Assembly: GCA_016188895.1 (NCBI GenBank)
Contig: JACPGZ010000029.1
Coordinates: forward strand, 1 to 40,066
Source: Candidatus Pacearchaeota archaeon
GTDB lineage: Archaea; Nanobdellota; Nanobdellia; Pacearchaeales; GW2011-AR1
Reading direction: 5' to 3'
DNA: 40,066 nucleotides
The stretch's first letter is position 1; each line of letters begins with the position of its first letter. Positions 1 to 40,066 of the stretch are shown here, in pieces. Below the pieces are notes generated by a model. That model made no database searches and was not told where the DNA came from. It saw nothing but the letters and a program-made list of their open reading frames with translations. A program made the position numbers and the translations under genes.

Positions 1-1
1 T

Positions 2-1045
2 GCTCATGAAGCAATTCATATTGTTTTTTGTCATGTGTTTCTTATTGCAAAGAAGATTAAAGAAATTAGAAATGAAAAAGATAAGAATCAGATAAATACA
101 AAAATAAACGAATTCATAACAAAAATAAACATTGCAGCAGACTGTGTTGTTAATGACTCCCTTGTTAATCTTTATAATTTTTCAAAAATTATGGAAAAAA
201 CTATATTATTTGGAAAACAGATCGTTGGAACCGACTGTCATAATTTATCTATTCAGTCTGTATATAAATTGCTTCCAAAGGATAAAACGGCAAATACTCT
301 TGATATACATGACTGGGAATCATTTTTGGATGGAAACGGAAACGTTAAAAAGGAATTTGCACAAAAGATTAAGGATTTCTTTGATAGAAATTGTGATAAC
401 TCTGCCTTGAGTGACAAGGAAGAATTTTTGATTGAAGAATCGTTGAAATCATTTAAAGAAGAGAGCGGTTCAATATTGGCTGGAACTGGAAAACTTGGAC
501 AAAAGCGGAGTATTGTAAAAGTGTCTAGGAAATATATTAGATTTGATAAATTGTTATTTGATCTTACTGATTCTAAAATTGTGGAAGATAAGTGGAATAG
601 ACAAAATAGGAAACTTTCCTGTGTTTATCCAAAGATTATTTTGCCGAAATATGAGCAAAAAGAAGTAGAGACTATATTTGTTGCAATTGATGCGTCTGGT
701 TCTATAGATAAAAATGCTTTGTCTCTATTTGTTGATGTTATTTGTAACACATCAAAGAAATTTAAAATAAAGGCTGTATCTTTTGATGTTGGTGTCTACG
801 ATTTTGATATTTATTCTGGTGACTGGCCTAAAGGTGGAGGAGGTACATCGTTTCAAGCTATAGAAGATTATATTGTTAAAGAATTTAAACAACACCCTAA
901 AGTGGTATGTGTTCTAACAGACGGACGTGGAGATTTTGTTAAACCCAAATATAAGGATCGATGGGTTTGGTTTCTCTACGGGAGTTCATCAAAAGTGTAT
1001 TGCAAGAACATGAGAACTTTTGATTTAAAGAATTTTCTTTCATGA
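2..1045 (+). CDS. HExxH putative metallopeptidase + VWA-like domain protein (DUF2201-like), 5' truncated by window edge
   Basis: Frame is open to base 2, upstream of the listed ORF start, and reads AHEAIHIVFCHVFLIAKK (HExxH). C-terminal VWA-like part: IFVAIDASGSIDKNALSLF...GGGGTSFQAIEDYI...VVCVLTDGRGD. Confidence 0.8.
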   Translation, partial: AHEAIHIVFCHVFLIAKKIKEIRNEKDKNQINTKINEFITKINIAADCVVNDSLVNLYNFSKIMEKTILFGKQIVGTDCHNLSIQSVYKLLPKDKTANTLDIHDWESFLDGNGNVKKEFAQKIKDFFDRNCDNSALSDKEEFLIEESLKSFKEESGSILAGTGKLGQKRSIVKVSRKYIRFDKLLFDLTDSKIVEDKWNRQNRKLSCVYPKIILPKYEQKEVETIFVAIDASGSIDKNALSLFVDVICNTSKKFKIKAVSFDVGVYDFDIYSGDWPKGGGGTSFQAIEDYIVKEFKQHPKVVCVLTDGRGDFVKPKYKDRWVWFLYGSSSKVYCKNMRTFDLKNFLS

Positions 1046-1251
1046 ACGGAAAATTTAGAATTGTTATAGATTTTTCTATGAAAACAAAAAATAAATTTGA
1101 CTATGATTTCAAATTTATTGATATTACAAAGACAAACAAGGAAATTGATTTTGTAAAATTATCAAAAATGCTAAAAAAAGTGGTGGAAGACATTGAAGAA
1201 AAGGGTACGGGAACAGATTCTGTTTTTGTTGAATCTAGAAATTTGCATTGA
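1042..1251 (+). CDS. hypothetical protein, 69 aa
   Basis: ATGA overlap with the upstream CDS; same strand. Confidence 0.5.
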   Translation: MNGKFRIVIDFSMKTKNKFDYDFKFIDITKTNKEIDFVKLSKMLKKVVEDIEEKGTGTDSVFVESRNLH

Positions 1252-1330
1252 TTAATAAAATTGCGTACTCCTAATTATATTAGATTGTCTCTTCTTTCTC
1301 GTTTTAAACTAAGAAATACAATGGAGGGCT

Positions 1331-1867
1331 ATGAATAGAATGCGAATAGCATTTGGCCTGTGCAATACCTTAATGGATGTATATGAAGAAAATTATATAG
1401 AATCCAGGCTAAGGCCAGGAGCGGTGGATCTACTAAAGGAACTAAAAAGAGATGGGCATATATTGATTCTTTGGACATCCCTGAAAAAACGGAAGGTTAA
1501 TTTTGTAAAAGCATTGTTCAAGGATTTTTTTAAGTTATTTAATGAAATATATTGTTACGAAGATTTTGATCTTCTTGAAAAAATACCAGATTGTTCTGAA
1601 CATCAGTTTAAAAACATAGAGAGAATAAGCGCAGATTGTCTTATTGAATCAAAGAAAAATTACAGAGAATATTCAAATAATTTATCTCTCAGCAAGAAAT
1701 ATCTTATAATAGACAAATATAGGGAATGTTTATATAGGCAGCCATCGAATTGGAAAATTAGAGTTCTTGGCGAAGAAGTTTTTGATGCTTGGCAAAAAAG
1801 AATTCAAAATAGGGAAGAATGGGTTTATGATGTGCTCAGTTTTGTTGATAAAATGAGCGTTTTGTGA
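1331..1867 (+). CDS. HAD-like protein, probably catalytically degenerate
   Basis: GGAGG SD upstream. RPGAVDLLKELKRDGHILILWTS is HAD-like, but motif I reads FGLCNTLMD instead of DxDxT. Confidence 0.55.
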   Translation: MNRMRIAFGLCNTLMDVYEENYIESRLRPGAVDLLKELKRDGHILILWTSLKKRKVNFVKALFKDFFKLFNEIYCYEDFDLLEKIPDCSEHQFKNIERISADCLIESKKNYREYSNNLSLSKKYLIIDKYRECLYRQPSNWKIRVLGEEVFDAWQKRIQNREEWVYDVLSFVDKMSVL

Positions 1868-2670
1868 AAATAGATACTGTTTCCTACTCTTCTCTAAAAG
1901 ACTTTGAGAAATGTGCTCACTATTATAAGATTGGGTATGTAGATCATATAAAGCTTTTTGATTCTACGATTGAAACAATTTTTGGAAAACTAATTCATAA
2001 ATGTTGTCAAAACATATTAAAAGCTGGGCAGGAAAAAAATGGCATGGAATATTTTGAGAAAGCTTGGGATAAATTTTCTAGATTATATAAAAAGTATATA
2101 AGCACAAAGCAGGCCGATTATTTAAAGGATTCGGGATTGAATATCCTTGAAAACGTTAAATCTTCTATAGAAAAATCTTTTGGAAAAATTAAATATGAAG
2201 TCTTTTCAACTGAAGAAAAAATAGAAATGATGGCGTTGGAAAACCATACACAGAGAATTAAAGGTTTCATTGATATTGTTTTTAAAACGGAAGCAAATGA
2301 ATATGAAATATCTGATTTTAAGACGTGCAATTCTATATATCTTTGGAAGAAATACCTGAACAAGGAAACAGAGAGACAACTTGTTTTATATAAAAATTAT
2401 TTTTCCAGGAAACATGATATAAAATTAAAGGATATAATTATAAGCTTTATTTTATTGGAAAAAAATCCAAAATCAAAAAATCCTGTGCAAATTGTTCAAG
2501 TGACATCTGGTAAGAAAAAAATAGGAAATCATTTATCCTATCTAAATAACAGATTGACAATTTTAGATAATATTAACTTTTTTCCAAAGAATCGTTTAAA
2601 TTGTTCGATGTACAATGGTTGTGTTCTCGATGGCACAGTTTTTTGCAAGAAACAAAATCATTTTTCGTAG
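1864..2670 (+). CDS. PD-(D/E)XK nuclease, Cas4/RecB-like, with probable 4-Cys Fe-S cluster
   Basis: SYSSLKDFEKCAHYYKIGYV (RecB-like N-term), IKGFIDIVF...YEISDFKTC (D...ExK-type core, D-F-K-T), C-terminal NCSMYNGCVLDGTVFC. GTGA start overlap. Confidence 0.75.
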   Translation: MKIDTVSYSSLKDFEKCAHYYKIGYVDHIKLFDSTIETIFGKLIHKCCQNILKAGQEKNGMEYFEKAWDKFSRLYKKYISTKQADYLKDSGLNILENVKSSIEKSFGKIKYEVFSTEEKIEMMALENHTQRIKGFIDIVFKTEANEYEISDFKTCNSIYLWKKYLNKETERQLVLYKNYFSRKHDIKLKDIIISFILLEKNPKSKNPVQIVQVTSGKKKIGNHLSYLNNRLTILDNINFFPKNRLNCSMYNGCVLDGTVFCKKQNHFS

Positions 2671-2732
2671 GTAAATTTTTTTTGTGCACTTTTGTATACA
2701 AGATCATACTTATATGCAGAGGAATAAATTTT

Positions 2733-2921
2733 ATGAGACGAAAAGAAAGGTTTACTGAAACAAAAATGCTGTCAGCCCGTGTGGAAAAGATTGATCATTG
2801 GAAGCTTGAAGATTGCCTAAATAGAGATAACCTTACAATCCAGCAGTGGTTAAACTCAATGGTAAGGAGTTATGTTTCCGGCAATATAGTTTTTTCGGGT
2901 TCCGTGTTTTATTCAAAGTGA
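2733..2921 (+). CDS. small protein, possible ribbon-helix-helix
   Basis: Start refined to ATG 2733 (MRRKERFTETKMLSARVEKIDHWKLEDCLNRDNLTIQQWLNSMVRSYV); SD-like gagg upstream. Confidence 0.45.
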   Translation: MRRKERFTETKMLSARVEKIDHWKLEDCLNRDNLTIQQWLNSMVRSYVSGNIVFSGSVFYSK

Positions 2922-2933
2922 AGAGAGGTTTAT

Positions 2934-3188
2934 ATGGACAATGAATGGCAGGTTGTTGAAGAGAACGGACAGGAATATCATATTCATGAAAAATATGGAA
3001 ATATTGTGAAGATCGAGGATGGTTCCTATCTCGTATTGATTCCAAAAATTTTTCGTCTTGGCCCGTTTAAAGAACTTGAAATGGCGAAAAGAACAGCGAT
3101 AAGCAATCAAAGATCATTGGATGAGCTTGCAAAGAATTTTAATGGTGATTTGATGAATTTGATTGAGGAGATGAAAGAGAATAAATAA
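2934..3188 (+). CDS. hypothetical protein, 84 aa
   Basis: SD agagagg upstream; TAATG coupling to the next gene. Confidence 0.55.
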   Translation: MDNEWQVVEENGQEYHIHEKYGNIVKIEDGSYLVLIPKIFRLGPFKELEMAKRTAISNQRSLDELAKNFNGDLMNLIEEMKENK

Positions 3189-4441
3189 TGCTCGTTCCGA
3201 AAAAGCCCGATAAATATAAGATTTTAACGATTGGGGATCATCCGCTTGTTCCAAGTGGATGTGGATTGCAGTCCAAATATATTATTGAGGGACTTTTAAA
3301 AACAGATAGATATCAATTTATTTCATTTGGAGCTGCAATCAAGCATCCGGATTACAGACCGGTAAAGATTGTAGAATTTGGCGATGACTGGGTAATTTTA
3401 CCTACAGATGGTTATGGAAACCCAGTTATGCTTAGGGAAGTATTGGATCTTGAAAAGCCGGATGCATTGTGGTTTATCACCGACCCTAGATTCTACGTTT
3501 GGCTTTTTGAAATGTCCGACGAGGTGCTTGATCGGAATATTCCAATGCTTTGGTGGACAATTTGGGACAACTTTCCAACCCCTCAATTTAATAAGGTTTA
3601 TTATGATTCTTGCACATTTCTTGGTTGCATATCAAAATTGACGCATAGCATTGTTCAAGAACTCGGGTTTTCGGACAAGGCCGAATACATTCCGCACGCT
3701 GTTGATCCAAATTTCTTCAAGATTCTTGACGAGGATCTTGTTCGGAACGAAAGAGTGAAATTATTTGGAAAAGAGAAAGCAGATAGCTTCATTTTATTTT
3801 ATAATAGCAGAAATGCGAGACGAAAGAAGACATCCGACGCTGTTGCTGCGTTCAAATTATTTGCGGATCAAATTGGTGATCAAAATGGAGAGAAGTGTTT
3901 CTTTCTTATGCATTGTGACCCTAATGATCAGGAAGGAGCAAACCTTTTCGAGGTTTGCAAAATGCTCAATCTAAAAAATTCACAGATTGTATTTTCAACG
4001 GAAAAGCTTCCATTTGATAAGCTTGCAATGCTTTATAATATTGCAGACATAACGATCACCATATCCGCTGAGGAAGGATATGGTCTTAGTTGTTTAGAAA
4101 GCTTAATGTGTGGAACTCCAACGATTGTTTCAAAAACAGGTGGATTGCAGGAATTTGGGGCTCAATTGGAACCCGCAGCAAAACTTTTGGTTGGAAGTCA
4201 GCAGATTCCTTATATATTTTCGGATCACGTTTCACATGAACAGGTTGTAGATGCATTGATTCAAATGTATAGCTTAACAAGAACGCAGAGAAAAGAACTT
4301 GGTAAACGTGCAAGAGAATCTGTGCTAAAAAGATATAAGCTAGATAAAATGGTAAATCAATGGGACAATGCATTCATAAAATATATTAAAGAATTCAAAG
4401 AAAATGGTAACCAAAGAAGAGTTCGATTGAGTAGAATATAA
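3188..4441 (+). CDS. glycosyltransferase, GT-B fold, GT4-like
   Basis: ILTIGDHPLVPSGCGLQSKYIIEGLL; C-terminal ITISAEEGYGLSCLESLMCGTPTIVSKTGGLQEFG (GT4 E-x7-E region). Confidence 0.85.
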   Translation: MLVPKKPDKYKILTIGDHPLVPSGCGLQSKYIIEGLLKTDRYQFISFGAAIKHPDYRPVKIVEFGDDWVILPTDGYGNPVMLREVLDLEKPDALWFITDPRFYVWLFEMSDEVLDRNIPMLWWTIWDNFPTPQFNKVYYDSCTFLGCISKLTHSIVQELGFSDKAEYIPHAVDPNFFKILDEDLVRNERVKLFGKEKADSFILFYNSRNARRKKTSDAVAAFKLFADQIGDQNGEKCFFLMHCDPNDQEGANLFEVCKMLNLKNSQIVFSTEKLPFDKLAMLYNIADITITISAEEGYGLSCLESLMCGTPTIVSKTGGLQEFGAQLEPAAKLLVGSQQIPYIFSDHVSHEQVVDALIQMYSLTRTQRKELGKRARESVLKRYKLDKMVNQWDNAFIKYIKEFKENGNQRRVRLSRI

Positions 4442-4446
4442 AATTT

Positions 4447-5244
4447 ATGAAATCTTTGTCGATAGAAGAAGTAAAAGATAGATTATATAAATTACACGGA
4501 AATGATATTATTATTGATGAAAAAACTTATATATCTGCTCGTAAAAAAGCAAAATTTATTGACAAAGATTATGGCGAATGGTGGAGAGAACCCCAATACG
4601 TTATTGGATCTTCTGCAAAAAATACATCAAGAGAAAGAGGATATGAAAAATTGTCTGAAATTCATAGACTAAAAAAAGATGAAGTAAAGAAAAGAATTTA
4701 TAACGTACACGGAGATAGCGTTGCTATAAATTATGAAACATATAAGAATTCTTTTGAAAAATCAGAATTTATTGACAAAGATTATGGTTCTTTCTGGTCA
4801 AGACCAAGAGATGTTTTTCGTGGTCACGGACATCCTAAAAGAGGGATAGAAAATAAAAAGAAAACGTGGTTTATAAAATATGGTGTTGACAATCCATCAA
4901 AATGTTTAGATGTTTCATTAAAACAAGCAAAATCATTGAATAAGAAGTATATTTTGAATCACTGGAAAGACGGAAGTCAAGTTATTTGCAGAGGATCTTA
5001 TGAATACAAAGTCGTTCTGAATTTTAATTTTCAGAAAGAATACTACGAGAAAGATATTCGATTTATTATGCCAAGCGGGAAAGTTTATTTTGTTGATTTC
5101 TATCTCCCAGAAAAAGATCTTTATATTGAGGTCAAAGGTTTTTTTCGAAAAGATGCAAAAGAAAAATGGGATTGGTTTCATGAAACACATCCAAATAGCG
5201 AGTTATGGGACAAGAAAAAATTAAAGGAAATGAATATTTTATAA
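4447..5244 (+). CDS. modular endonuclease: two ~50-aa N-terminal repeats + PD-(D/E)XK C-terminal module (putative free-standing homing endonuclease)
   Basis: Repeats VKDRLYKLHGNDIIIDEKTY..AKFIDKDYGEWW and VKKRIYNVHGDSVAINYETY..SEFIDKDYGSFW; KYGVDNPSK; VDFYLPEKDLYIEVKGFF (D...ExK). Confidence 0.75.
   Translation: MKSLSIEEVKDRLYKLHGNDIIIDEKTYISARKKAKFIDKDYGEWWREPQYVIGSSAKNTSRERGYEKLSEIHRLKKDEVKKRIYNVHGDSVAINYETYKNSFEKSEFIDKDYGSFWSRPRDVFRGHGHPKRGIENKKKTWFIKYGVDNPSKCLDVSLKQAKSLNKKYILNHWKDGSQVICRGSYEYKVVLNFNFQKEYYEKDIRFIMPSGKVYFVDFYLPEKDLYIEVKGFFRKDAKEKWDWFHETHPNSELWDKKKLKEMNIL
5101..5244 (+). repeat. dispersed coding repeat, copy 1 (endonuclease C-terminal module)
   Basis: Encodes YLPEKDLYIEVKGFFRKDAKEKWDWFHETHPNSELWDKKKLKEMNIL. 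Confidence 0.8.
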
Positions 5245-5247
5245 AAC

Positions 5248-5589
5248 ATGAATATGAAAAGAACACTTTGGCAAAGAGTTAAAATGAAATTTTCTCGCAG
5301 AGAAAGACGACACGCTGCTCGTTCGGATATGGACAAATTTATTAATTTGTGTTTGGATTCCACGATTTATTTTCCTGAAAGCTGGAAAGAAAGATGGACA
5401 AAAATTGATAAAGGATTGGTGGAGTTTGTTTCTCGCAATTATATGTATAAACCCATCACGGAAGCAAAAGAAGAATATGCTTCGGTTTTGAGTTATGGTT
5501 ATGGCGAATCTCCATATCATTTGGAAATGTATATTGGCGATTGGGGTGAAACCCTTGACATTCAGCCATCGGATATTCTGCATGAATAA
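5248..5589 (+). CDS. hypothetical protein, 113 aa
   Basis: Open frame overlapping the start of the next gene by 8 nt; no recognised motif. Confidence 0.55.
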   Translation: MNMKRTLWQRVKMKFSRRERRHAARSDMDKFINLCLDSTIYFPESWKERWTKIDKGLVEFVSRNYMYKPITEAKEEYASVLSYGYGESPYHLEMYIGDWGETLDIQPSDILHE

Positions 5590-7780
5590 AATAAGGACTC
5601 TGTTCAAAAGTCCGCTACTAACAAATTCAGGATATGGGTCTCATTCGAGACAAATATTGAAAGCCTTGCTTTCCGATCCCATTTTTGATGTTCACGTTGA
5701 CCCCCTGCAATGGGGAATTTGTTCTTGGGAAACGCAGGAATCCGAACTGAAGGACACGATAAAGAAACTCATCGAAAAGAGAATGTTTGCAAAGCAGCAG
5801 AATCAGGAAAATTGGGATCTCTTCCTCCATTGCACGATTCCCAACGAATTTGAAAAGCTTGGAAAAGTGAATATCGGAATCACGGCAGGTGTTGAAACGG
5901 ATCGAATTTCCCATGTCTGGGTTCAAAAATGCAATGAGATGGATCTGGTTATTGTGCCGAGTGAGCACAGTAGGAAAAGCATTGTTGATTCCGTCATCGA
6001 ATGGAAAAATGAACAGACGGGGGAAGCGGGAACATTCAAGGTGACCGCTCCTGTTTCTGTTTGCCATGAGGGATTTGATGGGAACGTATTCAAAAAGCTG
6101 AATGAAAATGAATTGTCCGAGAAGGTGAAGAACATGCATTTTGAATCGGAGTTCAACTTTCTAACTGTTGGTCAATGGGGAAACGGAGGATTTGGAGAGG
6201 ATCGAAAAAATATATCGAATCTCGTCAAATATTTTATTGAAGCATTTTTGTGCAGAAAGGATGTTGGCCTGATCTTGAAGATCAGCATGGCCAAGAATTC
6301 ATTGATTGATGAATTTCATGTGAAACGAAGACTTTCCGAAATCACGGCAAGATATGACAAAGAGGATCTTCCTCCGATCTGGCTCCTTCACGGATATTTG
6401 ACCGAACAGGAAATGGCGAGCTTATATAATCATCCGCAGGTGAAATCATATATAACGCTTTCGAACGGTGAAGGATTCGGAATCCCAGAACTTGAATCTG
6501 CGGCATGTGAACTACCCGTTATTGCAACCAATTGGTCTGGACATCTGGATTTTCTGAAGAAGGGTTTATTTTCTGCCGTGGATTATGAATTGAAAGATAT
6601 TCCTGATGCTGCTGTTTGGGATCCAATATTGATAAAAGGTTCTCGATGGGCTGCTGTCAAAGAGGATGATGCAAAACACCGAATGAAGAAAATGGTTTCT
6701 TCCTATTTCAAACCAACAGAATGGGCAAAAGAATTGGGCAAAGAGGTGCGATCCCGATTTGAACTGCAATTTGTAAATCAGGAGTTTCTAAATGTGATAA
6801 AACAATGTCTACTCAAACAAATGGTCAAGCTCTCTCCGAGAGAGGATCTGGCTTCCTATATTGATACGCCAAATGATTATAATGTTTTTTATTCGATGCC
6901 AATGAGCGCAGGAGACGTTTATATAAGCACGGCGGTGATCAACGGATTGCGAAAGAAGCTTCCTGAAAATGCAAAAATATATTTTGCGACACAGGAAAAA
7001 TATAAAGATATTTTAAAGAATAATCCTGATGTTTATAAAGTGATTCCTTGGAATGACAACCTATTGAACGTTGATCTTCTTGAGTCTGTTTTTGATCTCG
7101 CTTTGACTCCAAATGTAGCCACTCACTATATTTTTAGCAATTGGGTAAGAAAAGGACAATATAATCGATTGCTTGCTGAAGAATATGCAAATTTCTGTCG
7201 ATGTGAACTCGGTGATTATTTTATTGACAAGGAAAAAATTGATATTGAATTGCCAGAGAATTATATGACATTTCATAACACATCAGGGAAAGGACAATGG
7301 GAAGGAAGACGATATGAAGATTGGCAAGAGGTTCTTGATAATCTAAAGAGCCTGTATCCGGAATTAAAGATTGTTCAGGTTGGTCTTTCCGATGAACCAG
7401 AATTTAAAAATATTGATGTTGATTTGCGTGGGAAATTGAATTATCAACAATTGGCCGGTGTGATTGAAAAATCATTGTTGCATCTTTCGCCCGATACATT
7501 TTCCATGCACATTTCTTGTTCATTAAGTGTTCCGACTGTTGCAATATTTGGATGTTCGGTTCCACAGTGTACTGGACCATGGGTCAAAGACAAAAGCAAG
7601 GCAAAATATATATTATTGCAAAGCGAAAGAAAAACAGGATGCTTTTCAAGGCCGTGTTATAAGAATCGCTGTGCAAATAATCCGGAAGGCAATTCAACGA
7701 TCAATGAAATTCCGGCAGAGGAAATTTTCAAAGCATGTGAAAAATTGTTGAAAGAATATGAGGTTCTGAATAATGATTAA
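5582..7780 (+). CDS. bifunctional glycosyltransferase: N-terminal GT4-like + C-terminal GT9 (heptosyltransferase-like) domain
   Basis: Start refined to ATG 5582 (MNKIRTLFKSPLLTNSGYGSHSRQ). GT4: LSNGEGFGIPELESAACELPVIATNWSGHLDF. GT9: FHNTSGKGQWEGRRYEDWQEVLDNL...VQVGLSDEPEF...LSPDTFSMHISCSLSVPTVAIFG. Confidence 0.85.
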   Translation: MNKIRTLFKSPLLTNSGYGSHSRQILKALLSDPIFDVHVDPLQWGICSWETQESELKDTIKKLIEKRMFAKQQNQENWDLFLHCTIPNEFEKLGKVNIGITAGVETDRISHVWVQKCNEMDLVIVPSEHSRKSIVDSVIEWKNEQTGEAGTFKVTAPVSVCHEGFDGNVFKKLNENELSEKVKNMHFESEFNFLTVGQWGNGGFGEDRKNISNLVKYFIEAFLCRKDVGLILKISMAKNSLIDEFHVKRRLSEITARYDKEDLPPIWLLHGYLTEQEMASLYNHPQVKSYITLSNGEGFGIPELESAACELPVIATNWSGHLDFLKKGLFSAVDYELKDIPDAAVWDPILIKGSRWAAVKEDDAKHRMKKMVSSYFKPTEWAKELGKEVRSRFELQFVNQEFLNVIKQCLLKQMVKLSPREDLASYIDTPNDYNVFYSMPMSAGDVYISTAVINGLRKKLPENAKIYFATQEKYKDILKNNPDVYKVIPWNDNLLNVDLLESVFDLALTPNVATHYIFSNWVRKGQYNRLLAEEYANFCRCELGDYFIDKEKIDIELPENYMTFHNTSGKGQWEGRRYEDWQEVLDNLKSLYPELKIVQVGLSDEPEFKNIDVDLRGKLNYQQLAGVIEKSLLHLSPDTFSMHISCSLSVPTVAIFGCSVPQCTGPWVKDKSKAKYILLQSERKTGCFSRPCYKNRCANNPEGNSTINEIPAEEIFKACEKLLKEYEVLNND

Positions 7781-8756
7781 ACGGAATGAAGATTTTAAAT
7801 ATCAAAGAATAACCCCAAAGATTTCTGCTTATTTGACAACGTATAACGCATTAAATCTTGGTTATCCTGTCGAGGAAAGTATTCGAAGCACTTTTGGGTT
7901 TGCGGATGAGACGGTAATTGTTGATGGAATTTCTACAGATAAAACTTGGGAGTTGTTACAAAATATTGCAAAAGAAAATTCAAATTTGAAACTTTATCAA
8001 AATGAATTCGATCTTTCAGAAGCTGGCGTTGATGGAATTCAAAAAGCATCTGCTCGTGCCCTTTGCGAATATGAGTTTTGCTGGCAACAGGATATCGATG
8101 AAGTCGTTCACGAGGATGATTACGAAAAGATTAAGCTTTTGACAAAACGATTTCCAAAAGATGTTGACATTTTGCATTTGCCAATAATTGAATTATGGTC
8201 TACAGAAAATTATGTTACAGGCAGAAAAAATTGTTGGAAATGGCGATTATCAAGAAATAAACCAGAAATAACACATGGTATTTGTAGTCACGCTAGACTT
8301 ACAAATGAAGTTACAGGAAAAATTTATTCAACAAAAAATTGTGACGGATGTTGTCTAATAAACGTAATGACAGGACAACCTATTTCACATGTTGGATTTT
8401 ACAACAATCAGATTGAATCAATGAGAGTTCACGAACCTGAACAATATGCAAAAACTGTTACTCAAATTTTTGAACAACTTCCAAGTATATTTCATTACAG
8501 TTGGTATAATTTAGAAAATAAGATTAAACAATTGAAAAAAGGCGGAAATTGGTGTAAATTATGGATGCTTCTTTATAATTCTTTAGAGCCAGAAGAAAGA
8601 TTTCCTGCTGTTCAGTCAGATGAACAAGTGAAAGAAGTTGCAAAAAAATTATTTGAGTTTGGAGGAGAAGAGACAGATAGTACGAAATATAAATTTAAAC
8701 TTCAACGAAAACATCCAAAAGTTATGGAAAAATGGATTGAGAGACAAAAATGGTAG
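7773..8756 (+). CDS. glycosyltransferase family 2-like
   Basis: ISAYLTTYNALNLGYPVEESIRSTFGFADETVIVDGISTDKTWELL...QQDIDEVVHEDDY. Confidence 0.75.
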   Translation: MIKRNEDFKYQRITPKISAYLTTYNALNLGYPVEESIRSTFGFADETVIVDGISTDKTWELLQNIAKENSNLKLYQNEFDLSEAGVDGIQKASARALCEYEFCWQQDIDEVVHEDDYEKIKLLTKRFPKDVDILHLPIIELWSTENYVTGRKNCWKWRLSRNKPEITHGICSHARLTNEVTGKIYSTKNCDGCCLINVMTGQPISHVGFYNNQIESMRVHEPEQYAKTVTQIFEQLPSIFHYSWYNLENKIKQLKKGGNWCKLWMLLYNSLEPEERFPAVQSDEQVKEVAKKLFEFGGEETDSTKYKFKLQRKHPKVMEKWIERQKW

Positions 8757-9421
8757 ATTATTGTTATGAAAAATATATAGGAAAATATAATTACACTCAA
8801 AAATCTCGATTTAATGATTTATTAAATTATTGTGAATTAACAAACGGAGAGATAATTTCTGGTGAGTATGTTAACAGGGATAGTAGATTTGTTGTGAGAT
8901 GTGCTATTGGTCATGTCTGGAATGCTTCTTTTAAAAGTTTAGTTACTGAGCAACACTGGTGTCCTGTTTGTGGCAATTCATTACGAATGTCTTTAAATAA
9001 TCCTGGATGCAGAGATGAAGTTAAAAGAAAGATAAAAGATACTTGGAATAAAAAATATGGCGGTCATCCGATTTTTGATAAGATTATTTCCGACAAACAG
9101 ATAAAAAAGGTTAATCGAATTTTTATTTTAAAACATTGGTTTTCTCAAGAAGAAATTCTTTGTAAAGGAACTTGGGAAAAACAAGTTGTTGAATGGTTGA
9201 ATAGAAATAAAATTGACTATAATTTTCATCCTCAATGTTTTTATGTTAATGAAAATTCAAGATATACTCCCGATCTTTATCTTCCAGATCGGGATCTTTG
9301 GGTTGAAATTAAGGGATATTTTCGAAAAGATGCAGAAGAAAAATGGAACTGGTTTCACAAAGAATATCCAAATAGTGAATTATGGGATAAAAAGAAATTA
9401 AAGGAAATGGGAATTCTGTGA
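8750..9421 (+). CDS. modular endonuclease: N-terminal zinc-finger module + PD-(D/E)XK C-terminal module
   Basis: FVVRCAIGHVWNASFKSLVTEQHWCPVCGNS; YTPDLYLPDRDLWVEIKGYFRKDAEEKWNWFHKEYPNSELWDKKKLKEMGIL. Confidence 0.75.
   Translation: MVDYCYEKYIGKYNYTQKSRFNDLLNYCELTNGEIISGEYVNRDSRFVVRCAIGHVWNASFKSLVTEQHWCPVCGNSLRMSLNNPGCRDEVKRKIKDTWNKKYGGHPIFDKIISDKQIKKVNRIFILKHWFSQEEILCKGTWEKQVVEWLNRNKIDYNFHPQCFYVNENSRYTPDLYLPDRDLWVEIKGYFRKDAEEKWNWFHKEYPNSELWDKKKLKEMGIL
9278..9421 (+). repeat. dispersed coding repeat, copy 2
   Basis: Encodes YLPDRDLWVEIKGYFRKDAEEKWNWFHKEYPNSELWDKKKLKEMGIL. Confidence 0.8.
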
Positions 9422-9687
9422 ATAAATTTCCCGATCTTGGCAATGACACCTTTAAAAGAAGTAGGGTATATTCCTTGGCAAAAGAATTAATTTCTTTGAT
9501 CAATTCCGGAAATGTTGTGCTGTGTGAAGATTATGTCACCCCATATTATCCCGACAAACCTCATTCTGATTTTGTTCGTGCGGAGAAGATTGTTGATGAG
9601 TTGAATTCGCTATTTGCGAATCAAGAATTAAAAGAATATAATATAAATGAATGTCAATTATCTCTTCCTTTTAATGACAAAGAATGA
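9418..9687 (+). CDS. hypothetical protein, 89 aa
   Basis: GTGA/ATGA overlaps on both sides. Confidence 0.55.
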   Translation: MNKFPDLGNDTFKRSRVYSLAKELISLINSGNVVLCEDYVTPYYPDKPHSDFVRAEKIVDELNSLFANQELKEYNINECQLSLPFNDKE

Positions 9688-10514
9688 ATCCAAAAATTTC
9701 TATTTTTCTTCCTGCGTTCAGATCAAAAGATTTGCTTTATAATGTTTTTTTTAAAGGATTATGCAGAAATACGAAGGAAAATGTTGAACTGATTCTTTAT
9801 GATAATACGGGCAACGGAGAAGATATAGAAAAGATATTGATTGACGGGGCAAAAGAATTGGTTCCCAAAAATATAACCGTCAAATTAAGACTCTCAAATA
9901 ATGAAAATGTTGGATTAAATAAAGCATTTAACGATTGTGCAAAGGTTGCGGAAGGTGAATATTTTTATCTTTGTCATACAGATATGTACGTTCTCCCTGG
10001 ATGGGATACAGCTCTCCTTTCTGCCTGCCTAAATTTGGCACCAATTTCTTTTCTTTTGTGCAGCAGAAGTATTGAACCGGGATATAGTCATGTGAAAAGT
10101 CAAATAAGAAAGGATTATGGCAACGAATTGAATAATTTTCAGGAGGAAAAACTATTAAAAGAATATAAACAATTTGTTGAAAATAAAATCGTTGTCAACG
10201 CTAGAATGCCATTTTTTATGCACAGGAAATTATGGGAAAGGCTAGGCGGTGTTGACGAGAAATATCATTCTTTTTGTTCTGACGATGATATTATTCAGGA
10301 TTGTTATTACCATAACGTTCGAAGATTTTACATGATATATGACAGCCTTATTTATCATTTGCAGGGGAAGTCAAATAGCCAGCAGACGATCGACAAAGAT
10401 AAAGATTGGCCGTATCGATATTTCGTTGAGAAATGGAAAGCTAAATATCCAGACATTTGTCATCCAGGACAATATCATCCGGGACTTATTCCGTTTGAGC
10501 TGAGAGTCAAATAA
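9684..10514 (+). CDS. glycosyltransferase family 2
   Basis: ISIFLPAFRSKDLLYNVF...ELILYDNTGNGEDI...NVGLNKAFNDCAK...LCHTDMYVLPGWDTALL. Confidence 0.8.
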   Translation: MNPKISIFLPAFRSKDLLYNVFFKGLCRNTKENVELILYDNTGNGEDIEKILIDGAKELVPKNITVKLRLSNNENVGLNKAFNDCAKVAEGEYFYLCHTDMYVLPGWDTALLSACLNLAPISFLLCSRSIEPGYSHVKSQIRKDYGNELNNFQEEKLLKEYKQFVENKIVVNARMPFFMHRKLWERLGGVDEKYHSFCSDDDIIQDCYYHNVRRFYMIYDSLIYHLQGKSNSQQTIDKDKDWPYRYFVEKWKAKYPDICHPGQYHPGLIPFELRVK

Positions 10515-10555
10515 AAATGTGGAAATTGTTTAAAATCAGATAAAATAGTTTATAA

Positions 10556-11326
10556 ATGCCACCTTTCATCAATTTGCAAGATAAGCGTTTTTATTTCTTT
10601 GTAATAAAAGAGAGAATTTTTGATGTTAGACCTGGCGCTCGATGGAAATGTTTGTGTGATTGCGGAAAAGAATTTATAACTAGTTCTACGTGTATTATAA
10701 AAGGAGAAACTAAATCTTGTGGATGTTATAATAAAAATAAATTTAGATATAAAAATCTTTTAGGTGAGATATTTGGATTATTAACTGTTGTATCTTTTTC
10801 TCACACCAACAAGGAAACGGCTTTTTGGAATTGTTTTTGTAAATGTGGCAATAATATTATTGTATCGGCAAGAAGTTTAAAAAAAGGTAAAAGAATTTCT
10901 TGTGGTTGTCGAGGTGCACAAACCAGAACAGAATTATCTATTTATATGATGAATAAATATGGAGTAGATCATTGTTCTAAAGTAAAAGAAATTCAAGATA
11001 AAATTGCGCTATCTATGAATAATTCTGGAATCATAAAACACTGGAAAACAGAAGCAAATTGTATTTGGGTTGGAAATTATGAGAAAAAAGTTTTGCAATA
11101 TTTGAATAATTGTATAATTGAATATGAATGGCAGCCGAAAATTTTTATTTTACCTAATAATAAAACGTACAGACCAGATTTTTATTTGATAAAAGAAAAT
11201 AAATGGATTGAAATAAAAGGATATTTTCGAAAGGATGCAAAAGAGAAATGGGATTGGTTTCACAAGGAATATCCAAATAGTGAACTTTGGGATAAAAAAA
11301 GATTGAAAGAGTTAAAAATTTTATGA
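10556..11326 (+). CDS. modular endonuclease: two CxCG zinc/AP2-like N-terminal modules + PD-(D/E)XK C-terminal module
   Basis: WKCLCDCGKEFITSSTCIIKGETKSCGC and WNCFCKCGNNIIVSARSLKKGKRISCGC; NKYGVDHCSK; YRPDFYLIKENKWIEIKGYF. Confidence 0.75.
   Translation: MPPFINLQDKRFYFFVIKERIFDVRPGARWKCLCDCGKEFITSSTCIIKGETKSCGCYNKNKFRYKNLLGEIFGLLTVVSFSHTNKETAFWNCFCKCGNNIIVSARSLKKGKRISCGCRGAQTRTELSIYMMNKYGVDHCSKVKEIQDKIALSMNNSGIIKHWKTEANCIWVGNYEKKVLQYLNNCIIEYEWQPKIFILPNNKTYRPDFYLIKENKWIEIKGYFRKDAKEKWDWFHKEYPNSELWDKKRLKELKIL
11183..11326 (+). repeat. dispersed coding repeat, copy 3
   Basis: Encodes YLIKENKWIEIKGYFRKDAKEKWDWFHKEYPNSELWDKKRLKELKIL. Confidence 0.8.
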
Positions 11327-12054
11327 ATAAATTGAAAGAGATAGAAGAATTATGTAAAATAGGTATTGCAGATGTACAATTATGTTTTAACATAAAAGAA
11401 GATTTGTGGGACAAATACATTGAGCAAGAATTATGTAAAAATGAGTCGCTTATGGATCTAATTAATTTTAGACAATCTGTAAATTTTGATTGGAAAGTTG
11501 ATACTAAATTAGGAGGTCCAGCGACAACATTGAACGCCTGCGTTCTTTATTGTTTGATTAGATATTATGATCTTTTTATGATATGTGAAACGGGTGTTGC
11601 TGGTGGATATTCCACAGTATTTTTATTGGAAGCTGTAAGCAGAAATGGTGGAATAATGAGATCTCTGGAATTGTCAAATGATATGAATGAGGTTGCAAAG
11701 TTGGTTCCAGAAAAATGGAAAGATTCTCCTACGTGGCATTTAAAGACCGGAGTGGATTCTGTTGAGTTTCTAAGAAATGAAAATGATGACTATAATAGAA
11801 TATTTCATCTGTACTGTCACGATAGTTTGCATACGTTTAAACATATGTTTTCTGAGCTAACTGAATTTAAAAAATGCAAAAATGATAGATTTTTTGTTTT
11901 TTTTGATGATCAAAATAGTGAAAATTTTTGGGATCGTTGTTTGCAAATGAAATTGTTTGAAAAGAAAGGATATAATGTAAAATATATATCTGGAAAAGAA
12001 TCTAGACTAAATGGTCACATGGGCGGAATTATTAAATATGATAAGGTGTTGTAA
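11323..12054 (+). CDS. class I SAM-dependent methyltransferase-like
   Basis: ICETGVAGGYSTVFLLEAVSRNGGIMRSLELSN... FFVFFDDQ; ATGA overlap. Confidence 0.65.
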   Translation: MNKLKEIEELCKIGIADVQLCFNIKEDLWDKYIEQELCKNESLMDLINFRQSVNFDWKVDTKLGGPATTLNACVLYCLIRYYDLFMICETGVAGGYSTVFLLEAVSRNGGIMRSLELSNDMNEVAKLVPEKWKDSPTWHLKTGVDSVEFLRNENDDYNRIFHLYCHDSLHTFKHMFSELTEFKKCKNDRFFVFFDDQNSENFWDRCLQMKLFEKKGYNVKYISGKESRLNGHMGGIIKYDKVL

Positions 12055-13490
12055 TGTCTGTTCGTTTTTTGGGAGTAAATCTTCCGTTTTATCGATTGCT
12101 TGGTTCACATTATAACGGAAACAATCTTGGAATTTCTTATGTTGTTGCTGTTTTAAATCAAAATGGTCACGATGCATGGATTTATAATGCAGATTTTATG
12201 GATAGAAAAGAATATGAGAATTTGAAAGGACTATTTAATAAATTTCAAGATTATACAGAATATTTTAAGAAGGAAGATCATAAAATTTGGGAAGAAGTGG
12301 CACAAAAAATAGTAGATTTTAAACCTGATTTTGTTGGTTATTTTTGTTATACAGCAAATGTAAAAACTGTTGATATTATTTCAAAAAAGGTCAAGCAAAG
12401 AATTCCGTTTGTTAAACAAATTGTGGGAGGACCGCATTCAACGCTTGACAAAGGATTGCTTGCGAAACTGAAATATATTGATTATCAGATTATCCGAGAG
12501 GGAGAATATGTTACTCTTGATCTTGTTAACGAGAAGGATCCAAAATACATAAAAGGGGTTGCTTATCGCAATAAACTTGGTTTTATTGTTCACAACGGAG
12601 ACGCAGAAGTTCTTGATTGTGATGCTTTGCCCTTTCCTGAAAGAGATAAATTTTGGGGATTGACGGAAGAACAAAAGAAAACCGTTGATGTTTCGTATGT
12701 GGTAACAATTAGAGGATGCCCATATCGTTGCAATTATTGTGCTAGTCCTTATTCTTGGAAAAGAAATAAAACACAGTATCGTTCTCCTGAATCTGTTTTA
12801 TCTGAATTGAGATATTTAAAAAAAAATTATTGGGATCAGCAAAAAGATTATGATTATTCTCAATCTGCAAACACGACAACAAAGGATAAACTTCTTATAA
12901 AAGATAATAGTGCACTATATTTTGTTGACGATGTTTTTACAATTGATAAGGAAAGAGTTAAAAAGATTCTTCGAATGATGATTGATGAGAAGTTAGATAT
13001 GCCATTTAAAGCAGAAATGAGAACAGATCATTTAGACTCAGAAGTTTGTAAATTATTGAAGGAAGCAAATTGTGTTCGTGCAAAGATTGGAGTTGAATCA
13101 GGAAGTCCGAGAATATTAAAACAAATTCAAAAAGACGAAACCAGAGAAGAGATAATTGCTGGCTGTCATATGCTTGAAGAAGCAGGAGTTCCATATACAG
13201 CATATTTAATGGCTGGTTTTCCTGGCGAAACAGATGACGATCTTCGACAGACGATAAGCCTTGCAAAGTCTATAAAAGCAAATTATTATTCATTAAGTAT
13301 ATTGAGCCCGTATTATGGAACAAAAATGTATTATGATCTGCTTGAACAAGGTTTTCCTTTAGATAAACAACCATATGAATATTTTTATCATCAAACAGGA
13401 GATCTTATGGTAAACAGTAAGATTTCAAAAGAACTTATTCAAGAATATCTTTCTTTGAATGAATTAAATGAAGAAAAGGGTTATGTTTGA
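12054..13490 (+). CDS. B12-binding-domain radical SAM protein
   Basis: RGCPYRCNYCASPY (CxxxCxxC); N-terminal IVGGPHSTLDKGLL...IREGEYVTLDL typical of B12-binding radical SAM proteins. Confidence 0.9.
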   Translation: MSVRFLGVNLPFYRLLGSHYNGNNLGISYVVAVLNQNGHDAWIYNADFMDRKEYENLKGLFNKFQDYTEYFKKEDHKIWEEVAQKIVDFKPDFVGYFCYTANVKTVDIISKKVKQRIPFVKQIVGGPHSTLDKGLLAKLKYIDYQIIREGEYVTLDLVNEKDPKYIKGVAYRNKLGFIVHNGDAEVLDCDALPFPERDKFWGLTEEQKKTVDVSYVVTIRGCPYRCNYCASPYSWKRNKTQYRSPESVLSELRYLKKNYWDQQKDYDYSQSANTTTKDKLLIKDNSALYFVDDVFTIDKERVKKILRMMIDEKLDMPFKAEMRTDHLDSEVCKLLKEANCVRAKIGVESGSPRILKQIQKDETREEIIAGCHMLEEAGVPYTAYLMAGFPGETDDDLRQTISLAKSIKANYYSLSILSPYYGTKMYYDLLEQGFPLDKQPYEYFYHQTGDLMVNSKISKELIQEYLSLNELNEEKGYV

Positions 13491-13693
13491 TGATTGAAAC
13501 AAAATACAGATCCCTGTTAAAAAGCATTGTCTGGAGAATATTATCGGTTATCAATGGGTTTATTGTTGCATTTATCTTTTTGAATGAATTTTATCAATCA
13601 TTGAAAATTTCCATAATCGCAAATATAACAGGGTTTGTTTTATATTATTTTCATGAAAGATTTTGGAACTCTATAAAATGGGGCAAAAAATAA
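13487..13693 (+). CDS. small membrane protein, DUF2061-like
   Basis: ETKYRSLLKSIVWRILSVINGFIVAFIFLNEF...IANITGFVLYYFHERFWNSIKWG. Confidence 0.75.
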   Translation: MMIETKYRSLLKSIVWRILSVINGFIVAFIFLNEFYQSLKISIIANITGFVLYYFHERFWNSIKWGKK

Positions 13694-14490
13694 TGTTTTC
13701 GGTTTGTTTATGTTCATGGGACGATCTTAACTATTTGAAATTATTATATAGCAGTTTCAAAAAATATACAAAACTTCCATGTGAATTTATTGTTCATGAC
13801 AACGGAAGTGAAGACGGTACAGAAAAATGGCTTCAAGAAAAACAAATTGTTTATTCACGAAGCGAAGAGAATTTAGGTGTTTCTGCGGTTAATTTTGCCG
13901 TTGAAAAAGCAAAATATAATTTTATTGTGGATATAAATGCAGATATGTTTTTTCTTCCCGGTTGGGATATTGCGTTGTTAAAGCAAATTAAAAAGTTTGA
14001 ATCTCAAAATATTGATAAATTCATAATTTCAAGTAGACTTATTGAGCCGATCGGTAATAATCCCGAATATCAAATTTTTAATTGTGGATCCGATTGGGAA
14101 AGTTTTGACGAGGATAAGCTTTTGAATTATTATTTTAAAATTAAAGCAAATCATGAAGAATCGATTCAATATTCGCATCCAATTTGTTTATCACGGAAAT
14201 TGTGGAATGATTTTGGCGGCGCAGATACAGGCTATCAATACGGCATTGCAACTGACCATGATATACCAATTTCTGCATATGAAGCTGGTTGTCGTCATTT
14301 TATTGAATTAGCAAAACCGACAATTTTTCATTTCTCATGCAAAACGGTATCAAAATTGCCTTTGAATAGATTAGATGGACAAAAAAGATTTTATGATAAG
14401 TGGGGAATAACAATTGAACAATTTAGGCATAAAATGAAAATAGGTCAAAAATATGAAAAAGTTTCAGATAATGTGTTTGAGGGCGAATGA
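13678..14490 (+). CDS. glycosyltransferase family 2
   Basis: MFSVCLCSWDDLNYLKLLYSSF...EFIVHDNGSEDGTEKWL...ENLGVSAVNFAV...INADMFFLPGWDIALL. Start refined to 13678 or 13693. Confidence 0.8.
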   Translation: MGQKIMFSVCLCSWDDLNYLKLLYSSFKKYTKLPCEFIVHDNGSEDGTEKWLQEKQIVYSRSEENLGVSAVNFAVEKAKYNFIVDINADMFFLPGWDIALLKQIKKFESQNIDKFIISSRLIEPIGNNPEYQIFNCGSDWESFDEDKLLNYYFKIKANHEESIQYSHPICLSRKLWNDFGGADTGYQYGIATDHDIPISAYEAGCRHFIELAKPTIFHFSCKTVSKLPLNRLDGQKRFYDKWGITIEQFRHKMKIGQKYEKVSDNVFEGE

Positions 14491-15425
14491 TGAAAGTATT
14501 AGTTCTAGGAGGTGCAGGATATATTGGGGGTGTTACATCTGATGTCTTGTCAATCAATCACGAGGTTACAGTTTATGATAATCTACTCTACGAAGATCGA
14601 TATTTTAAGCGTCTCAATTTTGTAAATGGAGATATTAGAGATACTAAAAAGGTTGTTAACTCCGCTGAAGGTTGTGATGTTGTTGTTCTTTTGGCTGCAT
14701 TGGTGGGTGATGGTGCGTGTGCGGTTAATCCTGGATTGACTGAAGAAATTAATTTTTTGGCAGTAAAAAATATTTGCGAACAATTGCCAAAAGAAAAGAA
14801 AATTATTTTTATGAGTACCGCTAGCGTTTATGGGGCAAATGAAGAACTTGTTGACGAAATAGGACCGACAAAACCTTTGTCTATCTACGCTTCAACAAAA
14901 CTTAGAGCAGAAAAATATGTTCTTGAGAGAGGGGGCGTTGTATTTCGACTTGGAACTGTTTTTGGTGTCGGTGATCAATATTCCAGAATTAGATCCGATC
15001 TTGTTGTAAATACTTTGACAATTAAAGCATTTGTAGAAAATAAAATTGTTGTCAACGGAGGAAATCAATATAGGCCATTAATTTCTGTTCGTGATGTTGC
15101 ATATTATTTGGCAGAAGCTTGCGAGTCACCTGCTTTTGGTTTATTTAACTTGGCTTATAAAAATGCAACGATTTCTAGTATTGCTGACGACATTTTTTTG
15201 GTTTTTCCTAATGTAGAAATTAAAAGAACGGATATCCTATTCGAAGATGAAAGAAATTATAAGGTTAATACTCAAAAAGCTCGAAATACTTTTAGCTATA
15301 CTCCAATTTATTCTGTTTTATCGGAGATAAAAAATATGGCAATGTTGCTTTATGGCGGCAGGATTAAAAATCCCAATAGTGTTGTGTATAATAACGGAAT
15401 GTATCTTTCAAATATGAGAATATAA
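14487..15425 (+). CDS. NAD-dependent epimerase/dehydratase (extended SDR)
   Basis: MKVLVLGGAGYIGG...MSTASVYG...YASTKLRAEKYVL (GxxGxxG, YxxxK). Confidence 0.85.
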   Translation: MMKVLVLGGAGYIGGVTSDVLSINHEVTVYDNLLYEDRYFKRLNFVNGDIRDTKKVVNSAEGCDVVVLLAALVGDGACAVNPGLTEEINFLAVKNICEQLPKEKKIIFMSTASVYGANEELVDEIGPTKPLSIYASTKLRAEKYVLERGGVVFRLGTVFGVGDQYSRIRSDLVVNTLTIKAFVENKIVVNGGNQYRPLISVRDVAYYLAEACESPAFGLFNLAYKNATISSIADDIFLVFPNVEIKRTDILFEDERNYKVNTQKARNTFSYTPIYSVLSEIKNMAMLLYGGRIKNPNSVVYNNGMYLSNMRI

Positions 15426-15868
15426 TGGATACAGAAGAAAAACCAAGAATCATAGAGGGAAACTTATTTGTTGACGATAGAGGCTGTTTATCGTTTGTGA
15501 ATGATTTTGATTTTAAAGGAATCAAAAGATTTTATGTTATTGAAAATCATCAGCAAGGATTTATTAGAGCATTTCATTATCACAAAAATGAATCAAAGTA
15601 TGTTTTCGTTATTTCCGGCAGTATCTTAATTTATATTGTTAATGTAAAGAAAAACAATCTCAGAAATTCAGAAGTTAAAAAATTTGTTTTATCTAGCAAA
15701 AAACCTCAAATATTATTTATACCTAAAGGATATGCAAATGGATTTAAGACATTAGAAAAAGATACTAAAATTATATTTTATTCTACTTCAATTCTTGAAG
15801 AAAGCTTAATAGACGATATAAGATATCCATTTGATCAATGGGGAAATTGGAATAACGATTATAGATAA
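15425..15868 (+). CDS. RmlC/FdtA (WxcM)-like cupin, sugar epimerase/isomerase
   Basis: GNLFVDDRGCLSFVNDFDFKGIKRFYVIENHQQGFIRAFHYHKNESKYVFVISGSILIYIV. Confidence 0.7.
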   Translation: MDTEEKPRIIEGNLFVDDRGCLSFVNDFDFKGIKRFYVIENHQQGFIRAFHYHKNESKYVFVISGSILIYIVNVKKNNLRNSEVKKFVLSSKKPQILFIPKGYANGFKTLEKDTKIIFYSTSILEESLIDDIRYPFDQWGNWNNDYR

Positions 15869-15890
15869 GAGAAGGGTTATATAAGCACAC

Positions 15891-16727
15891 ATGAATATTC
15901 TTATTTTTGGTTCGAATGGCATGCTTGGTAGGTACATGAAGACATATTTATCTTCCAAATACGATGTTTCTACCGTTGATAGAAAACAGTTAGATCTTTC
16001 TCTTGTTAGAAAAAAAGAAGAGCTATATTCTTTTTTGCATACGTATCCTATATTGTTTGGAATTGATGTTGTTATTAACTGTGCGGGTGTGATTAAACCG
16101 AGAGTTTCAGATGCAGGTTCTGCTCAAACAATTTCTGTTAATTCAGTTTTTCCGCATCTTTTATCATCTATTTGTGAAGAAAATAATATAAAACTATGTC
16201 ATATATCTTCAGATTGTGTATTTTCTGGAAAATCTCGTGAACCCTATTATGAATATCAATTAGACACAGCAACTGATCTATATGGTAAAAGTAAATTATT
16301 AGGTGAGCCAAGTAACTGTTCTGTAATTAGAACTTCAATTATCGGAGAGGAAATTGGCCAGTCTCGAAGTTTAATTGAATGGGCAAAGACGCAGAAAGGA
16401 AAACAGATAAAAGGATTTATTGATCATCTTTGGAATGGGATTTCTTGTCTTCAATTGTCTGAATTAATTTCCTTAATAATTGAAGATAAAAATTATTGGA
16501 AAGGAATTAGGCACGTATTTTCTCCAAATTCTGTTTCTAAATATGAATTATTAAATATGATTAACGATGTTTACGATCTTCAAATAAAGATTGAAAAAAC
16601 TGAATCTGGCGATTATTGTCATAGAGTATTGAAAACGCAATATGAATTATGGGGCAAATATTTAAAAGATCATATTCCGGAAATTAAAGAACAAATTATT
16701 AAAATGAAGAATTTTAAATTGCAATGA
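15891..16727 (+). CDS. RmlD-like sugar nucleotide reductase
   Basis: MNILIFGSNGMLGRYMKTYL...VVINCAGVIKPR...ISSDCVFSGKSREPYYEYQL...YGKSKLLGE. Confidence 0.85.
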   Translation: MNILIFGSNGMLGRYMKTYLSSKYDVSTVDRKQLDLSLVRKKEELYSFLHTYPILFGIDVVINCAGVIKPRVSDAGSAQTISVNSVFPHLLSSICEENNIKLCHISSDCVFSGKSREPYYEYQLDTATDLYGKSKLLGEPSNCSVIRTSIIGEEIGQSRSLIEWAKTQKGKQIKGFIDHLWNGISCLQLSELISLIIEDKNYWKGIRHVFSPNSVSKYELLNMINDVYDLQIKIEKTESGDYCHRVLKTQYELWGKYLKDHIPEIKEQIIKMKNFKLQ

Positions 16728-17401
16728 AAATTAAAAATATTGGTAATATTAATTTTGATGATGAAAATTTTGTTCGTCCTGGATTTAAAAATGAAGAGAA
16801 AAGTTTAAATAAATATACACCGGACAATGTATGGCATTTGAGAAGTGATAGAGCTACAACACCGACGGATTTTCGTCAAAAAGTATTATCAGATATTTGG
16901 GAACAAGATTTTATTGATAAGTGTGAGAAAGTTCTTGAGATTGGATTTGGTTGTGGACGGAATGCTCAATTTTTTATGAATGAAACAAAACATATTAAGT
17001 TTTATGGATTTGATGCATCTCCTGTTGGATTAAAATATTTTAAAGCGCAACAATTTTCAGAAGACAGATATTACGTTTCATTGGACATTGATGAAGAAAT
17101 TTTATCTCAAAAATATGATCTTATTTTTTCTACATATGTTTTACAGCATATTGGATTTTTAGATGATATAGACTTTTACGACGCTAATCGTATAACGCAA
17201 GTATTGTGGCCTACATTAAAGAATGGAGGGTATTGGATGTGTCATGAAGGAAATAGTGGCGACAATAGATGGTCGCCTTCTGTGTGGTTGTCTAATTTAA
17301 ATATAGTAAAATATAATTTTAAATTATTATATAACGAAGTGTGTGGGCTTGTTGGTTCTGCTGGTGGTGATCATAATCTTATTGTTTTGAGGAAATCGTG
17401 A
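16724..17401 (+). CDS. class I SAM-dependent methyltransferase
   Basis: KCEKVLEIGFGCGRNAQFFMNE...FYGFDASPVGLKYFK...YDLIFSTYVLQHIGFLDDID. Confidence 0.85.
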   Translation: MKIKNIGNINFDDENFVRPGFKNEEKSLNKYTPDNVWHLRSDRATTPTDFRQKVLSDIWEQDFIDKCEKVLEIGFGCGRNAQFFMNETKHIKFYGFDASPVGLKYFKAQQFSEDRYYVSLDIDEEILSQKYDLIFSTYVLQHIGFLDDIDFYDANRITQVLWPTLKNGGYWMCHEGNSGDNRWSPSVWLSNLNIVKYNFKLLYNEVCGLVGSAGGDHNLIVLRKS

Positions 17402-18336
17402 ATAAAGTTCTTTTGACAGGAGCGTCAGGATTTTTGGGCAGCGCTGTTGCTAAAGAATTGTGGAGACACGATTATTCTGTTAGCGTCTTATTGAATAGAG
17501 GTTCAACTTGGCGACTGAATATGAATGGCTGGAAACAAGCTTTTGATTGTTATGAAGTTAATTTATGTAATGAAGAAAAACTTTCAAAGATTGTTGAAAA
17601 AATAAACCCTGATATTATTTATCATTTTGCAGCAAATATAGCTTCTTCTTCTGCCGATAGTGCCGAAGACGATTTTCAAACAAATATTATCGGAACATGG
17701 AATTTATTGAGAGCATTATCTTGTTGTGATTATAAATTATTTGTTAATGCTGGTAGTTCATCAGAATATGGTTTTAAAAATATTCCAATGTCTGAATTTG
17801 ATATATTGAACCCAAACAGTTATCATTCATTTTCTAAAGGGACTCAAACGAATTTGGTTCAAACATATGGGCTAGTCGAAAAACATCCCGTGATTACGCT
17901 GCGTTTTTTTAGTGTATATGGGCCATATGAAAGAAAAAATAGATTGATTCCTTCTGTTATTGATGCGTGTCTTAATAAAAAAGAATTGAAACTGTCTTCT
18001 CCGGATGTTGTTCGTGACTTTATTTATATTGATGATGTTGTTAATATTTGCACGGACGTTGATAAACTCATTAAACATACTGGTCAAATTTTTAATATTG
18101 GAACAGGAACTCAAACCACAATACGGAAAGTTGTGAATATTGTGTCTAGACTAACCAATTACAGTCCAATATGTTTATGGGGACAAGATAAAAGAAGTTG
18201 GGATCATTCAAGATGGGTTTCTAATTGTGAAAAAACAATAAAAATATTGGGATGGAAATATTCTGTAGATATTGCAACAGGATTGGAAAATACTATAGAA
18301 TGGGTACGAAATTATCAGAGAAAGGATACATTGTGA
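17398..18336 (+). CDS. NAD-dependent epimerase/dehydratase (extended SDR)
   Basis: KVLLTGASGFLGSAVAKEL...VNAGSSSEYG...RFFSVYGPYERKNRLIPSVI...VRDFIYIDDVV. Confidence 0.85.
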   Translation: MNKVLLTGASGFLGSAVAKELWRHDYSVSVLLNRGSTWRLNMNGWKQAFDCYEVNLCNEEKLSKIVEKINPDIIYHFAANIASSSADSAEDDFQTNIIGTWNLLRALSCCDYKLFVNAGSSSEYGFKNIPMSEFDILNPNSYHSFSKGTQTNLVQTYGLVEKHPVITLRFFSVYGPYERKNRLIPSVIDACLNKKELKLSSPDVVRDFIYIDDVVNICTDVDKLIKHTGQIFNIGTGTQTTIRKVVNIVSRLTNYSPICLWGQDKRSWDHSRWVSNCEKTIKILGWKYSVDIATGLENTIEWVRNYQRKDTL

Positions 18337-19199
18337 CCGTAGAAAACAGTTATGACAACGACATATACGGTTATTGTTTAAATTGCAGCAATAGACACAC
18401 AGATAGCAGAGAAAATAGAATTAAAATTCTTGAAAGTTGGTCAAGAAAAATTCGTTCACATGTTGTGACTATGGCACATAATTCTAAATCACCACATATT
18501 GGATCTGCTTTGTCTTGTGTGGATATTTTATGTTGTTTATTTTTTGAAGTTATGGATATGTATGAAGATTATTTTATTTTAAGTAAAGGACATGGATGTA
18601 TGTCTTATTATGCTGTTTTGGCTGAAAAGAAAATTTTTGGTCTTTCTCTATTAGATCAATATGCCAAAAATGGAGGGAAACTTCCAGAACATCCTCCGTG
18701 TGGAATTATTCATGGAGTTCCTGGTATAGAAATCGGTACAGGTTCTCTTGGTCACGGACTTGCAATTTCTTTGGGTCGTGCGTTAGCCAGAAGAATAAGA
18801 AATATAAAAGGTAATGAATTTGTTCTTCTTGGCGATGGTGAATGCAATGAAGGATCTGTTTGGGAATCAGCAATGTTTGCGGCAAACGCTAATATAAATA
18901 ATATTATTGCTATTGTTGATAGAAATAATATGCAATGTGCTGGATTCGTAGATAGATTAAATATGGTTGATAAATGGAAATCGTTTGGCTGGAATGCTAT
19001 TGAAACAGACGGGAATAATATAGGATGTTTATTAAGAGCATTTGATGAATTAAAAACATTAACTAAACCAGGAGTAATTATTGCCAATACTATTAAGGGA
19101 AAGGGTATTTCTTTTATGGAGAACGAACTAGAATGGCATTATCGTTTTCCGAATGAACAAGAACTTTCTTCTGCTTTTAAAGAAATAAATAATGCGTAA
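18333..19199 (+). CDS. transketolase, N-terminal (TPP-binding) subunit, copy 1
   Basis: Start refined to GTG 18333 (GTGA overlap). SPHIGSALSCVDIL, LSKGHGCMSYYAVLAE, GTGSLGHGLAISLGRAL, GDGECNEGSVWESAMFAANANINNIIAIVDRNN. Confidence 0.9.
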   Translation: MTVENSYDNDIYGYCLNCSNRHTDSRENRIKILESWSRKIRSHVVTMAHNSKSPHIGSALSCVDILCCLFFEVMDMYEDYFILSKGHGCMSYYAVLAEKKIFGLSLLDQYAKNGGKLPEHPPCGIIHGVPGIEIGTGSLGHGLAISLGRALARRIRNIKGNEFVLLGDGECNEGSVWESAMFAANANINNIIAIVDRNNMQCAGFVDRLNMVDKWKSFGWNAIETDGNNIGCLLRAFDELKTLTKPGVIIANTIKGKGISFMENELEWHYRFPNEQELSSAFKEINNA

Positions 19200-20118
19200 T
19201 ACCTTTATCAATACAATTACAGAATTAGCTGAAATGGACGAACGTATTGTTTTGTTGACCGCTGATCTTGGCTATAAAATTTTTGACAATTTTGCAAAAA
19301 AATTTCCTAATAGATTTTATAATGTTGGAATTGCTGAAGCCAATATGGTTGGTGTTGCTGCTGGTTTAGCAAGTTTTGGTATGAGACCCTATGTTTATTC
19401 TATTGTTCCATTTGCGACATTAAGATGTTGTGAACAAATAAGAGACGACGTTGCGTATAATAATCTTAATGTTAAAATTGTTGGTGTTGGGGGAGGTTAT
19501 GCCTATGGTTTTAATGGGCCGACTCATCACGGAATTGAAGATATTTCTGTAATGCGATCAATTCCAAATCTTAATGTTCTTTGTCCTGGCGATTCCCTTG
19601 AAACAGAAAATATAATTATATCTTCTTGGCTAGGTCATGCACCAACCTATATAAGATTAGGCCGTGGCGGTGAACCGAAAGTTCATAAGTCTTTATCAAA
19701 AGGTATACTTAAACGTGTTAATGAGAGTGAAGATTTTGAAGATCTTATAATATTTTCTTGTGGGGGCATTTTATCTATTGTTGATTCGGTGAATGCTTTA
19801 TTAAGAAAAAAAGATATAAAATCTACAGTTGTTTCTGTACCTTATGTTAAACCTTTATATGGAAGCTTAATCGCTGACATGTGTCGTCAAACTAAAAATG
19901 TTGTAACTGTTGAAGAACAAACTATTGTTGGCGGGTTTGGTGGTGCAGTTGCTGAATGTTTGATGGAAGATAGAATTTTTGTTGGATTTAAAAGATTTGG
20001 AATAAGAGATATGTTTATTCATACTGCTGGCGATCAAGAATATTTGAGAAATCTTGCAGGGCTTTCTGTTGAGTTATTGTATAAAAATATATTAGAGTTT
20101 TTGAAAAATAATGAATAA
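19192..20118 (+). CDS. transketolase, C-terminal (Pyr + C) subunit, copy 1
   Basis: IVLLTADLGYKIFDNFAKKFPNRFYNVGIAEANMVGVAAGLA...THHGIEDISVMRSIPNL...VEEQTIVGGFGGAV. Confidence 0.9.
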   Translation: MRNTFINTITELAEMDERIVLLTADLGYKIFDNFAKKFPNRFYNVGIAEANMVGVAAGLASFGMRPYVYSIVPFATLRCCEQIRDDVAYNNLNVKIVGVGGGYAYGFNGPTHHGIEDISVMRSIPNLNVLCPGDSLETENIIISSWLGHAPTYIRLGRGGEPKVHKSLSKGILKRVNESEDFEDLIIFSCGGILSIVDSVNALLRKKDIKSTVVSVPYVKPLYGSLIADMCRQTKNVVTVEEQTIVGGFGGAVAECLMEDRIFVGFKRFGIRDMFIHTAGDQEYLRNLAGLSVELLYKNILEFLKNNE

Positions 20119-21631
20119 GATATTGTTTGTTTTTCCAAATACAGCAAATAAACCAACTATTACAATGGCTATTCCTATTTTTGCTGGCATAGCTAAGAAC
20201 CGTGGTTGGCAAATGTATTATTTTGATACAACTTATTACGAAAAAAGACAAGATTCTATTGAAGACAAAGAAAAAACTGGTGGGTTTTTGCCGGTTGTTG
20301 AAAAACAAGCTAAAGTAAGATATTCTTGCGAGCAATTGATTTTTGATTTGCAGAATGTTATAAATGATATACGGCCAGATGTTTTATGTATTACCGCTAT
20401 GTCTTGCGATTTTGAATATCTTATGACATTTCTGTCTAAAATACAAATTTCTAAAGAAACGTTGGTTGCTATTGGTGGTGTTCATTCTATTTTTTGTCCA
20501 GAAGAAGTAATAAATAAAGGATTGTTTGATTTGGTTTGTATTGGTCAAGGTGAATCTGTATTTGAAGAAATTTTGATAAAAAAAGAAAATAATGAAAAGC
20601 TTGATAATATTGAGGGGACATATTACAGAGATAGACAAACAGAACAAATAATAAAAAATAAGAAAAAATATCTCTTGTCTCCGGATAAATTATGGAGAGT
20701 TGATACAGACTATTCTTTATATGGGGATGAATATTTTATTCATCCATTTGATGGCAAAATGGTTAGAATGTTTTGGATGGAAGTTTCCCGTGGATGTCCG
20801 TGGTCCTGTGAATATTGTGGAAACAGTGCATTAAAGCAAGCATATAAGGGTCTCGGTAAATATGTTTGTAGCAGACCTTTAGATTCTACTTTCAGAAATT
20901 TTAAAATTGCAATTGAAGAATTAAAGACCGATATTTTCAATTTTACTTCAGAATGTTTTTTAGCTCAGCCAATCAAAATATTAAAAGAATTTGCTAATAG
21001 ATATGCTAAAGAGGTACGGAAACCATTTTTGATTCAAACACGATCTGAAACCGTTACCGAAGAAAGGTTAGAAATATTAAAATCTTTTCAAGCTCCTTTC
21101 TTTCAGGTTGGCATGGGTGTTGAGTCTGGTAGTAAAAGAATTTTGAACGAAATATGCGACAGGCGAGCGGACATCGATGATATAATTAGAGCCTATGATT
21201 TATTGAATAAATACGGAATTAGGAGCAATGCTTATTTTATGGTAGGGCTTCCTACGGAAACAAGAGAAGATATTTTTTCAACAGTTAAGCTTTGTCGCAG
21301 AATAAATTCACATATTAATAGTGTTAGTATATTTCAACCTCTTCCTGGAGCGCCTTTGACAAATTTGTGTATTGAAAAAGGCTATATAACAGGAAAAGAA
21401 TCGTTAGAAACTTTTACAAGCACTTCGGTTCTGAAAATGCCACAAATTTCTTCTCAAGAGATAGGCAATTTAAGAAAAGTTTTTCTTCTTTATGCAAAAT
21501 TACCAGAAGAGTATCATAAAGATATTGAAAAATGTGAATATGATTATGAAAACAATAGAGAATTGTTTGATAAATTGATTGCCTTGAGATGGCAATATGA
21601 TCAAAAGTGGAAAAAAGAAGTTATATTATGA
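20111..21631 (+). CDS. B12-binding-domain radical SAM protein
   Basis: SRGCPWSCEYCGNSALK (CxxxCxxC); VAIGGVHSIFCPEEVINKGLFDLVCIGQGESVFEEIL. Confidence 0.9.
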   Translation: MNKILFVFPNTANKPTITMAIPIFAGIAKNRGWQMYYFDTTYYEKRQDSIEDKEKTGGFLPVVEKQAKVRYSCEQLIFDLQNVINDIRPDVLCITAMSCDFEYLMTFLSKIQISKETLVAIGGVHSIFCPEEVINKGLFDLVCIGQGESVFEEILIKKENNEKLDNIEGTYYRDRQTEQIIKNKKKYLLSPDKLWRVDTDYSLYGDEYFIHPFDGKMVRMFWMEVSRGCPWSCEYCGNSALKQAYKGLGKYVCSRPLDSTFRNFKIAIEELKTDIFNFTSECFLAQPIKILKEFANRYAKEVRKPFLIQTRSETVTEERLEILKSFQAPFFQVGMGVESGSKRILNEICDRRADIDDIIRAYDLLNKYGIRSNAYFMVGLPTETREDIFSTVKLCRRINSHINSVSIFQPLPGAPLTNLCIEKGYITGKESLETFTSTSVLKMPQISSQEIGNLRKVFLLYAKLPEEYHKDIEKCEYDYENNRELFDKLIALRWQYDQKWKKEVIL

Positions 21632-22629
21632 AGAATAAGATATTAGTTACGATTGTTACCAGAAATAATGAGGTGATGCTTCGTCATTTAATTGAATCTA
21701 TTGAGAAAAACGATTCTGGTTATGAATATGATCTTTTATTGTTAGATACTGAAAGTGACGATAAAAAACATTTGTTTGCTTTAGATGAATTTTCAAAAAA
21801 ATATAAAGTACAAACCGTTGTAGATGACAGAGTTGAAGTAACATATAACATTGCATGGAAAGAAAATCAAGATTATCAATACTATTTTTTTATGCATGAT
21901 GATTGTCACGTTGAAAGAAAAGATTGGCTCAAAGTATTTGTTGATCGGATGAATAGCGGATATTATGAACAAATTATAGAGAATACTCACTTTAAAAATC
22001 TTCCAATAGGAAGAGTTTCTATAGGAAATCAATTTTGGCGAGACTATTATTCTGTTAAAGGGCATTCTGTCCAATGTGTGTTTTTAAAATATGCATTAGA
22101 GTTAATTTATCCAGGTAAAGTTCCTGAAATTTTTAAACTGGTAGATTGTGACAGGTTATTGATTAAAGCTGACTGTCTTTTTCAAATAGGTGGATTTAGA
22201 AATATTAAGGAATTTGTTGAATTAAAAAAACAAAATATAGAAATATTTGATAAACTTTGCAATATATTAAATTCTTATTTGCCTTATCCTGACGAAGGAA
22301 TGTATCCCAAAGAAATATACCCTCCGGGAGAATACTGGAATAAAATTACTTTAACTACTGAATATATGGACTCTATTGACCCGCTAATTAAAGGATGGCG
22401 TGGTGTTGGGCTATATGATGATGGCTATCTTGAGCAGATACACGGGTTTGACGTTCCGAGACAACATCGATATATAACACATTATGGTTCTCCTAATTAC
22501 CGAGAGTTTATTGCAAAAAAGTTTAACTCTAATCGAGAAGAAGTTAGAAAATATTTTAAAGACAAAATTTTTTTGATAAAATGCGATAAATTATTTAAAG
22601 AATATTTAGAAAAACATGGAGATATTTAA
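21628..22629 (+). CDS. glycosyltransferase family 2-like
   Basis: Start refined to ATG 21628 (ATGA overlap). KILVTIVTRNNEVMLRHLIESIEKNDSGYEYDLLLLDTESDD...YYFFMHDDCHVERKDWL. Confidence 0.65.
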   Translation: MKNKILVTIVTRNNEVMLRHLIESIEKNDSGYEYDLLLLDTESDDKKHLFALDEFSKKYKVQTVVDDRVEVTYNIAWKENQDYQYYFFMHDDCHVERKDWLKVFVDRMNSGYYEQIIENTHFKNLPIGRVSIGNQFWRDYYSVKGHSVQCVFLKYALELIYPGKVPEIFKLVDCDRLLIKADCLFQIGGFRNIKEFVELKKQNIEIFDKLCNILNSYLPYPDEGMYPKEIYPPGEYWNKITLTTEYMDSIDPLIKGWRGVGLYDDGYLEQIHGFDVPRQHRYITHYGSPNYREFIAKKFNSNREEVRKYFKDKIFLIKCDKLFKEYLEKHGDI

Positions 22630-24214
22630 TAAATATCGTGTTGTTGTTTTAACTGCCGGTCAAGGTTTACGTCTTGGCAACAAAACAAAAAATTTTAATA
22701 AATGTCTTTTGAAAGTAGGCAATAAGGCAGTTATATCATATACTATTGATTCTTTTCCAAAAGAAGTAGAATTTGTTATTGCTTTGGGATATCGGGGTAG
22801 TTTGGTCAAACAATACCTTGAAATAGTATATCCGGAAAGAAAGTTTATTTTTGTTGATGTTGATAAATTCAAAGGTCCAGGTTCAGGTCCAGGATATTCT
22901 CTGCTGTCTTGTCAAAGTTATCTTCAATGTCCTTTTTATTTTGTTTCTTGTGATGCAATTGTTTTTTATTGGCAATATCTTTTGAGGTTACGTCATGGCT
23001 GGTCTGGATATTGTGAAATTGACGAAAACAGGAAAGATGAATATTGTACTATTAAATTTGATGAAGATGATGAAATAATTGAATATTTTAATAAAACAAA
23101 CAATGGAACGAAATGGGCATTTACTGGTGTTGCGTATATAAAGGAATATAAAGAATTTTGGAATAATCTAAAAAAAGAAAATATCTCTATTGAAAATGAA
23201 TTACAGGTTGCTCCTGCTATTTTGAAAATTAGAAGCGCACCTGCTGTTGAAATTGAATGGGTTGATACAGGAAACGAAGAAGGGTTGCAATTAGCAAAAT
23301 TGTGCTATAATAATGGCATTCAAAACTTAGACAAAGAAGATGAAGAAATATATTTTCTTGACGATTATGTTATTAAATATTTTTGTAATGAAAGTATAGT
23401 TAACGAAAGACTTATTCGTACAAAATATCTTAATAATATAGTTCCTCAGATAATTGATTCAAAAAAGAACTTTTACAAATATGAATTTATTAATGGCAAA
23501 GATTTATTTGGAATTAATAATTTAGATGAAATTTTTCTATTGTTTTTAAATACTGTTAAAAGTCATTTTTGGAATTTTTATGATAAAATTGAATTGAATG
23601 AAATACAAAAAATAATTTTTAAAGATGCCTGTAAACATTTTTATTATGACAAAACAATTTCAAGGTTAAATAAACTTTATGAAAAAGTGAATATCATTGA
23701 TCAACAAAATGTTATAAACGGAAAGAATATCCCGCTTATTAAAGATATTTTTGAATTAATAGATTGGGAGTGGTTATGTAGCGGTTTTCCAAGCAGGTTT
23801 CATGGTGACTTAGCTTTAGGAAATATTATACATACAGACAAAAAAGAATTTAAGTTTATTGATTGGAGGCAGGATTTTTCTGGATTGATTGAATATGGAG
23901 ATATTTATTATGATTTTGCAAAACTTTATGCAAGCCTATTATGGTCACGAAATAGTATAAAAGATGATAAATTCTTTATTAAGGAAAAAAATAATAAAAT
24001 TGATGTCAATATTGAAATTAGTGAATCTTTTATAAATTGTTTGAAAATTTTTGACAATTGGTTAATTGAAAATAATTTCTCTCTGAGAAAAACAAAAATA
24101 TTGTCTCATATTGTTTTGCTTAATATGTCTCCTTTGCATGAAAATCCATTAGATAGGCATTTATTTTATTATGCAAAATGGTTATTATACAAAGAACTAG
24201 AAAGAGGTGTTTGA
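22616..24214 (+). CDS. fusion of sugar/choline-phosphate nucleotidyltransferase and APH/choline-kinase-like kinase
   Basis: N-term VVLTAGQGLRLGNKTKNFNKCLLKVGNKAVISYTID; C-term FHGDLALGNIIHTDKKEFKFIDWRQDF (HGDxxxxN ... D). Confidence 0.8.
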   Translation: MEIFNKYRVVVLTAGQGLRLGNKTKNFNKCLLKVGNKAVISYTIDSFPKEVEFVIALGYRGSLVKQYLEIVYPERKFIFVDVDKFKGPGSGPGYSLLSCQSYLQCPFYFVSCDAIVFYWQYLLRLRHGWSGYCEIDENRKDEYCTIKFDEDDEIIEYFNKTNNGTKWAFTGVAYIKEYKEFWNNLKKENISIENELQVAPAILKIRSAPAVEIEWVDTGNEEGLQLAKLCYNNGIQNLDKEDEEIYFLDDYVIKYFCNESIVNERLIRTKYLNNIVPQIIDSKKNFYKYEFINGKDLFGINNLDEIFLLFLNTVKSHFWNFYDKIELNEIQKIIFKDACKHFYYDKTISRLNKLYEKVNIIDQQNVINGKNIPLIKDIFELIDWEWLCSGFPSRFHGDLALGNIIHTDKKEFKFIDWRQDFSGLIEYGDIYYDFAKLYASLLWSRNSIKDDKFFIKEKNNKIDVNIEISESFINCLKIFDNWLIENNFSLRKTKILSHIVLLNMSPLHENPLDRHLFYYAKWLLYKELERGV

Positions 24215-24568
24215 ATGTTTAATGAGCCTTATAAAATTGTTGAAAAAGCATATGGGAAAGAAGTTTGGTTAGTATTAAATGACAAATTTTGCATGAAGCA
24301 TATTTTTATTAATAAGGGACACAGATCAAGTTTACAATATCATAATGTTAAGAGAGAAGCAATGTTTGTATTATCAGGTAAGGCCCGAGTTACATTAGAG
24401 GTGAGTAATAAATTGGAAGAATTTGATTTGGACGTTGGTTCAATACTTGATATCCCGGCTACTGTAAAACATAGAGTTGAAGCACTTGAAGATTTGGTAT
24501 TTATCGAATGTAGCACCCCAGAAGTTGATGATCTTGTCAGAATAGAAGATGATTACAATAGAAAATGA
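24215..24568 (+). CDS. mannose-6-phosphate isomerase-like cupin
   Basis: KHIFINKGHRSSLQYHNVKREAMFVLSGKARVTLE...ILDIPATVKHRVEAL. Confidence 0.75.
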   Translation: MFNEPYKIVEKAYGKEVWLVLNDKFCMKHIFINKGHRSSLQYHNVKREAMFVLSGKARVTLEVSNKLEEFDLDVGSILDIPATVKHRVEALEDLVFIECSTPEVDDLVRIEDDYNRK

Positions 24569-24597
24569 ATAAAAATAGTTAAATAGGTATATAGTCA

Positions 24598-25812
24598 ATG
24601 AAACAGGCTGTATCTATACAGAAAATAGGAAAAATAAATGAATGCTTGATGTTTATCAAACAAAATGGAATTTCTGGGTCTATTCTTGAATTTGGTGTTT
24701 ATGAAGGCGGATCATTATTTGAAATTGTAAATTTTTGTAGATTAAATAAAATGACACATTATATATACGGATTTGATTCATTTCAAGGACTTCCTCATAG
24801 TGAAGGAATCTGGAGTGTTGGAGAAGCTTGTTCATCTTATGAAAATACTTGTTCTGAGTTAAAAAATAAACTTGGAACTATTGAAGATATTGTTCTTATT
24901 AAGGGATTTTTTAAGGATTCTTTAACTAAAGAATTACAAAAAATTATTTCAAAAGCAGCATTAATTCATATAGATTCAGATCTTTACATGTCTGCTGTTG
25001 AATCTTTATCTTTTTGCGAGCCCCTATTGCGAGAAAATACATTTGTTATTTTTGATGAATATGTTGCCGATGGCGAAGCTAAAGCGTGGAAAGAATTTTT
25101 AAGTAAAACAGGTTATGAAGCTGAAACTTTTTCTTCTTGCAACGATCAATCAATATTTAAAATTAAAAAATTAGGCACAGATAATAAGAAAAAATTAATA
25201 GAATTGTATAAAAAAGAATCTTTAGAAGCGTTTAACAGTATATCTACTGAAAAAATTATTCAATTTGTTGATATGATATTTGAAGCATATGATAAAGAGA
25301 AGACTATATTTGTTTGCGGAAACGGCGGAAATGTAGCTTCTGCCCTAAATTTGGTAGTAGATCTCAATATGCACCCGTTTACATCGGAAGATAAAAACGT
25401 ACAGAACGTACAAAGAAATAAATTTAAATGTGTTAATCTTTGTTGTGATCAAGCTACATTAACAGGAGTTAGCAATGATTTGGGATTTGAGTTTGTTTTT
25501 TCAGAACAACTGAAATATCAAGGAGATAGCGGAGATATATTATTTGGCATGTCTGGTTCTGGTAATTCTAAAAATATATTATCTGCATTTAAACTTGCAA
25601 AACAAAAGGAGATGAAGATAATACTTGTAACGAGAAATGCTATAAATAAATGTAGTGAGTTTGCTGATTTAACCATAGCTTTGGACGGTATGTCTTTGTT
25701 TCCCGGCCAGACTGGGAATAATAATAATAATTTTCATTACGAAGATATATTGTCAAAGCTTACTCATATTGCTGTTGGGTTATTAAAAAAGAGAGTTCAA
25801 GATGCAAATTGA
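24598..25812 (+). CDS. fusion: TylF-like class I methyltransferase + SIS (GmhA-like sedoheptulose-7-phosphate isomerase) domain
   Basis: N-term ILEFGVYEGGSLFEIVNF...IYGFDSFQGLPHSEGIW...AALIHIDSDLYMSAVESL; C-term (~25185 on) FVCGNGGNVASALNLVVDL...ILFGMSGSGNSKNILSAFKLAKQKEMKIILVTRN. Confidence 0.8.
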   Translation: MKQAVSIQKIGKINECLMFIKQNGISGSILEFGVYEGGSLFEIVNFCRLNKMTHYIYGFDSFQGLPHSEGIWSVGEACSSYENTCSELKNKLGTIEDIVLIKGFFKDSLTKELQKIISKAALIHIDSDLYMSAVESLSFCEPLLRENTFVIFDEYVADGEAKAWKEFLSKTGYEAETFSSCNDQSIFKIKKLGTDNKKKLIELYKKESLEAFNSISTEKIIQFVDMIFEAYDKEKTIFVCGNGGNVASALNLVVDLNMHPFTSEDKNVQNVQRNKFKCVNLCCDQATLTGVSNDLGFEFVFSEQLKYQGDSGDILFGMSGSGNSKNILSAFKLAKQKEMKIILVTRNAINKCSEFADLTIALDGMSLFPGQTGNNNNNFHYEDILSKLTHIAVGLLKKRVQDAN

Positions 25813-26650
25813 TCCAAATATATTGCGAAAAAAAGTTTTAAAAATGGTTTATGATAAAAAATCAGGACATATAGGTGGCTCTTTTTCTATTGCCGAACTT
25901 ATTGCTGTTCTTTATTCTGATTATGATATTGGCGGAAAAGATAAATTGATTTTATCAAAAGGACACGCAGTTCCAATAATTTATGCTGTTTTGCATGAAT
26001 TAAAAAAGATTAGCGACAAAGATTTATCTTTATTTCGTGAGATTAATTCACCGCTGCAAGGTCATCCTGATAAATTACGATTGCCTTTATTGGACGCCAC
26101 CACTGGCTCATTAGGGCAAGGATTGAGTATTGCTATAGGCCACGCTTTAGGTAAATCTTTAAAAAATGAAGACGGAATTGTATTTTGTATTCTTGGCGAT
26201 GGTGAAATTCAAGAGGGCCAAATTTGGGAAGCGTTATCCTATTTTCCAAAAACTGGGTTAAAGAATTTGGTTTGTTTTATCGATTGGAATAAGGGGCAAA
26301 ATGACGGATGCTCAAAAGACTATAGCATTATGTACGATAACCTAAGAGAGAGAATTAGCTGTTTTGGATGGAATTGTAGAATGGTAGATGGTCATAGTAT
26401 GAAAGAAATTAGAACACAATTACATTATCGTACAGTAGAACCTTTGTGCCTAATTTTAGATACAATTAAAGGCAAGGGTGTTTCGTTTATGGAAAATTCT
26501 TCTTGGCATGCTAGAGTTCCAAACGACGAAGAATACAAAAATGCATTAGAAGAATTGGAAGAATTAATTGCACACGGTTATTGTCATGATTGTGATTCTG
26601 CACCGTGCAAAGATATAGAATTTTTTGATAAATTAAATGAAATCAACTAG
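25802..26650 (+). CDS. transketolase, N-terminal (TPP-binding) subunit, copy 2
   Basis: SGHIGGSFSIAELIAVLY, LSKGHAVPIIYAVLHE, TGSLGQGLSIAIGHALG, GDGEIQEGQIWEALSYFPKTGLKNLVCFIDWN. Confidence 0.9.
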   Translation: MQIDPNILRKKVLKMVYDKKSGHIGGSFSIAELIAVLYSDYDIGGKDKLILSKGHAVPIIYAVLHELKKISDKDLSLFREINSPLQGHPDKLRLPLLDATTGSLGQGLSIAIGHALGKSLKNEDGIVFCILGDGEIQEGQIWEALSYFPKTGLKNLVCFIDWNKGQNDGCSKDYSIMYDNLRERISCFGWNCRMVDGHSMKEIRTQLHYRTVEPLCLILDTIKGKGVSFMENSSWHARVPNDEEYKNALEELEELIAHGYCHDCDSAPCKDIEFFDKLNEIN

Positions 26651-27587
26651 AGATGCTATTGGCGATTTTCTTCCTTTAATAGGAGAAAAATATGAGAACA
26701 TTATTGTTCTTGATGCTGATTTAGGAAAAGCAACAAAACTTGCTGAATTTGGCAAAAAATTTCCAGACAGGTTTTTTCAGATTGGCATTGCTGAAGCTAA
26801 TATGATCGGAATTGCTTCTGGTCTTTCAGAGTATGGATATAAGGTATTTTTGGGTTCTTTTGCTTCGTTTCTTTCTGGGAGATATGATATAATTCGATGT
26901 AGTTTAGCATATCCTAATTGTCCAGTTATTTTGGTCGGAACTCATGTTGGATTGGCAATTGGACGTGACGGCGTGACACAGATGGGTCTTGAAGATGTTT
27001 CTATAATGCGTGCTCTTCCAAATATGAAAATTTTGAATCCTGCAACTTATTCTGAAACAATAAAGTGTATTAAATATTTATGTGAAACAACATTGGATTC
27101 TCCACATTATCTTCGTTTAGGTCGTCAACCGATTGAAGATGTTTTATATTCAGAAACTATTTTTGAGTTTGGTAAGGGGGCTGTAGTAATGCACGGTTCA
27201 GGAAAAAGCAATACAATAACTTTATTTTCTACTGGATGTATTCTTTCTGATGTTTTGAATGCAGCAGCATTAATCGAAAATTCAATAAAAGATTATAAAG
27301 TTGAAGTAATTAATTTTCATACACTAAAGCCAATAGATAAAGACTTAATTATTAGTTCAGCAAAAATATCTGAGATTCTTTTTGTGATTGAAGATCATTC
27401 AATTGTTGGTGGTTTAGGTTCGATTATATCTGAAGTTTTAACTGATTTATGTCCTTCCAGATTAGTTAGAATCGGCTTAAATGATATTTTTCCAGAATCA
27501 GGTTTTCCAAATGATTTGTATGAAAAATATGGACTGAGTGCAGAAAAAATAGCTGATAGAGTATTAAAAGAAATTGCAGAATACTAA
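26637..27587 (+). CDS. transketolase, C-terminal (Pyr + C) subunit, copy 2
   Basis: IIVLDADLGKATKLAEFGKKFPDRFFQIGIAEANMIGIASGLS...TQMGLEDVSIMRALPNM...IEDHSIVGGLGSI. Confidence 0.9.
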   Translation: MKSTRDAIGDFLPLIGEKYENIIVLDADLGKATKLAEFGKKFPDRFFQIGIAEANMIGIASGLSEYGYKVFLGSFASFLSGRYDIIRCSLAYPNCPVILVGTHVGLAIGRDGVTQMGLEDVSIMRALPNMKILNPATYSETIKCIKYLCETTLDSPHYLRLGRQPIEDVLYSETIFEFGKGAVVMHGSGKSNTITLFSTGCILSDVLNAAALIENSIKDYKVEVINFHTLKPIDKDLIISSAKISEILFVIEDHSIVGGLGSIISEVLTDLCPSRLVRIGLNDIFPESGFPNDLYEKYGLSAEKIADRVLKEIAEY

Positions 27588-27605
27588 ATGAATTAGGACA
27601 AATTT

Positions 27606-28607
27606 ATGAGCAATTTTATTGTGTTTGGATCGTTGGGTTTTATAGGATCTAATTTATCAGAAAGATTACTTGAAGACGGGCATAATGTTTTTGGTGTTGA
27701 CAATATATCGACAGGTACAAATGAAAATTTAGACATGCTTGAAAAGCATGATAGGTTTAATTTTCTAAAATTAGATATTACAGATAAGAGCGATCTAGAC
27801 TATCTTTCTCGTTATTTGACCGCTAACAATGATAGAATCGATTGTGTGTTTATGCTTTCAGGGGTAGCACGTATTCAACCTGCTATTTTGAATCCTCAGT
27901 TGACACATGATACAAATGTTACAGGAATGTTTAATGTTCTTGAATTTATGAGAAAAAGCAATATAACAAATATTGTATTTTCTTCTTCTTCAAGCATCTA
28001 TGGTCTTGCAAATAAATGCCCGCTGAAAGAGGATATGCCGCCTGATTGTTTAAACGTATATTCGCTTTCAAAATATGTTAGTGAACAATATATAAAAACT
28101 TGGTGTAAGTTATACGGAATGAATGGTGTATGTCTCCGTTATTTTAACGTGTTCGGACAACGTGAAGTGTTAGCTGGAGGTGATTTTGCACCTGTTGTTG
28201 GATTATTTTTTAGGCAATTATTATTGGAAAAGAAACCATTAACAATTGTAGGTGATGGATTGCAACGACGGGCACACACACACGTTTTTGATGTTGTTGA
28301 TGCCAACTTGAAGGCGGCAGAACAATGTATGAAGGGAATTAGAAATAGATTTCATGGTGAAGTTTTTAATATTGGAACAGAAAAAAATTATTCAATGATT
28401 GAATTGGCAGATATTATTTTGGATTCTTTGGGTATGAATCGAGAAAGAAATAAGATTTTTATTTCACAGCGGGTAGCAGAATTAAGAGAAACATCGGCAG
28501 ATATTAGCAAAGCAAAAAAGATTTTGGGCTGGGAACCAAAGATTTCGTTGGAAGAATATATCGATAAACATAGAGATTATTATTACAAAAGATGGGGGCG
28601 TTGTTAG
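27606..28607 (+). CDS. NAD-dependent epimerase/dehydratase (extended SDR)
   Basis: FIVFGSLGFIGSNLSERLLEDGHNVFGVDNISTGTNENL...VFSSSSSIYG...YSLSKYVSEQYI. Confidence 0.9.
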   Translation: MSNFIVFGSLGFIGSNLSERLLEDGHNVFGVDNISTGTNENLDMLEKHDRFNFLKLDITDKSDLDYLSRYLTANNDRIDCVFMLSGVARIQPAILNPQLTHDTNVTGMFNVLEFMRKSNITNIVFSSSSSIYGLANKCPLKEDMPPDCLNVYSLSKYVSEQYIKTWCKLYGMNGVCLRYFNVFGQREVLAGGDFAPVVGLFFRQLLLEKKPLTIVGDGLQRRAHTHVFDVVDANLKAAEQCMKGIRNRFHGEVFNIGTEKNYSMIELADIILDSLGMNRERNKIFISQRVAELRETSADISKAKKILGWEPKISLEEYIDKHRDYYYKRWGRC

Positions 28608-29423
28608 TTGAAGGTTTTTGCAAATTTGACTTCATATAACGAAGAATATTTTATTAATGAAGTCGTAGCTTCCATTCATGATTTTGTTGATTATATTTGT
28701 ATTATTGATGTTGGAATGGAAAATATTGTTTCTCGTGGAGCGTCACTTCATTCAAATGATAAAAGCGTTGAAATTGTTAAGGCTTGGCAAAATAAAAGTA
28801 AAAAAATTCATTTGATCCAACCAAAAGATCCACCAAAGACGTTTCCTGAACTTGGAATGTATGGATTGAACCTGGCAAAAGAGTTGAAATGTGATTGGTT
28901 TTTTTCTGTTGGTCTAGATGAGATCTATGATAAAAATTGTATAATTCCAATGAGAAATATATTGGCAAATTGTGAAAGAAATGGAATTATGGGAATCAAT
29001 TTGAGCATGTATGGTTTTTGCCCTGATTTTTATCATTATTATGATTTTTATAATCCAAGAATTGGAAGAATTACAGACGATTGTACGATGCCTTTTTCTT
29101 CTTGTGATATATTGTATTGGCCAAAGTTAAAGGCATGGCAATCAATTGAATTAGATAGAGTTCCAGAGTATATTAGGAAAATTAACTTTGATTATCCAAA
29201 ATTTTTGAAAGTTTTTCACTATACATGTGTCGGAAAAGAACGAATTAAATTTAAATATGAATTTTATAAAACATACAAAGACAATATTGGCGCTGAACAC
29301 TACGAACACTATATGAATAAAGATTGGGACTATTTTAAAAATGTTATGAAATGCAAGGAGTTCACCGGAAAACATCCAGAAATTATGCAAAAACATCCGT
29401 TATTTAACGAGAAATTATATTGA
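28608..29423 (+). CDS. glycosyltransferase family 2-like
   Basis: TTG start directly after the upstream stop. VFANLTSYNEEYFINEVVASIHDFVDYICIIDVG...CDWFFSVGLDEIYDKN; C-term GKHPEIMQKHP shared with 32795..33598. Confidence 0.65.
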   Translation: MKVFANLTSYNEEYFINEVVASIHDFVDYICIIDVGMENIVSRGASLHSNDKSVEIVKAWQNKSKKIHLIQPKDPPKTFPELGMYGLNLAKELKCDWFFSVGLDEIYDKNCIIPMRNILANCERNGIMGINLSMYGFCPDFYHYYDFYNPRIGRITDDCTMPFSSCDILYWPKLKAWQSIELDRVPEYIRKINFDYPKFLKVFHYTCVGKERIKFKYEFYKTYKDNIGAEHYEHYMNKDWDYFKNVMKCKEFTGKHPEIMQKHPLFNEKLY

Positions 29424-30343
29424 AAATTGTAATGCATTGCAACTATGTTTATCCTGCGAAAAATTCAGCCGGAAGTGAACGTGTCGCTGAGGCATTAGTT
29501 AAAGGTTTTGTTAAGCTTGGTCATGAAATTGTGATGCATATTGACCCAAATTCAATTGGTGTGCCTGTGCCGATTGTAACAAAAATTCCGCAAGATTTTG
29601 ACATAGTTCATTGTCAAGGTGAAGATTTTTCTGATTGTGAAATACCTTTTATTAGCACTGTACATGGCGGTGGAAGCGACCCACCTGACGCTCACTGGAA
29701 ACACGATCCTCACTTTGTTTGTGTAAGTGATTTTATTTGCAAATTAGTAGGTAAAAAACAATTTGTTCATTCTTGTGTTGAACCCGATGATTTTATTTAT
29801 AAAAATAGAAAAGAAGATTATTTTCTTTGGATTTCGGGGACCGACTGGGGTGAAGGTAAATCTTTATTTACAACAATTTTACTTGCAAAAAAAATGGGAT
29901 TCAAATTAAAACTTGCGGGTACGGGAAAAAATCAACAAATTATTGATGAAATAAAAAAATATTGCAATTCTAAAATAGAATACCTTGGAGCGGTTAATGG
30001 AAAAGAAAAAGCAGAATTGATTGCTTCTGCAAAGGCAGTTATTTTGTACACAAGGTTACCTGATGCATGTCCGTTGGTTGTTGCAGAATCATTAATTTCT
30101 GGGACGCCAATTATTGGCTCAATAAATGGCTCTCTTCCGGAATTAATTGTTCACAATCAAACTGGAATTTTATGCAAAAACGAAAATGAACTACCACGGG
30201 CAGTTGCAAGTGTTTCAAAAATAAAACCTGAAGAATGCAGACAATATGCATTGAAACATTTTTCAAATATTGTTGCATGTGAAAAATATTTGAAATTATA
30301 TAAAAACGTGATAGAATTTGGAAATGTTAACGGGAAAGAGTAA
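29420..30343 (+). CDS. glycosyltransferase, GT4-like
   Basis: MHCNYVYPAKNSAGSERVAEALVKGFVKLGHEIVMH...ILYTRLPDACPLVVAESLISGTPIIGSINGSLPELI. Confidence 0.85.
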   Translation: MKIVMHCNYVYPAKNSAGSERVAEALVKGFVKLGHEIVMHIDPNSIGVPVPIVTKIPQDFDIVHCQGEDFSDCEIPFISTVHGGGSDPPDAHWKHDPHFVCVSDFICKLVGKKQFVHSCVEPDDFIYKNRKEDYFLWISGTDWGEGKSLFTTILLAKKMGFKLKLAGTGKNQQIIDEIKKYCNSKIEYLGAVNGKEKAELIASAKAVILYTRLPDACPLVVAESLISGTPIIGSINGSLPELIVHNQTGILCKNENELPRAVASVSKIKPEECRQYALKHFSNIVACEKYLKLYKNVIEFGNVNGKE

Positions 30344-31158
30344 TGGCTCATATATACAGAACAACCATTTGGCTTGATGGTCCCGCTAAAGAACATTTTA
30401 AAACTGGATTATGTTATATAGAAACTGAAGAAAAAGAACCGCATAATATTCTTATTGATCGTGTTTCTAAGCAATATATTGAAGATCGTTTTTATAATAT
30501 AACCTGTTCAAATATTAATTTTGTTAATAATCTTGGTTTAAGTAAAGATATGTTGTTAAATGGTATGAAAGAAAATAAAAATGATAGCTCTATGACCTCA
30601 ATTGAACGTAATTTTTTATTTAATTTTGTTAAAAAAATTATGCCACGAAAGGTCATGGAATTTTCTCCATTTCGTGGATTTTCAACCGCAGTAATTGCTT
30701 CTTCATTAAAGGAAATCAATATTTGCCCAGATTTTTTTGAAACCCATGAAGTTGATAAAGAAAACGTTAAATTGACAAATTTTTATTTACATGAAAATAA
30801 TATTGATTTTGTAAAAGTAGTTGAAGGAGATGTATTGCAAACCATAGATAAAGAAAAACTTAAAGAAACAGATTTTTTACTAATTGATTCTGATCATTCT
30901 GATGAATTTGCAAAAAATTATATTAAGCAATTTTTTCCACTGTTAAAAAACGGATGTTGGGTTGCTATTCATGATATATCTCACGATAAACATTTTTGTT
31001 CGGGCGAAGCTAGAGAATTGTTAACTTATTTTAAAGAAAATAATATTTTTACTTATTTTCATGTTGCTGATTTGATGAAAATATTTCAGGTTGTGGGTGA
31101 TGATTTTATATATTCAAACGCAAGAAATACTTTGTTATTTTGGCAGGTAAGCAAATAA
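30343..31158 (+). CDS. class I SAM-dependent methyltransferase-like
   Basis: VMEFSPFRGFSTAVIASSLK...EVDKENVKLTNFYLHENNIDFVKVVEGD...DFLLIDSDHSDEFAKNYI. Confidence 0.7.
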   Translation: MAHIYRTTIWLDGPAKEHFKTGLCYIETEEKEPHNILIDRVSKQYIEDRFYNITCSNINFVNNLGLSKDMLLNGMKENKNDSSMTSIERNFLFNFVKKIMPRKVMEFSPFRGFSTAVIASSLKEINICPDFFETHEVDKENVKLTNFYLHENNIDFVKVVEGDVLQTIDKEKLKETDFLLIDSDHSDEFAKNYIKQFFPLLKNGCWVAIHDISHDKHFCSGEARELLTYFKENNIFTYFHVADLMKIFQVVGDDFIYSNARNTLLFWQVSK

Positions 31159-31653
31159 ATGTTTAGAGATGATCTTATTTTTATTTTAGATGTAGATGGA
31201 ATTTTATCTCCTAATTTTTTCTATAACAAGAAAGGAAAATATTTGAAAGAATTTGGAAATTGTGACTGGGATGCATTAAGGGAATTAATGCAATTTATAA
31301 AAATTATTTTTATAACAGCAGATAGAAAGGGATATAATATCGTCAAGAAAAGGATTGTTGATGAAATGAAATGGGAATTATTTATTGTTCCGCATAAGCC
31401 AAAAGAACGATGGCAATGGATGCGGGAAAAATATAAAGATAAGAAAATAATATTTATGGGAGACGGAATTTATGATTATTATTCTTTGGATAGATCACAC
31501 TATAGCATAACTGTTCCTGAAGCATTAGATCATGTTAAAGAGTGTATAAATTATGTAACTAAAAGATCAGCAGGAAGAAAAGCGGTTGCTGAAGCCTGTA
31601 TGCATTTGATGAAAGTTTTTAATTTTGATTGGGAAAGTCAATATGAAACATAA
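31159..31653 (+). CDS. HAD phosphatase, KdsC-like
   Basis: IFILDVDGILSPNFFYNKKG...KIIFITADRKGYNIV...IIFMGDGIYDYYSL...RSAGRKAVAEACMHLM. Confidence 0.75.
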   Translation: MFRDDLIFILDVDGILSPNFFYNKKGKYLKEFGNCDWDALRELMQFIKIIFITADRKGYNIVKKRIVDEMKWELFIVPHKPKERWQWMREKYKDKKIIFMGDGIYDYYSLDRSHYSITVPEALDHVKECINYVTKRSAGRKAVAEACMHLMKVFNFDWESQYET

Positions 31654-31846
31654 AAATATTGATAAATTTCCAAAACCGATAGAAATAGACGGGGAACGTA
31701 TTCAGGTTTCTGATGAACAAGAACAAGCTGGACCAGGCATAGTATTTGTGCGTGTTGGAGAAAGAATGAATTTGTCTCCTTTTGAAGCAGAAGAACTTCG
31801 AGATTGGCTGACAAAGTATCTTGTGGCCTATTATTCCAATGATTAA
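31643..31846 (+). CDS. hypothetical protein, 67 aa
   Basis: ATG at 31643 in an overlapping-gene arrangement; MKHKNIDKFPKPIEIDGERIQVSDEQ. Confidence 0.5.
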   Translation: MKHKNIDKFPKPIEIDGERIQVSDEQEQAGPGIVFVRVGERMNLSPFEAEELRDWLTKYLVAYYSND

Positions 31847-32624
31847 TAATCAAACGAAAATATTTTTTTCCATATCATCAAATCCAGGTAATTTTGGTGC
31901 TTATCTTTATAATAAAGCTTTTCAGGAATTAAACATTGATGCAATATATAAACCGCTAAAATTGGATTCAAAATATCAATTAACGGATTTTATAAATCTT
32001 CTTTCAGTGTTTAAAATAATTGGAACATCGGGGTTGTCTGTATCGATGCCGTTTAAAAGGTATGCATATTTGGCCATAAGATCTGAAGATGCCGCCACAG
32101 AAGAAATAGGCAACGCAAATACAATAGTTTTTGATGAACATACCTCTTATTGTTATAATGTTGACCATATTGGGTTTGAAAAATCATGTTATGATAGATT
32201 ATACCAGCAAGATATATTGGATGAATCGAAAAGTGCTATAATCTTTGGAAAAGGGTCTGTTGCAAACAGTATTGCATATGTTTTGAAGAGCAGAAATATT
32301 GATTTTTTTATGACAAAAGACCCAGAAAATCTTATAAATAGAGGGATTGATTTTCTTATTAACGCAACGCCTGTTGGAATGGATCATATTCAGGATGATG
32401 TTTTTAATAAAAAGATTGTAAAAGATTATAAATTTGTATTTGATGTTGTTGTAAAAAAGGAAACAAATCTAATAAAGCTTGCAAGAGAGCTAAATAAAAC
32501 TTATGTTTGTGGTTGGCAGATGGCTAGCAAACAATTGACAGAACAATTTAAAATTTACACAAAGAAGGAATATCCAGAAGATTTAATGAATATTGGCTTG
32601 AAAGAATTAGGTTATGGATATTAA
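31839..32624 (+). CDS. shikimate dehydrogenase (AroE)-like oxidoreductase
   Basis: Start refined to ATG 31839. GLSVSMPFKRYA (catalytic K), IGNANTIVF...YCYNVDHIGFE (NxD), IFGKGSVANSIAYVL, DFLINATPVGM. Confidence 0.75.
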   Translation: MINNQTKIFFSISSNPGNFGAYLYNKAFQELNIDAIYKPLKLDSKYQLTDFINLLSVFKIIGTSGLSVSMPFKRYAYLAIRSEDAATEEIGNANTIVFDEHTSYCYNVDHIGFEKSCYDRLYQQDILDESKSAIIFGKGSVANSIAYVLKSRNIDFFMTKDPENLINRGIDFLINATPVGMDHIQDDVFNKKIVKDYKFVFDVVVKKETNLIKLARELNKTYVCGWQMASKQLTEQFKIYTKKEYPEDLMNIGLKELGYGY

Positions 32625-32826
32625 AGAATATTGGGTCTCTTCGATTAAAAAGGATCGTGGAACGTCGACAATGACATTTTGGGTCAAAACAGAAGATGAT
32701 ATTATTGTTGACGTTGCGCCGATTGGAAAGAAATTTATTGGACAAAAATTTGATGCATTAAGAAATTGGATGGAAAAACAAGGAGATTTTTTGTGTGAAA
32801 CTCTCAGTTCTGATGACGGTCTATGA
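32614..32826 (+). CDS. hypothetical protein, 70 aa
   Basis: Overlaps both neighbours, same strand. Confidence 0.5.
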   Translation: MDIKEYWVSSIKKDRGTSTMTFWVKTEDDIIVDVAPIGKKFIGQKFDALRNWMEKQGDFLCETLSSDDGL

Positions 32827-33598
32827 AGAACAAAGTTTTATTGATTATGCAATAAGATCTTGTCTTCCGTATGTTGATGATTTAGTTATAGTAGAAGGAA
32901 GTTATCAGGAGGTACTTGCTCTTGGCGCAACGCCACGATCACACGACGGAACAATACAGATTATAGAGAATTATCGTTCTAATCCAAAAGTTGATATTCT
33001 TTATGTTAATGCTCAGACAGATAAGGATCAGCGCAATCTTGGTTTGCAAAGAATTAAGGAATTAAATCCCGACGATTGGTGTATTATCGTCGACAGTGAT
33101 GAAATTTATGACAAAAATACATTTTCTATCATAAAAAATTTATGTCAAAAAATGGAAAAACAAAATCAGTATGCTGCATATTTTTCAAGTTTAACATTTG
33201 TCAACGACATGAAGCACTATACAATGCAGGAATTTCCAAGATTATTTAAAATCACAAAAGATTGTCAATTTGTGAATGACAACTATATGATTTGGCCAGA
33301 TAAAGACATTATGCAATGGGCCAGTCCTTGGGTAATAAAACAGCCAAATATAAAATATTGGCATTATGCCTTTTGCAAAGGAACAGAAAAGTTTTTGCAA
33401 AAGAAGAATTGGTGGAATAGCCGATTTAAGGAAACAAATCCAAACTTTGAATACGATTGGTATGTTGATAAAGACGGCAAATTTTATAGTCCAAATCATA
33501 AAATATTTCTTTACGACGGTAAACATCCAGATATAATGCAAAAGCATCCGTTATATAAACAAACTTATGGAGGAAACGCTAATGGCGACGAAAAATGA
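32795..33598 (+). CDS. glycosyltransferase family 2-like
   Basis: KLSVLMTVYEEQSFIDYAIRSCLPYVDDLVIVEG...DDWCIIVDSDEIYDKNTF; C-term GKHPDIMQKHPL. Confidence 0.75.
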   Translation: MKLSVLMTVYEEQSFIDYAIRSCLPYVDDLVIVEGSYQEVLALGATPRSHDGTIQIIENYRSNPKVDILYVNAQTDKDQRNLGLQRIKELNPDDWCIIVDSDEIYDKNTFSIIKNLCQKMEKQNQYAAYFSSLTFVNDMKHYTMQEFPRLFKITKDCQFVNDNYMIWPDKDIMQWASPWVIKQPNIKYWHYAFCKGTEKFLQKKNWWNSRFKETNPNFEYDWYVDKDGKFYSPNHKIFLYDGKHPDIMQKHPLYKQTYGGNANGDEK

Positions 33599-33827
33599 AT
33601 TGGAAGTAGAAGTGACCACACTGAAAAAAGGGCTTGGAAAACTTGAAAGCGATCTTCATTCTTCAGCGAGAAAAGTTAACAATGATGTCAACGTTCTTTC
33701 TTCTCTCCTCGCACAGACAAGAGAAGATCTTGATAAGACAAGGAATGAGGTTGAAAGATTGAAGAATTTTGTTGATTCAATAAAAAGTCAAATGGCAAAT
33801 TATGATGTAAAAACAAGTTCTTGGTAA
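33582..33827 (+). CDS. small predicted coiled-coil protein
   Basis: MATKNELEVEVTTLKKGLGKLESDLHSSARKVNNDVNVLSSLLAQTREDLDKTRNEVERLKNFVDSIKSQ; heptad-like pattern; GGAGG SD. Confidence 0.65.
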   Translation: MATKNELEVEVTTLKKGLGKLESDLHSSARKVNNDVNVLSSLLAQTREDLDKTRNEVERLKNFVDSIKSQMANYDVKTSSW

Positions 33828-33833
33828 TTTAAT

Positions 33834-34685
33834 GTGGAAAAAGTCGGGATAATTGGGACAGGAATTGTAGGGTCTGCTGTATCTGTCGGTCTTGGAAATA
33901 TTGCAGAAATTAGAGAACATGATAAATATCGTGATTCTGAATCTTTAGAATCTGTTGTTAATAATTCAAATATAGTTTTTATCTGCACCCCAACTCCAAT
34001 GGATAAAAACACTGGAGCTTGTGATGTATCTATTGTTGAATCTGTTTGCAAAGAAGCTGTTAGTGTAACAAAAAAACATAAAACTTTTGTTATAAAAAGT
34101 TCTGTTATTCCGGGAACGACACAAAAGTTGCAGGAAAAATATAGAGGGCATACCTTTATTTTTAACCCTGAGTTCTTGACCGAAAAACAATTTATTCAAG
34201 ATTTTTTGGAACAAGATCGTATAATTCTTGGTTGTGATAAAAAAGAAATATATGGATTAGAAAAATTATATATTGAATTTACAAAAACTCAAAAAAGTCC
34301 TGCAAAGATCATAAAAACGGATTCGAAAATTGCAGAAATAGTTAAGTATGTAGGTAATTGTTTTCTTGCCACGAAAGTTATGTTTTTTAACGAAATATAT
34401 GAAATTTGTAAAGCTTCGAATGTTGATTACGATCAGGTAAAAGATTTAGTTTCTATGGATAAGAGGATTAAAGATTCTCATATGAATGTTCCTGGTCATG
34501 ATGGTCAATTTGGTTTTGGTGGAAAATGTTTTCCTGCCAATATCAATGCTTTAATATATTACGCAAGGGAGCTAGGTTGTGATCCATTAATTCTTGATTC
34601 TATCTGGAGTAAAAATTGTATTGTTCGAGAAAACTATGATTGGGAAAACATTCCCGCCGTGACAGGAGAGTATAAAAATGAATAA
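33834..34685 (+). CDS. UDP-glucose/GDP-mannose dehydrogenase-like, short form
   Basis: VGIIGTGIVGSAVSVGL, VFICTPTPMDKNTGACD, FNPEFLTEKQFIQDFLEQDRIILG, EIVKYVGNCFLATKVMFFNEIYEIC, GFGGKCFPANI (catalytic Cys). Confidence 0.85.
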   Translation: MEKVGIIGTGIVGSAVSVGLGNIAEIREHDKYRDSESLESVVNNSNIVFICTPTPMDKNTGACDVSIVESVCKEAVSVTKKHKTFVIKSSVIPGTTQKLQEKYRGHTFIFNPEFLTEKQFIQDFLEQDRIILGCDKKEIYGLEKLYIEFTKTQKSPAKIIKTDSKIAEIVKYVGNCFLATKVMFFNEIYEICKASNVDYDQVKDLVSMDKRIKDSHMNVPGHDGQFGFGGKCFPANINALIYYARELGCDPLILDSIWSKNCIVRENYDWENIPAVTGEYKNE

Positions 34686-35133
34686 AATAATGTTTGGAAT
34701 TATTTTTCTTTTGTCGTGCAGTAATATTGTTTCCAGTTTTATGTATACAGAAAGTGGCACTGTACTTATACGACATCTTAGGGGTCCATCATTACAAGAA
34801 ATGAAAAGTGTAGTAGAGTTGGCCATTAATTCTGGCTTATGTAATGCAAATGAATTAGAAGATATTATTGTAGACGTATTACCTGTTGAAGAATTATACG
34901 GAAGATCCAATATTTTTGAAAAAGCTGTCGGTCAATTCAATACCGAAACAAAAACCGTGACAATAGCTGGACTATCTAATTTTCCATGTCGAACAATATT
35001 GCATGAATTGGTTCATGCTTGCCGAAGCCGAAGAGGAATCAATGAACCAGATCACGATGATTTGACTGTTTGGACCCCCAGAAAAAAATTATTGCCAAAA
35101 TATGACAAACAGGTTTCTGGGATTTGCCCGTGA
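34678..35133 (+). CDS. putative secreted HExxH metallopeptidase-like protein
   Basis: Hydrophobic N-terminus MNKIMFGIIFLLSCSNIVSSF (signal or lipoprotein-like); TILHELVHACRSRRG. Confidence 0.55.
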   Translation: MNKIMFGIIFLLSCSNIVSSFMYTESGTVLIRHLRGPSLQEMKSVVELAINSGLCNANELEDIIVDVLPVEELYGRSNIFEKAVGQFNTETKTVTIAGLSNFPCRTILHELVHACRSRRGINEPDHDDLTVWTPRKKLLPKYDKQVSGICP

Positions 35134-35603
35134 TAAAACATAAGCCATCAATTCCCAATGAAAAATATATTTTGTTCGCAAACGGCGGATTTGATTGTTT
35201 GCATGCAGGTCATTTTGATTTTCTTTTGTATTGTCTTCATTTGAAAAAACAATTTAATGCATGTCTCGTTGTTGCGATAGATTCCGACGAAAAAATAAAA
35301 GAAAAAGGAAAAGATAGACCAATATTTTCTGAACAGGAAAGAAGAGAATGTCTTTTAAAACTAAATTTTGGAAAAGAATCGATAATTGATTCATGTCCTA
35401 TTTTTGATACAAATGAAGATCTTGATGAATTAATTAAACAATGTAAGCCAAACATATTGATAAAGGGGGAAAGTTGGAAAGGAAACGTTGTTGGAGAGAA
35501 ATACGTAAAAACTATTTTCTTTTATTCAGAAAATAAAATAAATATTTCAACAACAAAAATTATTGAAAGAATAGCAGATAAATTATTGAGCGAGATGTTT
35601 TAA
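35130..35603 (+). CDS. HldE C-terminal/HldC-like heptose-1-phosphate nucleotidyltransferase
   Basis: Start refined to GTG 35130. FANGGFDCLHAGHFDFL (HxGH), VVAIDSDEKIKEKGKDRPIFSEQERRECLL, ILIKGESW, NISTTKIIERI. Confidence 0.8.
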   Translation: MIKHKPSIPNEKYILFANGGFDCLHAGHFDFLLYCLHLKKQFNACLVVAIDSDEKIKEKGKDRPIFSEQERRECLLKLNFGKESIIDSCPIFDTNEDLDELIKQCKPNILIKGESWKGNVVGEKYVKTIFFYSENKINISTTKIIERIADKLLSEMF

Positions 35604-35606
35604 TTT

Positions 35607-36473
35607 ATGAAATTTCTTATCTTGGGTGATCCTGTCCTTGATCGATTTGTCTACGGAATTGTTCATCGTCAATCTCCAGAAGATCAAAGCATTCCTGTTA
35701 TCGATTTCGTCGCAGAAGACTATCAGTTGGGTGGAGCGTTAAAAACAGCAGAATGTATAAGATTTTTTTCTGATAAATTGAAAGATGAAGTGTATGTTTC
35801 TTCTATAATTTCAAATTTTACGGCAAATATGCTGAAACAGAAAAATATATTTTATGATTCTATTATCTTTGAGGAACAGAATAAACCACATGTGAGAGAA
35901 TTAATAAAAGAAAGAATAATGCATTCAGAGACACATAAGCAATTTTTGAGGTTAGACAATAGACTTTGTTTTGACAGTGGCGACATTCAAAGATACAAAA
36001 ATAAATGCTATTATTATAATGCAAAAGAATTTGATGCGGTCATAATTTCTGATTATGAAAAAGGATTGGTGGATAATTTTCTTATTGAGAAACTGAAAGA
36101 AGTGCAGTGTCCATTTTTTGTTGACACAAAAAAAGAAAATCTTTCATTATGGTCAGATTTGAAGAATTGTTTTGTCAAAATTAATCGAAAGGAATTTGAA
36201 AAAGCAAAGAATTCAGATTTAATTGAAAATCTTATTGTTACGAGAGGAAGAGAGTCAACATTATTGATCAGTTATGGAGAGATATTAAAAGAATTTACGA
36301 TAGATAATGAAAACTGTATTGATCCTTATGTAATTGGAGCAGGAGATATTTGGCTTTCTGCGTTTGTTGTTTTTTATATGAAAAATAAAAATTTGCATGA
36401 ATCGATAATGTACGCAAATAAAACCGCAACAGAATGTGTTAAAAAAGGAAAGTTGGTAAAAATTGAGAATTAA
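35607..36473 (+). CDS. PfkB-family kinase, HldE N-terminal/HldA-like
   Basis: FLILGDPVLDRFVYGIVHRQSPEDQSIPVIDFVAEDYQLGGALKTAECI; DPYVIGAGDIWLSAFVVF. Confidence 0.85.
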   Translation: MKFLILGDPVLDRFVYGIVHRQSPEDQSIPVIDFVAEDYQLGGALKTAECIRFFSDKLKDEVYVSSIISNFTANMLKQKNIFYDSIIFEEQNKPHVRELIKERIMHSETHKQFLRLDNRLCFDSGDIQRYKNKCYYYNAKEFDAVIISDYEKGLVDNFLIEKLKEVQCPFFVDTKKENLSLWSDLKNCFVKINRKEFEKAKNSDLIENLIVTRGRESTLLISYGEILKEFTIDNENCIDPYVIGAGDIWLSAFVVFYMKNKNLHESIMYANKTATECVKKGKLVKIEN

Positions 36474-36474
36474 T

Positions 36475-36891
36475 ATGAATAAGACAGAAAAAACAAAATG
36501 GGTAGGAAAATCATGGGGCGGTGAGCTTATTATAACAAATAGACCACAATATTGTGGAAAGATTTTATATTGTATGAAAGGATTAAGGGCCAGTGTTCAT
36601 TATCATAATGTTAAAAATGAAACATTTTGGCTTTCAAAGGGGCTTGTAAAAATATATTATACAGATGATCTAAAGAAGCTTATGGAAATTTTAAAAGACG
36701 AAAATGTGTTGACGGAAATGAAAAAAGATCCTGGATATTTTATGGATTATGTCATTCTTGATCAGGGTGCTGTTTTTTACGTTCCTCCAAAAAGAGTGCA
36801 TTGTGTTGAGGCTTTAGAAAACAGTGAATTGGTGGAAATAAGTACACAATTTTTCGAGGAAGATAGCATTCGTTTGTTAAAGTTCACATAA
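36475..36891 (+). CDS. cupin, mannose-6-phosphate isomerase-like
   Basis: ILYCMKGLRASVHYHNVKNETFWLSKGLVKIYY...VFYVPPKRVHCVEAL. Confidence 0.7.
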   Translation: MNKTEKTKWVGKSWGGELIITNRPQYCGKILYCMKGLRASVHYHNVKNETFWLSKGLVKIYYTDDLKKLMEILKDENVLTEMKKDPGYFMDYVILDQGAVFYVPPKRVHCVEALENSELVEISTQFFEEDSIRLLKFT

Positions 36892-36909
36892 AATTTTATA
36901 ATTATATAT

Positions 36910-37602
36910 ATGGCACAACCAAAAAGAGTTGAGCTTGTTCCTGTTGATAAAAATAGAATAGAGTTTACATGCAAAGAAAGCGATGCATTGCTTTGTCCTG
37001 ATATTGTAGATCCTCTATATAAACTTTCTGATGATGTCAAAAAAAACAATGGGGTTTTGAAAGCAAAATCATTTTTTAGAACATGGACAAAACAACAGAG
37101 CCTCGTTGATCTTCATGCGAAGGATCCTGTTCGCTATGCATATGCGGCTCCGGCAGGTAGTTCTTTTCATCAAGCCGGCAGAGCAATAGATTTTGATATA
37201 AACGGTTTAAATTTTCAAGGGATTGTAAAAAATGATTGGCTCAAGAAATTTTGGGAATTGGCTATTCCTCTCGGTTTTAAACCAATAATTAAAGAACCCG
37301 ATACAAATATCAGTGAAAATTGGCATTTCGAATATAGAGGATTATGGCAAGGCGTTTCTGAAAAAATTGGAGTAAAAGAAGCGGTTAAGTGTGCAATTTT
37401 GGATATAGGAAATTGGGATCCAAATGAAGGTATTGATAAAATAAATAATATGTTTCTTCAGGCGCAGTTATTGCGCCTTGGTTATTATGAAATAAAAAAA
37501 GCCGATGGAATTATTGGAAATGTGACAAAAAGTGTGTTAAAATCAGTTAATATCTCGGGTTTAAATGTGGAGCAAATATTGATGGTTTTGAAGCAATTAT
37601 AA
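36910..37602 (+). CDS. endolysin: M15 (VanY/D-Ala-D-Ala carboxypeptidase-like) peptidase + probable C-terminal peptidoglycan-binding domain
   Basis: SSFHQAGRAIDFDING (SxHxxGxAxDxD) and NWHFEYRG (WHxE); C-term FLQAQLLRLGYYEIKKADGIIGNVTKSVLK. Confidence 0.8.
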   Translation: MAQPKRVELVPVDKNRIEFTCKESDALLCPDIVDPLYKLSDDVKKNNGVLKAKSFFRTWTKQQSLVDLHAKDPVRYAYAAPAGSSFHQAGRAIDFDINGLNFQGIVKNDWLKKFWELAIPLGFKPIIKEPDTNISENWHFEYRGLWQGVSEKIGVKEAVKCAILDIGNWDPNEGIDKINNMFLQAQLLRLGYYEIKKADGIIGNVTKSVLKSVNISGLNVEQILMVLKQL

Positions 37603-37603
37603 A

Positions 37604-37855
37604 ATGAAAGAGGAAGATAAAAAACCTGTTTATGTTTTTAAAGAGGGAAAATGGCAAAAATATGAATTTAAAAACGTTAAAGAGGGAAGCATATTTTCAT
37701 TTGATAAACAGCGTATATTTACTTCATCGAGCGATGCTTATTTTAACATAGACGGACAGCATGAAAATACTTGGTCTATTGTTATCGAATCTAACAGGGA
37801 GATTGTTAAGAAAAACGAAGATATTCTGGACGAAATTTTGGGAGGAAAACTGTGA
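37604..37855 (+). CDS. hypothetical protein, 83 aa
   Basis: Open frame immediately downstream of the endolysin. Confidence 0.5.
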   Translation: MKEEDKKPVYVFKEGKWQKYEFKNVKEGSIFSFDKQRIFTSSSDAYFNIDGQHENTWSIVIESNREIVKKNEDILDEILGGKL

Positions 37856-38047
37856 TTGCTTGGCAATAATAACAATATAGGAACAGAAACAGAGAGAGAC
37901 ATGATACATTTATCGTGTCCGTTGTGCTCTAGGGGTTTGAGTTTTTATAGGAATAGGTTTAAATTGAACAAAAAATATCAATGCAACGAATGCAAGGGCT
38001 ATTGTTTTATAATTAAGCTTCCCAAAGATTTTGTGTTATTTTCATGA
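37856..38047 (+). CDS. small zinc-ribbon protein
   Basis: CPLC...CNEC; TTG 37856 or internal ATG 37901 could be the start. Confidence 0.5.
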   Translation: MLGNNNNIGTETERDMIHLSCPLCSRGLSFYRNRFKLNKKYQCNECKGYCFIIKLPKDFVLFS

Positions 38048-38385
38048 TCTTTGCGTGAACCCCTTAAAGTTTCGTTCTCCATGGCCTCTGGTTTGCCCCA
38101 GGTTCGATTTTCAAAGCGGATTGGTATCCCAGCACTAAACGTAAATTAAAATCGCTTATAAGCCAAATGCGAGGCGATATTTTCTTTGCAAGCTGAATTT
38201 AATCTTTATTTTATGTTAAATTTGTTGTAATTATGTTTGCATGGAATTTTTGTCTATAGATAGAATATTAATTTTTATATTAATTACATATCTATTTTTT
38301 TTACATATATATTTAATAAAATTTAAAAATTCTTTGAAAAAAGAGAAAAGATTCCAATCAACCAGACCAAATAGATTTCCATATA

Positions 38386-38416
38386 ATATATGACAAATAT
38401 CATATGTATTTTTTTT
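38386..38416 (+). terminator. AT-rich hairpin followed by T8 (possible intrinsic terminator or 5'UTR element)
   Basis: atatatga (38386-38393) / tcatatgt (38400-38407), 6-nt loop, then T8 at 38409-38416. Confidence 0.35.
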
Positions 38417-38433
38417 GAGAGAGAGAGAGAGAG
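38417..38433 (+). repeat. (GA)8G microsatellite at Shine-Dalgarno position
   Basis: gagagagagagagagag followed by cataa and ATG 38439. Confidence 0.9.
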
Positions 38434-38438
38434 CATAA

Positions 38439-38912
38439 ATGGGTATTTCCGTTCCAATACCGTCAAATAGACCAAGACATGGGTATATTACCAGGGATTT
38501 AAATCAAAATAATGGATTTTTTACCGAACAGAAAGCATATTACGTTACTAGCGGTTCTTTGAATAGCGTTGTAGGAGGAACAACAGGTTCTGTTTCTTTG
38601 CATTTTGATGCCTATGGTTTGAGGTTGACTAGATTTGAAGTCTTTCATTCCGGATCAGCACCAATATTTGATATTTCTTTAGAAAATTCAACACCGAATA
38701 CTGGTTCATTTTATGATGCGAGAAACATTATTGTTGACTATCTTGGAGTTAATGGCAGCACTGATTTTGTGAATGGGATAGACCAGGTAGAAGATCTTTT
38801 AACGACAACAGACATGAGTGGAAATATTTATTTAAAATTTAAACCATATGGATCTGGCAATAATTGGTTTAATTATTTAATGTTTTTGGAAGCGATATTT
38901 ATATATACATAA
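38439..38912 (+). CDS. probable phage structural protein (unknown)
   Basis: G/S/T-rich, beta-rich looking MGISVPIPSNRPRHGYITRDLNQNNGFFTEQKAYYVTSGSLNSVVGGTTGSVSLHF; directly after the (GA)n RBS. Confidence 0.55.
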   Translation: MGISVPIPSNRPRHGYITRDLNQNNGFFTEQKAYYVTSGSLNSVVGGTTGSVSLHFDAYGLRLTRFEVFHSGSAPIFDISLENSTPNTGSFYDARNIIVDYLGVNGSTDFVNGIDQVEDLLTTTDMSGNIYLKFKPYGSGNNWFNYLMFLEAIFIYT

Positions 38913-38918
38913 AAAGTT

Positions 38919-39182
38919 ATGAGTAGATCTGATTTTAAGAAAGCAAAAAGACCTCGATATCAAGGAGAAACTGAAGCAGAGCAAGAAAATATTATTACAA
39001 TAATTGACGAAGCAGGAGCTTATACATACATAGGAAATTCATACGCTAGTGCTTCTGCTTCTGAATCTGTTTGGAAAGTGAGACGAATAACGGAAGCAAA
39101 TCCATTGAGGGTTGAATTTGCTAGTGGAAGTGCTGAATATGTCAATATTTGGAACAATAGAGCAACTTTAGATTATTCGTGA
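38919..39182 (+). CDS. probable phage structural/accessory protein
   Basis: SYASASASESVWKVRRITEANPLRVEFASGSAEYVNIWNNRATLDYS; sits in the probable virion-gene block. Confidence 0.5.
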   Translation: MSRSDFKKAKRPRYQGETEAEQENIITIIDEAGAYTYIGNSYASASASESVWKVRRITEANPLRVEFASGSAEYVNIWNNRATLDYS

Positions 39183-39195
39183 AAAGTTTTTGAAA

Positions 39196-39612
39196 ATGGA
39201 AATGAAACAACAAATTAAAATTTGGAATGTTGATTCAAAAAGCGATGATAAAAAAGTAAAAGTTGCGACAATAGAACAACAAGATGAAACAGAAAAATAT
39301 GTTCCGTTTTGTGATAACTGTTCTGCTCCGTGTTGTGGCGATGTTGTAAGACCAATTTTAACAGAAATTGAATTTTTGGAAAAGAAATTTCCTGTTTATT
39401 TTTTTCCGTTGCCCGCAATGATGAAAAAAGAAGGAATAAATGCAGATTTTTTAGCAGCAATACCTAATATTCATGACAAATGTATGTATTTTGATCTTAA
39501 AAATAGAAGATGTAAGATTCACAATGACAGACCAAAATCTTGTCGTTCATATGATTGTAGACAGGATGTTAGATTGATTGATTTTTTAAAAAATAGGTTT
39601 TCAACTAAATAA
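39196..39612 (+). CDS. YkgJ-family cysteine cluster protein
   Basis: FCDNCSAPCCGDVVRPILTEIE...CMYFDLKNRRCKIHNDRPKSCRSYDC. Confidence 0.8.
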   Translation: MEMKQQIKIWNVDSKSDDKKVKVATIEQQDETEKYVPFCDNCSAPCCGDVVRPILTEIEFLEKKFPVYFFPLPAMMKKEGINADFLAAIPNIHDKCMYFDLKNRRCKIHNDRPKSCRSYDCRQDVRLIDFLKNRFSTK

Positions 39613-39619
39613 ATAGATC

Positions 39620-40066
39620 ATGCCTGGCGTTGTTACACCGTTGCTTACCTTAATTCATGATTGCGATACTGTTGCTGATTGGACAGGAACACCGTCTGCC
39701 GACAGCACTGTTGAATGGCAAGGAAATGCCTGTTTGGCTAAAAAGGTAAGCAACGCAACTTCTGTTGTGATGTTAAAACCAATTACTGGTTCTGTTGGTC
39801 AACCCGCTGACTTCACAGATGTGCAAATATATGTCTGGATGCAAGGATTAAAGATTGCTCAATTCGACACCAGAGCTAACGGCGGAATGAGAATAGTTGT
39901 CGAATCTGGTACTACAGCGGGAACATGGCAAGGGGTTTGGTCTGTTGGTGGTTCGGATACCTACAACGGTGGCTGGCAAAACTTTTCTATTCGTACTAGC
40001 ACTCCGTTTAGTTCAAGTACGTCCACACCTCCAAATAAACAATTTATTTCACGGGTTGGGGTCCAA
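39620..40066 (+). CDS. probable virion (tail/decoration-like) protein, 3' truncated by window edge; absent from the ORF track
   Basis: Own translation from ATG 39620: MPGVVTPLLTLIHDCDTVADWTGTPSADSTVEWQGNACLAKKVSNATSVVMLKPITGSVGQPADFTDVQIYVWMQGLKIAQFD..., open to base 40066. Confidence 0.75.
   Translation, partial: MPGVVTPLLTLIHDCDTVADWTGTPSADSTVEWQGNACLAKKVSNATSVVMLKPITGSVGQPADFTDVQIYVWMQGLKIAQFDTRANGGMRIVVESGTTAGTWQGVWSVGGSDTYNGGWQNFSIRTSTPFSSSTSTPPNKQFISRVGVQ

Follow-up and report, generated by a model that had tools for sequence, protein, structure and literature searches.

A diverged nucleotidyltransferase-kinase-cupin cassette in a phage contig and its candidate role in making an activated heptose

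Does a contig assigned to an archaeon encode a route to an activated seven-carbon sugar, and which of its proteins would perform the isomerisation step of GmhA? The question is raised by the 40,066-nucleotide contig JACPGZ010000029.1 (the whole stretch analysed, hereafter the window), from the genome bin of a Candidatus Pacearchaeota archaeon (GCA_016188895.1). An earlier note on this DNA had proposed SIS, transketolase, HAD phosphatase, nucleotidyltransferase, PfkB kinase and GT9 domains, all of which were recovered in place by profile matches that exclude chance. In this study, family, fold, clade, conserved residues and gene linkage were computed, while we infer the substrate, the cupin reaction, the role of the HAD protein, the choice of nucleotide and the eventual use of the sugar. 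To our knowledge, none of these proteins has a known enzyme activity.

The contig, although placed in an archaeal bin, looks like a misbinned bacteriophage. The window is a tailed-phage sequence with a large surface-glycan island, at the 3' end of which lies a nucleotidyltransferase-kinase-cupin cassette (35124-36891). Its bacteriophage origin, already assumed in the earlier note, is indicated by the presence of an endolysin gene:

36910..37602, + strand: endolysin, VanY peptidase with a peptidoglycan-binding domain (VanY 37.5 bits, PG_binding_1 20.1 bits; phrog_2649 endolysin)

In addition, an exonuclease and an endonuclease of phage type are encoded on the contig. A search of the bin for T4 capsid Gp23 gave no match, but its control gave none anywhere either, so the result bears on neither reading. 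The 16S rRNA of the bin is archaeal (1281 bits), and the tetranucleotide deviation of the contig was the highest among the sampled contigs (0.25 vs. 0.10-0.19). Given the endolysin, the deviant tetranucleotides and the archaeal 16S of the bin, an archaeal chromosome is an unlikely source. That the contig is instead a glycan island native to the archaeon, with no phage involved, would agree with the bin in which the contig sits and with the presence of HldE in some related genomes, but we regard it as very improbable in view of the endolysin and phage-type nucleases set against an archaeal 16S, the most deviant tetranucleotide profile and a kinase that groups with those of phages.

The genes of the cassette are tightly packed, with a gap of 3 bp between nucleotidyltransferase and kinase and an overlap of 11 bp between kinase and cupin:

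35124..35603, + strand: HldE-C/HldC-type nucleotidyltransferase, sugar-1-phosphate to NDP-sugar (CTP_transf_like 41.6 bits; TIGR02199; phrog_7878)
35607..36473, + strand: HldE-N/HldA-type PfkB kinase, predicted heptose-7-phosphate 1-kinase (TIGR02198; HldA fold)
36463..36891, + strand: small cupin, proposed sugar-phosphate aldose-ketose isomerase in the place of GmhA (phrog_7851; AlphaFold; Foldseek)

The likeness of the kinase to the N-terminal domain of HldE, pointed out in the earlier note, was borne out. Its best profile was TIGR02198 (rfaE_dom_I, 95.7 bits), other sugar-kinase families reaching about 22 bits; the PfkB profile scored 36.3 bits against a cut-off of 25.8, and the GAGD catalytic motif is located at residues 244-247. 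HldA (4e84) was the best PDB sequence match, and the top Foldseek matches of the AlphaFold model (pLDDT 90.8) were all HldA (E 6.8e-22, vs. 1.6e-14 for ribokinase). The HldE-only residues (R31, K106, R108, R118, D120, SDYxKG, and K179 in E. coli numbering), which probably include the sugar-phosphate pocket, are conserved in nearly all sequences compared (54 bacterial, 48 phage) and missing from RbsK/PfkB/FruK/PsuK. The window kinase carries them as R21, K101, R103, R115, D117, S148-D149-Y150, K152, G153, and K175. The tree placed it inside the HldE clade, apart from ribokinase-type kinases (branch 99), and not in a non-heptose clade, the outcome that the earlier note had named as adverse to its proposal. 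It grouped with phage kinases (support 99/96.6), though its branch is long (2.95 changes per column) and a position among the bacterial kinases was not rejected by the AU test (p 0.16). A ribokinase or 1-PFK type was ruled out by profiles, tree, residues and Foldseek. An HldA-type kinase, predicted from sequence and model to act on heptose-7-phosphate, is supported.

The nucleotidyltransferase, likened before to the C-terminal domain of HldE, indeed had TIGR02199 (rfaE_dom_II) as its best profile, with 77.3 bits vs. 31.5 for the TagD type. It matched phrog_7878 (E 1.8e-25) and shows the HxGH motif as HAGH and the C-terminal STTxIIxxI as STTKIIERI. The same type of nucleotidyltransferase adjoins the kinase in cyanophages.

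It must be noted that the four equivalog-type matches all stay below their curated NCBI cut-offs (345, 181.5, 209, and 107 bits) and are, therefore, distant family members. The window kinase remained below the 345 bits of TIGR02198, as did that of phage P-SSM2 (148 bits), and the nucleotidyltransferase below the 181.5 bits of TIGR02199. Phage kinases have lost a segment of about 30 residues, which the window kinase retains, and in them, as in the window, DPKG has become D(S/T)KK. The Asn of PfkB motif 1 (E. coli HldE N55), present in 53/54 bacterial and 48/48 phage kinases, is Lys 46 in the window kinase, from which G236 is also lost. The scores below the cut-offs, the lost segment, the altered DPKG motif and the missing Asn would fit a cassette that makes a different activated sugar (e.g., a modified hexose, or a deoxy or branched sugar), in which HldA/HldC descendants act on a new substrate and the cupin serves as isomerase or epimerase for that sugar; moreover, the cyanophage clusters have been read as sugar/secondary-metabolite systems, heptose being unnamed (PMC7824862). 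However, the HldE-only residues are retained almost without exception, and the epimerase associated with the cassette scores best as an ADP-heptose 6-epimerase (209.9 bits). A different sugar is conceivable, but we hold it to be unlikely.

For the isomerisation to a heptose phosphate, we propose by analogy that the cupin is a candidate isomerase replacing GmhA. Located directly after the kinase, it matched phrog_7851 (E 2.2e-27) and has 17 residues invariant over 50 sequences, including the metal tetrad H46/H48/E53/H113. The best single-domain PDB profile match was D-lyxose isomerase 2y0o, and the AlphaFold model (pLDDT 93.4) best matched D-lyxose isomerase 7nzp in Foldseek (prob 1.00), with quercetinases, CapF, and KdgF close behind, the cupin fold being generic. 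Its closest solved relatives are D-lyxose/D-mannose isomerases, enzymes that catalyze the same kind of aldose-ketose step as GmhA. Compared by sequence and fold, the window cupin has the fold and metal tetrad of the B. subtilis (2y0o) and Thermofilum (7nzp) enzymes and of a phosphomannose isomerase (7zvy), and shares the NxDxYCxK...HxH...KxETF stretch with 2y0o, but it is shorter than these isomerases and about 20% identical. The literature search returned no paper joining a cupin with phosphoheptose isomerase, or D-lyxose isomerase with heptose. The window holds a paralogue of this cupin:

24215..24568, + strand: second cupin, metal His replaced by Gln, H46Q (MannoseP_isomer 28.4 bits, cut-off 23.6; alignments)

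The earlier note had instead looked to a SIS domain as GmhA and to transketolases as the source of its substrate:

18252..19199, + strand: split transketolase, N-terminal subunit, pair 1 (Transketolase_N 91 bits)
19192..20118, + strand: split transketolase, C-terminal subunit, pair 1 (Transket_pyr 114 bits, Transketolase_C 63 bits)
24598..25812, + strand: TylF-type methyltransferase fused to a SIS domain, GmhA-related, active site changed (TylF 62.7 bits; SIS_2 48 bits)
25802..26650, + strand: split transketolase, N-terminal ThDP-binding subunit, pair 2 (Transketolase_N 101.7 bits)
26637..27587, + strand: split transketolase, C-terminal subunit, pair 2 (Transket_pyr 118 bits, Transketolase_C 73.5 bits)

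The SIS domain occupies residues 207-404 of its ORF (SIS_2, E 1.6e-12), the first half being the methyltransferase, which, like cupin 36463-36891, had been missed in the earlier note. Its kinship with GmhA stands, the gmhA profile (92 bits) being the best of all SIS families. With respect to 19 GmhA-like sequences (E. coli GmhA numbering), it shows S55N, H61N, E65D, and Q172E and keeps H180, while S55, H61, Q172, and H180 are kept in all 19 others and S55N with H61N is found in none. Because four active-site positions are changed, a canonical GmhA was dropped as the simplest reading. It was retained as a rival since the GmhA of Caulobacter phage Cr30 shares the E65D/Q172E pair: the fusion would be a working GmhA, with sedoheptulose-7-phosphate coming from transketolase pair 2 just downstream, and the cupin would perform another step, e.g., NDP-sugar epimerisation. 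Besides the gmhA score and the Cr30 residues, this is favored by the overlap of ORFs 24598-25812, 25802-26650, and 26637-27587 as one operon and by the split transketolases upstream of the cassette in phage contigs L086, L096/L097, and L104. On the other side stand the S55N and H61N changes, the 10 kb between SIS and kinase, and the linkage of a SIS domain to this kinase type in 0/100 contigs; such a role for the fusion is, in our opinion, improbable. Most transketolase matches in the phage collection (labelled Listeria, Acinetobacter, or faecal phage) were left out as likely bacterial contamination. The transketolase pairs, whose three domain profiles all scored well above their cut-offs, could supply sedoheptulose-7-phosphate; since this is a normal host metabolite, the phage-owned branch from the pentose-phosphate pool put forward in the earlier note is unsupported.

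The case for the cupin comes from gene linkage in IMG/VR, where the best 80 of 569 kinase-bearing and the best 80 of 329 SIS-bearing contigs were surveyed. Used as single queries, the window kinase and the TylF-SIS fusion found no relatives in the viral contig collection; the kinase alignment did. Among the best 80 of 569 contigs with the window-type kinase, the nucleotidyltransferase was present in 77, the cupin in 75, an HldD-like epimerase in 63, a small HAD in 37, and SIS in none. After dereplication, 43/46 of these contigs had the cupin and 0/46 SIS/GmhA, while the cupin was found in 0/38 phage contigs with a SIS GmhA and a different kinase (from the best 80 of 329; Fisher p 9e-21 for cupin vs. 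SIS across the 46 + 38). Six complete cyanophage genomes had the cupin (6/6) and no GmhA (0/6); in Cr30, GmhA is present and the cupin absent. HldE-bearing genomes gave a GmhA-profile match in 18/18 cases (17 at E < 1e-19) and a cupin in 1/18. GmhA may be supplied by the hosts of these phages.

We see about an even chance that the window cassette is a divergent version of a nucleotidyltransferase-kinase-cupin set that is widespread in phages and makes an activated heptose with the cupin in the place of GmhA. Kinase, nucleotidyltransferase and cupin would thereby form a phage route to an activated seven-carbon sugar, the cupin performing the aldose-ketose isomerisation. A wider proposal, to which we give somewhat less than even chances, is that a class of phages makes NDP-heptose via a D-lyxose-isomerase-like cupin (sedoheptulose-7-phosphate to manno-heptose-7-phosphate) and that two mutually exclusive phage cassettes exist, PfkB kinase with cupin and GHMP-like kinase with SIS GmhA, the window being an early-branching member of the first.

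The remaining steps would involve the following proteins:

5495..7780, + strand: GT4-GT9 fusion glycosyltransferase (Glyco_transf_9 38.8 bits, residues 636-721, cut-off 22)
27606..28607, + strand: NDP-sugar epimerase/dehydratase, SDR (phrog_540 261 bits; GalE 157 bits, heptose_epim 101 bits)
31159..31653, + strand: KdsC-like HAD phosphatase, possible C7 phosphatase in the GmhB role (TIGR01670 53.6 bits; PDB matches KdsC)

The HAD protein has the catalytic motifs DVDG, T, K, and GDGxxD and matches KdsC/YrbI, not GmhB. The earlier note was right that such a phosphatase exists, and it may take the GmhB role; nevertheless, no GC306-type or GmhB-type HAD was matched in the window, and a KdsC-type HAD lies near the cassette in 0/80 relatives (best 80 of 569 IMG/VR contigs). 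In this phage genome fragment no clear HldD epimerase was found, only GalE-like SDRs; ORF 27606-28607 is the nearest to HldD (E. coli HldD phmmer 45.6 bits), yet GalE matches better. The GT9 half of 5495-7780, where the earlier note had seen a heptosyltransferase-like domain at about 6.8-7.8 kb, matched PDB GT9 3tov (E 1.3e-6), and its GD and DxxxMH motifs align with WaaC/WaaF. This half could use the cassette product, but a GT9 lies near only few relatives of the cassette and is, therefore, weakly supported as a partner. The glycosyltransferases of the island, perhaps including this one, would use the sugar to alter the surface of the host or the glycans of the virion.

Genes of this kind have been described before in P-SSM2, S-CAM1, and pelagimyophages, so neither the mere existence of a heptose cassette in a phage nor the thought that phages encode heptose synthesis is a novelty. 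The LPS clusters of T4-like cyanophages P-SSM2, S-CAM1, S-SSM7, S-T4, and P-TIM68 consist of nucleotidyltransferase T4-GC304, kinase GC305, small HAD GC306, cupin GC307, and HldD-like epimerase GC308, and share with the window an HldA-type kinase adjoined by an HldC-type nucleotidyltransferase and, not far away, a cupin. Identities with the window are about 30% for the kinase and 29-42% for the nucleotidyltransferase. Among these copies, that of the window has diverged furthest; it keeps the kinase segment, has neither GC306 nor a clear GC308, and is part of an island that also contains the TylF-SIS fusion and two transketolase pairs. With the bacterial ADP-heptose pathway (GmhA, HldE, GmhB, HldD) it shares the kinase and nucleotidyltransferase domains and the HldE-only residues, but here they are two separate proteins, the nucleotidyltransferase gene coming first, with a KdsC-type HAD for GmhB and the proposed cupin for GmhA. 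The Cr30 cassette, also a heptose-type phage gene set (phosphoheptose isomerase and D,D-heptose 7-phosphate kinase), differs in its SIS GmhA and GHMP-like kinase (HddA-type by sequence motif); cupin and PfkB-type kinase occurred in 0/80 contigs of this type (best 80 of 329 SIS-bearing). Pelagimyophages (SAR11 phages), which carry rfaE and UDP-glucose 6-dehydrogenase, resemble the window in being AT-rich and in uniting both genes with numerous glycosyltransferases within a single phage; the cupin and transketolase links of the window are not described in that paper (PMC7029224).

Genes of the heptose pathway occur widely among phages of marine and fresh waters. Should the cupin be the isomerase that is missing, a single small protein would account for the absence of GmhA from those studied here. 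GmhA would then have been replaced by a non-homologous protein in a directly testable route, and the public annotation of many cyanophages would be corrected, where the small HAD bears the name phosphoheptose isomerase and the cupin that of cysteine dioxygenase or nucleotidyltransferase.

At family level, the calls made in the earlier note were all borne out, namely the HldE-N-type kinase (35607-36473), the HldE-C-type nucleotidyltransferase (35124-35603), the SIS domain (in ORF 24598-25812), the KdsC-type HAD (31159-31653), two split transketolases (18252-20118 and 25802-27587) and a GT9, with every equivalog-type match in the window scoring under NCBI's curated cut-offs. The nucleotidyltransferase, the kinase and a cupin (36463-36891) form a cassette whose composition is already known, since its genes have been described in phages: cyanophage clusters with PfkB kinases, cupin sugar isomerases, HIGH-type nucleotidyltransferases, HAD phosphatases and epimerases, heptose being unnamed there (PMC7824862, 2021), rfaE in pelagimyophages (PMC7029224), and, for cyanophage SynMITS9220M01, a list of heptose genes with a phosphoheptose isomerase among them (PMC7378029). 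The window carries a diverged new member of this known cassette, a genuine find of an ordinary kind; what makes it interesting is the question of the isomerase, to which the window led.

The kinase matched rfaE_dom_I with 95.7 bits, whereas other sugar-kinase families reached about 22 bits (NCBIfam). When it was aligned with relatives from bacteria (54) and phages (48) (E. coli HldE numbering), R31, K106, R108, R118, D120, the SDYxKG block and K179 were near-invariant and present in the window; RbsK, PfkB, FruK and PsuK lack these residues. The top seven structural matches to its AlphaFold model (pLDDT 90.8) were Burkholderia cenocepacia HldA chains (E ~1e-21), followed by ribokinase (1.6e-14). 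The PfkB motif-1 Asn is lost. In a careful tree the kinase clustered with phage kinases (99/96.6) on a long branch, and a bacterial placement was not rejected by the AU test.

For the isomerase step, the pathway assembled in the earlier note relied on the wrong gene, the SIS domain, in which four GmhA positions are changed. This domain makes up the C-terminal half of a fusion protein that begins with a TylF methyltransferase and, when aligned to E. coli GmhA plus 18 other sequences, shows S55N, H61N, E65D and Q172E; S55, H61 and Q172 were retained in every other sequence of that alignment. The GmhA of Caulobacter phage Cr30 also has E65D and Q172E. We therefore do not class the window SIS as GmhA; it is possibly an altered isomerase.

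The cupin starts 11 bases inside the end of the kinase gene. Over 50 sequences it has 17 invariant residues, including the metal tetrad H46, H48, E53 and H113. The best structural match to its AlphaFold model (pLDDT 93.4) was a D-lyxose isomerase complexed with fructose, with phosphomannose isomerases within the best 30, and the best single-domain PDB match of the family profile was D-lyxose isomerase 2y0o (i-Evalue 5.8e-7), which shares the stretch NxDxYCxK...HxH...KxETF. Such isomerases convert manno- or lyxo-configured aldoses into ketoses. This likeness favours an isomerase role as support rather than proof, because the cupin fold is common and other cupins were close behind in the match list. 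A second cupin copy (24215-24568), with one metal His replaced by Gln, immediately precedes the TylF-SIS fusion.

The nucleotidyltransferase and kinase genes also adjoin in P-SSM2, S-CAM1, S-SSM7, S-T4 and others. In 80 IMG/VR contigs, examined out of at least 569 found by kinase alignment, the genes close to the kinase were a nucleotidyltransferase (77/80), a small cupin (75/80), an HldD-like epimerase (63/80) and a T4-GC306-type small HAD (37/80), with SIS/GmhA in none of the 80. The best profile for the P-SSM2 epimerase was ADP-heptose 6-epimerase (209.9 bits).

A second phage class, exemplified by Cr30, has a SIS GmhA adjoining a different kinase, which was not picked up by the PfkB-type profile and, from a motif in its sequence, resembles the GHMP family. 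Both classes were compared on dereplicated contigs with at least 2 kb of flank on each side. Cupin was present in 43 of the 46 contigs of the first class (PfkB-type kinase) and SIS in none, while the second class had cupin in 0/38 and SIS, by selection, in 38/38 (Fisher p 9e-21 for cupin, the true value being less extreme owing to contig relatedness). The cupin counts are not a selection artefact, because one set was picked by kinase and the other by SIS. Among complete genomes, cupin was present and GmhA absent in 6/6 cyanophages, and the reverse was found in Cr30. HldE-bearing genomes matched the GmhA profile in 18/18 cases (17 at E <1e-19), with a distant cupin match in 1/18. These gene contents are most simply read as the cupin taking the place of GmhA in the pathway; alternatively, hosts may supply GmhA and the cupin may have some other job. 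In the literature searched, we found neither a paper linking a cupin with phosphoheptose isomerase nor a statement of the cupin-for-GmhA prediction or of the two-class pattern.

No GmhA match was obtained in the six complete cyanophage genomes searched. T4-GC306 proteins match the HAD capsule phosphatase TIGR01689 and have DxDGT at their start, and the GenBank label "phosphoheptose isomerase" sits on these small HAD phosphatases in four cyanophage loci:

L002, 18719-19063: T4-GC306 small HAD labelled phosphoheptose isomerase
L003, 12710-13033: T4-GC306 small HAD labelled phosphoheptose isomerase
L004, 13655-13990: T4-GC306 small HAD labelled phosphoheptose isomerase
L006, 14272-14610: T4-GC306 small HAD labelled phosphoheptose isomerase

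This misannotation has probably been carried into papers.

Both transketolase pairs of the window are full split transketolases. A smaller transketolase-like pair lies upstream of the nucleotidyltransferase, separated from it by ~750 bases, in L086, L096, L097 and L104, all of them marine phage-like contigs, and the kinase of P-TIM68 is preceded by an E1-like ThDP enzyme; a ThDP enzyme close to the cassette thus recurs, though in few cases. The transketolases may supply S7P or, on another reading, move a two-carbon unit in the making of a branched sugar. The shikimate-dehydrogenase-like ORF 31821-32624, within the same operon, together with the split transketolases, tentatively recalls parts of amino-shikimate-type gene sets.

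The window is the whole of one contig (C48; 40,066 bases) of a 0.97 Mb bin containing an archaeal 16S rRNA (SSU_rRNA_archaea, 1281 bits). Its genes form tight operons almost all on a single strand, and it encodes a bacterial-type endolysin (VanY peptidase plus peptidoglycan-binding domain) and phage-type exonuclease and endonucleases; no capsid or terminase gene was found on its 40,066 bases. Its tetranucleotide deviation (0.25 vs 0.10-0.19) was the highest among the sampled contigs. Given the archaeal 16S on the one hand and the endolysin and deviant tetranucleotides on the other, the window is probably a bacteriophage fragment misbinned with an archaeon. Misbinning of phage contigs seems to be a recurrent event: phage-like cassettes also occur within bins whose titles name Planctomycetaceae, Euryarchaeota, Thaumarchaeota and Cytophagaceae (L096, L097, L104, L093, L094 and L141).

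Additionally, two B12-binding radical SAM enzymes are encoded in the phage glycan island of the window:

12054-13490: B12-binding radical SAM enzyme
20111-21631: B12-binding radical SAM enzyme

ORF 22616-24214 is a MobA-like NTP transferase fused to an APH-type kinase, recalling LicC plus LicA of phosphocholine decoration. ORF 34678-35133, immediately upstream of the nucleotidyltransferase, encodes a small predicted secreted protein with an HELVH motif and without match in Pfam and PHROG searches. Finally, ORFs 4447-5244, 8750-9421 and 10556-11326 differ in their N-terminal parts and share a near-identical C-terminal segment (EIKGYFRKDAxEKWxWFHxxxPNSELWDKKxLKExxIL); they look nuclease-like and may be homing endonucleases that reside in the glycan island.
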